Origin: an uncultured Spartobacteria bacterium
GTDB lineage: Bacteria; Verrucomicrobiota; Verrucomicrobiia; Chthoniobacterales; Chthoniobacteraceae
Direction of reading: 5' to 3'
Length of the DNA stretch: 64,000 bases
Assembly: GCA_903919125.1 (NCBI GenBank)
Contig: CAIXGS010000005.1
Coordinates: 62,001 to 126,000 of the forward strand
Below, in pieces: positions 1 through 64,000 of this stretch; position 1 is the stretch's first letter; the number at the start of each line of letters is the position of its first letter. The position numbers and the translations under genes were made by a program. The notes under the pieces were generated by a model that was given only the letters and a program-made list of their open reading frames with translations, ran no database searches and was not told the origin of the DNA.

Positions 1-174
<174 letters not shown>

Positions 175-193
175 CCCCCCTCAATCAGTTCAA

Positions 194-224
194 GCCGCCC
201 AGCACCTCCGCCGCGCTGGGTGGC
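194..224 (+). promoter_or_regulatory. Hairpin in the rpoB-rpoC spacer
   Basis: A 10-base stem (GCCGCCCAGC at 194-203 against GCTGGGTGGC at 215-224, one G-U type pair) encloses an 11-base loop. It has no T-run after it, so it does not look like a full terminator. It may be a processing or attenuation element between the two polymerase genes; that role is inferred. Confidence 0.45.
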
Positions 225-265
225 TCATTTCAGGCGTCTGTTTCTTTTTCGTATCTTTGTAACGT

Positions 266-3200
266 ATGATTGAAACCCCTTCTTTCCGTGAAATTGTTGG
301 TGAAGAGCGTCCCGCAGCCTTTGATCAGGTTGGGATCACTGTAGCATCGCCCGAGACCATCCGCGCATGGAGTCTTGGTGAAGTTAAGAACCCCGAAACA
401 ATCAACTACCGGACGTTTAAGCCGGAAAAGGGCGGCCTTTTCTGCGAAAAGATTTTTGGTCCTACACGGGACTGGGAATGTTCATGTGGCAAGTACAAGC
501 GCATCAAGCACAAGGGTGTGATCTGCGATCGTTGTGGTGTCGAGGTCACACTCGCTCGGGTGCGTCGTGAGCGCATGGGGCACATTGAGTTGGCCGTTCC
601 TGTCACTCACATCTGGTTTTACAAGTGTATGCCTTCTCGAATTGGTTTGATGCTCGACATGTCGGGCCGCCAGTTGGAGCGCATCATTTACTATGAAGAT
701 TACCTCGTCATCGATCCGGGTAATACGGGTCTCACGAAGGGACAGCTCCTCAACGAGATCGAGTACCGCGAGGCACTTGACTCCTTTGGCGAAGGTACCT
801 TCGAAGCGGGAATGGGCGCCGAGGCGATTCGTAAGCTTCTATCCCTGATTGACTTGTCTGCAGTGCAGGGGGAGCTGTCTGAACAGTTGCTCAGCACGAA
901 GTCCAAGCAAATCAAGAAGAAGGTGTCCAAGCGATTGAAGCTCGTTCAGGGTTTTGCGAACAGCAAGAGCCGTCCGGAGTGGATGATTTTGGAAGTTCTT
1001 CCGGTGATTCCACCGGATTTGCGTCCGCTCGTGCCGTTGGAAGGTGGTCGTTTTGCGACGTCCGATTTGAACGATTTGTATCGTCGCGTGATTAATCGTA
1101 ATAACCGGTTGCGCAACTTGTTACAGCTCAAAACGCCAGACGTTATTATCCGCAATGAAAAGCGGATGCTCCAGGAAGCAGTGGACGCACTCTTCGACAA
1201 CGGTCGCCACGGGCGTGCAGTAACGGGTGCGGGCAACCGTCCGTTGAAGTCGCTCTCTGACATGCTCAAAGGGAAGGGCGGACGTTTCCGCCAAAACTTG
1301 TTGGGTAAGCGCGTCGATTACTCGGGTCGTTCCGTCATCGTCATCGGGCCTGAACTCAAACTGCATCAGTGCGGGTTACCTAAGAAGATGGCGCTCGTAT
1401 TGTTCGAGCCATTCATCATTCGCGTTCTCAAGGAGCGCGGCTATGTGCACACGGTGCGCAGTGCCAAGAAGATGATCGACCGACAGACGCCGGAAGTTTG
1501 GGACATTTTGGAACAGGTGACCAAGGGCCATCCTGTGCTCCTGAACCGTGCTCCCACACTGCATCGTCTTTCGATCCAAGCCTTCGAGCCTCAGCTTATC
1601 GAGGGCGAAGCCATTCGTATTCATCCGCTGGTTTGTACCGCATACAACGCGGACTTCGACGGTGACCAGATGGCCGTGCACGTGCCGCTTTCCGTGGAAG
1701 CTCAGATGGAGGCTCGGATGCTCATGCTAGCGTCCAACAACATCTTCTCGCCTTCTAGCGGCAAGCCTGTGACCACACCGTCCCAAGACATCGTGCTTGG
1801 ATGTTACTACTTGACCCAGAACCCGCGCAGACAAGGCGAGGTCGAGGGAATGCGTCTCCCGCTCTTCGCCGACGCCGGCGAAGTCGAGTTTGCGCTCGCG
1901 GACAAGTCCGTTAAAGTTCACGACCGCATTCGTTTCAAGAACCCGAATGTGGGCCAGAATACGGTCTATGGCGACTCAGCCACTCACGTGATTGAGACAA
2001 CTGTTGGGCGTGTGATTTTTAATGAGATCTGGCCCCACGAGATTGGTTTCTTCAACAAGGCTTGCGGCAAGAAGCAGATCTCTGACGTTATCTTCCGCAC
2101 CTACCGTGCGGCCGGCCATCAGGCAACAGTGGACGCTTTGGACCGTCTGAAGAGTTTGGGCTTCCTCTGGGCAATGCGCGCAGGGGTGTCGATCGGGATC
2201 AAAGACATGATCATTCCCGACCAGAAGCAGAAGGAACTTAAGAGCGCACACGAGCAGGTTGCCGTGGTGACTCAGCAGTACCGTCGTGGGATTATCACCG
2301 ATGGGGAGCGCTACGCAAAGGTCGTCGACATCTGGACTCACGCCGGGGAAGAAATTGCCAACGTGATGTTTAGAACTCTCGAGCACAATGAGGGCCGGAA
2401 GGAACTCAATCCTGTGTTCTTGATGGTCGACTCCGGTGCTCGAGGCAACCGCCAGCAGGTTAAGCAACTCGCCGGTATGCGCGGGCTGATGGCCAAGCCT
2501 GATGGTTCCATTATCGAGCAGCCTATCACCGCTAACTTCCGCGAGGGGTTGACTGTGTTGGAGTATTTCATCTCCACGCACGGTGCCCGTAAGGGGTTGG
2601 CCGATACTGCATTGAAGACAGCGGATTCTGGGTACCTCACGCGTAAGCTTGTGGATTGCGCCCAAGACGTAATCATTTCACTCGAAGATTGCGGCACTGC
2701 CAGCGGTATCGTGGTGAAGCCGATTTATGAAGGCGACGAAGAAGTCGTCGATCTGCGCACCCGTTTGATCGGACGCACCAGTTGCGAAACTGTGAAGGAT
2801 CCAGTCAACCAGAAGGTCTTGATCAAGAGAGGCGATATTATCGACGAAGAGGCCGCTGCAGGCATCGACGCGTTGGGAGTGGAGCAGCTTCGCATTCGTT
2901 CAGTGCTGACTTGCGAATCCAAGCGAGGCGTTTGCGCGCTGTGCTACGGGCGCAATCTCGCCACCGGGGCGCGTGTACGCTTGGGTGAGGCTGTCGGCAT
3001 TATCGCCGCTCAGTCCATCGGGGAACCTGGCACGCAGTTGACGATGCGTACCTTCCACATCGGTGGAGTTGCCTCGCAGACATTCAAGCAACCGGTGGTT
3101 AAGATTAAGAATGATGGTACCCTGCGCTACAACGAACTTCGCGTTGTTAAGAGCATCGAGGGCGACTTCATCGTTCTAAATCGTAATGGCACAGTTACGA

Positions 3201-4390
3201 TTCATGCCGAAGACGGCCGCGAATTGGAGAGCTACATCATGGTGCTCGGTTCGGTTATCAATGTTCCCGATGGCGGCCATGTCACTAAGGGGCAATCCAT
3301 CGCTCAGTGGGATCCGCACAACGTGCCAATTCTGACGGAGCGCGCTGGGAAGATTCGCTTTGTGGACATGGTTCAGGGCGTGACGGTTAAGAAGGAAGTC
3401 GATGAAGCGACTGGCGTGATGGGAACCGTGGTCATCGAACACAAAGAAGATCAGCACCCGCAGATCGTGATTGTGGACGAGAAGACCGAGGCGGTGCTCG
3501 CGACGTATTCCATTCCGGCTGGTGCGGTGGTTGTGGCAAGCGAGGGCAAGAAGGTGCAGGCCGGTCAGTTGCTCGCCAAGACTCCCCGTAAGGTCGCCAA
3601 GACCAAAGACATTACCGGCGGTTTGCCGCGTGTGGCTGAGTTGTTCGAAGCCCGCCGTCCAAAAGACGCGGCGGAAATTGCGAAGATTGATGGCGTGGTT
3701 CAGATCGGAGCCAACGTCCGCGGTAAGCGCAAGGTGTTGGTGATTGATCCTGAATCTGGGGCTGAGGAAGAACACCTCGTGCCGCTGAGCAAGCATCTGA
3801 TCGTCTTGCAGGGTGACACTGTCAAGAAGGGTCAGCAGCTCACTGAAGGGCCTATTCCTCCGCACGACATTTTGGAAGTGCTTGGGCCAGGCGCACTACA
3901 AGAGCACATGGTGAACGAAGTTCAGGAAGTCTATCGCCTCCAAGGCGTTGAAATTTCCGACAAGCACATCGAAATCATCGTGAGACAGATGTTGCGCAAG
4001 GTGAAGGTCAGCGAACCTGGCGACACCCAGTTGCTGTGGGGCGATCAGTTGGATCGTCTCACCTTCGAAGACGAGAACAAGAGGGTGACGGATCTTGGTG
4101 GTATGCCCGCAGAGGCTTCACCTGTGTTGCTCGGCATCACGAAGGCATCGCTGGAAACAGAATCCTTCATCTCGGCAGCGTCTTTCCAAGACACCACAAG
4201 AGTGCTCACCGAAGCGGCTACACTTGGTCGCGTCGACACACTGCGAGGGTTCAAGGAAAACGTCATCATGGGGCATCTAATCCCTGCTGGTACGGGCTTC
4301 CCGACTCATCGCGATGTTCAGATCAGCGGTACCGACAGTTTGCACTTGGAGGATGAGGACCTTGTCCCGGCCGATGCTTTCGAGGCGTAG
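266..4390 (+). CDS. rpoC: DNA-directed RNA polymerase subunit beta'
   Basis: This is the largest subunit of RNA polymerase, 1,374 aa, close to the length of other bacterial beta' subunits that lack large insertions. The N-terminal zinc ribbon is visible (Cys72, Cys74, Cys87, Cys90). The catalytic magnesium loop NADFDGD lies at residues 461-467 with its three Asp residues intact. A second zinc site is formed by CGTASG and the later [11 protein letters not shown] cluster, followed by the bridge-helix and trigger-loop region ([19 protein letters not shown]). The C-terminal part has the usual [15 protein letters not shown] segment. The start is the first ATG after the rpoB spacer; no clear Shine-Dalgarno precedes it. 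It lies in the rpoBC operon and is followed 53 bp later by a strong terminator. Confidence 0.99.
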
Positions 4391-4443
4391 GCCGAACGAT
4401 TCCAACCGCATCCGCGTCTCGCGCTGATTGCGTTTACCTAGAA

Positions 4444-4472
4444 GGGCGGTGTCTTCGGGCACCGTCCTTTTT
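4444..4472 (+). terminator. Rho-independent terminator of the rpoBC operon
   Basis: A 10-bp stem (GGGCGGTGTC at 4444-4453, GGCACCGTCC at 4458-4467) is capped by a C(UUCG)G tetraloop and followed at once by TTTTTCCTTTTT. Two of the pairs are G-U. This is a textbook intrinsic terminator placed 53 bp after the rpoC stop codon, and it separates the polymerase genes from acnA. Confidence 0.9.
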
Positions 4473-4647
4473 CCTTTTTGAGGGACTCGACCTCGCAGTG
4501 AAGCGGGCTCGAATATCCAGCGACAAGCGAATGCCAGACCAGACGGGGTAAGGCTTCATTCCGACTTTTTTGAAACTTACTGCATTCTCTGTGGGTCAGT
4601 GCTTGAAATACACCCCCTCGATCGTGTCTTGTCATCTAATTGTAATC

Positions 4648-7371
4648 ATGAGTACCGCCTCTTTTCAATCCCACTCCTTCGACACTGGCACCGGTAAAAA
4701 GGGTCAGTTTTTCTCTCTGCCCGCATTGGAAGTTGACGGCATCGGCCCTGTGTCGAAGTTGCCCGTCTCTATCCGTATTGTACTGGAGTCAGTACTCCGT
4801 AACTGTGACGGTAAGAAGGTTTTGCCTGAGGATGTTAAGACGCTCGCAAACTGGGATGCCAAGGCTCCAAAGCAGGTGGAGATCCCTTTTGTCGTTGCGC
4901 GTATTGTGCTCCAGGACTTTACGGGCGTGCCACTTTTGGTGGATTTGGCGGCGATGCGTTCCGCAGTTTCCCGCCTGGGGCGTTCCGCAGGGATGATTGA
5001 ACCACTTGTCCCTGTTGATCTTGTGGTAGATCATTCGGTGCAGGTTGACTACTTCGGCTCAGCCACTGCTCTTTCACAAAACCTTGATTTGGAGTTCAAG
5101 CGCAATCGCGAGCGTTACCAATTGTTAAAGTGGGGACAACAGGCTTTCGAGACTTTTGGTGTGGTTCCTCCAGGTATTGGAATCGTGCATCAGGTTAATC
5201 TTGAGTATCTTGCGAAAGGTGTTTTGGATCGCGGCGGTGTTTATTTCCCAGATACGCTCGTTGGAACCGACTCGCACACGACGATGATCAACGGTTTGGG
5301 CGTAGTGGGTTGGGGGGTCGGTGGCATCGAGGCTGAGGCTGGGATGCTTGGTCAGCCTGTATATTTCCTTACACCCGAGGTTGTTGGGGTGAACCTTACT
5401 GGCGCTCTTTCCGAAGGAGTGACCGCCACAGATTTGGTACTGCACATCACCCAACTGCTGCGTAAGGCCAAGGTGGTGGGCAAGTTTGTTGAATTCTACG
5501 GCCCCGGCGCCGCGCTTCTTCCGGTGGTGGACCGCGCCACGATAGCGAATATGGCCCCTGAATATGGTGCCACGATGGGCTTCTTCCCAGTGGACGAACA
5601 GACGGTGCAATACCTACGCGAGACGGGTCGCTCCGAAGACCATTGCAAGACATTCGAGGCTTATTATAAAGCGCAGGGATTGTGGGGTATGCCGAAGAAG
5701 GGCGACATTGCTTATAGTGTTGACCTAGAGGTGGACCTTTCTGCGGTTGTGCCCGGCGTGGCTGGCCCCAAGCGTCCTCAGGATCACATCGCGTTAACTG
5801 CGCTCAAGAGTTCCTTCGAGGGGCTCCTGAGTAAGCCGCTTGCTGAAGGTGGTTATGGCCGCGCAGCGAGCGAATTGTCGGCCCGTCACGCCGTGGAATT
5901 AGCGCATACGTCAGAGCCCGCAGCGGACGCCTATCAAGAGGCGAGCGCAAAAGTAGGTCATGGCAGCGTGCTTATCGCGGCGATCACGAGTTGTACAAAC
6001 ACCAGCAACCCAAGTGTTATGTTGGCGGCTGGCTTGCTCGCGAAAAAAGCCGTCGCTCTTGGCCTCAAGGTGAATCCAGCGGTGAAGACTTCCCTTGGAC
6101 CAGGCTCGCGTATCGTGGCGGATTATCTGGACCGAACCGGTTTACAGCCATACCTCGACACGCTCGGATTTCAGGTTGTCGGCTTCGGCTGCACCACGTG
6201 TATCGGCAACTCTGGTCCTCTGCACCCCAAACTCGAAGAGGCAATTCTCTCCCACGAAATCGTCGCGGCGAGCGTCCTATCGGGGAACCGTAACTTTGAG
6301 GCGCGCGTGCATCAGAACATTAAGGCGAACTTCTTGATGTCGCCTCCTTTGGTCGTGGCTTTCGCCCTCGCTGGGACAGTAGACAAGGATCTGACGGTGG
6401 AGCCCATCGGCAATGGCACCAACGGGCAGCCCGTGTTCCTCAAAGACATTTGGCCCACTCTCGCCGAGGTTCGTGAAGCAATGGCTTCCGCGCTTTCTCC
6501 CGAGGCCTTCCGCCGCCTCTATTCCAACTTCGCCGACCAGAATCCGAAGTGGAATGAAGTGCCGTCTTCCACAGGTGAGATTTACCATTGGGACGCCGAA
6601 AGCACTTACATACAGGAGCCACCATTCTTTAAAGACTTCTCCCAGCAGGCGGGGCATATCCATGAAATTAAGGGAGCGCGTCCACTTGGCATTTTTGGAG
6701 ATTCCGTCACCACCGACCACATCTCTCCGGCAGGTGCCATTAAGAAGGCGTCTCCCGCTGGACGCTTCCTCTTGGAGCACGGGGTCGCGTTCGAAGACTT
6801 CAACAGCTACGGTTCACGTCGCGGCAATGACCGCATCATGACTCGCGGAACTTTTGCGAATGTGCGGATCAAGAACCTCATGGTACCGGGTGTGGAAGGT
6901 GGCGTGACTGTTCATTATCCGAGCAACGAGCAGCTTGCCATATACGATGCGTCGATGCGCTATCAAGCTGAGGGAACCCCATTAGTGATTTTTGCGGGTC
7001 AGGAGTACGGCACCGGTTCCTCGCGGGATTGGGCAGCGAAGGGGACGCGTTTGTTGGGCGTGAAGGCTGTGGTTGCGCAGAGCTTCGAGCGAATTCACCG
7101 TTCTAACTTGGTCGGAATGGGTGTGTTACCTTTGCAGTTCCCTGAAGGCGTTTCTGCTCAATCCCTTCATTTGGACGGCACGGAAGTCTTCGATTTCAGC
7201 GGCCTTTCCGATGACATCAAACCGATGAGCACTGTGAAACTTCACATCCATCGCGCCAACGGCACCTCCGATACCATTGACCTCCGGAGCCGGATCGATA
7301 CTGGCATCGAAGTCGATTATTACCGCCACGGAGGCATCTTGCCTTTCGTGTTGCGAGAGTTGCTGAGTTAG
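4648..7371 (+). CDS. acnA: Aconitate hydratase A
   Basis: Aconitase interconverts citrate and isocitrate in the TCA cycle using a [4Fe-4S] cluster. The 907-aa product matches the AcnA/IRP1 type in length (about 890 aa). Cluster ligands are visible: Cys449 in [10 protein letters not shown], and Cys515 and Cys518 in [12 protein letters not shown]. The substrate-binding DSHTTM motif lies in the N-terminal half, and the C-terminal swivel domain carries [14 protein letters not shown] with the catalytic Ser region. The reading frame stays open upstream to a TTG at 4570, but that extension of 26 residues resembles no aconitase N-terminus, so I chose the ATG at 4648. The 175 bp between the rpoC terminator and this start must hold its promoter; I could not pick a convincing one. 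No other TCA gene is adjacent. Confidence 0.97.
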
Positions 7372-7395
7372 AACGCCGGTGTTGTGCTGAGGAGT

Positions 7396-7424
7396 GAGGC
7401 GGGCGGGCCACATCCGCCCTCCTC
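7396..7424. terminator. Hairpin between convergent acnA and the glycohydrolase gene
   Basis: GAGG plus GGGCGG (7396-7406) pair with CCGCCC plus CCTC (7414-7424) around a 7-base loop, with one internal mismatch. It sits in the 65-bp gap between convergent stop codons and could terminate both transcripts. The flanking T content is poor, so the call is moderate. Confidence 0.55.
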
Positions 7425-7436
7425 CCTGTTTGTCGG

Positions 7437-8396
7437 TTAGATAACCGCCTTCAGTCCGGCCATCCATGCTTCCGGTAGCGGATTAACCAAACCCAGCAAG
7501 GCGCCGACAACGGCCCCTCTGTGGCAGTTGTCGCCCCCGCAATGCGTGTTGGCTATCACTCCGGCGGAGAAGTCCTCCGCGTACTTCCAGCTCAAATAAA
7601 GCGATGCAGTAAAAGCGTCCTTGATGTAACACGCCGGACTTAGCCTTTGTCCGATGACGACCTCGTCGGCCTCTTTGCTCCATTGCGTAAACTTGCGTTC
7701 TCCCGCCCAGCCGGATGCGTTGGTGAAAATGGCTTCGCGCAGTCCGATTCCAGCTTCAACGGCGAGCAGAATCCGAGTCATCGAGACTGCAGCTTCCAGC
7801 ACTTCAGGTGCGTCGTGCGTGAGTGCAACGTGAGTGCGCACGATTGAGACCAAGGCTTCTCCGCCGGCATCCAATCCCGCAAATAGCGCAGAAACCGGCA
7901 CTAAGCCGCCTATGTGGATGTCCGCGATGCCACAATCCTCAGGCTTTTGACCGCGCGCAAGGTTAGTGAAAAAGGCGCGATGGTATTCCTCCACGTAGGT
8001 ATCCCGGTGCCAGTTCGGCAGGCGCATGCAGTCGATGTAGAGACGCAACCAAGCGCTAGGATCGTAACACCCCGAGGAACGCACTTGTTGATAAAGCGCG
8101 CGTGCCAACTGGAAATTCAGCGTGTTCTCGCCGGCATGCAACTGTTGGTGATAATGCACACCGTGTTGTCCCCAGAAGCGGCCCTGAGCATGCAAGATAT
8201 CCGCTTTGGGATTTAAGGGGACGTATTTTGACCGATGCAAAATACTGTCCGGATGCGGGTTGCGTGGGGCAAGAAAGCGATCAACTCTGCCATAATCCCG
8301 TTTGAGAGCGATGCGGTCGTAGTACCAATGCACTGGCATTGCCAGCGCATCGGCCAAAAGAGCGCCACGGAAGGCGTGGAGACGATTGAACAGCAT
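7437..8396 (-). CDS. ADP-ribosylglycohydrolase family protein, atypical
   Basis: The 319-aa product has the all-helical ADP-ribosylglycohydrolase (ARH/DraG) layout: an N-terminal FRGALLADALAMPVHWYYD segment corresponding to the family GDALG region, and a C-terminal THCGGDNCHRGAVVGALLG segment corresponding to the family GGDTDT-GA-GALLG metal site. Family members remove ADP-ribose from modified proteins or small molecules using two magnesium ions. Here several expected acidic ligands are altered: the N-terminal G-D is A-D, no T-D-D follows, and the second Asp of GGDxD is Cys (GGDNC, Gly287-Cys291). Activity is therefore uncertain and the protein may have a different substrate or be non-catalytic. 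It lies 22 bp downstream of nadE on the same strand, suggesting co-transcription with an NAD-related gene. Confidence 0.8.
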   Translation of the reverse strand: MLFNRLHAFRGALLADALAMPVHWYYDRIALKRDYGRVDRFLAPRNPHPDSILHRSKYVPLNPKADILHAQGRFWGQHGVHYHQQLHAGENTLNFQLARALYQQVRSSGCYDPSAWLRLYIDCMRLPNWHRDTYVEEYHRAFFTNLARGQKPEDCGIADIHIGGLVPVSALFAGLDAGGEALVSIVRTHVALTHDAPEVLEAAVSMTRILLAVEAGIGLREAIFTNASGWAGERKFTQWSKEADEVVIGQRLSPACYIKDAFTASLYLSWKYAEDFSAGVIANTHCGGDNCHRGAVVGALLGLVNPLPEAWMAGLKAVI

Positions 8397-8418
8397 CGGG
8401 TTTTGGGTAGAGAAAGTA

Positions 8419-10044
8419 TTAGGGCAAGTAGTTTTGTGCGATGGGCATGCGCCGTCCGAGACCGAAGGCGCGTGTGGTCACTTTGAGGCCCGGTGCGGCC
8501 TGAGCGCGCTTATACTCGTTTAGACGCACCCTGCGTAACACCCATTCCACGGTGCTTGCGTCGAACCCTCGGGAGATGATCTCCGCGTGGGAATGCTGCT
8601 CTTCGACGTATAAACGCAGGATCTCGTCGAGTACTTCGTAAGGCGGCAAAGTGTCTTGGTCCCGTTGGTCGGGCTTGAGTTCGGCGCTGGGTGGTTTCTC
8701 GATGGTGGCGTGGGGAATAATTTCGTGCTCGCGGTTGATCCAACGAGCGAGTTCGTAGATGCGCGTCTTAGGGACATCGGAGATCACCGCCAAGCCGCCA
8801 CACATATCCCCGTAAAGAGTGCAATACCCGACCGCGAGCTCGCTTTTATTTCCCGTGGACAGAACCAGATGTCCCAGTTTGTTTGAGAGCGCCATGAGTG
8901 TCATGCCGCGGAGCCGAGGCTGCATGTTTTCTTCTGTCTCGTTGCTTGGCAACCCGACAAAAATATCTTTAAACTGCGAGGCGAAAACTTCAAATGCTTC
9001 GCCTATAGGAATTTCCAGGAACTGGATTCCGAGGGTTTGGGCGAGCTGCAGGGAGTCGGTGATGCTTCCCTCGCTCGAATAGCGAGTGGGCATTGTCACG
9101 CCAAGCACGTTCTCTGCGCCCAAAGCCTTAGCAGCAATGACGGCCGTCACCGCGCTATCGATGCCGCCGCTGAGCCCGAGTACGGCTGAGCGGAATCCGC
9201 ATTTTCCGAGGTAATCGCGGACCCCGAGCACTAGGGCATCGAATAGGGATTGCATCTCCGATTGGAAAATTGCGGGGACCGGTTCGCTGCTGAGATCGCC
9301 CACGAGTGACGCACTGCGGAAGGCGGGCAGGAGAAGTCGGGGCAGACCATCGGATCCAAGGAGAACGGAATTGCCGTCAAAAACGAGCTGGTCGTTAGCC
9401 CCTGTGCAGTTGCAATACGCGATGGGAACCTGATGCCTTCGGGCGACTCCTGCGAGCAACTCCAGGCGCTCCTCGGGCTTGCCCAATGCGAAGGGCGACG
9501 CGCTAAGATTCAAGATGAGCTCTGCACCCTGCTCCACAAGCGATTCCACCGGAGAGTGTTGATAGTAGGCTCGGGGCAAATGACGCTCCGTCCAGATATC
9601 CTCGCATATCGTGATACCCACCTTGCGTCCCATTAAGATCACCGAAGCAATCTCCGAGGCAGGCTCGAAATAGCGGTCTTCGTCGAAGACGTCGTAGTTC
9701 GGAAGGAGCGACTTAAAGACCCGTGCCGTAATTTGTCCCGATTGAAGAACGGCCGCCGCGTTGCGAAAGGGGTTGCCCTTGCCGGTGTGTACATCGACGT
9801 ATCCGACCACAAGCGGCACTGAGCCACACTCGGCAGCCAGCTGCTCTAGCGCCCTCAAATTTCGCGGTACAAACTCGGATTCAAACAGCAAATCCAGCGG
9901 CGGATAACCCGTCAGTGCAAGTTCAGGTGCAATGACCAGTTCCGCCCCGAGAGCCACTAGGGTTTGGTATTCGGCAAGGATCTGCCGCTGGTTGGCTGCA
10001 ATGTCGCCAACGGTTGGATTGATTTGTGCGAAGCCGATTTTCAC
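8419..10044 (-). CDS. nadE: Glutamine-dependent NAD+ synthase
   Basis: This two-domain enzyme makes NAD+ from deamido-NAD+, ATP and glutamine. The N-terminal nitrilase-type glutaminase domain shows the Glu-Lys-Cys triad: Glu41 in PELALTGYPPL, Lys111 in FKSLLPNYDVFDE and Cys147 in ICEDIW. The C-terminal synthetase domain has the PP-loop GLSGGIDSA (SGGIDS at 292-297), then STGNKSELAVGYCTLYGD and PSAELKPDQRDQDTLPPY. At 541 aa it matches the bacterial two-domain form. The start ATG gives MKIGFAQINPTVGD, the usual N-terminus. The ADP-ribosylglycohydrolase homologue follows after 22 bp, and the DUF5069 gene lies 83 bp upstream. Confidence 0.97.
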   Translation of the reverse strand: MKIGFAQINPTVGDIAANQRQILAEYQTLVALGAELVIAPELALTGYPPLDLLFESEFVPRNLRALEQLAAECGSVPLVVGYVDVHTGKGNPFRNAAAVLQSGQITARVFKSLLPNYDVFDEDRYFEPASEIASVILMGRKVGITICEDIWTERHLPRAYYQHSPVESLVEQGAELILNLSASPFALGKPEERLELLAGVARRHQVPIAYCNCTGANDQLVFDGNSVLLGSDGLPRLLLPAFRSASLVGDLSSEPVPAIFQSEMQSLFDALVLGVRDYLGKCGFRSAVLGLSGGIDSAVTAVIAAKALGAENVLGVTMPTRYSSEGSITDSLQLAQTLGIQFLEIPIGEAFEVFASQFKDIFVGLPSNETEENMQPRLRGMTLMALSNKLGHLVLSTGNKSELAVGYCTLYGDMCGGLAVISDVPKTRIYELARWINREHEIIPHATIEKPPSAELKPDQRDQDTLPPYEVLDEILRLYVEEQHSHAEIISRGFDASTVEWVLRRVRLNEYKRAQAAPGLKVTTRAFGLGRRMPIAQNYLP

Positions 10045-10127
10045 GCGAAGTCTGGGGCAATCTTGGCACGGCCAAGCTCTAGTGCTGGGAACTTCTGGAT
10101 TCTGATAGGTGGCTCTGCGAAGGTGCC

Positions 10128-10571
10128 TTACGCCTTGCCTCCGAAGGATACGTGGTCGTCCAGATCAAGTAAATCAGCCCAAGAGCCGATGTCCTCTCTT
10201 AACGGGCCGACGACCTTGTGCATTTGATGGAAAAAATCCCGCTGTTCTACTGAGGCAGGGGCGCGGTGTTCATGGTGGGCAGACCACTGCTCCACTTCCC
10301 AAGGGGTGCGTTTGTGCTTGGAGTGCTCCAGAATCCAATGGAGAATTTCACCGTCACCCTTACCGAGGGCCAACTGTTCGCGCAGAGGGGCTGCATCAAT
10401 GCCAACAAAGTTTAGGAAGTGGGCGTCAAGCGGGCAGTTATAGTGGTACTCGCCGTTGGTGCCGGCAATTTCCGCCCGTCCTTTGTCGAGCATACGCGGC
10501 AAGATAATGAAGCCGCCGAGGCGGGTGCGCATACTGCGGGGGGAGTGTTTGGTGAGGTCGGGAGCATTCAT
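10128..10571 (-). CDS. DUF5069 domain-containing protein
   Basis: A 147-aa cytoplasmic protein of unknown function. It begins MNAPDLTKHSPRSMRTRLGG and continues FIILPRMLDKGRAEIAGTNG, the conserved opening of DUF5069, a family common in Verrucomicrobiota and some other bacteria. It contains Trp- and His-rich stretches (WILEHSKHKRTPWEVEQW) but no motif from which I can deduce a reaction. No signal peptide or membrane segment is visible. It is encoded between the phosphohexomutase and nadE genes on the same strand, with 184 bp of upstream spacer, so it may start its own transcript. A 12-base perfect palindrome lies 26 bp before its start. Confidence 0.8.
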   Translation of the reverse strand: MNAPDLTKHSPRSMRTRLGGFIILPRMLDKGRAEIAGTNGEYHYNCPLDAHFLNFVGIDAAPLREQLALGKGDGEILHWILEHSKHKRTPWEVEQWSAHHEHRAPASVEQRDFFHQMHKVVGPLREDIGSWADLLDLDDHVSFGGKA

Positions 10572-10596
10572 GGTAGAACTGAGACTGTCGAGTTCT

Positions 10597-10608
10597 GCGA
10601 GATCTCGC
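10597..10608. promoter_or_regulatory. Perfect palindrome upstream of the DUF5069 gene
   Basis: GCGAGATCTCGC is a 12-base perfect inverted repeat without a loop, 26 bases upstream of the DUF5069 start codon. Such a site could bind a dimeric regulator. Palindromes of this length also occur by chance, so this is only a candidate operator. Confidence 0.25.
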
Positions 10609-10755
10609 TACCTTAAAAGTTCCGGTAGCCTCAACTCTATCGCGGGCAATTTGGTTCCGACGCTCTAAGCGCTCTCGCTCGGCTCACGCAGTTCACTTTG
10701 CACGTAGCACCGAGGCGCCGGACCGATTGCCGCCTTCTGTGGCGAGTGGAATAGT

Positions 10756-12720
10756 TTACGAACTGGCGCGGGCAGCGGCGTCCTTTTGAATCCAATCCCA
10801 CAAACGACTGAGCGACGCTTTTACTTTAGGTTTCGCCGCGGCGAGTTCATCGCTGCTAAGCACCTCGCCCTGTGCGGGAAGCTCTTTTGCATAAAGGTAG
10901 AACTTTATCTTCGGCTCCGTGCCAGAGGGACGCACCGCGACACGGCGGCCATCGGCGAGTTCCATGATCAGCATGTTTTCTTTCGGGATCGGATCACCCT
11001 CTACGTCGCTGAAATCTTCCGTGGCAAAATTGCGGAGGCTGAGCACTGCCGAACCGTCAGCCTCAAGTGGTGGTTGCTTCGCGTACGATGCCACTAGCTT
11101 CGCGATTTGCGCTGCGCCCTCTGCGCCCTCAAAGGTGAGTGAACCGTTCTGCTCCTTGTAAAAGCCATACTGGGCATAGACTTCATCAAGTAATTCCGGA
11201 AGCGTGAGATCGCGAGACTTTGCGTAGGCCGCTACCTCGGCGAATACGATCGCTGCGCCGTTTCCATCCTTGTCGCGGACAAAATCTGCTGCGCTGTAGC
11301 CGTAACTTTCCTCACCGCCGCACACATAAAAACTGGAGTGAGCAAGTCTCAGGGCTCGGGTTTCAGCCTCGGGAATCGAGCGGTAGCGTGCTCTGATTTC
11401 TGCGGGTAAAGCATTTTCGTATTTACCCAATTTTGCGCCGATGTATTTGAACCCTGTCAGCGTCTCGACGCAGCGCATTCCGTTGCGATTGGCAATTTCC
11501 TTTTGTAAGTCTGTTGTGACAAAAGTTTTAATAATCACACAACGAGACGCGTTTTCGCTGGTGATGACCCCTTGCTCTCGCAGCTTTAGCACTCGGTAAT
11601 AGGCCATGAGCGAACCGATTTCGTTCCCCGTCATTAATTCCAACTCTCCCGCTTTGTTGCGCACCGCCACGCCCATGCGATCGCAGTCCGGATCCGTTGC
11701 GATGACGACGTCTGCGCCATCATGGCGGGCTTGGGCGATGGCAAGAGAAAGTGCTTCCGCATTTTCTGGGTTGGGGCTCTTGACTGTGGGAAAGCGCCCA
11801 TCCTGTTGTTCCTGTTCAGGCACGATGGAGTATTGAATCCCTAGTTTGTCGAACATGGGCCGGATAATTACCCCGCCCGTGCCGTGGATCGAGGTGTAGA
11901 CAAACCGCAGTCCCTTGGTGTTTCTAAGCAGTGAAGGATCGAGAATCAACGACTCTAAACGCTCCATATACGCGGCGTCTGCTTCGGGTCCGAGCACTGT
12001 GACAGAGCCCTGCTCGGACTCGGGCAGGGGAGTGTAGTGATCGCTTTCCAAAGCATTGACCCGCGCGATGATTCCCGAGGCGTGTGGTTCGACGACTTGC
12101 GCACCATCTTCAAAGTAAACTTTGTAGCCGTTGTCGTGCGGAGGGTTGTGACTGGCGGTAATAACGATTCCCGCTTGAGCGCTTTGGGCGCGAACCGTGA
12201 AAGAAAGTTGGGGCGTGGAACGAGGGCCGGAGAAAAGGAAAACGTCGACTCCGTTTTCTGCAGCGACCTTGGCCGCTAGGGCGGTGAATTCGCTGGAGTA
12301 AAATCGGGTGTCGTGGGCGATCACGAGTCTGGGGAGACCTGAGCGATTGTGTTGGAAGTGGTAATCTCGAATATAGGCTACCAACCCCTGCGTTGCGCGG
12401 GAAACATTGAAGGCGTTCATTGCGTTGGAGCCCACACAAGAATACTCCGGTTGGGCTGAGTGGCTTGCCGCGCCTCGTTCGGCCACTGTGACGATCTTTC
12501 CGATGGTACGTCCCCGGAGACCTCCGGTGCCAAATGCCAGAGTGCGAAAAAAGCGATCGTTAAGCTCCTGCCAAGCAGATTGATCCAAAAGCTCTATAAT
12601 GCTTTTTAGAACGATCGCATCGTGGGTTGAAGCGAGCATGAGTTGGAGATTGCGCGCACTGGATTCCAAAATTTGACCTGCGCGGACGGCCTCGAGAATG
12701 CGGCTGTTTAAGTCGTTCAT
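10756..12720 (-). CDS. Phosphoglucomutase / phosphomannomutase (alpha-D-phosphohexomutase)
   Basis: The enzyme moves phosphate between C1 and C6 of hexose phosphates, linking glycolysis to glycogen and cell-wall sugar synthesis. The phosphoserine loop is TASHNPPHDNGYK with Ser190; the metal loop is DPDCDR at 343-348; the sugar-binding loop GGEESYGY and the C-terminal phosphate-binding RPSGTEPKIKFYLY follow. The length, 654 aa, and the extended N-terminus match the PgcA/PGM2-like subgroup rather than short PMM/PGM enzymes. I chose the ATG at 12720 (MNDLNSRIL) because AAGG lies just upstream; the frame could extend 16 codons to 12768. Substrate preference (glucose or mannose) cannot be read from the sequence. 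It lies downstream of the PBP gene on the same strand, 108 bp away. Confidence 0.93.
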   Translation of the reverse strand: MNDLNSRILEAVRAGQILESSARNLQLMLASTHDAIVLKSIIELLDQSAWQELNDRFFRTLAFGTGGLRGRTIGKIVTVAERGAASHSAQPEYSCVGSNAMNAFNVSRATQGLVAYIRDYHFQHNRSGLPRLVIAHDTRFYSSEFTALAAKVAAENGVDVFLFSGPRSTPQLSFTVRAQSAQAGIVITASHNPPHDNGYKVYFEDGAQVVEPHASGIIARVNALESDHYTPLPESEQGSVTVLGPEADAAYMERLESLILDPSLLRNTKGLRFVYTSIHGTGGVIIRPMFDKLGIQYSIVPEQEQQDGRFPTVKSPNPENAEALSLAIAQARHDGADVVIATDPDCDRMGVAVRNKAGELELMTGNEIGSLMAYYRVLKLREQGVITSENASRCVIIKTFVTTDLQKEIANRNGMRCVETLTGFKYIGAKLGKYENALPAEIRARYRSIPEAETRALRLAHSSFYVCGGEESYGYSAADFVRDKDGNGAAIVFAEVAAYAKSRDLTLPELLDEVYAQYGFYKEQNGSLTFEGAEGAAQIAKLVASYAKQPPLEADGSAVLSLRNFATEDFSDVEGDPIPKENMLIMELADGRRVAVRPSGTEPKIKFYLYAKELPAQGEVLSSDELAAAKPKVKASLSRLWDWIQKDAAARASS

Positions 12721-12828
12721 TAGGCCTTCAGTTTGCCAACTTGCGCGAAGCTGTAAACACATGAACACTGGGATCGTCCAGCGCGATACCCGTTGCTTTA
12801 AACTGAGCGGTCCCGAGTGGCCGTCCGC

Positions 12829-15354
12829 TTAAAATTCAATTTTTGGAAGAGCCGGTCCCGCTGGCACCTGAGGCGGAACGCTCGGCATGGTGTCACTGGG
12901 GCGCACCAGTTGTACTTTTGGGACTTCCTGTGCTGCCTCACCTCCCTCTTGCGCGTTGGGAATCTGGTTGTCTAGCGGCGCGGCACGCCCGCTGGCCTTA
13001 AACTCTTTTAGAGCACGCGCCGAATCTTCGGATCGAACCGACCGGAATGGGTCCTCGCCCAATACCGTTGGTGACTTCAGTGCTATCGACGGAATTCCGC
13101 TGAGATCCAGCGCCAACTCTACCCGCGGTTGTTCTTCCTCCGAATCTGTGCGCCGTCGGCGTGGATGCTTTGGGCCATGAACATCGCATGTTTCTTCCGG
13201 TAACGGAATTTGCGATGCCGTTAGCCAGGCTTCCACGACGGTGGAAGTGGGAGTTGAAGTACCGGAGGCTTCCTCACAATTCAGCAGGGGAATAAAACCG
13301 GATTTTTCGCAAAGTTTGTACCGACGCAAGTCAGATGGTTTGGAGATAGCGCGTGGTGAATATTTTTCCACGCTTGCGTTCATAATCTCAGTCCAAATCG
13401 GCAGCGCGATTTCACTTCCAAAGGCGCCATAGAAGATAGGGGTCCGAGGTTTGTCGAAGCCTGCCCAAACCCCACAGGTGAGTTCACTGGAGTAGCCCAT
13501 GAACCAAACGTCAGTGAAATCGTAAGCAGTCCCTGTTTTTCCTGCAAAAGGTAACTGCTTAAGCCCCATTGTGCTATACGCTTTAGCCCCAGTTCCCTCG
13601 GAAAGCGCCGCCGTCAAGCTTTGGTGGACTTGGAAAGCCGTTCCAGGGCGCATCACCGCCTCGCGAGTGGGCGCCTCTTTAAAAAGTTGGTGGCCGCGAC
13701 TGTCTTCGACCCGGTCGATTAGAAACGATTTTCCTGGTCGTGTTCCAGCTCCCGGAAAACTTGTGTACGCTAAGGCCAGCTCCATTAATGAGAGTTCGCT
13801 GCTCCCTAAAAAAGAAGCGGGATATGAACGCAGCGGGCTCTGAATGCCAGCTCCTTTCGCCATGGAAGCGACTGCTTCGAGCGAGCCCTTGAGGTCGTCG
13901 CGAATCTGCATTCCGAGGCGTACGGTCGCAGCATTTTTAGATTTAACCAATGCATTGTGGGCTGATACCAGCCCCTCAAAAGGCGTGTTGCTTTGTTCCC
14001 GCGCCCATTCTCCCAAAATACCGGAAGTTCCACCGATCATCACCTTTCGGTTATCCATGACGGCGTCCTGAACCATGAACCAAGGGTGCATGCCACGCTC
14101 AAATGCAGTTGCATACACGAGAGGTTTGAAGGCGCTTCCCGGCGGTTTTTTGGACTGGGTGACCCTGTTAAATTCACTGTGTTGCACGTCGCGTCCCCCA
14201 ACAATCGCCCGAATGGCACCCGTCGCATTGTCCAAAACAACGACTGCACCTTGGAGGTATTCGGGCTTGGGAGCCGGTTCCTCAGCGCCAGCACTGATTC
14301 GTCTGCGCCATGCACGGTAGTCGGTATCGAAGGCAGTATAGGTCTGCTTACCTTGAAGTTCAGTTTTGCGTTCCAACGCTTCCATCTGCTTTTTGAGTGC
14401 GGCTTCGGCTTTGCGCTGAAGACTGAGGTCGATGGTGGTGTAGATGCGGTAGCCCTCGCTTAGCGCATTTTCAAAACCAACAAGCTTTGCCATTTGTGCA
14501 GATACAATTCCTGCCGCGTAGCTCTCCTGAACGATTGGGCGTTTGTTTTTGATAATTGGCTCTTCCGCAAGGGCCTCTTGATAAGCTTTTTCGGAGATCG
14601 CTCGAAGCTCACGCATCCGGTAAAGAACGTGGTTTCGGGAATCGATGCACGCTTTCCGATTTCTCCAGGGAGACAGGTTGTTGGGGCTGCGTAGTAACCC
14701 TGCCAACAGTGCGGCATCCGCCAAGTTTAACTCAGCGGCGGGCTTTCCAAAGTAACCTTGAGCGGCAGCTTCGGCTCCGTAATAGCCGCTGCCGAAGAAT
14801 ACTTTATTTAGGTAAAGCTCTAGAATTTCGTCTTTCTTAAGTCTGCTCTCGACTTCCCTCGCAACGAACATTTCCAGAATCTTGCGCTTGATAGAGCGGT
14901 CCTTACTTGGCAGCTCCTCAGTGAAGGTGTTGCGTGCGAGTTGCTGAGTCAGTGTGCTGGCCCCCTCTCGCCCGCGTCGGGCCTGGAGGTTGCGGGTGAT
15001 GGCTCTTAGAATCCCGTAAAAATCAACGCCGCCGTGCGAGTAGAACCGCGAATCCTCCGCCGAGATAACAGCCTTGGGCAGGAAACTCGAAAGCGCTGAG
15101 AGCGGCTTCTCGTCACGGTTTTTAATGAAGATCCGTCCCAAGAGCTCTCCATTGCGATCGAATATCTGGCTCGCAGACTCCATTTCTTTTAACTGCCGAT
15201 AGTCCAATTCTCTGGCTTTCCCAGCCCACTGAAAGTACTGCCAACCACCGACTGTCGCAACCCCCACGCCGACCGCGCTCCCGAGGATCAGTCCAGCCTT
15301 CAGAGCGCTTCGGAGGAAGCCTCTGGATTTACGCTGATTGCTGGGTTGAGTCAT
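12829..15354 (-). CDS. Penicillin-binding protein 1A, bifunctional glycosyltransferase/transpeptidase
   Basis: A class A PBP that polymerises and cross-links peptidoglycan at the outer face of the inner membrane. One N-terminal membrane anchor (about residues 17-37) is followed by a GT51 domain with catalytic Glu100 in AEDSRFYSHGGVD and the GASTLTQQLARN motif at 131-142. The transpeptidase domain carries the SxxK motif SAFK (Ser407), SKN at 472-474 and KTGT at 606-609. After the catalytic domain there is a tail of about 190 residues with three Cys (in LCEKSGFIPLLNCEE and ETCDVHG) and a Pro-rich end. The Cys-bearing region may form a disulphide; that is inference. It is a stand-alone gene 45 bp from the neighbouring DUF1552 gene start side. 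Confidence 0.96.
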   Translation of the reverse strand: MTQPSNQRKSRGFLRSALKAGLILGSAVGVGVATVGGWQYFQWAGKARELDYRQLKEMESASQIFDRNGELLGRIFIKNRDEKPLSALSSFLPKAVISAEDSRFYSHGGVDFYGILRAITRNLQARRGREGASTLTQQLARNTFTEELPSKDRSIKRKILEMFVAREVESRLKKDEILELYLNKVFFGSGYYGAEAAAQGYFGKPAAELNLADAALLAGLLRSPNNLSPWRNRKACIDSRNHVLYRMRELRAISEKAYQEALAEEPIIKNKRPIVQESYAAGIVSAQMAKLVGFENALSEGYRIYTTIDLSLQRKAEAALKKQMEALERKTELQGKQTYTAFDTDYRAWRRRISAGAEEPAPKPEYLQGAVVVLDNATGAIRAIVGGRDVQHSEFNRVTQSKKPPGSAFKPLVYATAFERGMHPWFMVQDAVMDNRKVMIGGTSGILGEWAREQSNTPFEGLVSAHNALVKSKNAATVRLGMQIRDDLKGSLEAVASMAKGAGIQSPLRSYPASFLGSSELSLMELALAYTSFPGAGTRPGKSFLIDRVEDSRGHQLFKEAPTREAVMRPGTAFQVHQSLTAALSEGTGAKAYSTMGLKQLPFAGKTGTAYDFTDVWFMGYSSELTCGVWAGFDKPRTPIFYGAFGSEIALPIWTEIMNASVEKYSPRAISKPSDLRRYKLCEKSGFIPLLNCEEASGTSTPTSTVVEAWLTASQIPLPEETCDVHGPKHPRRRRTDSEEEQPRVELALDLSGIPSIALKSPTVLGEDPFRSVRSEDSARALKEFKASGRAAPLDNQIPNAQEGGEAAQEVPKVQLVRPSDTMPSVPPQVPAGPALPKIEF

Positions 15355-15399
15355 CGAAAAGGGTACGTATAACGAATCGCAAAAAGTTTGTAGTGAGCG

Positions 15400-16740
15400 C
15401 TATGCGAGATCAGAGAGCGCCGTGTCCGCGTCGCCAAAGTGTCCCATGCGAACGCCCATTCGTTCCATAATCGCCATGTGCAGTCTACAAAGTTTGCGGT
15501 TGGGATCCGCGCTGTAATCTAGAAGGCGCCCTCCGCGCAGCGTTCCGCCGCCACCGCCGGCGAGCAGGATCGGAAGTTGGCGGGAGTCGTGGGCGTTTCC
15601 GTCGAAAAGGCTCGAGCAAAACATCACGATGCTGTTGTCCAAAAGCGAGCGTTCGCCTTCGTTGGTATTCTGCATCTTCATCAATGCACCAGACCAGAGT
15701 TTCATGTGAAACTCGTTAGCTTTTTGGTAGGCTGCCAACCGGGTGGGATCGTTGGAATGATGGGAGAGTTCGTGAAGACCGCCCTTCACTCCGGCGGCCG
15801 CCAAATTCATTCCGGAAAGATCGTTGTTGAGCATCAGCGTAGCGACGCGGGTGCGATCCATCTGGAAGGCCAGAACCAGAATGTCGAGCATCAGCGCCAT
15901 GTGCTCCTCTGGTTTCGCTGGAATACCCGCATCCGGTCTTGGGAAATTTGCGGCCTGCACTGTGGGCTGCCAGCCGTTACCTGAGGTTTCCTTTTGGCTG
16001 AACTCTTCGGCCCTTTGGATACGCTGCTCAAGCTCGCGCACCGAACTTAAATACTCGTCCATTTTCTTCGTGTCGCGCTGGCTCAAAAATTTCCTGAGAC
16101 TTTGGGCGTCGCCTCGAACAAGATCTAGGAGACTTTTGTCGCGCTGGCGTTTTGACCCATCCTCAAAAAGTTGGTCGAAAGCTTGTTGCGGATAAATTTC
16201 CTTTGGCGCTGGTGCCGTCGGTGAGGCCCAGGAAAGATGCCCAGAGTACGTGGAAGTGTATCCGTCTTCATTGCCGTACCCAGGCGCCTCGGTTCCGAGC
16301 ACAAGGCTTTGCACGGGAGTGTTGAGGCCTACGCTGCGGGCGATGAGTTGGTCCATCGTCACCCCGATTTCAATGTCTGTGGTGGTCTGTTTAACCTTCA
16401 GCCCCGCGAGGAGATTCATCTTGGGGAAGTGCCCGCCCGGCCCCTCAACGGTTGTGGGATTCCACAAACCTTTGAGTACGAGAATTTTTTCTTTGAGCGC
16501 TTCCAGCGGACGTAAGCTGTCCTTGAACTCCATCCCCGCCGCTCCATTGACTGCTCCCCAGTGGTGTGGGTTTACGCCATTCCCCATGAATATCACCGCT
16601 GCGCGCCGTGGCGCGGCCTGCTCAATGGAAGATTCTGGCGCACCCCAGGACCGGATCGATTCGAGCCATGGAAGGCCTAATGCCACTCCTGCACCCCGCA
16701 AAAAGTGCCGACGCGTAAGGTTCGTGCTCAATGATTTCAT
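15400..16740 (-). CDS. DUF1552 domain-containing protein with Tat signal
   Basis: A 446-aa exported protein of the DUF1552 family, known almost only from planctomycetes, verrucomicrobia and related groups and of unknown function. The N-terminus LTRRHFLRGAGVALGLPWLE has the twin-arginine motif (Arg10-Arg11), predicting export in folded form through Tat, often a sign of a bound cofactor. The first conserved block after it is AVIFMGNGVNPHHWG, and the body contains KMNLLAGL and DILVLAFQMDRTRVATLML, typical of the family, which resembles the alkaline-phosphatase-like DUF1501 group in overall style. It is encoded 44 bp downstream of the DUF1592 cytochrome-type gene on the same strand; the two genes travel together widely in this phylum, which suggests one functional unit. 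Confidence 0.9.
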   Translation of the reverse strand: MKSLSTNLTRRHFLRGAGVALGLPWLESIRSWGAPESSIEQAAPRRAAVIFMGNGVNPHHWGAVNGAAGMEFKDSLRPLEALKEKILVLKGLWNPTTVEGPGGHFPKMNLLAGLKVKQTTTDIEIGVTMDQLIARSVGLNTPVQSLVLGTEAPGYGNEDGYTSTYSGHLSWASPTAPAPKEIYPQQAFDQLFEDGSKRQRDKSLLDLVRGDAQSLRKFLSQRDTKKMDEYLSSVRELEQRIQRAEEFSQKETSGNGWQPTVQAANFPRPDAGIPAKPEEHMALMLDILVLAFQMDRTRVATLMLNNDLSGMNLAAAGVKGGLHELSHHSNDPTRLAAYQKANEFHMKLWSGALMKMQNTNEGERSLLDNSIVMFCSSLFDGNAHDSRQLPILLAGGGGGTLRGGRLLDYSADPNRKLCRLHMAIMERMGVRMGHFGDADTALSDLA

Positions 16741-16784
16741 AACGATATTTTAGGGAGACTTTACGTGAATCCCAGCGGAACGTT

Positions 16785-19700
16785 TTAGTCTCCTCTGCGA
16801 CTCAGGAATTGTTTGCTCTGCACTAGAGTAATCAAAGCCCCAGCAAAGGTAGGGTCGCTGAATTTTAATTGTTGTTTCATCACGGCGAGGAGTGCGTTGT
16901 CGGTTGGAAGAACTTTTCTGCCAAGCGAATAGCCTATCAGTTTTCTGCAAAAAAGATTGTGAAATTCATCGGTGTGTTCTCCAAGATAAGTCGCTAGTCC
17001 GGAAGCACCTTTGAATTTCCGACCTTCTTTGTCCTGTGCCGAATCATCCAGAGGCATGCCTGCGTCGTCTTTGGTTCGTCGTCTTCCGATTGGATCATAC
17101 GCCTCCAGAGCGAAACCCAGAGGGTCGATACGGTCATGGCAAGCGGCGCACGTCTTATCTGCTCGATGGCGCTCCAGCCGCTCTCTTAGGGTTTTTGCGT
17201 TTGCAACGCTGTCGTCGAGTTTGGGTATATCATTGGGCGGGGGCGGTGTTGGCGTTCCAAGTACAGTGCGCAGTAGCCAGTTGCCCCGCAGCACTGGACT
17301 GGTGCGGTGCGGGTAGGACGTTTTGGTGAGAATTGCGCCCATTCCAAGAAGGCCGCCGCGCCCGTAATCCGAGACTTTGACTTTCTGGAGGTCCTCTCCC
17401 TCAACGCCTTGAATTTGGTAATGCGCAGCGAGGCGATGATTTAAGAAGGTATAATCCGCGGATAAAATCTCGCTGACAGGTCTGTTGTTACGAATGATGT
17501 GTGTTAGAAAAGCGAGGGTTTCGGCGTACATATCCTGCCGGAGTTCGGGCGTGAACTCGGTGAATTTGGCCGTGTCTACTTTCGTCGTGGTGTCAAAATT
17601 CTGGAACTCGAACCATTGCGTCGCAAACTGTGCGGCCATTGCTGAGGCCTTAGGATCCTGCAACATGCGGAGGGTTTGCTCCTTGAGTACCTTCGGGTCA
17701 CTTAAGGTGCCGGTTGCAGCCTTATCGAAGAGTTCTTTGTCGGGTATTGAAGACCAAAGAAAGTAACTTAACCGGGAGGCGAGTTCGTATGGACTGACCG
17801 GATGAACGCCAGACCCTTCGGTTCGTTCGAGTTTGAAAAGAAAGGAAGGCGCCACCAACGTGCGAACAAGCACTTCACGCGCGGCCGATTCACGGTCGAG
17901 ACTTTGTCCGATTCCAGTTGTATAAACGCTAGCGAGCTGGGATTTTTCTTCCGGGGTTATTGGTCGTCTCCAAGCCTTGGCTGCGAAGACTTCCAAATGC
18001 TCAAGCACCTTGCGGTCCCATTCTGGTTCAAGTGCTTTAGGAATGGTACGATTTGAAACGAAGCGCCAGTCGTCTTGCATTTGTTTTAGGTGTAGAGCCT
18101 CCTCTGGAGACAGAAGGGCAGCCAATTGCGCATCGCTGAAATAATAGACGCCCGGCCCCGGCTTGCCATTACGGTAGCGGTTGGAGGCGACTTGGTTGAG
18201 CCGATGCTCATGGTTCAATGAGAACGTCTGATGGAGTGGGCCAAACTCACCCCCGAAGCGCTTGTGTGCTTCGGTCCCGCGTTTGAATACGCTGATGACC
18301 CCCGGAATAATCTTCTCGGGATCGGGCGGGGAGGCCGTGGTGGCCATCCACTGCGCGGAGGCGAACTCAATTTCTGGATTCCGAACATCAAGTTTTCCTA
18401 GGGCCTTAAAGCGTTGCGCATCCATTGGAAGTGGGAGCGTTAGTGTGCAGGGCGCCTGTAAAACTAGCGTCGTTGCATCGACTTGCAGTCCTTGCGGATG
18501 CTTGCCAAGGCGTGAGAGGTACTGTTCCGCCTCGGTAATCCGGCGCTTGAGGACATCCGCAGTTTGATCTCCTGCACTTGGTATGGTGCTGAGGGTCTTT
18601 AGCTGCGTGCGGTCGGTGTTCAGCCGAGCTGTAATCCATTGGATGTAGTTTTCTTTTTTCCCTTTGCGGATTATCTCGGGAGACTCGACTAGAATAATAT
18701 CACCCTTGTTTCCGTCTCCTAAATCACCGACCACTAGATGGATATGGCGATCTCCGTTGGGATCAGGTTCGCCCTCTGTTTGTGATTCAAACGGATAGCT
18801 TTTTAGCTCGTCAGCATCTTGTTGAGCACGGAGAACAGACCATTTAGCGGGGAGAAACCAGGAGTTTAATTGCTGCTGAATTTTTAAGATTTCGTTTATT
18901 ACATTTTCGGGGGGGGCTCCGGAAAGGCTTTGAGTTGGCTCTGGGAGGCTTTTCCAAGGTACACGCGTGAGATCGAGCAGGCGCGACTTTGTGTCGTTCT
19001 GCTCCAGAAAATTCCACCAATTTTCTAAAAAGGCGGGGTTTAAATTGGATTCCTTGGCGAGTGCACTGAGCGAAGACACTCCTGTTCGTTCGCGGTGCTT
19101 CCACTTCCAACAGGCTGTGATGTATTCCGCCACGCGCAAATCCTCTCCGTCTTTTGGGAGGGCCTCCTGCGAAACTTTTTGGTACCAGACGACCATGGCG
19201 GATTCAGCGTCGGACTTGAATTGTGCCGGTCCGCGAATTCCGATGCGTTGCGGGGTAAACCGAACCCCACTTCCGGGCATGATTGTAGCGTGTGCGGCGA
19301 GTTGACGTGCGGCAGTGAAAACTTTGTCGAGTTGTTGGGGGCTCAGGAATAAAGCATCACCGATATTGGAAAAGCCTTCACCACCGCCACCGTCTGGAAC
19401 GAAGTCCCTTCCGAATTGAAAAGGCATGCCAGTGAGATCTCGAATGGTATAGTCGAACTCAGCGTTCGTTAGTCTTCGCAGGGTGACAGGGCCTGGATCG
19501 CCCGCATTCGTGTTTGCGGCGATGTCGAGTGCGGATTTCAACCACAGGCTCAGGTTATTGCGTTCAGAAGTCGAAAGTTCTTTGGCGTCTTCTGGAGGCA
19601 TTTCTCCGTTCCTGATAACGTCTTGGACCTTGCTCCAAAGTTCGTACTCCAGTGTGACGTTTGGGTCTGCATGCAGACGCTTCAGATCCACGCCTCCCTT

Positions 19701-19886
19701 TGTTTTTTTGCCACCGTGACAGTCGAAACACTTTTGCTCCAAGCTTGGAACGATTGCGTCCCAACTCGTTTGCGTTTGCGGCGCAGCAACTGTTTCGCCA
19801 TGTGCCCGCCACCCCAGAATGAAGAAGAAAAACAGGGCGGTTAGCCGGCAGGAAATGCGAGGATACGGATAGAGAGGGAGATGCAT
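16785..19886 (-). CDS. DUF1592-type exported protein with two CxxCH motifs (planctomycete cytochrome family)
   Basis: A 1,033-aa exported protein. A signal peptide (residues 1-30) precedes an N-terminal heme-type motif CFDCH (Cys53, Cys56, His57) in the planctomycete cytochrome C context FDCHGGKKTKGGVDL. Then come DUF1587 (LRRLTNAEFDYTIRDLTG near residue 150), DUF1595, DUF1592 (SRLSYFLWSSIPDKELFD), DUF1588 (RTSPVLRGNWLLRTVLGTPT) and DUF1585 (SLGRKVLPTDNALL near the C-terminus). A second CAACH motif (Cys913, Cys916, His917) precedes DPLGFALEAYDPIGRRR. The domain order is complete. The family is thought to be periplasmic and redox-active, but no reaction is established. It is followed by its usual partner, a Tat-exported DUF1552 protein. 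Confidence 0.92.
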   Translation of the reverse strand: MHLPLYPYPRISCRLTALFFFFILGWRAHGETVAAPQTQTSWDAIVPSLEQKCFDCHGGKKTKGGVDLKRLHADPNVTLEYELWSKVQDVIRNGEMPPEDAKELSTSERNNLSLWLKSALDIAANTNAGDPGPVTLRRLTNAEFDYTIRDLTGMPFQFGRDFVPDGGGGEGFSNIGDALFLSPQQLDKVFTAARQLAAHATIMPGSGVRFTPQRIGIRGPAQFKSDAESAMVVWYQKVSQEALPKDGEDLRVAEYITACWKWKHRERTGVSSLSALAKESNLNPAFLENWWNFLEQNDTKSRLLDLTRVPWKSLPEPTQSLSGAPPENVINEILKIQQQLNSWFLPAKWSVLRAQQDADELKSYPFESQTEGEPDPNGDRHIHLVVGDLGDGNKGDIILVESPEIIRKGKKENYIQWITARLNTDRTQLKTLSTIPSAGDQTADVLKRRITEAEQYLSRLGKHPQGLQVDATTLVLQAPCTLTLPLPMDAQRFKALGKLDVRNPEIEFASAQWMATTASPPDPEKIIPGVISVFKRGTEAHKRFGGEFGPLHQTFSLNHEHRLNQVASNRYRNGKPGPGVYYFSDAQLAALLSPEEALHLKQMQDDWRFVSNRTIPKALEPEWDRKVLEHLEVFAAKAWRRPITPEEKSQLASVYTTGIGQSLDRESAAREVLVRTLVAPSFLFKLERTEGSGVHPVSPYELASRLSYFLWSSIPDKELFDKAATGTLSDPKVLKEQTLRMLQDPKASAMAAQFATQWFEFQNFDTTTKVDTAKFTEFTPELRQDMYAETLAFLTHIIRNNRPVSEILSADYTFLNHRLAAHYQIQGVEGEDLQKVKVSDYGRGGLLGMGAILTKTSYPHRTSPVLRGNWLLRTVLGTPTPPPPNDIPKLDDSVANAKTLRERLERHRADKTCAACHDRIDPLGFALEAYDPIGRRRTKDDAGMPLDDSAQDKEGRKFKGASGLATYLGEHTDEFHNLFCRKLIGYSLGRKVLPTDNALLAVMKQQLKFSDPTFAGALITLVQSKQFLSRRGD

Positions 19887-19992
19887 TTTTGGGGCGATAC
19901 GCTACGAATAATCTCTCACTATTGACCTTTTAAATGCTTTTGCCAATTGAACTTGGACTTTCTCAAGGCCGGTTTCAGGAGGTTGCAGGAAC

Positions 19993-22635
19993 TTAGGGTT
20001 TGCCCTCCACTTGCTGGCGTAACTTGTCCAAATCTTTTTTTAATTCTCGTGAGGCGTCTTGCAAATTTGAGAACTCGCTTCGCAAGCTTTTAAGCTCCTC
20101 GCTTGGGTGGCGTGCGGCTCGGATTTTTACCAACGCACTCTCCGCCGGTACTTTTTCGGACCGGTAAGCACTCGCGTTGGAAAATGTTTCCAGCATTGCG
20201 ATCGCACGTGGATCTTCGAGATTGCCAAGAGCGTTGATCGATGCGATGCGAATAAGTTCCTTGGGGTGAGGTAGAAAGGAGAGTAATAAATCTCGTGTGT
20301 CATCTTTTTTAAGCTCGTTTCGGGCAAGTGTCCCAGCGGTTTCCAGCCCCAACGCCAGCGTGGACGAGGGAAGTGCCGAGGCACGCTGCCGGAGCGTATC
20401 AATTAACGGGGCAATGAAATTAGGGTCGTCTTGCGACTTAATCGCGGCCAAGGCTCCCTCAGCAAGGCGCTCTCGGAACGATGGTGTGGCAACTGCCCGT
20501 AGAAGCGCTGCGCGAACTTCCTCGGTCTGGTATGGTCCTAAACCTCGCAAGGCAGTTGCTGCGATTCCAGGATTTTTATCGGAAGTAAGTGAGAGCAAAG
20601 CGTCCCGCGCAGGGGGCTCAAAATAACCTCCCAACGCCTTTGCAACGGCGTTACGCACTCTGGCGTCGGGTTGAGTCTGGCTTTCGATTAAGCTGCTCAG
20701 TGCCTCGGGAGAACGCGCTTTTTGGAGCGCCTCAGCGGCTGCGATCCGAACGCCATAGTGAGTTGCATTTTGAAGCGCCTCTAGGATTTTTATGACAGCT
20801 TGCTTGTCGGGCTTATCAGACAGTAAATCCAGCGCGATCAACTGGCCCACACAATCTGTGTTGTCCGCAAGCTGCTGCAACAGCATGGGGCGTGATGGTT
20901 TGAATGTGATCTTCGCGAGCACCGTTTGACGGGGATTAACCCTTATCCCAGTTGGGGCTTTTGGCAGAGGGAGGTAAAAGTCCTCGTTCTTATTTAGGAT
21001 TTGCACCACGCGTTCATGTGGCACCCCGCCCACTGTGAAGCGGAGCGTGAGAGGAAACTGAAACAGGGGAGCCTCCTCAGAAATCTTTTGGGTCTGCTTT
21101 ATTGAAACTTTTGCGAGGTGGGTCTTTTCGTCCCAAGAATAATCAACATCAAGCTGGGGTGCACCAACGCCGTTGACCCACTGATCAAAGAAGCGCTCAA
21201 AACTGCGGCCCGAAAGAGACTCAGCGGCGGAGCGTAAGTCGTCGCTGGTAACAGATCCGTAGGCGTTGCGCTCGAGGTATTTCTGAATGCAAGTGCGATA
21301 CAGATCCGAGCCGAGCTCGGACTTGAGCATGTGTAACACCCACGCGCCTTTGGGGTAAGAAAGGTAGGTGAACATTTCCCCTGGATCTGTGTATTTTTTA
21401 TAAACGATCCCCCGCGTCTCGTTGGTATTCGCCAAGATCCCTTTGGCAGCGTTGTACAAATGGAAAAGAGTCTCGTCTTCACCATGAAAATGACCTTGCC
21501 ACAGCCAGTCGTAATAGGTTGCAAAACCCTCGTTAAGCCAAGTGTGACTCCAGTCTTTGCAGGTCACGAAGTCACCAAACCATTGGTGAGCCAACTCGTG
21601 AGCCACTAAGCTGTTGCTGTCGAAAAGGTTCTCTGTTTCCGGCGTAAACAACGTGCGCGTCGTCAGCGTGGTCAAACTCGTATTTTCCATCCCGCCCCAG
21701 TGAAAGTCATGAATCACCACCTGGGCGTATTTTGCCCACGGATAGGGGACTCCGGTTTCGTGCTCGAAGAATTCCATCATGTTCTTCGTATGGCGAAAGG
21801 AGTTCGCGGCCTGCGGCAACTGGTCTGGAGTGGTCCAGAATTGGAGAGGAATGTCGCGGAGTTGATCCTCGACCTTGGTGAATTCCCCCGTGACCAGTGT
21901 CACGAGATAATTGGCGTGTGGCTTGTCCTGGAGCCAATGATGGAGTTCGAGACCGTCTTTTCCGTGGGTTGAAGCGAGCTGCCTTCCGTTGGAAAGGGAG
22001 ACCATGCCCTCAGGCAAATGGCAGGTGATTTCTGAAGTGAATTTCGCTTGAGGATAATCCAAGCATGGAAACCAGTGCCGCGATTCGGTCGTCTCACCCT
22101 GCGTCCAAAGGTGAGTGTAGGTGTAACCCATTTCCTTGGTGCGAAAGTACATGCCTTTTACAGGTTCGGCGGAATACTGCACGGTGACAAAGGCCTCTTT
22201 TCCCACAGGGATTGGCGTGAGGAAACTTAGAACGATCTCCTTGTCTCCCGCTTGGTAACGCAGGCCTGTCTCCGAACTGGTGATCGAGTGAACGCTCAGA
22301 TCAATGGCGTCCAGGCGCAACTCTTCTAACGGCTTTCCAATGGGTTGGAAGCGAAGTGTCGCGGATCCACTTAGCGTGCGTTTTTGGAAATCCGGCGTGA
22401 TGTCCAACTCTAGATGCCGTACTTCCACGCGTTTGTCGGGGGCGTATTTGCGGTATAACGGCGACTCCACCGATAGAGGCGCGGGGGAAGGCGCACAAAA
22501 CCTGCAGTAGTGAGTTTCCTGCACTGAGGCATTTGCCCGAGCGCTGGGAGTCGCTACAAAACCTCCTGTTAGAAGCAGCAGCAAAAGCCGCCAAACCCGC
22601 TCACAAAGGACTAGAGCACTTGGATGGGTGCGCAT
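19993..22635 (-). CDS. M1 family metallo-aminopeptidase with C-terminal HEAT repeats
   Basis: An exported zinc aminopeptidase of 880 aa. The signal peptide (RVWRLLLLLLTGGFVATPSA) supports the ATG at 22635; the frame runs 40 codons further up to 22755, but that would overlap ilvB and bury the signal peptide. The substrate-binding motif GGMEN begins at residue 314, and the zinc motif HELAHQW (His346, Glu347, His350) is completed by Glu369 in NEGFATYY. Past the catalytic region, roughly residues 600-820, lie HEAT-like repeats (for example ALQNATHYGVRIAAAEAL), which in M1 enzymes replace the ERAP1-type C-terminal domain. The last 40 residues (KSLRSEFSNLQDASRELKKD) form a predicted coiled coil. 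It lies 55 bp downstream of ilvB on the same strand. Confidence 0.93.
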   Translation of the reverse strand: MRTHPSALVLCERVWRLLLLLLTGGFVATPSARANASVQETHYCRFCAPSPAPLSVESPLYRKYAPDKRVEVRHLELDITPDFQKRTLSGSATLRFQPIGKPLEELRLDAIDLSVHSITSSETGLRYQAGDKEIVLSFLTPIPVGKEAFVTVQYSAEPVKGMYFRTKEMGYTYTHLWTQGETTESRHWFPCLDYPQAKFTSEITCHLPEGMVSLSNGRQLASTHGKDGLELHHWLQDKPHANYLVTLVTGEFTKVEDQLRDIPLQFWTTPDQLPQAANSFRHTKNMMEFFEHETGVPYPWAKYAQVVIHDFHWGGMENTSLTTLTTRTLFTPETENLFDSNSLVAHELAHQWFGDFVTCKDWSHTWLNEGFATYYDWLWQGHFHGEDETLFHLYNAAKGILANTNETRGIVYKKYTDPGEMFTYLSYPKGAWVLHMLKSELGSDLYRTCIQKYLERNAYGSVTSDDLRSAAESLSGRSFERFFDQWVNGVGAPQLDVDYSWDEKTHLAKVSIKQTQKISEEAPLFQFPLTLRFTVGGVPHERVVQILNKNEDFYLPLPKAPTGIRVNPRQTVLAKITFKPSRPMLLQQLADNTDCVGQLIALDLLSDKPDKQAVIKILEALQNATHYGVRIAAAEALQKARSPEALSSLIESQTQPDARVRNAVAKALGGYFEPPARDALLSLTSDKNPGIAATALRGLGPYQTEEVRAALLRAVATPSFRERLAEGALAAIKSQDDPNFIAPLIDTLRQRASALPSSTLALGLETAGTLARNELKKDDTRDLLLSFLPHPKELIRIASINALGNLEDPRAIAMLETFSNASAYRSEKVPAESALVKIRAARHPSEELKSLRSEFSNLQDASRELKKDLDKLRQQVEGKP

Positions 22636-22690
22636 CCTTTTTTTAGGGCGTGTAGCGGGTGGGGGCGCTGCGGTTGGCTCCGAGGCAAGA

Positions 22691-24541
22691 TTAGAGGCCG
22701 CTGCCGGCTTCAAGCTTTTGGCGCCCCTTGTAGATGACCTCTTTGTAAGTGCCACCGCTCGGGATCATTGGCAATACATGTTCAGTGTATGGCACCATGA
22801 CATCGAGCACGTAAGCTTCCTTGGAGTCGAGCATTCGTTGCATGGCGGCGCGGAGATCCTTTTTGTGGATCACCCGTTCGCACGGCACGCCGAAGCCTTT
22901 GCAGATGCTAATATAATCCGGATAAATCCGAGTGAGATCCTCGGGGTCTCCCAAGAAAGTGTGACCGCGGTTGGAGTTGTAGAAACGGTCTTCCCATTGA
23001 ACCACCATGCCGAGCCATTGATTGTTCAGAATGAGCGCCTTGGCGGCAATTTTTTCGATGTGAGCCAGGGCGAGTTCTTGGACGTTCATCAAAAAGGATC
23101 CATCCCCATCGATATCGACGACCTGCTTGTCGGGGCAGGCGACTTTTGCGCCAATTGCCGCTGGGTAACCGAAGCCCATTGAGCCCAATCCCGCCGAGGT
23201 GATGAAGGATCGTGGTTCGTTGTACTTGTAAAATTGACCGGCCCACATCTGGTGTTGTCCCACGCCTGTGGTAATGATCGCATCTCCTTGGGTGAGCTCG
23301 TAGAGAAGTTCTATAGCATACTGCGGTTGAATGAGATCAGGAGTGTCGTCGTAGGTGAATGGGAAGGCATCGCGCCATTCGGCAATCTGCTTGTACCATT
23401 CAGGGAACTGAGTGAATTGGGTAAGCTCAGCGTGGTCTGCTGGCTTCTTTCCAGAACGTTCGAGCAGCTCATTCAGGCGGGCGAGGGCGTACTTCACGTC
23501 GCTAATGATCGGGAGGCGAACATGCTTGTTTTTGTTGACCTCCGACTCGTCGATTTCGATGTGGACGATGGTTCCGTGTTTGGCAAATTCTGAAATCTTG
23601 CCGGTGACCCGATCATCGAAGCGTACGCCCACGGCGAGCAGAAGGTCTGCTTCGTTAACTGCGTTATTGGCGTAAACGGTTCCGTGCATCCCTAACCAGC
23701 GCAATGATAAGGGATGAGTTTCTGGGAAGCACCCTATGCCCATGAGTGTGGATGCCACTGGGATGCCCGTCCGCAGAGCGAACTCCTTTAATTCGGCCGC
23801 TGCACCACTGGAGATCACGCCACCGCCGACGTACAACATCGGACGCTTAGCCTGTTCGATGAGGCCCACGAGCTCGTTCAAAGCGAGATCATCGGCGTGG
23901 CGCATCGGGTCGTAGCCGCGGAGTTTGACCTCTGCAGGAAATACAGGGCGCACAATGGCCTGCTGGATGTTTTTCGGAATGTCGATGAGCACGGGGCCTG
24001 GACGACCCGTTTGTGCAATGTGGAAAGCTTCCTTTACGATGCGCGGGATGTCGTTGACATCTAGCACAAGATAGTTGTGCTTAACGACTTGCGCTGTAAC
24101 TGAAAAAACGTCTGTTTCTTGGAAGGCGCCCTTGCCGATCATGTGTTGAGGCACCTGTCCAGTGATCGCCACGAGCGGAATAGAGTCCAGATAGGCGTCA
24201 GCGATACAGGTCACCAGATTTGTGGCACCGGGGCCAGAGGTTGCCATTACCACGCCGGCTCTGCCAGTTGCTCTCGCATATCCTTCGGCAGAGAAGCCGC
24301 CGCCCTGCTCGTGGCGCGGCAGAAGGGTACGGATTTTCGAGGATCTTGTGAGGGCCTGATGCATGTGCATCGAAGCTCCGCCCGGGTATGCAAAAATTGT
24401 GTCAACCCCCTCCCGTTCAAGGCAGGCTACAAGCACATCTGCGCCGCTCATGGCCTCGCCGCGTTCTGGAGCGGCGGGGGGGTGAGTGGAGGAGGAATGT
24501 GAAGCGCTGGTAGCGGGGTTGGAGTGCGTGGAATGACTCAT
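22691..24541 (-). CDS. ilvB: Acetolactate synthase large subunit
   Basis: A TPP- and FAD-dependent enzyme of branched-chain amino acid synthesis, 616 aa. The catalytic Glu78 in [18 protein letters not shown], the GPGATN turn, the FAD-domain region and the TPP motif starting GDGSFLMN (479-486) and ending NNQ are all present, as is QHQMWAGQ. The C-terminus ([10 protein letters not shown]) is typical of true acetolactate synthases rather than of pyruvate oxidases. The first 30 residues are a Ser/His/Pro-rich tail absent from most family members; translation might instead begin at the Met31 codon (24451), giving [16 protein letters not shown]. No regulatory small subunit (ilvN) or ilvC is adjacent, so the pathway genes must lie elsewhere. 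Confidence 0.95.
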
Positions 24542-24664
24542 AAAGGTGGCTGTGTTCAGAAACGGGGCTTGATTCTAACGTGCCTCGCGTTCTAGAGCAA
24601 GCGTGTGGAGAGGAATCTGAGCGCCGCGCGTCAAGGTGCGGTGAGGTGCGTGGATGAACGGCGA

Positions 24665-25555
24665 TTAAACGACAAATTCCAGATTCACGATTTCGGGAAT
24701 TAGCCCGGCTGCATGGGCCCGGCCGAGAAATTCGCGGATCGCAGCCCTACCAGTATCCCCGTAATCTAGCGTGTAATCGTTGACGTACATGCCGATGAAT
24801 TCGTCGGCGAGAGTCTCATCCATACCCCGTGCAAGTGGCATCGCGTGGGCGACACCTGCCTTGCGATGTTGCAGGCCGTATTCAATGCTTTCGCGCAGGA
24901 CGATGTTGATTTCACTGCGCTCGGCGAGAGAGAAGTCCTTGCGTATTACGTTGCCGCCCAGAGGTAAAGGCAAACCAGTTTCCGCCTTCCACCATTGGCC
25001 TAAATCCAAGACTTTTTCAAATCCCTCTTGCCCATAAGTGAGCTGGCCCTCGTGGATAATCAGACCGACCTCCGCTTTTCCCTCCAGTACCGTTGGGAAG
25101 ATTTCATCGAAAGGCACCACGATGTGCTTGGGGAGCTCTTGGTGTTCTGAATCCGCCAGATACAGTTGGAGGCTGAGCCACGCGCTGGTCATCAGACCGG
25201 GCACAGCAATGAGCCGATCGCGCAGCCAAGTCTTCAGCGAGTGGGGTTCAGTGGGGAACTCCACGCCGCGCTTGACCACGAGCATCGGGCCGTAACCGTC
25301 ACCCATGCTGGCGCCGCAGGGGAGCAACGCGTAACGATCCGAGACGAAGGCGTAGGCGTGTATGGAAATGGCAGAAATGGCGAGCTCGCTGCGGGTAGCG
25401 CGCTCGTTGAGAGTCTGGATGTCTTGGAGCGTGTGTTCAAAATTCCAGCCGCGAGTGTCAATCTTGTGTTCGGCGAGCGCGTAGAACATGAACGCGTCGT
25501 CGGGGTCGGGAGAATGTCCGAGGGAGAGAGCTTCAGGGCGGGCCATAGGGGACAA
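24665..25555 (-). CDS. MqnD-like 1,4-dihydroxy-6-naphthoate synthase (futalosine menaquinone pathway)
   Basis: A 296-aa cytoplasmic protein with the periplasmic-binding-protein-like fold of the MqnA/MqnD family. The opening LGHSPDPDDAFMFYALAEHK corresponds to the family SPCPNDTFMFxAL motif, and ISAISIHAYAFVSDRYALLPCGASMG to the substrate cleft. VGLIIHEGQLTYGQEGFEKV and FIGMYVNDYTLDYGDTGR are typical of MqnD, which cleaves cyclic de-hypoxanthine futalosine to 1,4-dihydroxy-6-naphthoate. MqnA is the main alternative. No other menaquinone gene is nearby, so assignment within the family is not certain. The start may be 25555 or the Met codon at 25546. A small hairpin occupies the 56-bp spacer after aguA. 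Confidence 0.8.
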   Translation of the reverse strand: MSPMARPEALSLGHSPDPDDAFMFYALAEHKIDTRGWNFEHTLQDIQTLNERATRSELAISAISIHAYAFVSDRYALLPCGASMGDGYGPMLVVKRGVEFPTEPHSLKTWLRDRLIAVPGLMTSAWLSLQLYLADSEHQELPKHIVVPFDEIFPTVLEGKAEVGLIIHEGQLTYGQEGFEKVLDLGQWWKAETGLPLPLGGNVIRKDFSLAERSEINIVLRESIEYGLQHRKAGVAHAMPLARGMDETLADEFIGMYVNDYTLDYGDTGRAAIREFLGRAHAAGLIPEIVNLEFVV

Positions 25556-25559
25556 GACA

Positions 25560-25575
25560 GTCTCAAAAGTGAGAC
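25560..25575 (-). other. Short hairpin between aguA and the mqnD-like gene
   Basis: GTCTCA and TGAGAC form a perfect 6-bp stem with a 4-base loop, 37 bases after the aguA stop codon and directly before the mqnD-like start. No T-run follows, so it could affect read-through or mRNA stability but is not a clear terminator. Confidence 0.35.
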
Positions 25576-25611
25576 GTTGTGAAAGGAAAAACCGCTGCGA
25601 GCTCTGAGAGC

Positions 25612-26673
25612 CTAGAGCGGCTGCTGTTGGGTTAGGCAGTGGAACGCGCCCAGGCCCCAGATGAGTTCACGACAATCGATGGCGACGATCCTGCGATTGG
25701 GGAATGCCTTTTCTAAAACTGAAATGGCCAAGGCGTCCGCTGGATCATTAAAAACTGGAAGCAACACCACGGAATTCGCGATATAAAAGTTTGCGTAACT
25801 CGCTGGTAATCTGAGGCCTTCGCGGTCAATGCGCGCGGGCATTGGCAATTCAATGACTTGGAGGGGCGCGCCGTCTTCTAGGTGCAGGCGCGACAGTGTT
25901 TCGAGATTTTCGGCGAGCGGCTTGTGGTTGGGATCCTCCGTGTTTGGTTCCACGACGGAGAGAACAGTGGTGCGGTTGATGAACCGGGTGAGGTCATCGA
26001 TGTGGCCGTCTGTATCGTCGCCCTCGATGCCGTCGCCTAGCCAAAGAATGTTAGTGACTCCTAAGAAAGCTTTGAGTCGCGCTTCAATCTCCGCCTGGGT
26101 GAGGTTGGGATTGCGGTTGGGATTTAACAAACAACTCCGCGTGGTGAGCAAAGTGCCGCTTCCATTGAGTTCGACCGAACCGCCTTCGAGGATCATGTTA
26201 GGCGCATAAACTTCTAGGCCAAGGAGTTCAGCGATTTTTGTTGGAACACAATCGTCGAGGTCGTGGGGTGGATATTTTCCACCCCAAGCGTTGTAATCCC
26301 AGTCGACGACGACTGTGGAGGGATCTGCGTCTCGCTTAAGAAAGATCGGGCCGTGGTCGCGACACCAAGGTTCGTAAGTCGGGTGTTTGTAGAAACGCAC
26401 ATGAGCATCTCGTGCGCCTGCACGGAGCAGTTGTCGGCGCACATCGGCTTCGTGGGCGTGATCCCAGACGTTGATACATACCGGCTCGGAATCTGCAAGC
26501 GCGTCAACCATTTGAGCAAAGGTGGGCATCACCTTGTCGTAAGCGTCTGGGAAGGAGATGCCGTCGGGGCGTGGCCAAGAGAGCCATGTGGCGGCGTGCG
26601 GCTCCCATTCGGCGGGCATCCGGTATCCGAGGCTCGCTGGAGAAGGTGAATTCAGCCCGTGTTTTTTAAACAT
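25612..26673 (-). CDS. aguA: Agmatine deiminase
   Basis: Hydrolyses agmatine to N-carbamoylputrescine and ammonia, the first step of the agmatine route to putrescine. The 353-aa protein opens with YRMPAEWEPHAATWLSWP, shows the conserved CRDHGPIF, ILEGGSVELNG and GDDTDGHIDDLTRF blocks, and ends WGLGAFHCLTQQQPL with the catalytic Cys346. I chose the ATG at 26673 because GGGAG stands about six bases upstream and the start then overlaps the aguB stop by 8 bp, implying translational coupling. The frame could extend to 26718 inside aguB. The family is peptidyl-arginine-deiminase-like, but the HCLTQQQP end is diagnostic of the agmatine enzyme. Confidence 0.96.
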   Translation of the reverse strand: MFKKHGLNSPSPASLGYRMPAEWEPHAATWLSWPRPDGISFPDAYDKVMPTFAQMVDALADSEPVCINVWDHAHEADVRRQLLRAGARDAHVRFYKHPTYEPWCRDHGPIFLKRDADPSTVVVDWDYNAWGGKYPPHDLDDCVPTKIAELLGLEVYAPNMILEGGSVELNGSGTLLTTRSCLLNPNRNPNLTQAEIEARLKAFLGVTNILWLGDGIEGDDTDGHIDDLTRFINRTTVLSVVEPNTEDPNHKPLAENLETLSRLHLEDGAPLQVIELPMPARIDREGLRLPASYANFYIANSVVLLPVFNDPADALAISVLEKAFPNRRIVAIDCRELIWGLGAFHCLTQQQPL

Positions 26674-27565
26674 GTCGATCTCCCAGATAACGTTGCTCGA
26701 TGCCTTGGTAGGCATCAATGCGACGGTCTCGCAAAAACGGCCAGTGGGTTCTCTGGGTGTCTACGGAGTCCAGATCCACCTCTGCCACAATGATTTCTTC
26801 TTGATCAACAGAACCACGGTGAAGGATTTGTCCGGAAGGATCTGCAACAAAGCTTTGCCCCCAAAACTCGATGCCGTCCCCTCCGTCAGGCGCTTCGTGG
26901 CCGACTCGGTTTGGGGCCACCACGTAACAGCCGTTTGCGATGGCGTGGCCGCGCTGCACGGTTTCCCAGGCACTGTGCTGCCTTACGCCGTACTGCTCCT
27001 TTTCGCTGGGATGCCAACCGATTGCAGTTGGGTAGAACAAGATCTGTGCCCCGTGTAGTGCAGTAAGGCGGGCTGCCTCGGGGTACCATTGGTCCCAGCA
27101 GATGCACACGCCGATTCGGCCGAAGCGAGTGTCCCAAGCGCGGAAACCTAGATCCCCGGGGGTGAAGTAAAACTTTTCGTAGAACAACGGGTCGTCCGGG
27201 ATGTGCATTTTCCGGTACTTGCCCATGTAGGTGCCGTCCGCGTCCAGGACCACCGCAGTGTTGTGGTAAAGTCCGGCAGCGCGGCGTTCAAAAAGCGAGG
27301 CGATGATGACGACGCCGAGTTCTTTGGCGAGGTTGGCGAAGATTTGCGTGCTTGGCCCCGGGATTTCTTCGGCGAGCGAGAAGTATTTGTGATCCTCGAC
27401 TTGGCAAAAATAAACGGAGGAGAAGAGCTCCTGGAGGCAGATGATTTGTGCGCCTTGGCTTGCGGCCTGACGGGTGCGTTCTATTGCTTTGCTCAGGTTT
27501 GCCTGAACATCAGCACCGCAATGCATTTGGACCAGACCAACTCTGACAGACTTTGGATGATTCAT
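26666..27565 (-). CDS. aguB: N-carbamoylputrescine amidase
   Basis: A nitrilase-family hydrolase of 299 aa that converts N-carbamoylputrescine to putrescine, carbon dioxide and ammonia. The Glu-Lys-Cys triad is Glu46 in CLQELFSSVYFCQ, Lys119 in KYRKMHIPDDPLFYEKFYF and Cys156 in GVCICWDQWYPEAAR. The ILFYPTAIGWHPSEKE stretch and AIANGCYVVAPNR are characteristic of AguB rather than of general amidases. It is first of a two-gene operon with aguA, overlapping it by 8 bp, so together they supply putrescine, which in Gram-negative cells is a polyamine and can be an envelope component. Confidence 0.96.
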   Translation of the reverse strand: MNHPKSVRVGLVQMHCGADVQANLSKAIERTRQAASQGAQIICLQELFSSVYFCQVEDHKYFSLAEEIPGPSTQIFANLAKELGVVIIASLFERRAAGLYHNTAVVLDADGTYMGKYRKMHIPDDPLFYEKFYFTPGDLGFRAWDTRFGRIGVCICWDQWYPEAARLTALHGAQILFYPTAIGWHPSEKEQYGVRQHSAWETVQRGHAIANGCYVVAPNRVGHEAPDGGDGIEFWGQSFVADPSGQILHRGSVDQEEIIVAEVDLDSVDTQRTHWPFLRDRRIDAYQGIEQRYLGDRHV

Positions 27566-27734
27566 GTGAGATGTTTGCCAACCGCCAAGAAAAGACGCGC
27601 TAAAAAAAGGGTTACAATTGTGCCACAGCCGACTTCGATGCGGAACAGTAAGGGGGGACGCCTTCTCACCCGCTTTGGCGATCCGGTTCCTTGAGAGCGA
27701 GGCACCAGAACGGGTAAGGTTGTCTTAAAGCGGA

Positions 27735-28436
27735 CTATTTTGCAGCGGGCGCGGTTGTCGCGGGGGCCGCACTTGGGGTTGCGGGTGCCGCACTTGGGGT
27801 TGGCACCTGAGGAGAGACGATGGTGATACTCTCCACAGCAATGCGTTCGGTGGGTTTGCTGCGCTCGCGTCCGTTGGATACAACCGGTGTATCACCGATT
27901 TTAAGCAGCACGTCTTCGCCTTTAATGACGTGGCCGAAGGCTGTGTATTTCCCGTCAAGAAACGGGGCGGCATCCAGACAGATAAAAAACTGGGAGCCTG
28001 CGGAATCTGGATCGTTGCTGCGCGCCATGGAGAGAACGCCTCGTTCATGTTTGCGTTCGTTGAATTCGGCTTTGATTTTGTAGCCGGGGTCGCCAGTGCC
28101 CCAAGCGGATTCTTGGGAGAGGTCCTTGGTTTTAGGGTCGCCGCCCTGAATCATGAAGCCTTTGATAATTCTGTGAAAGGCAGTGTCCTTGTAAAAGCCT
28201 TCTTTGGAGAGTTTTTTGAAGTTTTTAACGGTCTCTGGCGCGACGTCGCTCCAGAATTCGACGGTCATTTCTCCCTTATTGGTTTTGATGACGGCGACTT
28301 CCTTAGACGCAGGCGTTGTCAGCGGCGCAGGCACCTCGGGGGAAGGGGCGGGCAAGGTTGCGGGGGTTTGGGCGAAGGTCTGCAGCGTGCCAAGCAGCAA
28401 GCTGATTGCGCTGAGTCGGAGGGTTGCTCTTTTCAT
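27735..28436 (-). CDS. Exported cyclophilin-type peptidyl-prolyl cis-trans isomerase
   Basis: A 233-aa cyclophilin that should assist folding of proteins in the periplasm. The ATG at 28436 gives a good signal peptide ([20 protein letters not shown], cleavage after TFAQ); an upstream ATG at 28475 would spoil it. After an Ala/Pro linker the cyclophilin domain starts near residue 50 with [20 protein letters not shown], includes [15 protein letters not shown] and ends its active-site half with [18 protein letters not shown]. The C-terminus is a low-complexity tail with two copies of PSAAPAT. The residues expected for catalysis (Arg in FHR, Phe and Gln in SQFF) are present. It is transcribed divergently from a second cyclophilin gene 78 bp away. 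Confidence 0.93.
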
Positions 28437-28514
28437 AATCGATCCGATTTTCAGCAAACATTCGGCGACACGCAAGTATTCCCCTTCGCTAGATTCGAGC
28501 GTATATTAAGGTTG

Positions 28515-29012
28515 ATGGAAAATATTCGAATCATCTTAAACACCTCCCGCGGCGCGATTGAAGCTACTTTGTTTGCTTCAGAAGTGCCCATGACAGCCGC
28601 TAATTTTCTGAACTTGGCGAAGCGGGGCTTTTACAACGGCATCACTTTTCACAGGGTGATCAAAGATTTCATGATCCAAGGGGGCGACCCCACAGGAACC
28701 GGTAGTGGCGGACCAGGGTACCGTTTTCCCGATGAAATTCGGAAAACTTTAACGCATTCTAAGCCCGGTATTTTTTCGATGGCCAACGCGGGACGCAACA
28801 CCAACGGTAGCCAGTTTTTTATCACCCACCTTCCCACACCGCACCTAGATGGAAAGCACGCGGTTTTCGGAGAAGTCACTAAAGGGCAGGACGTTGTTGA
28901 CTCGATTGAGAAAGGTGACGTGATTGAGTCTATTGAAATCTTGGATTCCACAGACGCTTTGTTTGAATCTGAAAAGGATTTGATAGCGGCCTGGAACAAG
29001 GCCCTTGAATAG
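28515..29012 (+). CDS. Cytoplasmic cyclophilin-type peptidyl-prolyl cis-trans isomerase
   Basis: A 165-aa single-domain cyclophilin without signal peptide. It starts [20 protein letters not shown] and contains [53 protein letters not shown] and [20 protein letters not shown], the full PpiB-type motif series. The frame is open upstream to 27930, but that stretch is the antisense of the exported cyclophilin gene, so I place the start at the ATG 28515, with AAGG three bases before it. A TATATT box lies only eight bases upstream of the ATG, which would give a nearly leaderless transcript if used. The pairing with an exported paralogue on the other strand gives one isomerase for each compartment. 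Confidence 0.94.
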
Positions 29013-29076
29013 GGCCAATCCGCGTCTTCTTGACTGCGATGCTTAATGGTTCGCGGGAGAGGGACGCCATTTTTTG

Positions 29077-31977
29077 ATGAGCGATTCTCTCCCCTCGTTT
29101 GCGGTTATTCCCCATCCTCGGTTCAAAAGCCGGTGGCTGGGGACTTGCCTCTCATTGCTTGCGGGGGGCGCGCTTTACACTGGGATTTGTGCGGGACCAC
29201 TATTTGCTCAAGCGCCGTCAACTGCGAGCGCCTCGAGTGGTCAAGCGGCAGAGGTTTATTCGAAAGCGATGGCGGCTTTTGCAGCAGGCGACTTCGCCGG
29301 TGCTCTAGCGGGATTGAATGAAATGCTCACTCTAGGAGCCGATGGGCCGGGAATGGAGAGTGTGTATTTTTCGCTCGCCGCTGCGGAGTTTAATTTGGGG
29401 GACATGCTAAAAGCGGCCGGAGCTTTTGAGCGTTATATCAAACTTTACCCTGCGGGAGTAAAGTTGGGGGAAGCTCAAAATGCTTTGGCCCAATGTTATG
29501 CATCGTCGGGTGCGAGGGAGAAAGCGGTTGCGCTTTTTGGGGAAATCGCCCGCAAGGGTGGCGTCGGCAAGGCGGGAGCACTTTTGTCACAGGGAGCGCT
29601 GTTACGGGAGATGGGCAAGCCTGGTCAGGCGGCTGAGGTGTTGGAGAGTTTGGTTGCCGATGGTCTGCAATCCCCTGAGGCGGTTCAGGGGGCTTTGCTT
29701 TTGGGGTCAGTGGAGGCGGAGCGCGGAGCGCGGGACAAGGCATTGAGGATTTTGGATACGCTGCAGGGACGCCTTTTCAATGTGGTTGATAATCCGTTGC
29801 AATTGAACGCGCTTGCATTCGATGTGGGGGATTCATTTTTGCACGCGGGTGAATTTAAGAAGGCGCTTACGGCGTACGCGATGGTGCGGCGGATTGAAGA
29901 GCTAGCGCAGTTGCAGCAACGGCGGATTCAGAGTTTGATCCGGAAAATGGAGGCTAATATCTCCGCGGCGAAGGCGGATTCCTCGAAGGTGGCAGAGCTA
30001 TCAAACGCCAATGTGCGGTTGCGTGCGCAGGTTGAGTCGGCCAAAACAGCGATGGAAAGTGCGCTTGGCTCGAAGGATAACTTGGCTGCGCTGCGGGCGA
30101 GGCAAGCATCTGCCTATCAATCGATTGGTCGGTATGAGGAGGCGTTGCTACTCTTCGAATCAATGTTGGATACGAAGGATTCGGGGGTCAAGGAGGAGGC
30201 TCTTCTAAATCTAGGTTCGATGTACGCTCGTATCGGGATGGTGCAGGAGGCAGTGCAGTCCATGCAGTCTTACCTTTCCGAATTTCCGAAGGGGCGTAGT
30301 GCCGACACCGCTTTGTTTATTCTGGGCAGTCAGCAAATGCAGGCGAACGCCTTAGAGCCAGCGGTTGTGGCATTGACTCGATTGTTGAAAGAGTTCCCGA
30401 AAAGTTCTCACGTGGAGTTGGGGCGATTTCTGCTGGGCAATGCGCAGTTTTCGCTGAGTCTTTTTAATGAGGCGCTTGAGAGTTATCAAAAGTATCTCAA
30501 GCAATCTCCCAAGGGAGAATACGCTCAGGAAGCAGATTATCGGAGTGCGTTGGGGCGGTTCTTTTTGGGAGCGTATCAACCGGCTTTGGATGCATTTGAA
30601 GCGTATGTAAAAAACCATCCTGAGGGTTTGTTTGCCCCGGATGCCGCGTATCGGATTGCAGCCTGTTATCAGGCGGCTGGGAAGTCGGCTGTAGTGGCGG
30701 AGCGGTGTGAGGCGTGGGAGGCGAAGTACGGGGATCATCCCATGGCGGGGGATGTCCTCGCATTGCATGGGGACGCGTTGAATGCGTTGGAGCGCAAGGA
30801 GGAGGCGGTGGTTATCTATCGGCGTGCCAGTCTTTGTGGGGCTAGTGACGAAGTGGTTCAGTACGCGGTATTTGAGGCGAACAAGATTTTACAGGCGCTT
30901 GGGCGTTGGGAGGTTGCGGCTGAAATGTTTCGAGAGTTTCTCGCCGCAAAGCCGGATCATCCTGCGAATGTATCGGCGATGTATTGGGTGGCGCGTGCCA
31001 CGGCCCGCGCAGGAAAACCAGAAGAGGCCAAGGCCTTTTTGAGTGGGAAGATTCGCCAGTTCATTTCTTCTCGCGAGCAGGATGCGGTGGAACAACTGCT
31101 CTCGCAACTGGCTCAACTTTGCGCGAAGGCACCGAGGCCGGGATCTGCGGGCGGGCAGGCGGTGGGTGTGCCTGCCTCGGTGTATGATGCAAAGGCGAAC
31201 CTTTCAAAATATCTCGAGTTGGGAGATGTCGCAAAAACTCCCTTGGTTAAGGCGCGGATATGGTTTGCGGAGGCGGAGCTTGCGCGACTGTTGAGAAAGG
31301 CAGATGTGTTTGACGCAGCGCTCGACCGCATAGCCAGTGAGATTCCGCCAAGTCAATTAGGGGCTTCGCTGCTGGCGCAATGCGGAGATCGGTTGTTGGC
31401 TGTGGGCAATAGGAAGCGGGCAGCGGAGTTTTATAAAGAGCTGCAACAGGCATTTCCAAAGTCGGAGCTTTTAGATTACGTTTTCAACGGGTTGGGGCAG
31501 ATTGCGTTAGATGCTGGAAAGGGGGAGGAGGCATTGCGTTTCTTTGTGGATGCAGTGGACAAGGCTGGCGCGGCGTCAAAGCTAAAGGAAGTCACTTTGG
31601 GGCAGGGGAAGGCGTTGTTTTTGTTGGGTAAAGGTGACGAGGCGAAGGTAATCCTGGAGCAGGTGGCCTCTACGCGGGAGTGGCGCGGCGAATGCACAGC
31701 TGAGGCGGTTTTTCTATTGGGCAAAGTACAGTTGGGCAAAGGAGACTTGGCTGGGGCTGTGCAGTATTTTCAGCGCGTGTTTGTGGCTTACCAGCGGTAC
31801 GATAAACTTGTCGCACAGGCTTATATTCAGGCGGCCGAGTGCTTTGAGAAAATGAGTGAACCTGAAAAAGCCGTAGCTCATTATCGTGAACTAGCGTCCA
31901 AGCCGCGTTTGGCCGCGTTGCCTGAGGTCGCTTTGGCGCGCAAGCGGTTAAGTCTTGTTGCAGGAGAGGCTCCATGA
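29077..31977 (+). CDS. Large exported tetratricopeptide-repeat protein
   Basis: A 966-aa protein made almost entirely of TPR-type helical hairpins after a signal peptide (about residues 20-47, ending PLFAQA). Repeats can be seen from about residue 55 (KAMAAFAAGDFAGALAGLNE) to the end (ECFEKMSEPEKAVAHYRELA), many with a 35-37-residue period and of the YbgF/BamD type with conserved A-x-Y/F and P residues (for example SLFNEALESYQKYLKQSPKG). A coiled-coil-like stretch lies at about residues 280-345. No enzymatic domain is visible. TTG at 29074 directly precedes the ATG. Such proteins organise periplasmic complexes, but the partner is unknown. The stop codon overlaps the next start (ATGA), so both are probably made together. 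Confidence 0.85.
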   Translation: MSDSLPSFAVIPHPRFKSRWLGTCLSLLAGGALYTGICAGPLFAQAPSTASASSGQAAEVYSKAMAAFAAGDFAGALAGLNEMLTLGADGPGMESVYFSLAAAEFNLGDMLKAAGAFERYIKLYPAGVKLGEAQNALAQCYASSGAREKAVALFGEIARKGGVGKAGALLSQGALLREMGKPGQAAEVLESLVADGLQSPEAVQGALLLGSVEAERGARDKALRILDTLQGRLFNVVDNPLQLNALAFDVGDSFLHAGEFKKALTAYAMVRRIEELAQLQQRRIQSLIRKMEANISAAKADSSKVAELSNANVRLRAQVESAKTAMESALGSKDNLAALRARQASAYQSIGRYEEALLLFESMLDTKDSGVKEEALLNLGSMYARIGMVQEAVQSMQSYLSEFPKGRSADTALFILGSQQMQANALEPAVVALTRLLKEFPKSSHVELGRFLLGNAQFSLSLFNEALESYQKYLKQSPKGEYAQEADYRSALGRFFLGAYQPALDAFEAYVKNHPEGLFAPDAAYRIAACYQAAGKSAVVAERCEAWEAKYGDHPMAGDVLALHGDALNALERKEEAVVIYRRASLCGASDEVVQYAVFEANKILQALGRWEVAAEMFREFLAAKPDHPANVSAMYWVARATARAGKPEEAKAFLSGKIRQFISSREQDAVEQLLSQLAQLCAKAPRPGSAGGQAVGVPASVYDAKANLSKYLELGDVAKTPLVKARIWFAEAELARLLRKADVFDAALDRIASEIPPSQLGASLLAQCGDRLLAVGNRKRAAEFYKELQQAFPKSELLDYVFNGLGQIALDAGKGEEALRFFVDAVDKAGAASKLKEVTLGQGKALFLLGKGDEAKVILEQVASTREWRGECTAEAVFLLGKVQLGKGDLAGAVQYFQRVFVAYQRYDKLVAQAYIQAAECFEKMSEPEKAVAHYRELASKPRLAALPEVALARKRLSLVAGEAP

Positions 31978-32786
31978 ATCGAAAAAAGCATCCTCTTTTC
32001 TTTGCGTTACTCGTGGCTCTGAGTTTCGGAGCGATTTTGCGCCTCCACGCGGAGAAGGTTTTCCAGAAAGATGGGAAAGTTCAGAACGCTAAAGAAATAC
32101 GTAGGGACGGGGCCTTTATTTTTCTTAAACTTGCGAATGCTGAGGGAGGCGTCACGGAGACGCTCGTTCCGCTCAATCAAGTGGAGCGCATTGAGTTTCC
32201 GGAAAGTGCGGCGTTGGCCGAGGCGCGACAGCTTTGGCGCGGGGGCGATGCGAAAGGCGTTTTGGAGAAAACGTCGGAGGTGATGAATTCGCAGCGCGTT
32301 TATAGAGATGTGCCGGGCAATCAATGGGTGGATGTGATACGATTGAGGCTCCCTGCGATCGCCCTAGAGTCTGGATCACAGGCTTTTGAGGACTTGCAAA
32401 AGGATTGGACCCCGACTGGGGATGAGGATTTAGACGTCGCATTCCGTTTGCTGGTCGCTGGGCGCACGGATCCAGCAGGAGCGCAAGTGGCGAGGAAAGC
32501 TTTAGCCAAACCCGGCGCGGCTTCTCTCGCTGCTGGATTATCGTGGTTAGATTTGGGCGAAGCTGCACTTAAGGCCAGTCGGTGGAAGGATGCAGTTCGT
32601 TGTTTTTTGTCCGTGGAGGTGTTTCTTCCTAATCAACGTTTGCTCCAGCCCAAAGCGCTTTTGGGGGCGATAAAAGGTTTTATTGGGAGTGGCGAGCGAG
32701 CCAAGGCTGCGGCTCTCGTGGAAGAGTTAAAGATGGAATACCCCTCAACCCCAGAGGTCCTCTTAGCGGCGGAGTTGTTGCGGTAA
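31974..32786 (+). CDS. Exported protein of unknown function, coupled to the TPR protein
   Basis: A 270-aa protein with a signal peptide (HPLFFALLVALSFGAILRLH, cleavage near HAE). The mature part begins with a beta-rich segment (KVFQKDGKVQNAKEIRRDGA and LVPLNQVERIEFPE) that reads like a small SH3-like or Sm-type barrel, followed by Ala/Leu-rich helices resembling degenerate TPRs (SLAAGLSWLDLGEAALKASR). I do not recognise a named family. Its ATG overlaps the TPR gene stop by four bases, the tightest link in this region, so the two products likely act in one periplasmic assembly. After it come 167 bp without a gene before the SGNH hydrolase. Confidence 0.75.
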   Translation: MNRKKHPLFFALLVALSFGAILRLHAEKVFQKDGKVQNAKEIRRDGAFIFLKLANAEGGVTETLVPLNQVERIEFPESAALAEARQLWRGGDAKGVLEKTSEVMNSQRVYRDVPGNQWVDVIRLRLPAIALESGSQAFEDLQKDWTPTGDEDLDVAFRLLVAGRTDPAGAQVARKALAKPGAASLAAGLSWLDLGEAALKASRWKDAVRCFLSVEVFLPNQRLLQPKALLGAIKGFIGSGERAKAAALVEELKMEYPSTPEVLLAAELLR

Positions 32787-32953
32787 TTTTTATGGTGAGA
32801 CCAAGCTTTCAGTCTTCCATTTCATGAGGAACTTTTTCTTCTGGTGATACGGTGAAGCGTCCTTTGTCGTGCTTTCCCAGATGGTCGGATAACACATCAG
32901 CGTCCGTGATTTTTAACACATTTTTTGTTGGGTTTAATTTCTAGAGTGCCCTT

Positions 32954-33532
32954 ATGAAAGTCAAAGTAGCCTGTGTCGGTGACAGTATTACTCAAGGAGT
33001 GGGGACTATTGGTGAGAGGTCATACCCCAAGCAACTAGGGGCTCTTATTGGCTCGGAGTTTGAGGTCGGAAACTTTGGCATCAGCGGTGCAACCATGTTG
33101 CGTGGCGGCGACAAACCTTACAGTCAACAGCCAGAGTATCAGGCGATGCTGGCTATGAAGGCCGACATTTACGTCGTCCTATTGGGAACGAACGATACGA
33201 AGCCCCATAACTGGTCTCAAAAGAAGGGGTTCAAACCCAGCGCCTTGGCTCTGCTGGAGGCGATCTTCAATGCGAACCCAGCGTCAAAAATTTTCCTTTG
33301 TCTTCCTATCCCCGCATTTCCCGCCAATTTTGAAATCACCGATGAAGTGATACGCACCGAAGTGATACCTCTACTGCGAGAAGTTGCGGAGGAGAAGCAT
33401 CTGGAGATTGTTGATTTGTATTCGGTTTTGGAAGGAAAGGGGAAGTTTGTCCCCGACAAAGTTCACCCCAACGCGGCAGGCTACAAGCTTATCAGTAAGG
33501 CGGTTGCAGGGGCGATTCTCAGGGGAGTGTAG
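32954..33532 (+). CDS. SGNH/GDSL-type esterase or lipase family hydrolase
   Basis: A 192-aa single-domain hydrolase. The four SGNH blocks are visible: GDSIT with nucleophile Ser11, the Gly of block II (NFGISGATM), GTND with Asn80, and DKVHP with Asp167 and His170. Family members de-esterify acyl or acetyl groups on lipids, sugars or thioesters; the substrate cannot be read here. No signal peptide is seen, which points to the cytoplasm unless the protein is part of a longer start. The 167-bp upstream gap suggests its own promoter, and a TGAGC-GTAA-GCTCA hairpin with a T-run follows it. Confidence 0.9.
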   Translation: MKVKVACVGDSITQGVGTIGERSYPKQLGALIGSEFEVGNFGISGATMLRGGDKPYSQQPEYQAMLAMKADIYVVLLGTNDTKPHNWSQKKGFKPSALALLEAIFNANPASKIFLCLPIPAFPANFEITDEVIRTEVIPLLREVAEEKHLEIVDLYSVLEGKGKFVPDKVHPNAAGYKLISKAVAGAILRGV

Positions 33533-33609
33533 CCGGGAAGGTTGTGATGGCACGATGTAGATTTACTTCGTGGAGTTGCGTTTGAATGCGGTAATTTTCA
33601 GGACGTTTT

Positions 33610-33631
33610 TGAGCGTAAGCTCATCATTTTT
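33610..33631 (+). terminator. Intrinsic terminator after the SGNH hydrolase gene
   Basis: TGAGC at 33610-33614 and GCTCA at 33619-33623 form a perfect 5-bp stem closed by a GTAA (GNRA-type) loop, followed after three bases by a T-run (33627-33631). It lies 77 bases after the SGNH stop codon. Confidence 0.6.
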
Positions 33632-33769
33632 AGGTTTCGGTTTTTTAAAGGTGTCTGGAGTGAATGCCTTTCAAAAAGCATCGCTCGAGAATGAAGTGGA
33701 TAAATATTTCTGGCCCATCCAGTGCGCGAAGTAGGGGTGGCGGAATGGGCGTTGATCTTGTTCCGCGGC

Positions 33770-34216
33770 TTAGCTCGCGTGCTGAGGTTGCGGGATTAGC
33801 TCGCGCAGTTCTGCGGGAAGCACGCCCGCGATTTTATCCAGTTCGCCCTCACCAACAAAGTCTTGAAGTACTCCGAACACTTGTTGGGTTAGGGAGTAGA
33901 TGTCTAGGGAGGGGTGGGCTTGGGAAGCGGTGATTTTCTGTTCAATTTTAAGCAAGAACTCGCGTTGTGATAGGGCGCTTGGGGCTTCGCTTGGTCGGTA
34001 GCCTTCGTAGAAGATGCCGCGTACCAGCAGGGGGAGCTGCGCGGAGAAGTGTGCGGCTTCGGCGACGGGGAGCCGGTCTCGGAGAGTCTGGAGGACGGCG
34101 CGCAGGGCTTGATAGGCGGTGTGGGTATCGATTTCCGCTGTCTCAGCGATGGCGTCGAGCCACTGGTGGGTTTTCTGTAATGTGGTGTCTAGGACTTCGA
34201 GATGTTGAGCGCTCAT
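33770..34216 (-). CDS. DUF2267 domain-containing protein
   Basis: A 148-aa cytoplasmic, mainly helical protein. The pattern ALRAVLQTLRDRLPVAEAAHF followed by SAQLPLLVRGIFYEGYRPSE is the conserved core of DUF2267, which in this family usually reads L+AVL..L+.RL...EA..L..QLP..+RG.+++GW. Function is unknown; members are often stress-induced in other bacteria. No signal peptide or membrane segment is seen. It is the last gene of the minus-strand group and is separated from the upstream AttH-like gene by 90 bp that contains that operon's terminator, so it must have its own promoter. Confidence 0.82.
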   Translation of the reverse strand: MSAQHLEVLDTTLQKTHQWLDAIAETAEIDTHTAYQALRAVLQTLRDRLPVAEAAHFSAQLPLLVRGIFYEGYRPSEAPSALSQREFLLKIEQKITASQAHPSLDIYSLTQQVFGVLQDFVGEGELDKIAGVLPAELRELIPQPQHAS

Positions 34217-34245
34217 AGGTGTCCTTTGCTACGGAGGAATCACGT

Positions 34246-34282
34246 AAAAAGTTTGCTGAAAATTAGTTTTTATTTTTCAGCA
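34246..34282 (-). terminator. Intrinsic terminator of the AttH/ABC operon
   Basis: A perfect 9-bp inverted repeat (TGCTGAAAA at 34254-34262, TTTTCAGCA at 34274-34282) with an 11-base loop, followed on the minus strand by five T residues (34250-34246). It begins 24 bases after the stop of the AttH-like gene and separates it from DUF2267. Confidence 0.7.
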
Positions 34283-34306
34283 GCACAACGCGCTCAACAG
34301 TAGATG

Positions 34307-35551
34307 TTACCGTAAGGCACGATTGAGGGATCCAGAATATCCCGTTAGCTCCACATAAGCGGAACCCACCGGCTTGCCGTTTTGGAGGACTCGGCAGGCG
34401 CCTTCCCAGTAGGGGACATCGCTGAAGGTTCCCTCTAACTCCTGATCTTGCACAAGCGGCACCAAAATGAATTCAACGGGAAGGCCTGTGGCTGGATCCG
34501 TCGCCGTTAATCGTACAGGAAGCGGGTAGGCAGCCCCTGAGTGCGGGCTCTTCCAAACGCCCGTTCCATTCCAAGAAAATGTGCTGGCGGATTGCATGAT
34601 GGCGTGGCCGTTGCGATCCACCCAGGAAAGAGCAGAGGCGGGGTCAGGGGAGCCGTCTTTGAGGCGCAGTCGGTAGACCATGATTTCGCGACCGTCGTCG
34701 AGCTGAATGCCAGCCCAATCCCAGCCGACTTGTTCTGTGGTGAGTTGACTGGAGCTGATTTCGTGGTCCATCCAGACTTCGCCCGTCACGGGGATGGATT
34801 TGTTTTTGAGCGTGAGGGTGCCCGTTGTTTTGAGGCGTGGAAAGGTGAGGTACCAGCTTGCTGCTGTGGGGGAGTTCCCTTTGCGGGAGATGCCATTTTC
34901 GCCGAAGACGACGAGGGGTTTAATGGGTTCGAGGGAAAGGGAGAAGGTGGCTTGATCCCGGATATGGGCGTCGAGTGTGATCTTGTTCAGGGTTGGGTCA
35001 CTCAACACCAATTGGAAATCGCCCATGTGGAGGGAAAGTGTGTCTGTGGAGGCGGAAGCGTCCCAGCCGGCGCGGGCGAGGCGTTCGGAGTGCAAAAACT
35101 CACCAGAGAGCGTGTTGAGCAGGGCGGTATGAACGAGGAAAAACTCATCTTTTTCGAAGCGGCTTTTGGATGCGTTTACCGCTTGGGATGGGGGCTTTCC
35201 GCTTTTTCTAAAAATGGTTGCTTGGAAGCCGAAGCGTTCTTGGTTCGGGCCGAAGAGGTGGCCTGTGAGATACCACCATTCCAGCTTGAAAGCGGGATGG
35301 CTGCCATGATCGCGTGGGAAAGTGAAATGATGGCCTGGTTGCGGGACCTCGAAACCATCCTCCGTGAACCGCGCGAGCTCTGGAAAGAGGGCAGGATTTG
35401 AATCGGCCGGGGGTTGTTTTTGAGGCCGTTCTAGAGGTTGTCCCGGGGGCTGTTCAGAGGGGTTTTCTGGAGGAGCGCCGAAGTGATGGCCGGGGTTGCT
35501 CAGCAAAAGGCAGAGGCAGACCGCCAGAGCGTGAAGATGGGTCTGTTTCAT
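34307..35551 (-). CDS. AttH-like exported protein (lipocalin-like, CrtC-related fold)
   Basis: A 414-aa exported protein. The ATG at 35551 overlaps the permease stop (ATGA) and gives a signal peptide (HALAVCLCLLLSNPGHHFGA); the frame could extend to 35785 but only as antisense-like, low-quality sequence inside the permease gene. The linker PPENPSEQPPGQPLERPQKQ is Pro-rich. Family blocks are visible: HPAFKLEWWYLTGHLFG, GEVWMDHEISSSQL, and GWDWAGIQLDDGREIMVYRL. The AttH/carotenoid-1,2-hydratase-like family has a double lipocalin-type barrel expected to bind a hydrophobic ligand. It is usually encoded with an FtsX-type ABC transporter, as here. A ligand cannot be assigned. It ends the five-gene set. 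Confidence 0.88.
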   Translation of the reverse strand: MKQTHLHALAVCLCLLLSNPGHHFGAPPENPSEQPPGQPLERPQKQPPADSNPALFPELARFTEDGFEVPQPGHHFTFPRDHGSHPAFKLEWWYLTGHLFGPNQERFGFQATIFRKSGKPPSQAVNASKSRFEKDEFFLVHTALLNTLSGEFLHSERLARAGWDASASTDTLSLHMGDFQLVLSDPTLNKITLDAHIRDQATFSLSLEPIKPLVVFGENGISRKGNSPTAASWYLTFPRLKTTGTLTLKNKSIPVTGEVWMDHEISSSQLTTEQVGWDWAGIQLDDGREIMVYRLRLKDGSPDPASALSWVDRNGHAIMQSASTFSWNGTGVWKSPHSGAAYPLPVRLTATDPATGLPVEFILVPLVQDQELEGTFSDVPYWEGACRVLQNGKPVGSAYVELTGYSGSLNRALR

Positions 35552-38235
35552 AGCGGTCGATCGGCTGGGAGGTCGGCTCCGTGTCTGCCGACGCACCAAG
35601 CGAGCAGGGTGCCACACAGTGGAACGCAAAAGCCCAAGAGAAGCAGCGGCAGCCAAGGGAGAGAGGGTTGCAGGGTCCAGCCGAAGGTTTGTTTGTTGAT
35701 GACAAAAATTAAAAGAGCCCCGAGCCCAATGCTGGAGAGCAGTCCGCCGATAGCTCCCGCGAGGGCGAGCAAACAGCCTTCCCAAGCGGCAAGTGCGGCG
35801 ATATCGGCCTGGGACATCCCAAGGGCACGGAGGGTCGTGAGTTCGGTTTTACGTTCGGCGAGGATAGTTGCCAGAGTGATACCCAGTCCGGCGAGGGCGA
35901 CGATCACGCCAATGGCTTCTAGAGCGTAGGTGATGGCAAAGGTTTGGCGAAAAATTCGCATGACCTCGGCTCGCAGATGCACGTTGGTAAAGATGGAAAG
36001 GCTTGGGTGCGCCGTTTGCAGAAGGGCGCGGTGTTGTTCCGCGTCGACGCCCGGTTTAAGCGAAAGGCAAAGCGTGCTGACGGCGTCTGTGTCGAACCAG
36101 TCGGCCAAATGGCGGCCCTCCACGAGAACGAGGCCCTGTTCATCGCCGTAGTCCGTGTAAACGCCGCAGATCTGTAATTCACGAGCGCCCTTTGGGGTTG
36201 GGATGCGAATGACGTCGTTTTTTTGCACGTTGAAACGGATAGCGAAAGTTTCGCTCACGAGGCAAAGCGAGGCGTTGTGTTCGGGATCAAAGATGGAGTT
36301 GTTGGAGGGAGTCTGGAGCCAGGAAAGCTGTTGGTGACGTTTGGCGAAGGCGAGGCTGGAGCCTACGAGGCGAATCTGGGCGTTGGGCAGTTCAGCTGGA
36401 ATCATCAGGGAGGTGTCCCAGTCGAGCACGTCGGGATTTTGGACGATTTGGCGCCAAAGGGTTGAGGGGAGGCGGTTGTATGCGGAGGCGGCTTGATTGG
36501 CACCGCTGGTTAAAAAAAGATCGGCTTGAAGCGTGTGTGTGATCCAAGCGCTGACACTTTGCTCAAAACTGCTCACGAGTACGGCCATTCCTCCGGTCAT
36601 TGAGACGGCGCAAAGCAGAGCGGCTGCGGCCCAGCGATGGCGACTGGTGGGGGCTCGAAGGTGGCTGATTGCGAGTCGCAGTGGCGCAGAATTTTGTGAG
36701 ACTAAGTGACCGCACCACGCGGCAATTTTGAGTGCATCTCCCGCGATTAGACCTGCTCCCACCACGCCCAGAAGGGCACTCAGGTAACCTGCTAGGGCGA
36801 AACGCGAACCGCCGCTCATGCGCAGCGGTGGGAGGAAGGCCAGCATTATTGCGAGCGCCACGAGGCACCATCCTAGTTGCGAACTGCTTCGCGAATTCCC
36901 AGCGGGGGCGGCGCTGCCTTGCGCCCAAGCTTGCGCCGGTGGAATTGAGGCGGCCCTTTTAGCGGGAAGCCAGCCGGCGAGGATACTACAGCCCACGGAG
37001 AGGACAAAGGCACCGAGAGCCTCGCCCCAGTGGAGGCCCGCAGCCTCCGCGTTGTTAGCATAATAGAGGGCGTTGACCGTTTTTGAGACGGCCCGTACGG
37101 CTACTTGCGCCAGCGCCCAACCGCCCAAAACACCGACGACTCCTCCTCCTCCTCCCAGAAGCGCAGCCTCCCACAGCCAGGCTCGGCGCACTTCCCACTC
37201 GCGGACTCCGAGGGCACGCAGGATCGCGATTTCGGCTCTTCGACGGACTACGGCGGCGTCGAGCGCCTGAAAAATAAGGTACAACCCGACCAGCAGAGAG
37301 AGGAGCGAAAGTATGGTCAGGTTCAGGCGAAAGCCGCGCGTCATGAGTTCCGCTGCGGCTTGTCGGGCAACGGGTGTGCGGGCGCTGATACTCGGGGCGA
37401 GGGCGGTGCTTATTTGCTCCACGAGCTGTTCTCGTAGCGGGCCTTTTTTTAGGGAGGGTGGGAAAAATAATTCTACGCGATCCAGCAGGCCGACCTTATC
37501 GCTGAGCGTTTGGAGGGCGGGTAGATCCATCACGAGCAAGCCGGCGGGAGGGGCTGGTTGGTCGGCGCGGTGGGGGATGATTCCGACGATTTCGAGTTGG
37601 ACTTCGCAGTCGTTTAGGATGACGGGAAGTAGGGAGCCGACTTGTAGTGAGAGGCGTTGAGCGAGGGCGCTGGAACAGAAGGCGGCGTTGTTTTTGTGGA
37701 GTAAATCTTCGAGGGAGTTTGGGTTGGGGGTGGAGGGGGCGGCGGCGTTTTTTTGGCCTGCCCAAGAGGTGTCGAGATGGGCTTCGGCGGCAAAGTTTTG
37801 AAGCGCCACCAAGTCTACACCAAGCAAGGTGAAGGTGGGGCGGGAGCCGATGCGATTGGCATCATCCGACTGAGGTTGTGCGCAGATTGTTTCGACAACG
37901 GGAACAATTTCAATGTGCGCTGAAGGCAGTTGTGGGAATTTGCAGCGTTCTCGCAGTGTGTCGAGAACGGTCTCAGGGAGGGGGCCGGCGGGGGAGGAAA
38001 GGATGAGGTCAGACTGGCGGGTGAGGACCTCTGTGAAGTTGGTAAAGCTGGAAACGGCGGCTCGGTTGGCGAGGCGGATGGAAAGGAAAACGGCGATCCC
38101 GAGGGAGAGCAGCAGAAGCAGCAGCAGGGAGCGGGACGGAAAGAGCCGCCAATGCCGCAACGTAAATTGTTGCAACAGCGCCCCATTGAGGGACGGACTG
38201 GAGAGCGGGCGCAGCGGCGTCGAAGGCGGAATCAT
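35548..38235 (-). CDS. FtsX-type ABC transporter permease (fused double-domain)
   Basis: An 895-aa inner-membrane permease of the LolC/MacB/FtsX superfamily. A first membrane helix at about residues 37-57 (SLLLLLLLSLGIAVFLSIRL) precedes a large periplasmic domain, three helices around residues 305-440, then a second FtsX unit: helix, periplasmic domain, and three C-terminal helices (last WLPLLLLGFCVPLCGTLLAW). This is two FtsX halves in one chain, so a single gene may replace the two permeases expected in AttF/AttG- or LolC/LolE-type systems. It overlaps the ATPase gene upstream and the AttH-like gene downstream by ATGA, so the three are translationally coupled. FtsX-type exporters move lipids, lipoproteins or transmit mechanical signals rather than importing solutes. 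Confidence 0.92.
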   Translation of the reverse strand: MIPPSTPLRPLSSPSLNGALLQQFTLRHWRLFPSRSLLLLLLLSLGIAVFLSIRLANRAAVSSFTNFTEVLTRQSDLILSSPAGPLPETVLDTLRERCKFPQLPSAHIEIVPVVETICAQPQSDDANRIGSRPTFTLLGVDLVALQNFAAEAHLDTSWAGQKNAAAPSTPNPNSLEDLLHKNNAAFCSSALAQRLSLQVGSLLPVILNDCEVQLEIVGIIPHRADQPAPPAGLLVMDLPALQTLSDKVGLLDRVELFFPPSLKKGPLREQLVEQISTALAPSISARTPVARQAAAELMTRGFRLNLTILSLLSLLVGLYLIFQALDAAVVRRRAEIAILRALGVREWEVRRAWLWEAALLGGGGGVVGVLGGWALAQVAVRAVSKTVNALYYANNAEAAGLHWGEALGAFVLSVGCSILAGWLPAKRAASIPPAQAWAQGSAAPAGNSRSSSQLGWCLVALAIMLAFLPPLRMSGGSRFALAGYLSALLGVVGAGLIAGDALKIAAWCGHLVSQNSAPLRLAISHLRAPTSRHRWAAAALLCAVSMTGGMAVLVSSFEQSVSAWITHTLQADLFLTSGANQAASAYNRLPSTLWRQIVQNPDVLDWDTSLMIPAELPNAQIRLVGSSLAFAKRHQQLSWLQTPSNNSIFDPEHNASLCLVSETFAIRFNVQKNDVIRIPTPKGARELQICGVYTDYGDEQGLVLVEGRHLADWFDTDAVSTLCLSLKPGVDAEQHRALLQTAHPSLSIFTNVHLRAEVMRIFRQTFAITYALEAIGVIVALAGLGITLATILAERKTELTTLRALGMSQADIAALAAWEGCLLALAGAIGGLLSSIGLGALLIFVINKQTFGWTLQPSLPWLPLLLLGFCVPLCGTLLAWCVGRHGADLPADRPL

Positions 38236-38915
38236 GCGCTGTGATTTTGTAACACGCCGTCGCGCAGGGAAACGCCACGATGACAGATGCGAGCGGCTTC
38301 TTCGCTGTGGGTAACTAGGATGAGAGCGGTGGTGGTTTCATCCGTGAGGGCTTGGAGTAATTCCAGAATAATAGCTCCGTTACGGGAGTCCAAGTTGCCG
38401 GTGGGTTCATCTGCTAAAATGAGGGCAGGTTGATGCACAAGCGCACGGGCGATGGCGCAGCGTTGCATTTCGCCTCCAGAAAGTGTGGAGGGTAGCGCGT
38501 CGGCACGATGAGCGATTTCAACCCGACGAAGCAGGGCATCGGCGCGGTGGGCGCGTTCCGGTGCGGGAACCCCGAGTAGGAGGAGTGGGAATTCGACGTT
38601 TTCTCGCACACTGAGTGTGGGAAGGAGGTGAAAGAATTGGAAGATGTTACCCAAACGCTCCCGCCTGAGGGTTGCTAGCGCGTCGCTACTCAGCAGTGCG
38701 AGGTTTTCCCCTGCGACGAGGATGTCGCCGCTGTCGGGTCGGTCGATTCCGCCGAGGCAGTTGAGGAGCGTGGACTTGCCGCTGCCGGAAGGTCCTGTGA
38801 GAGCGAGGCGTTCTCCGGGAGCAAGCTGCAGCGAGACGCTGCGCAAGACAAAGCGTGAGTCATATTGCTTGGAGACCGCATGACATTCCAGAACGGGTTG
38901 GGTGGGAAGGGGCAT
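38232..38915 (-). CDS. ABC transporter ATP-binding protein (LolD/MacB-type)
   Basis: A 227-aa ABC ATPase. Motifs: Walker A GPSGSGKST (41-49), Q-loop FQFFHLLP (92-99), signature LSGGE (145-149), Walker B LILADE (165-170) with PTGNLDS, and the switch His203 in LVTHSEEA. The VRENVEFPLLLLG and PTGNLDSRNG blocks place it in the LolD/MacB/FtsE group that powers FtsX-type permeases. Its stop overlaps the permease start (ATGA) and it lies 20 bp downstream of the GT39-type gene on the same strand. Confidence 0.96.
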   Translation of the reverse strand: MPLPTQPVLECHAVSKQYDSRFVLRSVSLQLAPGERLALTGPSGSGKSTLLNCLGGIDRPDSGDILVAGENLALLSSDALATLRRERLGNIFQFFHLLPTLSVRENVEFPLLLLGVPAPERAHRADALLRRVEIAHRADALPSTLSGGEMQRCAIARALVHQPALILADEPTGNLDSRNGAIILELLQALTDETTTALILVTHSEEAARICHRGVSLRDGVLQNHSA

Positions 38916-38935
38916 GTGAAGAAGCAGGGTGCGGG

Positions 38936-40549
38936 CTACAGTGAGCGGCCGTGATAATTGGTGCAGGTGAAGATACGCAGTTGGCCCACGGTGCGCCCCA
39001 TTTTGACGATATCGAAGGAGGCGATGAGTTCAGTTTTTTCAAACCCGCCGCTGATGGCTGAGGGTAAGGCGTTTTCCTGGGCATCGGTGACAAAGAGAGC
39101 GCTTCGTCCGTGAAAGGGATTGATACCACTTTCTTCTGTGTAAAGTGAGTCTGGAAGAGGTTGGCCGGGTTCGAGCGGGATGATGGCGTCATAACGCGGC
39201 CAGAACGAGTATTGGTTTTCCAAGGCCTGCGATTCCGGAGTGTAAACGCAGGGATGGCTGGGTAACTCCAAGCGTTTGTTCTTGAGGTAAAAGCTTATCC
39301 CTGAGGCGACTTCCCACCGGTTGGCGATGAAGAATAAGGGGCCACCGAGGAGTGTTTCGGTATCGGAGCGGACCTTCTCGGCGGCTTCTGTTATGGTCCG
39401 CCATCCGTGGAAACGTTGGTTTGGATTCAGCTTGATAAGGGGGATGGGAAATCTGGCGTGATCCAGGCTCTCGACGTTTAGAAGAGCGATACTCAGAAGC
39501 AGTCCACAAGCGAGTCCGAAGGCTAATAAGCCACGGATCTTTGTGTTTTCTCTGGCGTGAGGGAGCCAGTCAGAGGTTGCAAGAACGGCGGCAGAGATGA
39601 GAGCGGGGCCGGTCCAGATGGGGGCGACAGCTTTTTTGAAGGAGAGCAGGAAGTGCAGGATAAGGAGCGGGAGGGTGAAGGAGAGAAGGAAGTTGGTTTT
39701 GAGGTCTTGAGTGGCTCGGGGAAACTTCCGCCAGAGGGTTAAAATCATCACTCCAAAAAGGACAGGGGAATAGCCGCCGAGGTGAGCGCCCAGAAACGCG
39801 AGCGGCGCGCTCAGGCTGAAGGGAAGGGGTTCGTTTAGTTCACCTAGGTTGCTGAGGTAAGTTAGGGTTACCCATTGATGGTTCAAATTCCAAAAAACGA
39901 GTGGCAAAAAGAAGGCGATGAACACGAGGGTCATCGCCCAAAAACCTGGGGCTCGGAAATTTCGGCGGAGGTTTTGGCAAGAAGAGAGCAGTAAAACGAT
40001 GCAGAGGAATTGAATGAAGTTGGTCCATTCGCATAATAATCCGAGGCCGAGTATTACGCCGGTTGCAGGCCACCAAAGGCTCCAGCGCGAAAGGGAAGGG
40101 GCGACGTTAGGTTGATTTGAGTGAGAGGCTTCGAGTGCTCTCCAAAACGTGTAGAGGCCTGCGGTCCAGAAGAAAATGGAGGGCGGATCAGTCGTCATGA
40201 AGATGCTGCCCGTTTGGAAAATGGGCAGCACGGTGATTGCAAGTAGCGCCCAAAGTGCAACGGTTTCTGAGTAAATGCGTCTCGCGAGTGAAAAGAGCAG
40301 TGCGCTTGTGGCCAAGGAAAGTAGGGGAGCAAAGAGACGGACGCCTCTCTCTGTCGGGCCCAATATGTGGGTTCCGAACTTGATGAGGGCTGCGACGCCT
40401 GGCCCTTTACTGAAGTAACAAAGATCGGGATGCAGACTCCATTGGTAGTAATAGGCCTCCTCTGGAGTGAGTTCAAAGGTCCCGCTGAACCAGACGTGAA
40501 ATATGGTAAGAAGGCAGAGCGCGGTAAAAAGCCAACGTTTAAGCGTCAT
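38936..40549 (-). CDS. GT39-type (ArnT-like) glycosyltransferase, membrane protein
   Basis: A 537-aa integral membrane protein with about ten hydrophobic segments. The first periplasmic loop has LTPEEAYYYQWSLHPDLCYF (Glu30, Glu31), the counterpart of the D-E motif that in ArnT/PMT-type GT-C enzymes holds the catalytic acidic residue. Two further stretches, FMTTDPPSIFFWTAGLYTFW and FKKAVAPIWTGPALISAAVL, match the family. The soluble C-terminal part (about residues 395-537) is periplasmic. Such enzymes use a polyprenyl-phosphate sugar to glycosylate lipid A, lipids or proteins. It sits 6 bp after the PAP2 gene, whose product could recycle the polyprenyl phosphate. The acceptor is unknown. Confidence 0.88.
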   Translation of the reverse strand: MTLKRWLFTALCLLTIFHVWFSGTFELTPEEAYYYQWSLHPDLCYFSKGPGVAALIKFGTHILGPTERGVRLFAPLLSLATSALLFSLARRIYSETVALWALLAITVLPIFQTGSIFMTTDPPSIFFWTAGLYTFWRALEASHSNQPNVAPSLSRWSLWWPATGVILGLGLLCEWTNFIQFLCIVLLLSSCQNLRRNFRAPGFWAMTLVFIAFFLPLVFWNLNHQWVTLTYLSNLGELNEPLPFSLSAPLAFLGAHLGGYSPVLFGVMILTLWRKFPRATQDLKTNFLLSFTLPLLILHFLLSFKKAVAPIWTGPALISAAVLATSDWLPHARENTKIRGLLAFGLACGLLLSIALLNVESLDHARFPIPLIKLNPNQRFHGWRTITEAAEKVRSDTETLLGGPLFFIANRWEVASGISFYLKNKRLELPSHPCVYTPESQALENQYSFWPRYDAIIPLEPGQPLPDSLYTEESGINPFHGRSALFVTDAQENALPSAISGGFEKTELIASFDIVKMGRTVGQLRIFTCTNYHGRSL

Positions 40550-40555
40550 AGCGGA

Positions 40556-41254
40556 TTAGGCGTCACGGGGCGCTTGGGCGATGTTAGTCGGGAGGGGCGG
40601 GTTTGGGAAAAAAAGAGTGGGGTGCATGGTGTGCAATTCTGGGTAGCGGGCGGCAATGCGAGAGCGCCAAAGACGCTCGGCTCCGAGGAGGATAAGTGCG
40701 TTAGAGAGTAGGCCCATGAGGATGGACGCGGTGACGTCGCTTGGCCAGTGTGCGCCGGTGTAGACGCGGGACCAGGCCATGAGGAGGGGCAGTAGCAGCC
40801 AAGCGGGACTGCGCAGGAACAGGGCGAAGACGAGGCCGAGAGTGGTTGCGTTGAGGGTGTGGGAGGAGGGGAAGGAGCGCTTGTATTGGTCGAGCGGGTT
40901 TGGCGGAGCGGAGAAGCTGATGATTAGCGGTTGGAAAGAGGCTAGGAGTTTGGGGGTGGCGGGGGCGAGGTCCACGCGGCGTACGCCTTCTTGGGCTTGA
41001 TGTGGTCGCGCGCGGTGGGTGAGTTTTTTGAGAGGAGAGGAAATCACTGCCTCATTAATTAGAACGGAAAACGCGCATACGACTACGCAGGCAAAACCAC
41101 GGCTACGAAACTTCCAAATGAGCCATAGCCCCCAGACGATAAAAAAAGGCACCCAGAACGGCGTGCAAGACAAAGTACCCAGCAGCCTGTCCAGAACGGG
41201 GTGGGTCCATTCGTGGTTCAGGAGAAAAAGAAGATGGCTGTCTATCGGGTTCAT
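40556..41254 (-). CDS. PAP2-family membrane phosphatase
   Basis: A 232-aa membrane protein with the three phosphatase motifs: K-x6-RP (Lys76 to Arg83-Pro84 in KKLTHRARP), PSSH (129-132) and SRVYTGAHWPSD (Ser162-Arg163, His169, Asp173). Six hydrophobic helices are visible. Members dephosphorylate phosphatidic acid, PGP or undecaprenyl pyrophosphate. It begins the minus-strand five-gene set and is 6 bp upstream of the GT39-type gene. Its ATG lies only 17 bp from the start of the LolA-like gene on the other strand, so promoters for both must overlap each other's coding region. Confidence 0.93.
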   Translation of the reverse strand: MNPIDSHLLFLLNHEWTHPVLDRLLGTLSCTPFWVPFFIVWGLWLIWKFRSRGFACVVVCAFSVLINEAVISSPLKKLTHRARPHQAQEGVRRVDLAPATPKLLASFQPLIISFSAPPNPLDQYKRSFPSSHTLNATTLGLVFALFLRSPAWLLLPLLMAWSRVYTGAHWPSDVTASILMGLLSNALILLGAERLWRSRIAARYPELHTMHPTLFFPNPPLPTNIAQAPRDA

Positions 41255-41271
41255 GAAAGATTAGTGAAACT

Positions 41272-42042
41272 ATGAGTGATCGCTCTTCGGTGAAATGGAA
41301 AATAGCAGTCTGCTGTGCGTCGGCATTGTTTGGTGGCGAATCGGTGGGCATGTGTGCTGCTCCCAAGGCGGCTGCGTCGCAGGCTTCACCCGTTGCGGCT
41401 CAGGGGGATGAGCTTCCAGATCCTGTGGCAATTCTTAAGAGCGTGAGGGAAATGCAGGCCTCCATTCGCCAGACTTTGCAGGGAAAATTGCGACGCGGCG
41501 GGCGCACCGTGGGGTACCGTATGGTGATGGAGGGGCTTCAAGTGCGGTTTGAATTTCCTGAGGCGGTGGATCCTAACCCGCAGACCGTGGTGCTGAAGTT
41601 TGGGGAGAAAGAGTCCAGACTCGAGGTGACAAATGCAGCGGGCCCGCAGCGCAAGGTCGACTTTGCGGATGAAATTTCGGGTATGGGGGTGAGCTTTGAG
41701 GATCTTGCATTGCGTTTTTTGTACTGGAACGACGCGATTTTGGAGGGGGAGGAGCGGCTGATGTTGTCCAAATGCTGGCGGATCCGAGTGCGCCGTCCAG
41801 CGGAGGTTCGTTCTCAGTACGCACAGGTGGTAGTGTGGGTGAGTCAATCCAATGGGGCTTTTTTGAAAAGCGAGGCTTACGGAGATAATGGTCTGTTGTT
41901 GAAGCGTTTGACGGTGCGCTCGGTGCAATCTATCGGGCAGGCGACGACTTTGAGACAGTTGCGTATTGAGACGGGGCGTCAGGGTGAGGAACCGGCGTAT
42001 CTGGATGTGGACGGGCAGGCAGCGCCACGCACGTCAAAGTAG
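41272..42042 (+). CDS. LolA-like outer membrane lipoprotein-sorting protein
   Basis: A 256-aa exported protein with a signal peptide ending near SVGMCAAP and a mature part of beta strands: LQGKLRRGGRTVGYRMVMEG, VRFEFPEAVDPNPQTVVLKF and WRIRVRRP with a final beta segment LKRLTVRSVQS. This is the incomplete beta-barrel of the lipoprotein-sorting (LolA/LolB-like) family, which shelters acyl chains during transfer across the periplasm. It is not a close match to classical LolA and might be a regulator-type member. It diverges from the PAP2/GT39/ABC/AttH set by 17 bp. With an FtsX-type transporter in the neighbouring set, a shared envelope lipid role is plausible but inferred. Confidence 0.82.
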   Translation: MSDRSSVKWKIAVCCASALFGGESVGMCAAPKAAASQASPVAAQGDELPDPVAILKSVREMQASIRQTLQGKLRRGGRTVGYRMVMEGLQVRFEFPEAVDPNPQTVVLKFGEKESRLEVTNAAGPQRKVDFADEISGMGVSFEDLALRFLYWNDAILEGEERLMLSKCWRIRVRRPAEVRSQYAQVVVWVSQSNGAFLKSEAYGDNGLLLKRLTVRSVQSIGQATTLRQLRIETGRQGEEPAYLDVDGQAAPRTSK

Positions 42043-42163
42043 CGGGAGGTTGTGACAGGGCGAGAGCTGCGCGCAGGAAGTAGGGTTTTTCGTACGAGCG
42101 TCAGGGGTGTGGCTTGCGACTTTGGTTGTGGCGTCGGCTGCTGTAATGCGCCGTCACGAATGC

Positions 42164-43168
42164 ATGGCCGAGGAACTCCTTCATCAACCGCACGATAAGT
42201 TCTTTAAAAAGACCTTTGAAGACCCGCTTGCCGCGGCGGCTTTTTTGCGGGGGCATCTGGAGGGCGACTTGGTAAAGTTTACGGATTGGTCGACGTTAAA
42301 ATTGGCGGGAGGCAGCTTTATCGATGAGCACTTACAGGCGTTTGAGGCCGATCTGCTTTTCACTGCAAAATTGCACGGCGAAGACGCTCAATTTTACATT
42401 CTATGTGAACATCAGAGCAGCGAGGATCCGCTCATGGCCTTGCGAGTGCTTTCGTATATGGTTCGGATTTGGAGCGCCCAAGTAAAGAGTCAGACAGGAC
42501 GTCCTCGTTTGATGCCCATCATTCCGGTAGTGGTTGCGCAGGATAAAAAGGCATGGAAAACAACCGCTAGATTTCACGATTTGTTTGCCCTGAGCCCAGA
42601 CAAATGGGAGGAGGTGCGCGCCTTCACCCCAGATTTCGCGTTTCGGCTGCTACAGTTGGTGGATCTACCTTATGAAAGCATTCAGGGCACGCCGGCAGGA
42701 GTTTTAACTTTAAGGGCATTAAAGGCCGAGCCGCTGGGAAAATTACTGAGTGCGGAGGTGTGGGAGCCTTCGCTTTTGAGAAGCGTACCGATCGAGTTGC
42801 TCAAGTACTTTATCCGGTACACGTTCAATGCGGATGTTGACAGAACTGCTTTTGAGACGAAACTGAAGGAGTTACTTGGGCCAGACTTAACTCAAAATAG
42901 TATGACACTCGCTGACCAATACCGCCAACTGGGTGTCGAGCAGGGGCTTGAAAAGGGAATTGAACAGGGCATTGAACAGGGCCTTTTCCGTGGGGAATTG
43001 AAGGCTCTGCATTCGTTACTTTTTGATGTTTTAGAAATACGCTTTCAAAGCGTTCCGGTGGGTCTCCGTAACGAGTTGAGTCTCATTCAGGACGCACAAA
43101 AGCTTTCTGAGCTTCACAGGCGTGCCATTCAGTGCGCCACTTTGGAAGAGTTTGTGGCGGCGCTTTAA
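42164..43168 (+). CDS. Rpn family recombination-promoting nuclease / PD-(D/E)XK transposase-like protein
   Basis: A 334-aa protein of the Rpn/PDDEXK_2 family, DNA-cleaving proteins that promote RecA-independent recombination and are often listed as putative transposases. The start at 42164 gives MAEELLHQPHDKFFKKTFED, the conserved N-terminus; an ATG at 42146 and one at 42107 are less likely. The nuclease core shows Asp63 in FEADLLF and Glu82-x-Gln84 in LCEHQSSEDP. The C-terminal linker GVEQGLEKGIEQGIEQGL is a typical family repeat and is followed by KALHSLLFDVLEI. No inverted repeats or target duplications were found next to it, so it is not an insertion sequence as far as I can see. It is a single gene with 121 bp before it. 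Confidence 0.9.
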   Translation: MAEELLHQPHDKFFKKTFEDPLAAAAFLRGHLEGDLVKFTDWSTLKLAGGSFIDEHLQAFEADLLFTAKLHGEDAQFYILCEHQSSEDPLMALRVLSYMVRIWSAQVKSQTGRPRLMPIIPVVVAQDKKAWKTTARFHDLFALSPDKWEEVRAFTPDFAFRLLQLVDLPYESIQGTPAGVLTLRALKAEPLGKLLSAEVWEPSLLRSVPIELLKYFIRYTFNADVDRTAFETKLKELLGPDLTQNSMTLADQYRQLGVEQGLEKGIEQGIEQGLFRGELKALHSLLFDVLEIRFQSVPVGLRNELSLIQDAQKLSELHRRAIQCATLEEFVAAL

Positions 43169-43280
43169 TTCAAGTATCCTTCTCTGGGCGAGCTGAATCT
43201 GGGGTAATTCAATCGAGACCAGAGAACCGAGACCAGAAACAAGCGTCGCCCGAGATGAGCCGAAATAACGGGCTATGGAA

Positions 43281-46200
43281 TCAGCGTGAGAGGCTGGCGA
43301 AGACTTTGTCCTTTGGGTTTCCGCCGCTGAAAAGATAGGCGATCAAGTCCAGCAATTCGTCGGGGTTGAGCATGTTGATCAATCCCGGTGGCATTGGAGA
43401 CACCGCGTAGTCTTTGCGGGAAACCACATCCGCAATGGTCACTTGCGCGGTGGCATCGGGGGCGAATGGGTTGGTCATGACTAAAAACTTGCCGTTTTCT
43501 TCTCCGATCACGCGTCCGACTACCAAGGAGCCGCCTTTGAGTGAAATCTCCTGAAAAGCGTACTGATCGCTGATCACTTTAGAGGGCTCGATGAGGCTTT
43601 CAGCTAGGTCGCGAACAGAGTAACGGTTGGCGGCTCCGGTGAGGTCAGGTCCGATGTTGCCGCCGTCGTTAGCGAAGTGATGACAGGTGACGCACTGGGT
43701 GGACGCGTACATTGCCTTACCGTTTTCAAAGTTGCGACCGTGCAGGCCTTCTTTCGCGAGGGCGACGACGTCGTCGATGGAGTAGAGGCGACCAGGGCCC
43801 TTGGGCATCACGAAGTTGGCGGGCTTGGGGGCCGCAGTAGTGGAGAGCTTTTCTAGGGCAACTTTTTCGGCCTCGTCGCTGACGTGAGTGAGAGCATCGT
43901 TGCGGATGTTGACCAAAAACTTCGCGAAACTGTTGCCGCCCTTCCATTGTGTTGTCGAGGCAAACCAGGCAAAGAAGGTTTTTCGCAGTTCGGGCGTCCA
44001 ACCCACGGAGGCATTGCGCAATGTGTAAGCCATCGCGATCTGCCCCTTGTTAGGGCGACTGTCCTGGGCGGACTTGAATGCTGTGGAGTAACCATCGTTC
44101 CGGTTGAGGAGGGTGGTGTCCGTGGAGTTATCGTAGTCATCACCCATAGTCTGCATGAGTGCGATTGCTTTAGAAACCGCTTGTGGGGAATCGAGATAGA
44201 CTAGGAGTTGGAGTAATTCGTTGTTTTCGTAAGTACTCGTTTGCGGGAATAACGGTTCGAAGCGTTTGGCGATTTGTGCACAGACTTCGGGCGTCGGCTT
44301 GCCCATTCGAGTGAACGCCAATTGCCATGCGCGCAAGAGCGGGAGTCGCAACGTCGGCGTGATTTTGCGGTAGTCCAGCCGACTCAAAGCTTCGAGCAAC
44401 CGCGGTTGCATAGTCGCCTCGCCGACCCGTGCTAGGGCGATTAACGCTTCGATCGCCGATTGTGGATTTTTTTCTGAAAGTGCCTTTTCCACCCAGGCAG
44501 AGGACGGTTGCTTCTCAATGGCGATGCGTGCGGCATTGCGTAAAAACCGGTCGCTGCTAGCCAGATGCGGCCAAGCTTTGGCGATCGCATCCAGGCTCGT
44601 TCCGTCTACGTGTAGCGCTTCCATCTCGCGGCGCAACAACGCTTCTTTCGGGAGCACATCGGGTTTGACTGGAGCGGTGGATTCCGTGCCCGTGTAAGTC
44701 ACGCGATAAAGCGCGGACTGGTTGCGGCGCCCGCCCACTGCGAAGTAAAGGGCTCCGTCTCGAGGACTGATAACGACGTCAGTGACGGAAAGGGGCTTGC
44801 CCGAAACGAACTCAGTCTTCTCTGCCTTATAGCCTGCACCCTCGGGGGTTAGCATGACGGCGTACATCGTGCCGTATGTCCAGTCGTTGGCGAATAACGC
44901 TTTTTGGTAACGCGCAGGAAACTTTGCTCCTGTTCCGAAGGTGACGCCTGTCGGGCTCCCAGGCCCGATGTCGAGCGTGGCAGGAAGGCTGTCAGCATAG
45001 TAGGCGGGCCACTTGCCGGCACCGCTGCGCCACCCGAAATCCGCGCCGCTAGGGGATTGGTTGATACGCGTAGGGCGGTACCATGGGGTGCCGATATCCC
45101 ATTCCATATCAGCATCATACGTGAAGATGTCGCCGTTGAGATTGAAGGAAAAATCAAACTCATTTCGGTAGCCGTAGCAGAAAACCTCCAAGTCCTTGCC
45201 TTCTGGGGTAATGGAGGCAATGTAACCGCCTGGCGCAAGAATGCCTTTGGCGTGGCCGTTAGCGTCCCAAAGACGGGGCAGCAGGTGATCCTCGTTCCAG
45301 GATTGCGCGCCGCGCATGTGGTCGATGGTGGCGGGCGGTTTCGTGTGGTTGCCGCAACAGAAATAGACGCGTTTGCCATCGGGTGAAAGTTGGAGGCTGT
45401 GCGGGCCATGTTCGCCAGAGCCTTCCAAAGGCACGAGGTACTCGTCTTTGTCAAACTGGTCTTTGCCCTGCGTGTCTGTCAGGCGATGGATCCCTTTGCT
45501 GGCACCCTCGCCGACCATCACAAATAGACTGTCGAATGCGTACAGCAAACCGTGTACGCCCTTTACTTCTGTCGCCAGCGTTTCGACCTTGGTTGCCGCT
45601 TCTGCATCAGTGCTGCCCAAGGGTGCTGGGGTGACTCGGTAGAGTGAGCCGTACTGGTCCGAGCAGATGAGACGTCCCTTCGGGTCGACGGTGAGTCCCA
45701 CCCACGAGCCTTCCTCGAGTTTCGGGACGCGGTGGAGTAGTTCTACCTTAAAATCTTTTGGTGCAGCAATATCTGCGGCCAGCGTCACGGTAGGAGGGAA
45801 GAGACAAAGTGCATCGTTGGAAGCCTGGTATTTTCCCCCAACAAGAGCGGGTGCCGGCGCAGTTTTGTTCTTTCCGAGGGCAGCGAAGGTCCAGTCATCA
45901 CCGGTTTCCACGATCTGTTTGGTGCCGTCGGCATATTCTAAAGTGAGTTGAGCGACTAAGTGAGGGCCGGCTTTGTTATCGGAAACGTCTATGGAAATCA
46001 GGTTGCTTCCGGGCTTGAGTAAAGAAGAGGTATCAAACTTTGCGGACGTGTTAAATTTTCCTTGTTCTTGAGCGAGCGTCTCACCGTTTACCTTCACGAC
46101 TCCATTGCGATTTGTGGCCACACGCAACCACGCTGAGCGGATGGGGCCCTTCACCTCAAACGTTTTGGCGTAGGTGCCACTGTTGCAATCCAGACCTTTT

Positions 46201-46298
46201 GGAACGTTGATCCACATTAGGTCGGCGCGCAGTGCTGGAGTTAGTAACAAACCAGCAATGGAGGCGACGAATAGGGGAGAAAGGGGGCGAAGCATCAT
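43281..46298 (-). CDS. PVC-type heme-binding (CxxCH) exported dehydrogenase-like protein
   Basis: A 1,005-aa exported protein. The ATG at 46298 gives a signal peptide (LSPLFVASIAGLLLTPALRA); the frame could extend 25 codons to 46373. An N-terminal beta-sandwich with FKV-like segments (KVNGETLAQEQGKFNTSAKF) resembles a carbohydrate-binding module. A beta-propeller of the glucose/sorbosone dehydrogenase type follows (KGRLICSDQYGSLYRVTPAP, AFDSLFVMVGEGASKGIHRL, HGPHSLQLSPDGKRVYFCCG), then helical HEAT-like repeats, and a C-terminal cytochrome c motif CVTCHH (Cys869, Cys872, His873) followed by NIGPDLTG and a candidate axial Met in VSPMPPGLI. This is the Verrucomicrobium/Pirellula family of membrane-bound dehydrogenase-type proteins, probably a sugar oxidase. 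It is divergent from the giant autotransporter. Confidence 0.92.
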   Translation of the reverse strand: MMLRPLSPLFVASIAGLLLTPALRADLMWINVPKGLDCNSGTYAKTFEVKGPIRSAWLRVATNRNGVVKVNGETLAQEQGKFNTSAKFDTSSLLKPGSNLISIDVSDNKAGPHLVAQLTLEYADGTKQIVETGDDWTFAALGKNKTAPAPALVGGKYQASNDALCLFPPTVTLAADIAAPKDFKVELLHRVPKLEEGSWVGLTVDPKGRLICSDQYGSLYRVTPAPLGSTDAEAATKVETLATEVKGVHGLLYAFDSLFVMVGEGASKGIHRLTDTQGKDQFDKDEYLVPLEGSGEHGPHSLQLSPDGKRVYFCCGNHTKPPATIDHMRGAQSWNEDHLLPRLWDANGHAKGILAPGGYIASITPEGKDLEVFCYGYRNEFDFSFNLNGDIFTYDADMEWDIGTPWYRPTRINQSPSGADFGWRSGAGKWPAYYADSLPATLDIGPGSPTGVTFGTGAKFPARYQKALFANDWTYGTMYAVMLTPEGAGYKAEKTEFVSGKPLSVTDVVISPRDGALYFAVGGRRNQSALYRVTYTGTESTAPVKPDVLPKEALLRREMEALHVDGTSLDAIAKAWPHLASSDRFLRNAARIAIEKQPSSAWVEKALSEKNPQSAIEALIALARVGEATMQPRLLEALSRLDYRKITPTLRLPLLRAWQLAFTRMGKPTPEVCAQIAKRFEPLFPQTSTYENNELLQLLVYLDSPQAVSKAIALMQTMGDDYDNSTDTTLLNRNDGYSTAFKSAQDSRPNKGQIAMAYTLRNASVGWTPELRKTFFAWFASTTQWKGGNSFAKFLVNIRNDALTHVSDEAEKVALEKLSTTAAPKPANFVMPKGPGRLYSIDDVVALAKEGLHGRNFENGKAMYASTQCVTCHHFANDGGNIGPDLTGAANRYSVRDLAESLIEPSKVISDQYAFQEISLKGGSLVVGRVIGEENGKFLVMTNPFAPDATAQVTIADVVSRKDYAVSPMPPGLINMLNPDELLDLIAYLFSGGNPKDKVFASLSR

Positions 46299-46624
46299 AG
46301 TGAGTGGTGGAGGAGAGGAACGTATCGAAAAAAGGCCGAGCAGACCATAGGTGGAAATACAGTTCGAGGACATTCCTTATAGTTTTTTTACGGCAACGGA
46401 CTACTGGCACGGATCAAGCTATCTACAGTTCAGCATCCATCTTCTATCTTCCGAGGATAGGCCGCTACAGAAGGGGTGAAAAACTCTATGATTAGTTGAG
46501 GAAATAGCCTTGTGGTATCGGAGGTTTGGGCTAATAAATTGTCACTTGCCAGAAACTGCCCTGAGAGAGTCCCTTTGTTGATCTTTTTCTGAGAGTAGAT
46601 TGGCTGTTTAGCCCCCCAGTAACA
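46299..46624. other. Intergenic region between divergent heme-binding and autotransporter genes
   Basis: 326 bp without a coding region I can support. It must hold promoters for both genes. Weak candidates are TATGAT at 46487-46492 reading right (with GCTACA 17 bases before it), and TATAAG on the minus strand at 46381-46376 reading left. Neither has a good -35 box and no known operator or riboswitch is recognisable. An in-frame stop at 46562 ends the upstream frame of the autotransporter, so its start must be at or after 46565. Confidence 0.4.
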
Positions 46625-49600
46625 ATGAAGCAAACGCTTAAAGGCATCTCGAAAAGCCAGTGTGATTTCTCTAGAGAGGAGAAATTTGTCCCCCAACCAA
46701 ACTTTGGGTGGCCCTTTCGTCTACTGGCGTTTCTGATTGCTTTTGCGGTGTTTTTTCAAGGGCCAGTGCTAGTCGCGGCAACCATTACATGGGACCCTTT
46801 TAAGTTATACAGTTCTGGTAGTTTGGGCGTTTCTTCCGGTGGTACGTACGGCGGAACGTTTAGCACTCTCTCAAGCGGCCACTGGTTGGCGAGCGGAAGC
46901 CTCGGATCTACGCTAGTTCCGGGTAGCTCTGATATCGTGATTCTGAATTTGGGTTCAGCAAATTATTCCATTAGTTTGAGTGGCACCATCGCGTCCATCG
47001 CGGGAGGAACAGTAAGCGCCGGCACGGGCTTGGCGGGGACGACTATTTCGTTTGCTGGCTCTGGCACGCTCGCGATCGGGGGCACGGGCTTCACTGTCAA
47101 CGCGGGAACGTTATCATTAGGAGCTCCTGTCTTGGTACGGTTGCTTGCTAGCCAGACTTGGTCGGTTTCGACAGGGTCGCAAATGGTTGTCGCCGGTACG
47201 ATTACGGGCACTGGATTCGATCTTACCAAAAGTGGCGGTGGTATTTTAACTCTATCGGGTAGCGGCGGCTACACCGGTTCAACCTACATCACTGCTGGCA
47301 CGTTGAACGCTGGAACGGGTTCCCTCGCAAATACGGGCACCATCGTCCTGAGCGGCGGTTCGCTGAGTGCCGTGGATGTGAAAAGCGGGGCGCTGTTCAC
47401 GGGCAGTGTGGGCACGACGGCAAGTTTTTCGAGTACGGCGCTGACCCTTGGCACGGTGGCGGAGTTCGGTTCGCTGACTTTTAGCGGAACGTCTGGGACG
47501 GTTGTTTTGGGGGGCTTGTCTGGCACTGGATTGACAACATTTGCTAGCAGTGGCTCGATTTCGAGCGGGTCGATTACGGGCGGCACAGTGAGCGTGGCGA
47601 GCAATTTGAGCTCTAACGTCTCGGGCGGCTCGGTGACGGTGGGCGGCATTTTCACGGGAGGCACCGTCAGTGGCGGTTCGCTAAACCTAACTGGCAGTGG
47701 TTCTTCGAGTATTTCGACGTTGTCCGGAGGAACCATCGCAAATTCCGGGACATTGCAGATTACGACGGGCACTTACGCGGGTGGACTCAGTGGAACCGGG
47801 TCGCTGATGAAAGTGGGAGCCACTCAATTGACCTTAAGCGGTGCCAATTCGTACACCGGTTCAACCTACATCACTGCTGGCACGTTGAACGCTGGAACGG
47901 GTTCCCTCGCAAATACTGGCACCATCGTGCTGAGCGGCGGTTCGCTGAGTGCCGCGGATGTGAAAAGCGGGGCGCTGTTCACGGGCAGTGTGGGCACGAC
48001 GGCAAGTTTTTCGAGTGCGGCGCTGACCCTCGGCACGGTGGCTGAGTTCGGTTCGCTGACGTTTAGTGGAACGTCTGGTATGGTTGTTTTGGGCAGCTTG
48101 TCCGGGACCGGGGTAACGACCTTTGCCAGCAGCGGCTCGATTTCCAGTGGCAGCATCACGGGCGGCACCGTCAGTGTTGCGAGCAATTTGAGCTCAAACG
48201 TCTCCGGTGGCTCAGTGACGGTGGGCGGCACTTTCACTTCCACGGTGATGAGCGGCGGGACGGTCACCGTAGCTGGGTTGACGAACGAAGCGCTTTTGAG
48301 CGGCGGCAGCCTCATTGCGAACGGCGGCGGCACGCTGACAACGATGACGGCCGGGGCTCTCACCGTGGGCAGTCTCGCGACCCTGGCTCTCGGGACAGTC
48401 ACCGGCGGGTCAATTGCTGACAATGGTGCGCTTTCCATCTCCGCTGGCACGCTGACTGGGGTGCTGAGTGGCACTGGAGCTTTATCGAAAGTCGGTACGG
48501 ATGTGCTCAATTTGAACGTTGCCAACACGTTTAGTGGCTCTATCACTGTCGCGGCCGGAACGTTGACGGGCGTTTCAGGCGCGTTTTCAAGCGTCTCGTC
48601 CATCACGCTCAACGCCGGTTCATTGAGTGCCGCTAATTTTGGCTCATCCACGGCGTTTACTCTCGCTTCTGGGGCGCGTGGGTTTGTTTCGAGTGCAACC
48701 TCTCTTGGCGCCGTGGCGAATGCTGGAAGCCTCAATTTCACGGTGGCAAGTGGGCTTGTTTCTCTCGCCAGCCTTTCGGGTGACGGAACGACCAACTTCA
48801 CAGGGGCGACTTCCACTGGCTCGATTTCCAGCGGCAGCATCTCCGCCGGCACGGTGACTGCGACGGGTTCCCTGATTGCAAACGTCTCTGGCGGCTCGGT
48901 GACGGTCGGCGGCATTTTCACGGGCGGCACAGTCAGCGGCGGTTCGCTAAACCTGACTGGCAGCGGTTCTTCGAGTATTACCACGTTATCCGGAGGCACT
49001 ATCGCAAATTCCGGGACATTGCAGGTTTCTTCGGGCACTTACGCAGGTGGACTCAGCGGAACGGGGTCGTTGATGAAAGTGGGAGCCGCTCAGTTGACGT
49101 TAAGCAGCGCCAATACGTACACCGGGTCAACCTATATCACGGCGGGCACGTTGAGCGCTGTGTCTGGCGCTCTGGCGAATACGGGCACCATCGTCCTGAG
49201 CGGCGGCTCACTGGTTGCTGTGGATGTGAAAAGTGGGGCGCTGTTCGCGGGCAGTGTGGGAACGACGGCAAGTTTTTCGAGCACGACGCTGACCCTCGGC
49301 ACGGTGGCGGAGTTCGGTTCGCTGACGTTTAGCGGAACGTCCGGGACCGTTGTTTTGGGGAGCTTATCCGGAACTGGATTAACAACATTTGCCAGTAGCG
49401 GCTCGATTTCCAGTGGCAGCATCACGGGCGGCACCGTCAGTGTGGCGAGCAATTTGAGCTCAAACGTCTCCGGTGGCTCGGTGACGGTGGGCGGCACTTT
49501 CACTTCCACGGTGATGAGCGGCGGGACGGTCACCGTAGCTGGGTTGACTAACGAAGCGCTGCTGAGCGGTGGCAGCCTCATTGCGAACGGTGGCGGCACA

Positions 49601-52600
49601 CTGACCACCATGACGGCCGGGGTACTTACCGTGGGCAGTCTCGGGAATCTGACTCTCGGAACAGTCACTGGCGGGGCGATAGCTGACAACGGTTCGCTCT
49701 CAATCTCCGCAGGCACGTTGACGGGGGTGCTGAGTGGCACCGGTACGTTCACTAAAACTGGGAACGCGAGTACGCTCACGTTGTCTAACGTGGCTAATAC
49801 CTTTTCCGGAACTCTGAATGTCGCTGGAGGGACTCTGTCTGCATTATCTTCTCTTAACGCGTTGCAGTCCGTAAGCGTGGTGAATGTGAACGCCGGTTCA
49901 TTCAATGCGATTTCTTTACCTTCTACTACTTTGTTAAATGTTGGCACTGGGGCGACTGCTAGCTTTTCTACCAATAGTCTTACGTTGGGCACGCTTTCAT
50001 CCTATGGTTCAATCTCCGCGAGTGGTGCCGTGATAAACATAGGTTCCTTTAACTCTTACGGTTCAACTTATTTTTCTGGCTCCACAGCAGCTGTTACCAT
50101 TGGTTCTCTTACTGGTACCGGCAGTATCGGATCGAATGGTAGTGGAGCATTCATTTTGTCTTCTGGAGCGATTACTCAGACGACGCTCAATCTTCCTTAT
50201 TCCAGCCTTACTGCCAATATTTCCGGTGGAAGCGTTTCAGTGAAATCGCTCTCTTCGCCCAATCAGACTATAAGCGGTGGATCAATTTATCTGACTGGTT
50301 CGGGAATTTCCACCTTGGGAACCTTGAGTGGCGGGACATTTTCACTGGTTAGTGGAGCCACTTTGCAGGTGAGCTCGGGAAATTACTCCGATCTCGGCGG
50401 GATTCGCGGGGCTGGAGCTTTGAGTAAAACGGGTTCGGGTTCTTTAATTCTGGGCTCTGTGAATGCGTACACTGGGGCAACATCCATCAGTGGCACGTTG
50501 CAGGCCACTGTGGCGGGAGCGCTGGGGGCGACAAGTTCTATTACGCTAAATGGTGGTAGCATCCTATCTGCCGTGGATTTGGGGACGGCTTCCCCTTCGT
50601 TGACGATCGGAGCTGCAGCCGTCGCTACCATATCCGGCACGAACGCTCTTTCTCTGCAAGGCGTCACCAATACGGGAAGTTTGTCCTTCAGCGGCACCAG
50701 CGGGACGGTTTCCTTAAGTTCGTTGAGCGGTGCGGCTGGGATCACCACATTCTCAAGTGCCGCAGCCGTCAGTGGGAGCATCAACTCCGGTACCGTGAGC
50801 GTCGCTGGAGCGCTCAGCAGTAATGTTGTTGCCGGTGGTAGCGTGTCGGTGGACGGTTACTTTACGGGGGGGACAGTGAGCGGCGGTTCGCTCAGCTTAT
50901 TAAGTGGCGGGAGCGTCACAACGCTCAATGGTGGAACCGTTCAGGGCCTTGGGGCCGGCACCTTGACCGTCAGCTTGAGCACGGGCACCTCCGCAACATT
51001 GCTCGCCGGTTCGCTGTCGTTGTTAAAAATTGGTGCGGGTACGCTGACATTAGGCAGAGCGAGTACGTTTACTGGCGACACTACCCTGAATGCTGGCGTT
51101 TTGAGCCTTAATAATGCCGCTGCCCTTGGCTCTGGCACTTTAATTATTGCTGGTGGCTCTTTAAACAACACTTCCGGTGGCCTCATCACCTTGAACAACA
51201 ACGTTCAAACCTGGTCGAGTGACATAAACTTCCTCGGCGGTAATCCTTTAAACTTGGGCTCCGGCTCCGTCACCGTATCCGCCGACCGAACCGTGACAGT
51301 GAACGCGAGCACGCTGACTGTGGGCGGCAGTATATCTGCTCTCGGGGCCACTCTGACGAAGGCTGGCTCGGGCGCGCTGGTGCTCTCAGGCACCAATACC
51401 TTCGGCGGAGTCTCCATGACCGCGGGATCATTGCTTTTACAGAGTCAGAATGCGTTGTCCGGCGGTTCTCTTTCTTTGACTGGAGGCACTCTGGACTTGG
51501 GTGGCTTTGTTCAGTCTATCACTAGCGGTAGTTTTATTTCCGGTAAGATTTTGAACGGAACCATTTCCAGCAGCAGTGTTCTCACGGTTAGCAGTTTTGA
51601 TATTGGCGTCAGATTGACTGGGACTGGGTCTCTCTTGAAACAAGGCTCAGGCACGGTAACCATCACTGGTGTGGGTAACGATTATAGCGGAGATACCAAT
51701 CTGAATGGAGGAACCCTGATCCTCAATAGCGACACTGCCTTGGGCACAGGGACTTTGAACGTGAATGGTGGTTCGCTTGGAGTCTCCACCGCAGGCTTGG
51801 TGACGCTCTCTTCAAACCCCCAAACTTGGGCCAACGACTTCTCGTTCTTTGGTCCCGGAACTCTCGCTGCCGGTAGCGGTGCAGTCACGATGACGGCAAG
51901 TCGGACGGTGAATGTCGCTTCCGGATCGCTGAATGTGGGCGGCGTGATTGGCGATGGTGGAAACGCCTTTAACTTGGTCAAATCAGGTTCCGGTATGTTG
52001 GTCTTAGGCGCGGCCAATACGTTCTCCGGCGACTTTATATTGAATACAGGTTCGGTAAACACGACGGCGATCGGCGCTTTGGGCGCGGGCAACGTGACGG
52101 TTACGGGTGGGAGGCTGAATCTTCAAAATACATCTCAAGATGTTTCCGGAATTATATCTGTATCAGGTGGCTACGTAAGCGGTGGGACCATCAATCTTTC
52201 CGGCGCTGGCCTTGCATTGAGTGGCGGTAACATCTCCGCAGATCTCGCAGGATCGGGTGGTTTCACGAGTTCGGGCACCGGACAGATTGCGGTTCTCGCA
52301 GGGAACAATACTTTCGGTGGTGACGCACTTCTTACCGCTGGCACCCTCGCTTTAAATCATGCCAATGCACTTAGTCTAAGTCGTTTCACTATCAGTGGCG
52401 GCTCCTTGGATAACACCAGCGGCGGCGCTCTCACGATGTCCAACGATCGCTCCCAAATCTGGGCGGGTTCCTTCGGGTTCGTCGGAACGAACAATCTTAC
52501 CTTCGAGCAGTCTATTACTCTTCAAAAGGACATCACTTTGAATGTCAGTGCTGGGAAGTTGACCGAAGGCGGCGCGATTTCGGGGACCTACAATCTCACC

Positions 52601-55600
52601 AAAGCCGGTAATGGCACCCTCGAGTTCACTGGGTCGAGTACCGGATTTTCGGGTGGCGTATCTGTTCTCGCTGGAACTCTCCTACTGAGCGCCGCCGATA
52701 CCCTACCCGGCATCAGCTCTCTCTCCTTGAGTGGTGGAAGCATCGACTTGGGCGGAGGTTCGCAGTCCTTCAGCTCTTTGACCCTGCAGGGGGGATATCT
52801 TGGCAATGGAACCTTGACCGCGAGCGGCACCATTTATCTGAATGCGGGTGAATTGGCCGCCGTCACCGGTGGAAGCGCTTCCTTATTGAAAGCTGGGTCA
52901 GGCACCGCAACCCTTTCGCAAGCCAACGCCTATACCGGCGGCACTAACATTTCAGCAGGCACACTTTATCTGGGAGATAATTCAGCATTGGGTAATGGTT
53001 CACTGACCCTTAGTGGCGGAAGTCTGGGCGTGAAAACCGGTTCATCCATCGCTCTCACTGGGGTTGACCAAAAAGTCTGGTCCAGCAACTTCTCTTTCTT
53101 CGGCGGCACTCTGGACGCTGGGACCGGCGCCGTTTCTATGACGCAAAGCGTCTCTGTGAACGTCAACTCTGGCTCGCTACTTGAAGGTGGCGCGATTTCG
53201 GGCACCTCTGCAGCGTTCGGTCTCACGAAAACTGGTAGCGGAACTCTGCAGCTCAGCGGCGCGAACACCTATACGGGAGCAACCGCGGTCAATGGCGGAC
53301 TTCTTTTCGTTCCAACGGGATCCGGCGGCAACACGTCTTCCGTCTCAATAGGCTCCGCCGGTTCCGCTCTCTTTGCCGATACTGGCCTAACCATTTCGGT
53401 TCCTTACGTAAACAACGGGAGCCTCACTTTTTCGGGCAACTCAGGCACTATCGCCCTCGGTAGTCTTACTGGCTCTGGAACTACAAATTTTGGTTGGGAT
53501 GCCATTATCACCAGCAGCATCAGTGGAGGGCGGGTCACGGTTGCAAATGCGCTGACGGCGAACATTTCAGCTGGAACCGTCCGAGCCGCGGTCATTACGG
53601 CTGGCACCATGAGTGGTGGATCGCTCACCCTGACCGATATCGCTCAGACTTCTAGTATCACAAATCTCTCAGGAGGCACTTATCTTCAAAATGACGGAAT
53701 ATTGTCTCTGTTTAGCGGTACCTTTCCAGGAGTTGTTGCCGGGAATGGAGTTATCAATAAGTCTGGCTCGCTAAACACCCTTAGTCTCTCGGGTGCCAAT
53801 ACATTTACGGGGCTAATGGATGTTCAGGAGGGGACTCTCAGTGCCCGACAATTTGGTAGTACTGCAACATTATTCGTTGGTACCAGTGCCACCGCAACTA
53901 TCACCGGCACTTCGCCGAGTTTGGGGCCGGTATTGAATGACGGTTCCTTGACCTTCAGCGCGCTTACTGGGACAGCCTCCTTGGGTTGGTTAGCTGGACT
54001 TAATACCTCTGGTGGTACTACTACTTTCTTAAGTAACGGCAGTATTGCGGGTGGCTTTTCAGGAGGTATTCTCCGGGCAGCGGGAGATTTGCTGCTACAG
54101 GGTAACATCAGTGATGGCACGATCTCTGCGGGTGCGATCGCGAGTGGCTTGGCAAACGGGATGACTGTCAGCGGCGGTTCTTTGAACGTAAGCGGGTTGA
54201 TCAGTCTTTCGCAGATCACCGGCGGGGTGGTGACTCAGACTGGGGCCGATGCTAGGGCTGTTACTTTGAACTTTATGTCTGGCGGCACCCTGATTACGAC
54301 AGGGAAGTTAACGGTTAGGAATGGGGGCGCTTTTGATGATATTATCGGTGGCTCAATTTTTGTGGGGCAGGAGGCCAGCTTGGGCCAGATAACCGGCGGT
54401 ACATTTACGATCAATGGAGCAGCGACTATTGGTCGTGTTGACGGAGGTAACTTTGACTTTCGCGGGGCTACAGAGATTAATAGGTTAAACGGAGGCAGCA
54501 TTTTGCTGAATGGCGCGGTGAGCGTGATTTCAGGAACCTACACGGGAGCTAACGGAATCATTAGCGGTACTTCGGATTTTCTCAAATCGCAGTCCAATGC
54601 CGCGGGTTCCACGTCTTTGCCGGTTGCTGACCTTCCCTACTTAATCATGCCTGGCAGCCTTACCTTAACGGGTCATCGGACTGGACAAACGAGTGATTTC
54701 GTCAATCTCCCTAGCCTGCCGATTGCCAATTTAACTGCCCCAGCGGGAGTTATTGTGGCTCCCGGTTCTGCTGTGCTATCTGGGGCCGCGTATACAAGAA
54801 CCGACACAGGTTGGCAGATTGCACGTGCTGACGAAACGTTATCGTTAAGCGGGGTCAATACTTACACAGGGGCAACATTTTTGCATGGTGGCAATTTAAT
54901 TTTAGCTGAAAACGCGATTAACTCCACCAGCAGTATCACGGTGGATGGTGGAGGTAGTGCTTCGTTTTTTTATCTAACAGATGGTCAGCCCATCACGGTC
55001 ATTAATGGAACCACTTTTTATGGTTCTGTTAGAACGAATTATACGAGAATGGTAATGGGAGGAAGCTTGACTGCCGTGAACGTGAGTCCCAGTGGCAACA
55101 CGTCGTTGACGGTCGGAACGTATGGGGTCGCGACATTCACTGGTAGTAATCTGTCGTTTCAAAACATTCAGAATGATGCTCCTTCCTCCTATCAAATAAG
55201 TACAACAAGACAGGACAGCGCGGTTTTGCTGGCGCAATCAGGGCTTTATTTCCCTAATATAGACTCGCAAGGAACCATCTCGATAGGGAATTTGACTGGA
55301 ACTGGTTACACGTACATTGAGTCCAACTTGTCCGGAGGGACTATTTCTATCTCCGGCGATGGTCTCAACGCAGGCTTGGGAGTGGGCTTGGTGGTGAGAG
55401 GGACGATTTACTCGGATATTGCGTCTGGGCATATTAGTGCGGGCGCTATTCGCAACCGTAACATTACAGGCGGCAATATTATCGCTGGTGGTGTCAATGT
55501 ATCTGGGTCATTCACCGGTGGTTCACTGACAGTTGGCGGAACTTCGACTTTTGGTTCGGTGACATTTTTGAGTGACGCTAGTTTGAACCTCAATGGACAG

Positions 55601-58600
55601 ACTGAGATCGGTTCCTATGTGGGTAACAACACTCCCACGCAGTCGCTGAACATCAACTCATCGGCTACTATAGGGCAAATTAATGGAGGTTTCAATTTAA
55701 CAGGCGTCCTTACGACCTCATCCGGGACCCTTTCCGGCTTAAATTTAGACAGTGGCAATAATAGCGGCGGAGTAGTCAAAGTTGGCACCTACACGACTTT
55801 AATTCTCAGCGGCACTAATAATTACGGTTCTACCACACTGAGCGGAGGCACCCTTCAATTGGCTAGCAGCACTGGACTTGGAAAGAGTGCGCTCAATCTG
55901 AACTCTGGGGTAACCTTGGGAAATACCAGTGGCGGTCCGCTTACATTTGCGATGCCGCAGTCTTGGAATGGAGATTTTACTTTTGCGGGACCGGACAGTT
56001 TAACGTTTTCCAGCGGCTCGGTGACTCTGGCCTCCAGTAGTACCATTACGGTAACTGCTGGGAGCTTTACTGAGGGCGGGGCGATTATTGGCGGCAGTGC
56101 GGGTCTCACAAAAAAAGGTAATGGTACTTTGGTGCTCAGCGGTCTTGGTAGCTTCAGCGGCGGCTTCACCGTAAGCGGCGGCAGCGTCAACGCGACACTC
56201 AGTAATGCTCTAGGGAGTGGAACCATCACAGTGGATTCCTCTAGTACGCTTAATCTTGGCAGCACCGCTCAGTCCGCATCTGGTTTTGTGCTCGGGGGAT
56301 CGTTTTCTAGCGGCAACGTGTTCGGGGGAACAATCGCGGCAGACAACTTCACGATTTTCAGCGGCCTAATGAATTCAAAATTGAGCGATGGACCGAGTGG
56401 TCCCGGCAGTCTGACGAAGTCTGGAACCGATACGGCTGTCCTATCTGGCTCGATTAGTTACACGGGACAGACGGCGGTGAGCGGAGGAAGTCTGGAGTTT
56501 AGTCAGACTGGGTTGGCGTTGTCGGGTGGCGTGGTGAACGATGCTCAACTTAGATTTTCCGCTACGAGTGGCACGGTGTCTCTTTCGAGTCTGAGCGGCG
56601 CGGGAACGACGCAATTTTCTAAGGATGGCCAAATCGGTGTATTAGCCGGCGGCACTGTTTCGACGGTGGGCACATTGTTTGTGACCTCAGGCTCCTTCTC
56701 GGGAAGTTTGCTGGGTGCCACTTCTTTAGAAAAGGTCGGTAGCGGTTCGCTCCTCACGCTCAGTGGTACGAGCGCGAACACGGGTTCGACAAAAGTGAGC
56801 TCGGGCACGTTGCGAAGCACCGTTTCAGGGGCGCTTTCGGCAACGAGTTCTCTTTCGGTGCTCGGCGGTTTGCTGGATGTGGTGGATTACAATCCGAATA
56901 TCACGCTGAGCGTTGGCACTTTGGGCGCCGCGCAGATTACCGGGAATAGCTTGACGCTCAACGGCGGTGCAAACAATGCGGGCAGCCTGAACTTCACGGC
57001 GACCAGCGGGACCTTAAGTTTGGGTAGCCTCAATGGAGCTGGAGCGACGTATTTTGCGGGCAACGCAACCATAGGCGGCAGCATCAGTCAGGGCATCGTG
57101 CGTGCTGCAGACTCCGCGACTCTGTACGCGACGGTCGCAGGGGGGAGCGTTACTACGGGAGCGCTCAACAGTACGACCTTATACGGCGGCACGATCACTT
57201 TGAATGCTGGAACGTCATTAATTAATACTTTCAGCGGCGGCGCAACCTTGACGATCGGCAGCCTTGCGTACCTTCAGGTCTACAACGGTTCTTTGAGCGG
57301 CATCTCTGGTGGTGGCACCGTGGTGAAAGTGGGAAGTTCTGACAGCCTCACTTTCAATGCGTCAAATCTCTTTACCGGCACTATGAGTGTGGCTGCGGGG
57401 ACACTCGTTGCGGATAGTTTTGGGACTTCGGCACTACTCAATGTCGGCACCTACGGGTTTGCGAATATTTCTGGTACGTCGAACATCAGTCTCGGAGCAG
57501 TGCTCAACGCCGGTTCGTTACTTTTCAGCGGCACCGCCGGCGCGGTGACGCTCGCCTCACTCAATGGCATTGGCACCACGACCTTCCTAAGTAACGGCTC
57601 GATCACAGCCGGACTGAGTGAGGGGAATGTGTTCGTGGCGGGCACACTCACCTTGGGGGGCGCCTTCTCGGGAGGAAACCTTACGACAAACCAATTGGTG
57701 GCTGCTTCGATCACCGGTGGTTCGTTGATTCTCTCTGGGCCTGGAACATCACAAATCGGACTGATTAGCGGAGGGACGCTCACGAATAATGCGACTTTGC
57801 AGATTAATTCCGGGACCATTACCAACGAGGTTGGTGGTTCTGGGATTTTACTAAAAATGGGCACATCTGAAGTCCTGAGCGTTCTTCAGGGTAAACTGCC
57901 TCAGATCGGAGGCGTCAGCGTTTTAGAGGGGACGTTAAATGCGGTGGATTTCGGGACATTGACCGCTACCAATTTGGTCGTGGGTTCCTTGGGAATTGGA
58001 GTGATTTCTGGAACAGGGATTTCGATCGGCAACGTCTCGAATGTTGGCAGCCTCACGTTCAGCGGCGGGACGGTTTCGCTCACAAGCTTGAGTGGGAACG
58101 GCGTCACCACGTTTGCAAATGAAGCGGCGATTTCTGGCACGCTCTCGGGAGGGACGATCACCGTGGCGGGAGTCTTCTCCGCAGGGGTGTTGAGCGGCGG
58201 GTCGCTGACGTTATTGTCGAATGGCACGATCGGTTTGCTTAACGGTGGTTCCTTGAGCAGCGACAGTGCGCTGGTGGTGACGGGTACCGGCGGGGCGGCG
58301 CTCGCGGCGGGTACTGGCGGGACGGTGTTGCAGGGGGCGCTTTCGTTGGAAAAGCGTGGAAGTGGAACGGTCAGCTTGGCTGCGGTCAACACGTACACTG
58401 GCGGGACGACGCTCACCGCTGGGACCTTGAACCTTAATAATGCGGCGGCCTTGGGTGGCGGCTCCTTCACGATTGCAGGCGGCGCGTTGGACAATACGAG
58501 TGGCGCAGCAGTGACCTTGAACGATCACTCGGAGACATGGGGCGGTAATTTCAGGTTCCGAGGAACCAGTGATCTCAACCTTGGATCAGGGACATTTACC

Positions 58601-61600
58601 TTGGCTGGCCTCCAGATTCTGACCGTGGAGGCAGGAACCTTGACGGTCGCTGGTGTCATTAGCGGCGGAAGCGATGGTTTTACCAAGGAAGGGAATGGTG
58701 CGCTAGTGCTGTCAGGCTCGGTTGCTTTCACTGGTGGAACCACCGTCAACGGCGGGATGCTATTACTCGGTGGCAGCAGCGCCTTGGCGGGCGCGGCACT
58801 TCGGGTGAGCGCGGGGAGCGTCGATCTGGGAGGAAATACTCAGGCAGTGGGCAACGTGAGTTTGCTGGCCGGTGGTTACATTGGGAACGGTACACTTGCG
58901 AGCAGTGGCTCGGTGAGTGTTGATTCTGGGGTGATTGCAGCGGTTATTTCCGGCTCCAGTGTGGTGACGAAGTCTAACGCAGGTTCTGCCACCTTGAGCA
59001 TCGCCAACTATTACACCGGGGGGACGGTCATCAATGGTGGCACTTTGAATATCAATGACGCTCTCGCCATCGGTACTGGTACGCTGAGTATCGCGAACGG
59101 CGGCCTGGGGACGACGGTAGCCGCTGGGATCACCCTCAGCACCAATAACGCTCAAATCTGGGCCGGAAGCTTCTCGTTTTCTGGCTACACATTAGACATG
59201 GGAACTGGGGGAATTACCATGACGGGCAACCCTGTGATTACCGTGAATTCAGGTTCTTTGCTGGAAGGGGGGGCGATCAATGGTGGCACCTCTAGCCTGA
59301 CGAAAGCTGGGAATGGAACGTTGCTGTTATCTGGAAGCAACAGCTTTACGGGCGGAACGAATGTGAATGGTGGCACGTTGTTACTCAAGGGAACCAACGC
59401 GCTTGCTGGTGGAGCCCTGACGGTGAGCTCTGGGAGCATCGACTTGGATGGCAGTACTCAGTTGGTGGGTGATGTTAGGCTGTCGGCGGGTGGCTATATT
59501 GGGAACGGTACCATCTCGAGTTCTGGGTCCGTGAGTCTTGATGCGGGAGTGATCGCGGCGGTGATTGGTGGCACGGGATTCGTGACTAAGTCGAACGTCG
59601 GGACTGTGACATTGAACCAAGCGAACACCTATAGCGGTGGGACTTTCCTGAAAGGCGGCACCTTGGACATCGGGATCAATGCAGCTATCGGTAGCGGGTC
59701 CTTGTACATCGACGGGGGAAATCTCTCGGCAATAGGTGGTTCTTTCACCTTGAACAACGCGCAGGTTTGGAAGACTGACTTTAGTTTTAGCGGTATCTCG
59801 CTCAATATGGGCACCGGCGCGGTGACCGTGACGGATAATCGCACACTCAAGGTGGCTTCAGGGACGTTGACCATCGGCGGGAACATTAGCGGTGGGACCT
59901 ATAGCCTGACGAAAACAGGGAATGGAACGTTGCTGCTTGGTGGAAGCAACACTTTTGGTGGTGGCCTGAGCGTTTCAGCTGGAACTTTAGCGCTGGGCAG
60001 TTCTGCGAAGTTGACGACAGTGAGTTCTTTGACTGCGTCGGGTGGGGTGTTTGACTTGGGCGCTGGCAGCCTTACGTTTTCGCAAGTTGATTTAACTGGT
60101 GGAACAATTGCCAATGGCACGGTGACCTCCTTGACGGACTACGCGCTCCAAAGCGGGAGTGTGTCAGCGGTTCTTGTGGGAACGAACGCTTTGCTGAAGA
60201 GCGGCGCGGGCCGTTTGACCTTGTCGGGTGTGAACACGTATAGCGGTGCAACTAGCGTCAGCGGGGGGATGTTGGTCGTGACGAGCGCTGGTGCGCTTGC
60301 GAACACGAGCGGTATCGGCGTCACCGGTGGTTCGCTGGACGCCGTGGATTACAACGGCGGCGTTTTGCTGAACGTAGGGGCGGCTGGTATGGCGAGTTTC
60401 TCGGGCGCTGGGCTCTCAGTCGGGACCATTTACAGTGACGGCTCGCTGAATTTCCGAGCTGTAACAGGAAGTATCACTGTCGGTACTTTATCGGGCAGTG
60501 GCGCGACGACCTTTGCGAGCAATGCCAATTTGAGTGCTGCGTTTCAAGTCGGCCAGTTGGTGGTTGGTGGCACTTTGAATGCGGATATCACCTCTGGCAG
60601 TGTGACTGCAGGGGTGCTTTTTGGCGGAACGGTTGGCGGCGGTGTAATCACCACCACCGATGCAGCGGCTTCTTCCAATGTGACAAATCTCAACGGCGGC
60701 ACGTTTGTGCTCGGGGGCAGTCTACTGGTGACTTCGGGAACTTACTCGGGTGGCGGCTTCAGTGGGACGGGAGCCCTCGTAAAAATTGGGAGCGGCACTA
60801 CTTTGAAGATAGATTCGCCTGCCAATCACACCAACCCCACAACGATCGCAGCAGGAACATTGTTGGTCACAAACTCCGGATCTTTTGCCGCTGTCCAGAA
60901 TGAAGGTGCCATCGAATTCCGGGCAACGGCTACGTTGGCCAGTCTGAGCGGTGCTGGGGCAACTAGCTTTGACGGAGCAACGGCGAGCGTCGGGACTCTG
61001 AATGGCAACTCGGTCACAGGCAGCGCTGTTCTCTCGGTATCTTCTGGGACGCATAATTCTGGGGTGATTGGCGGCTCCATAGCGCTTGTGAAGACTGGCA
61101 ACGGGGCGTTAACGCTGGGGACGGCGGACTCCTACACCGGTGGGACGACACTCGTGGCAGGCACGTTGACGGTGAACAATGCTGGCGCGTTGGGGAGTGG
61201 GAGTCTGCGAATAGAGGGCGGTTCTTTGGCGACGAGCGCGGGTTCTGTCATGTTGAGCAGCAACATTGCTCAAGTGTGGGCGGGAAGTTTTGGTTTCTCA
61301 GGCGGCACTTTGGACATGGGCACAGGGGCCGTCACGCTTAGCGGAAGTCAGTCGCTCACCATTTCGTCTGGTGTGTTCATCGAGCGTGGAGCCATCTCGG
61401 GCGCATTTGGGCTCACGAAGTTGGGTGCCGGTAATTTGGTGCTGGCAGGGGCTAATACTTTCACTGGAGGGGTGAATGTGACTGCTGGAACGCTAACTCT
61501 TCTGGGCTCCGGCGGGTTTGGGACTGGCAATCTCACCCTTGGATCTAATGCTACTCTCGACATCACGAATTCCCCATTAACCCTGCAGAACGTTATCATC

Positions 61601-64000
61601 CAAGGGGGCAAAATTTTGGGTTCAGTGGCCATTAGCGGAGCGAACCCCATAGGAGGTGTTTCCGATGTCAAGCTAACGGGCACGGGCACTGTCGTTGTGG
61701 ACACGGCAACTGCCGACTCTGGCACACTTTTCGTGCTGAATAATCAAAGCACCTACTCGGGTGGCACTGAGTTGAAAGCGGAGAGTCAGATCTTGAGTTT
61801 CGGCACCAGCAGTGTAGGCGCCGCCAGCGGCCCGATTGGTACCGGACCTTTGAAAGTTTTGGCCAGTGGTTCAATCGACGCGAGCACGGCCAATGTTAAC
61901 CTTTCCACCAATAACGCCCTCGTTCTGGCTGGTAGCCTGACTTTCCTCGGCACTAATGACCTAAACCTTGGAGCGGGCTCCGTCTCCCTACAAGATACTC
62001 AAGCGCTCATTACCAGTAAGAACACGCTGACGGTCGGCGGATCCATTTCTGGAACGGGTAGTCTGAACAAAATGGGAGCTGGTACACTGAAATTGACGGG
62101 CTCTTCTCTTTCTCAGTCTGGTACGACTAAAGTGTCCGAGGGAATCCTTGAGTTTGCCAATAGCGCGACGGTCTCTGCACCGGTGCAGTTGGTTGGTGGG
62201 ACGCTGAAAGTGGATAGCGGGACACTCCTCACCGTGGGTGTTCTGAACTATTCCGGCGGTTCCTTGACCGGCTCTGGTTCATTGAAAGCGTCGACGGTGT
62301 CGGTGGATTCAGGCCTTAACCTGAGCTCCGGGTCCACGACATTCACGGGAAGTTTGGCGAAGACCGGAGATGGGACGCTCACGTTAGCAAGCAGCGCTTT
62401 AAGTCAAATGACCCTTTCCGCAGGCTCCTTGCGAATCCTCTCTGCGGGTGCCTTGGGTTCGGCTAGCCTGGTGATTGACGGTGGAACCTTTGATACGACG
62501 GCGTTCTCAGGAGGAACCCTCTCGGTCAGTTCCGTAAACCTGAACAGCAGTTCCACCTTCAATGTGGTCGCAGGGAAGGAGCTCAATACAGGGACTGGGA
62601 CTGTTATTCTGACTCAAACTGCTGCTTTGAATACCGTCGCAGGTACTTTGACCGTGGACAGCTTGATTTCGGGTGGAACTAACGGACTTACCAAGACGGG
62701 TCTTGGCACACTAAAGTTAGCGGGCAGTACCTTTAGCGGAACGACCGTGGTTAGCGACGGTACTTTAGAATATAAGGCTAACGGGACCGCTTCTGGACCT
62801 ATCGTTGTTAGTTCTGGTGCGACAGCAAAGCTGGATGGTAATTTTAGTGGCGGCTTAGTCAACGTGGGTTCGCTGGGTACGATTATCCTCGGCGGCGGTA
62901 CTCTGAGCGTGGGCACCTTTAGTTTTGGCTCAAGCAAGGGAGAGTCAGGCGGTACTTTGCAGACCACTTCGGGAAAAGTGACGGCTTTCGTAGGGACCCT
63001 CAAAGGCTCTGGAACTATCAGTGGCCCAGGTACCGTGGTGTTCGGTGCCGGTTCGACGCTGGATGTGGGTTACTCGCCTGGGGTGCTCGTGGTGGGCGGT
63101 GGTGCGACTATGGCGATCGCCAGCGAGGGTGTTGCGGTAAAGTACGAGTTCGATCCTAGTGTGACGAATCCAGATCTCGGGAATATCACCGCCTCGGGTG
63201 ATTTGGCTTCTGATCGTATCGTGGTGAATGTTGGGGGAAGCCTTACCTTCCAGAACGGCGCAACCATGACGCTGACGCCCACTTATATTTCAGGAAAGAT
63301 TTTAGCGCCAGGTACGTACCGCGAATTCCCACTTGTGATCGTCAACGGAGGAACGATTAACGCTTTGAATCAAAGCGGTACTCTTGTCACTGTATCCGGA
63401 ATCAATCTAGACAGCTATTTCAAGGTGGGTTCTGGTGCTGTGGTTTCTGGGACATTTAGGCAACTGGCTGGAGGAACTGTCGATGTAACCCTAGTCCGTA
63501 AATCTTACGCGTCGGTCAGTACCAACTCGGGGAACTTGCGGCAGACAGCGGCCGTCTTGGACTCGATTTTGAGTGCGAGCATGTTGGCTGGAGGAACCGC
63601 TGCGATCGCCTCTATTGGTACGCTCTTTACTGCGCTGGATTCAAAGACCACGGCCAATGAGATCGATACGATCCTCGCGGCCCTCAATCCCGCGCCTTAT
63701 GCGGAACTGGGTAATGTGGGAATGGGCCGTATGATGGATTTGCAGGCCGCAATCCAAGGGCATCTCGACACGTTGGCTATCGGTGTGCTCTCAGACGTGG
63801 AGCCCAGTCCCGGAGAGGCGCGTGAAAGTAGCGCTTGGACGAGCGTTTATAGCGGTTGGGCGAATCGTGATGGGAGCACCTCTCAAGGGCTCGCAGGGTA
63901 TTCTTCGCGCAATTTCGGGAGCATTTCCGGGGTCGAACATCGTTTCGGCGACCTGACCCTCGGCTTGACCGGTGCTGTCGGCAGCACTTCGGCTACTTTC
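46625..64000 (+). CDS. Giant autotransporter adhesin-like protein with PATR repeats (partial, runs off the right edge)
   Basis: I translated every codon from the ATG at 46625 to 64000 and found no stop, so at least 5,792 residues are encoded (17,376 bp). A signal peptide is present but with a 30-residue, hydrophilic N-region (MKQTLKGISKSQCDFSREEK) before the core LLAFLIAFAVFF, cut near VLVAA. The passenger is almost all Gly, Ser, Thr, Val, Leu and Asn and contains about 35 PATR motifs of the form LTKxGxGTLxLSGxNTYTGGT. Its last copies are near 62693. A helical linker (about 63535-63780, with LAALNPAPYAELG) leads to a beta-barrel that starts near 63830 (SAWTSVYSGWANRDG) and is cut by the window edge. 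The type V autotransporter family forms cell-surface adhesins. No Cys follows residue 13, as expected for such passengers. The chain is exceptionally long. Confidence 0.95.
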   Translation, partial: MKQTLKGISKSQCDFSREEKFVPQPNFGWPFRLLAFLIAFAVFFQGPVLVAATITWDPFKLYSSGSLGVSSGGTYGGTFSTLSSGHWLASGSLGSTLVPGSSDIVILNLGSANYSISLSGTIASIAGGTVSAGTGLAGTTISFAGSGTLAIGGTGFTVNAGTLSLGAPVLVRLLASQTWSVSTGSQMVVAGTITGTGFDLTKSGGGILTLSGSGGYTGSTYITAGTLNAGTGSLANTGTIVLSGGSLSAVDVKSGALFTGSVGTTASFSSTALTLGTVAEFGSLTFSGTSGTVVLGGLSGTGLTTFASSGSISSGSITGGTVSVASNLSSNVSGGSVTVGGIFTGGTVSGGSLNLTGSGSSSISTLSGGTIANSGTLQITTGTYAGGLSGTGSLMKVGATQLTLSGANSYTGSTYITAGTLNAGTGSLANTGTIVLSGGSLSAADVKSGALFTGSVGTTASFSSAALTLGTVAEFGSLTFSGTSGMVVLGSLSGTGVTTFASSGSISSGSITGGTVSVASNLSSNVSGGSVTVGGTFTSTVMSGGTVTVAGLTNEALLSGGSLIANGGGTLTTMTAGALTVGSLATLALGTVTGGSIADNGALSISAGTLTGVLSGTGALSKVGTDVLNLNVANTFSGSITVAAGTLTGVSGAFSSVSSITLNAGSLSAANFGSSTAFTLASGARGFVSSATSLGAVANAGSLNFTVASGLVSLASLSGDGTTNFTGATSTGSISSGSISAGTVTATGSLIANVSGGSVTVGGIFTGGTVSGGSLNLTGSGSSSITTLSGGTIANSGTLQVSSGTYAGGLSGTGSLMKVGAAQLTLSSANTYTGSTYITAGTLSAVSGALANTGTIVLSGGSLVAVDVKSGALFAGSVGTTASFSSTTLTLGTVAEFGSLTFSGTSGTVVLGSLSGTGLTTFASSGSISSGSITGGTVSVASNLSSNVSGGSVTVGGTFTSTVMSGGTVTVAGLTNEALLSGGSLIANGGGTLTTMTAGVLTVGSLGNLTLGTVTGGAIADNGSLSISAGTLTGVLSGTGTFTKTGNASTLTLSNVANTFSGTLNVAGGTLSALSSLNALQSVSVVNVNAGSFNAISLPSTTLLNVGTGATASFSTNSLTLGTLSSYGSISASGAVINIGSFNSYGSTYFSGSTAAVTIGSLTGTGSIGSNGSGAFILSSGAITQTTLNLPYSSLTANISGGSVSVKSLSSPNQTISGGSIYLTGSGISTLGTLSGGTFSLVSGATLQVSSGNYSDLGGIRGAGALSKTGSGSLILGSVNAYTGATSISGTLQATVAGALGATSSITLNGGSILSAVDLGTASPSLTIGAAAVATISGTNALSLQGVTNTGSLSFSGTSGTVSLSSLSGAAGITTFSSAAAVSGSINSGTVSVAGALSSNVVAGGSVSVDGYFTGGTVSGGSLSLLSGGSVTTLNGGTVQGLGAGTLTVSLSTGTSATLLAGSLSLLKIGAGTLTLGRASTFTGDTTLNAGVLSLNNAAALGSGTLIIAGGSLNNTSGGLITLNNNVQTWSSDINFLGGNPLNLGSGSVTVSADRTVTVNASTLTVGGSISALGATLTKAGSGALVLSGTNTFGGVSMTAGSLLLQSQNALSGGSLSLTGGTLDLGGFVQSITSGSFISGKILNGTISSSSVLTVSSFDIGVRLTGTGSLLKQGSGTVTITGVGNDYSGDTNLNGGTLILNSDTALGTGTLNVNGGSLGVSTAGLVTLSSNPQTWANDFSFFGPGTLAAGSGAVTMTASRTVNVASGSLNVGGVIGDGGNAFNLVKSGSGMLVLGAANTFSGDFILNTGSVNTTAIGALGAGNVTVTGGRLNLQNTSQDVSGIISVSGGYVSGGTINLSGAGLALSGGNISADLAGSGGFTSSGTGQIAVLAGNNTFGGDALLTAGTLALNHANALSLSRFTISGGSLDNTSGGALTMSNDRSQIWAGSFGFVGTNNLTFEQSITLQKDITLNVSAGKLTEGGAISGTYNLTKAGNGTLEFTGSSTGFSGGVSVLAGTLLLSAADTLPGISSLSLSGGSIDLGGGSQSFSSLTLQGGYLGNGTLTASGTIYLNAGELAAVTGGSASLLKAGSGTATLSQANAYTGGTNISAGTLYLGDNSALGNGSLTLSGGSLGVKTGSSIALTGVDQKVWSSNFSFFGGTLDAGTGAVSMTQSVSVNVNSGSLLEGGAISGTSAAFGLTKTGSGTLQLSGANTYTGATAVNGGLLFVPTGSGGNTSSVSIGSAGSALFADTGLTISVPYVNNGSLTFSGNSGTIALGSLTGSGTTNFGWDAIITSSISGGRVTVANALTANISAGTVRAAVITAGTMSGGSLTLTDIAQTSSITNLSGGTYLQNDGILSLFSGTFPGVVAGNGVINKSGSLNTLSLSGANTFTGLMDVQEGTLSARQFGSTATLFVGTSATATITGTSPSLGPVLNDGSLTFSALTGTASLGWLAGLNTSGGTTTFLSNGSIAGGFSGGILRAAGDLLLQGNISDGTISAGAIASGLANGMTVSGGSLNVSGLISLSQITGGVVTQTGADARAVTLNFMSGGTLITTGKLTVRNGGAFDDIIGGSIFVGQEASLGQITGGTFTINGAATIGRVDGGNFDFRGATEINRLNGGSILLNGAVSVISGTYTGANGIISGTSDFLKSQSNAAGSTSLPVADLPYLIMPGSLTLTGHRTGQTSDFVNLPSLPIANLTAPAGVIVAPGSAVLSGAAYTRTDTGWQIARADETLSLSGVNTYTGATFLHGGNLILAENAINSTSSITVDGGGSASFFYLTDGQPITVINGTTFYGSVRTNYTRMVMGGSLTAVNVSPSGNTSLTVGTYGVATFTGSNLSFQNIQNDAPSSYQISTTRQDSAVLLAQSGLYFPNIDSQGTISIGNLTGTGYTYIESNLSGGTISISGDGLNAGLGVGLVVRGTIYSDIASGHISAGAIRNRNITGGNIIAGGVNVSGSFTGGSLTVGGTSTFGSVTFLSDASLNLNGQTEIGSYVGNNTPTQSLNINSSATIGQINGGFNLTGVLTTSSGTLSGLNLDSGNNSGGVVKVGTYTTLILSGTNNYGSTTLSGGTLQLASSTGLGKSALNLNSGVTLGNTSGGPLTFAMPQSWNGDFTFAGPDSLTFSSGSVTLASSSTITVTAGSFTEGGAIIGGSAGLTKKGNGTLVLSGLGSFSGGFTVSGGSVNATLSNALGSGTITVDSSSTLNLGSTAQSASGFVLGGSFSSGNVFGGTIAADNFTIFSGLMNSKLSDGPSGPGSLTKSGTDTAVLSGSISYTGQTAVSGGSLEFSQTGLALSGGVVNDAQLRFSATSGTVSLSSLSGAGTTQFSKDGQIGVLAGGTVSTVGTLFVTSGSFSGSLLGATSLEKVGSGSLLTLSGTSANTGSTKVSSGTLRSTVSGALSATSSLSVLGGLLDVVDYNPNITLSVGTLGAAQITGNSLTLNGGANNAGSLNFTATSGTLSLGSLNGAGATYFAGNATIGGSISQGIVRAADSATLYATVAGGSVTTGALNSTTLYGGTITLNAGTSLINTFSGGATLTIGSLAYLQVYNGSLSGISGGGTVVKVGSSDSLTFNASNLFTGTMSVAAGTLVADSFGTSALLNVGTYGFANISGTSNISLGAVLNAGSLLFSGTAGAVTLASLNGIGTTTFLSNGSITAGLSEGNVFVAGTLTLGGAFSGGNLTTNQLVAASITGGSLILSGPGTSQIGLISGGTLTNNATLQINSGTITNEVGGSGILLKMGTSEVLSVLQGKLPQIGGVSVLEGTLNAVDFGTLTATNLVVGSLGIGVISGTGISIGNVSNVGSLTFSGGTVSLTSLSGNGVTTFANEAAISGTLSGGTITVAGVFSAGVLSGGSLTLLSNGTIGLLNGGSLSSDSALVVTGTGGAALAAGTGGTVLQGALSLEKRGSGTVSLAAVNTYTGGTTLTAGTLNLNNAAALGGGSFTIAGGALDNTSGAAVTLNDHSETWGGNFRFRGTSDLNLGSGTFTLAGLQILTVEAGTLTVAGVISGGSDGFTKEGNGALVLSGSVAFTGGTTVNGGMLLLGGSSALAGAALRVSAGSVDLGGNTQAVGNVSLLAGGYIGNGTLASSGSVSVDSGVIAAVISGSSVVTKSNAGSATLSIANYYTGGTVINGGTLNINDALAIGTGTLSIANGGLGTTVAAGITLSTNNAQIWAGSFSFSGYTLDMGTGGITMTGNPVITVNSGSLLEGGAINGGTSSLTKAGNGTLLLSGSNSFTGGTNVNGGTLLLKGTNALAGGALTVSSGSIDLDGSTQLVGDVRLSAGGYIGNGTISSSGSVSLDAGVIAAVIGGTGFVTKSNVGTVTLNQANTYSGGTFLKGGTLDIGINAAIGSGSLYIDGGNLSAIGGSFTLNNAQVWKTDFSFSGISLNMGTGAVTVTDNRTLKVASGTLTIGGNISGGTYSLTKTGNGTLLLGGSNTFGGGLSVSAGTLALGSSAKLTTVSSLTASGGVFDLGAGSLTFSQVDLTGGTIANGTVTSLTDYALQSGSVSAVLVGTNALLKSGAGRLTLSGVNTYSGATSVSGGMLVVTSAGALANTSGIGVTGGSLDAVDYNGGVLLNVGAAGMASFSGAGLSVGTIYSDGSLNFRAVTGSITVGTLSGSGATTFASNANLSAAFQVGQLVVGGTLNADITSGSVTAGVLFGGTVGGGVITTTDAAASSNVTNLNGGTFVLGGSLLVTSGTYSGGGFSGTGALVKIGSGTTLKIDSPANHTNPTTIAAGTLLVTNSGSFAAVQNEGAIEFRATATLASLSGAGATSFDGATASVGTLNGNSVTGSAVLSVSSGTHNSGVIGGSIALVKTGNGALTLGTADSYTGGTTLVAGTLTVNNAGALGSGSLRIEGGSLATSAGSVMLSSNIAQVWAGSFGFSGGTLDMGTGAVTLSGSQSLTISSGVFIERGAISGAFGLTKLGAGNLVLAGANTFTGGVNVTAGTLTLLGSGGFGTGNLTLGSNATLDITNSPLTLQNVIIQGGKILGSVAISGANPIGGVSDVKLTGTGTVVVDTATADSGTLFVLNNQSTYSGGTELKAESQILSFGTSSVGAASGPIGTGPLKVLASGSIDASTANVNLSTNNALVLAGSLTFLGTNDLNLGAGSVSLQDTQALITSKNTLTVGGSISGTGSLNKMGAGTLKLTGSSLSQSGTTKVSEGILEFANSATVSAPVQLVGGTLKVDSGTLLTVGVLNYSGGSLTGSGSLKASTVSVDSGLNLSSGSTTFTGSLAKTGDGTLTLASSALSQMTLSAGSLRILSAGALGSASLVIDGGTFDTTAFSGGTLSVSSVNLNSSSTFNVVAGKELNTGTGTVILTQTAALNTVAGTLTVDSLISGGTNGLTKTGLGTLKLAGSTFSGTTVVSDGTLEYKANGTASGPIVVSSGATAKLDGNFSGGLVNVGSLGTIILGGGTLSVGTFSFGSSKGESGGTLQTTSGKVTAFVGTLKGSGTISGPGTVVFGAGSTLDVGYSPGVLVVGGGATMAIASEGVAVKYEFDPSVTNPDLGNITASGDLASDRIVVNVGGSLTFQNGATMTLTPTYISGKILAPGTYREFPLVIVNGGTINALNQSGTLVTVSGINLDSYFKVGSGAVVSGTFRQLAGGTVDVTLVRKSYASVSTNSGNLRQTAAVLDSILSASMLAGGTAAIASIGTLFTALDSKTTANEIDTILAALNPAPYAELGNVGMGRMMDLQAAIQGHLDTLAIGVLSDVEPSPGEARESSAWTSVYSGWANRDGSTSQGLAGYSSRNFGSISGVEHRFGDLTLGLTGAVGSTSATF
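47270..47656 (+). repeat. Third related copy of the passenger module
   Basis: A 387-bp stretch matching 47852-48238 in phase, 582 bp (194 codons) upstream. It carries YTGSTYITAGTLNAGTGSLA, then VDVKSGALFTGSVGTTASFS and GTVAEFGSLTFSGTSG. It overlaps the 5' end of the first 864-bp copy, so three copies of this module lie in the first 3 kb of the passenger. Confidence 0.85.
47615..48478 (+). repeat. Direct repeat, copy 1, inside the autotransporter gene
   Basis: An 864-bp (288-codon) stretch that recurs at 48881-49744 with the same phase, offset 1,266 bp (422 codons). Within it occur identical runs such as the region around 48196-48290 and 49462-49556, differing by isolated, mainly third-codon-position changes. 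The in-between 402 bp (48479-48880) is not repeated. Its limits are sharp: before 47615 and after 48478 the two copies diverge to ordinary passenger similarity. Confidence 0.9.
48881..49744 (+). repeat. Direct repeat, copy 2, inside the autotransporter gene
   Basis: Second copy of the 864-bp unit starting at 47615. The unit includes the PATR motif KVGAAQLTLSSANTYTG and the modules NVSGGSVTVGG, AVDVKSGALFAGSVGT, TSTVMSGGTVTVAGLT and SISAGTLTGVLSG. Its high nucleotide similarity to copy 1, including many silent positions, suggests a recent duplication or gene conversion. Confidence 0.9.

Follow-up and report, generated by a model that had tools for sequence, protein, structure and literature searches.

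The locus and its reading frame

The window analysed here is a stretch of 64,000 nucleotides, equivalent to C5:62001-126000 of a 4.34-Mb draft genome in 87 contigs. Its right-hand part contains the following features, with residues (aa) of the giant protein numbered from its first codon:

42107-43168, plus strand: YhgA-like/Transposase_31 gene (PF04754), 3.5 kb upstream of the giant gene
43281-46373, minus strand: 1,030-aa protein with a cytochrome c domain, upstream of the giant gene
46625-64000, plus strand, stop at window-equivalent 64687: coding sequence of the putative giant autotransporter of type Va, 6,020 aa long (ORF, contig sequence)
46625-46780, plus strand: putative signal peptide, about 52 aa (translation read by eye; long N-termini similar in relatives)
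47222-51019, plus strand: passenger block A1, spanning aa ~200-1465 and made up of ~195- and ~226-aa modules (repeats, window-wise BLAST, PATR model)
51020-53359, plus strand: passenger block B1, spanning aa ~1466-2245 and built of PATR modules roughly 95-114 aa long (window-wise BLAST, PATR model)
53360-55744, plus strand: passenger block A2, covering aa ~2246-3040, whose A-type modules are divergent (window-wise BLAST)
55745-58324, plus strand: mixed B and A blocks, aa ~3041-3900 (window-wise BLAST, PATR model)
58325-60184, plus strand: passenger block B, aa ~3901-4520, PATR spacing 111/95/111/95/108/95 (PATR model, AlphaFold)
60185-62824, plus strand: A then B blocks up to the last PATR, aa ~4521-5400 (window-wise BLAST, PATR model)
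62825-63691, plus strand: aa ~5401-5689, C-terminal passenger or autochaperone-like region plus linker (genus alignment, model)
63692-63784, plus strand: predicted alpha-helix before the barrel, aa ~5690-5720 (model helix 310-340)
63827-64000 in the window and on to 64684, plus strand: predicted 12-strand translocator barrel, aa 5735-6020 (PF03797, model)

The frame beginning at 46625 is open through the window end at 64000, a length of 5,792 codons in the ORF list, and the contig sequence beyond carries it on to a TAA stop at C5:126687, 687 bases past the window edge. From ATG to TAA it comprises 6,020 codons and contains no N, earlier stop or frameshift. An earlier note on this DNA had claimed an uninterrupted frame and predicted an intact protein of close to 6,000 residues; extension past 64000, which it had proposed as a check, bore out both. 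Its description of a gene without a stop is true inside the window only, since the ORF is complete on the contig and the missing stop is purely a product of the window edge. The same cut lies behind its expectation that annotation could easily overlook the gene. The predicted product has a mass of 577 kDa and a pI of 4.8, and carries passenger and barrel on a single polypeptide, as in type Va autotransporters. Minus-strand ORFs of up to 390 aa (for example 47866-49038) lie inside the giant gene and are taken for shadows of its coding frame.

Downstream of the giant gene, beyond the window, lies an MFS transporter gene. A unit of about 250 bp with inverted arms occurs twice (96-99% identical) just downstream of the giant, at window-equivalent ~64760-65490; its core 28-mer has 14 copies in the genome at up to 3 mismatches and none in the reversed control.

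In the nearest relative, genome G009, the cytochrome gene is kept, its protein being 90% identical, and is followed by a scar (G009:C49:20977-21543) in which 85 bp and 65 bp that match the 3' part of the giant are joined ahead of the downstream region. A further contig, G009:C200, is 98% identical to the scar contig over a shared 400 bp and retains no fewer than the final 106 residues of the barrel. From these sequences, the bin would seem to contain the locus in two forms, one deleted and one with its end intact. The flanking genes are present in most other congeners, yet the adjoining stretches that were read showed neither a barrel nor a giant N-terminus. The giant at this locus is confined to the window's genome and G009, and since the latter also carries the deleted version, the gene appears dispensable.

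N-terminus and passenger

The earlier note had claimed a signal peptide, and the translation, judged by eye, does have a signal-peptide-like N-terminus. An unusually long hydrophilic n-region is followed by RLLAFLIAFAVFFQGPVLVAA, the hydrophobic stretch occupying aa 32-52 and having VLVAA at its end. The Pfam scan of the protein reported no ESPR match. Several autotransporters of the genus, including one on G005:C2, likewise seem by eye to have very long signal peptides of about 47-80 aa with a hydrophilic n-region.

The passenger of about 5,650 residues contains some 30 PATR stretches. As the earlier note had suggested, the Pfam profiles were searched, and PF12951 was found along the passenger and the autotransporter beta-domain (PF03797) at the C-terminal end; these are the only Pfam domains in the protein, and no enzyme domain was found. 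With the protein divided into two pieces sharing residues 2901-3000, Pfam places 14 PF12951 stretches in residues 1-3000 and 15 in 2901-6020, scoring 136.6 and 154.3 bits (cut-off 27). The NCBIfam model TIGR02601 agrees (147 and 158 bits, cut-off 19.85), and with a local PATR model 32 stretches are recognised in the protein and none in a shuffled copy. The equivalog model for ShdA (NF011847) was tried and excluded, its scores of 32.8 and 26.7 bits standing against a curated cut-off of 2249.

Two module types alternate along the passenger, longer ones of 195-226 aa and shorter ones of 95-114 aa. In window-wise BLAST the longer modules mostly find their best match in the paralogue on C48 and in G005:C52, and the shorter ones in other giants of congeners. 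A PATR-like stretch opens most modules of block A1, which also holds internal duplications. Self-BLAST of the protein returned zero rows, and internal similarity is taken from the repeat search, window-wise BLAST and the local HMM. The passenger has grown through duplication of PATR modules of both kinds. The region following the last PATR (aa ~5401-5689) has a motif, L.G.GT..G......L..G.SPG.L, which is conserved in the genus alignment.

AlphaFold models cover aa 3881-4500 and 5381-6020 of the 6,020 residues. The first is an all-beta solenoid (mean pLDDT 86.7) whose strand spacings add up to rungs of about 20 residues. Foldseek with this repeat model alone gave no significant match (best E 0.04). 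VIA-align, brought in after that result, gave best Z scores of 12-13 against the passengers of EspC, TibA and EspP. Model and Z scores together suggest that the passenger is a beta-helix.

Linker and barrel

The earlier note had placed the start of a barrel near 63830 and regarded its absence after 64000 as a possible refutation. The PF03797 match (E = 8e-33 with a 420-aa C-terminal piece) begins at C5:125833, window-equivalent 63833, and the barrel continues to 64684. In the AlphaFold model of aa 5381-6020 (pLDDT 83.8) a long helix is succeeded by 12 long strands; the helix, at model residues 310-340, directly precedes strand 1 at 355 and is predicted to occupy the position of the type Va pore-threading linker. 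The best 18 PDB structure matches of this model are all type Va autotransporters, those named being AaaA (E 7e-25), EstA, NalP, AIDA-I, EspP, Hbp and BrkA. The PDB, searched by sequence with the last 420 aa, gave no match, nor did a plasmid search. When pieces of 3,120 aa and 4,898 aa were submitted to hmmscan only PATR was listed, the barrel being seen in the 420-aa piece and in the six-frame search; this is taken as an effect of the HMMER filters on long repetitive proteins.

Integrity, export and function

The intact frame, the barrel, the linker, the PATRs, the predicted beta-solenoid, the duplication, the purifying selection described below and the presence of BAM- and TAM-type genes are best explained by a complete single gene that encodes a giant autotransporter of the classical type (Va), with the proposed export route and beta-helix stalk; the probability of this reading is put at about 0.93. 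Were the gene an assembly artefact, its repeats would have been misjoined or expanded and the real gene would be shorter, or several genes. The draft state of the assembly speaks for this, as do other PATR genes in it which are broken at contig ends and thus indicate that such genes trouble assembly. Against it, no exact DNA repeat inside the gene exceeds 68 bp, less than a 76-bp contig overlap elsewhere in the assembly, Tandem Repeats Finder reports no array in the gene, and the frame is open throughout; repeat length and the lack of arrays make collapse or expansion unlikely. Moreover, the internal duplicates (83-92% DNA identity) differ chiefly at synonymous sites, and an artefactual origin is accordingly considered very improbable. 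More improbable again is a decaying or non-functional frame held open by composition alone, for which the haplotype of the nearest relative with the gene cut down to its scar might be cited. The five other frames contain 114-405 stops each over the giant gene, the longest open frame in composition-shuffled sequence (20 shuffles) is 213 codons, and the barrel is intact by Pfam and AlphaFold. Five in-register comparisons of 300-500 bp between internal duplicates near the N-terminus give dN/dS values of 0.08-0.20, which argues that the frame is translated and selected; comparisons of shorter, older or out-of-register duplicates range from 0.07 to 0.52.

For the complete autotransporter gene, then, secretion route, fibre length and an adhesive or spacer role are proposed by analogy with the family, in which passage through Sec, barrel insertion by BAM and C-terminal-first export with folding outside the cell are established. 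The long signal peptide would direct the chain via Sec into the periplasm, where BAM would insert the C-terminal 12-strand barrel into the outer membrane, TAM probably assisting. The window's genome has an Omp85 gene of BamA type on C36, and a further Omp85 gene (C13:76406-77248) adjoins a TamB gene (C13:78469-79437) as a TamA/TamB-type pair. The passenger would exit C-terminal end first as a hairpin and fold outside, rung by rung, into the beta-helix. At about 20 residues per rung and a rise of 4.8 Å, some 5,650 passenger residues would form around 270-280 rungs, a barrel-anchored stalk of about 130 nm. The function is likely to be that of an adhesin or a surface stalk or spacer fibre, no enzyme domain having been found. 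The same protein might have another job, its passenger being cleaved and released, or self-associating in a biofilm matrix, instead of forming a stalk or adhesin anchored to the cell. Among the better VIA-align structural matches of the repeat model are Ag43 and TibA, two proteins that promote autoaggregation. Release by proteolysis also occurs in some autotransporters (PMC3419190). Pfam found no protease domain in the protein, and this alternative is regarded as possible, if the less likely of the two roles.

Other giants in the genome and genus

Homologous barrels occur in 10 of the 12 genomes of the genus, 56 PF03797 matches lying over the Pfam cut-off. The median open frame carrying them is about 1,270 aa and eight exceed 5,000, many being cut by contig ends. 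The window's genome has eight barrels, four of them on frames running off a contig end, and a PATR scan of it adds large barrel-less frames on C27 (14,194 aa), C10 (10,747 aa), C30 (7,192 aa) and C52 (3,046 aa), the last three of which run off their contigs. Alongside these four barrel-less frames there are four barrel pieces without an N-terminus. An exact 76-bp end overlap, the only one among the contig ends compared for broken giants, indicates that C52 and C54 probably encode one protein of about 4,690 aa. The C27 frame stops at position 3447 and an overlapping PATR frame of 1,208 aa continues to the contig end, a break which looks like a frameshift, whether real or a sequencing error. Together the barrel and PATR frames of this genome encode about 63,800 aa and so occupy at least 4.4% of the assembly.

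More striking than the window gene is a single frame of 20,385 codons in a congener (G003:C2:25303-86460), with both ends within the contig and no N. One of its six frames is open, and it contains no repeated 60-mer; a search for exact repeats of at least 21 bp found none. The Pfam scan covered five of the six pieces into which the protein was cut, all but one of 1,699 aa, and shows 46 PATR stretches in them, while a six-frame search finds a C-terminal PF03797 barrel (E 8e-31). By eye, translation likely starts about 100 codons into the frame, giving a protein nearer 20,290 aa. The C27 protein resembles the first part of this giant, its N-terminus being 37% identical and another 1,255 alignment columns 53% identical, with collinear stretches at 43-71%, while C40 matches its last 2,300 residues at 35-59% identity, largely collinearly. 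The upstream flanks of the C27 and G003 giants share nothing at E 1e-15, so that their kinship rests on the protein. On these alignments C27 and C40 look like the two ends of one relative, together about 18,300 residues; no overlap was found between their ends, and their union in a single gene is therefore an inference. Other large open frames reach 10,634, 9,503, 9,273, 8,874 and 8,665 aa in congeners and 12,016 and 11,142 aa in the class, a barrel having been looked for in part of them. It is probable, with less assurance than attaches to the window gene itself, that the genus produces type Va autotransporters some 20,000 residues long, roughly double the size of BigE, and that PATR giants take up several percent of its chromosome.

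Relation to known giant surface proteins

The window protein belongs to a known family and is large but recognisable, the sizes reached in the genus being the new part. With the PATR/beta-helical type Va proteins (PF03797 with PF12951/TIGR02601), such as Ag43, AIDA-I, ShdA and IcsA, it shares a barrel of 12 strands, an alpha-linker and PATRs, along with a probable signal peptide and a predicted beta-helical passenger. It differs from them in its roughly 30 PATR-like stretches, its two alternating module types and its host, an uncultured member of the Verrucomicrobiota, and is some three to six times longer. Searches of the open-access literature turned up no report of giant autotransporters from Verrucomicrobiota. 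The window gene offers a clean example of autotransporter growth by added PATR modules, and its relatives of up to 20,385 codons, or about 2 MDa, bear on the export-length limit of the type Va barrel. The findings suggest that a poorly studied verrucomicrobial lineage puts more than 4% of its genome into such surface proteins, and that draft assemblies break much of its giant-protein coding at contig ends.

The size of the window protein is unusual in general, not within its own genome or genus. The earlier note had placed it far above usual autotransporters, which holds in general and against the genus median; it does not hold against the larger PATR frames of the same genome or against BigE, which at 10,429 residues has been called the largest known autotransporter (Celik et al. 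2012, PMC3419190). BigE and the window protein are both of type Va and both enlarged by replication of passenger modules; set beside it by description, BigE is the larger and has one domain repeated 8-fold together with 69-residue repeats (PMC3419190).

A parallel outside type V secretion is provided by Giant1-5 of Apilactobacillus kunkeei, which come from a Gram-positive lactic acid bacterium and hence do not form a type V system. Giant1-5 are surface proteins of 3,000-8,000 aa which take up 6% of the genome (PMC12863079), and they share with the giants of the present genus beta-solenoid parts and a notable share of the genome, 6% as against at least 4.4% here. A 2024 survey counted more than 41,000 proteins of over 5,000 aa and found them enriched in phyla of the PVC superphylum (PMC11573180).
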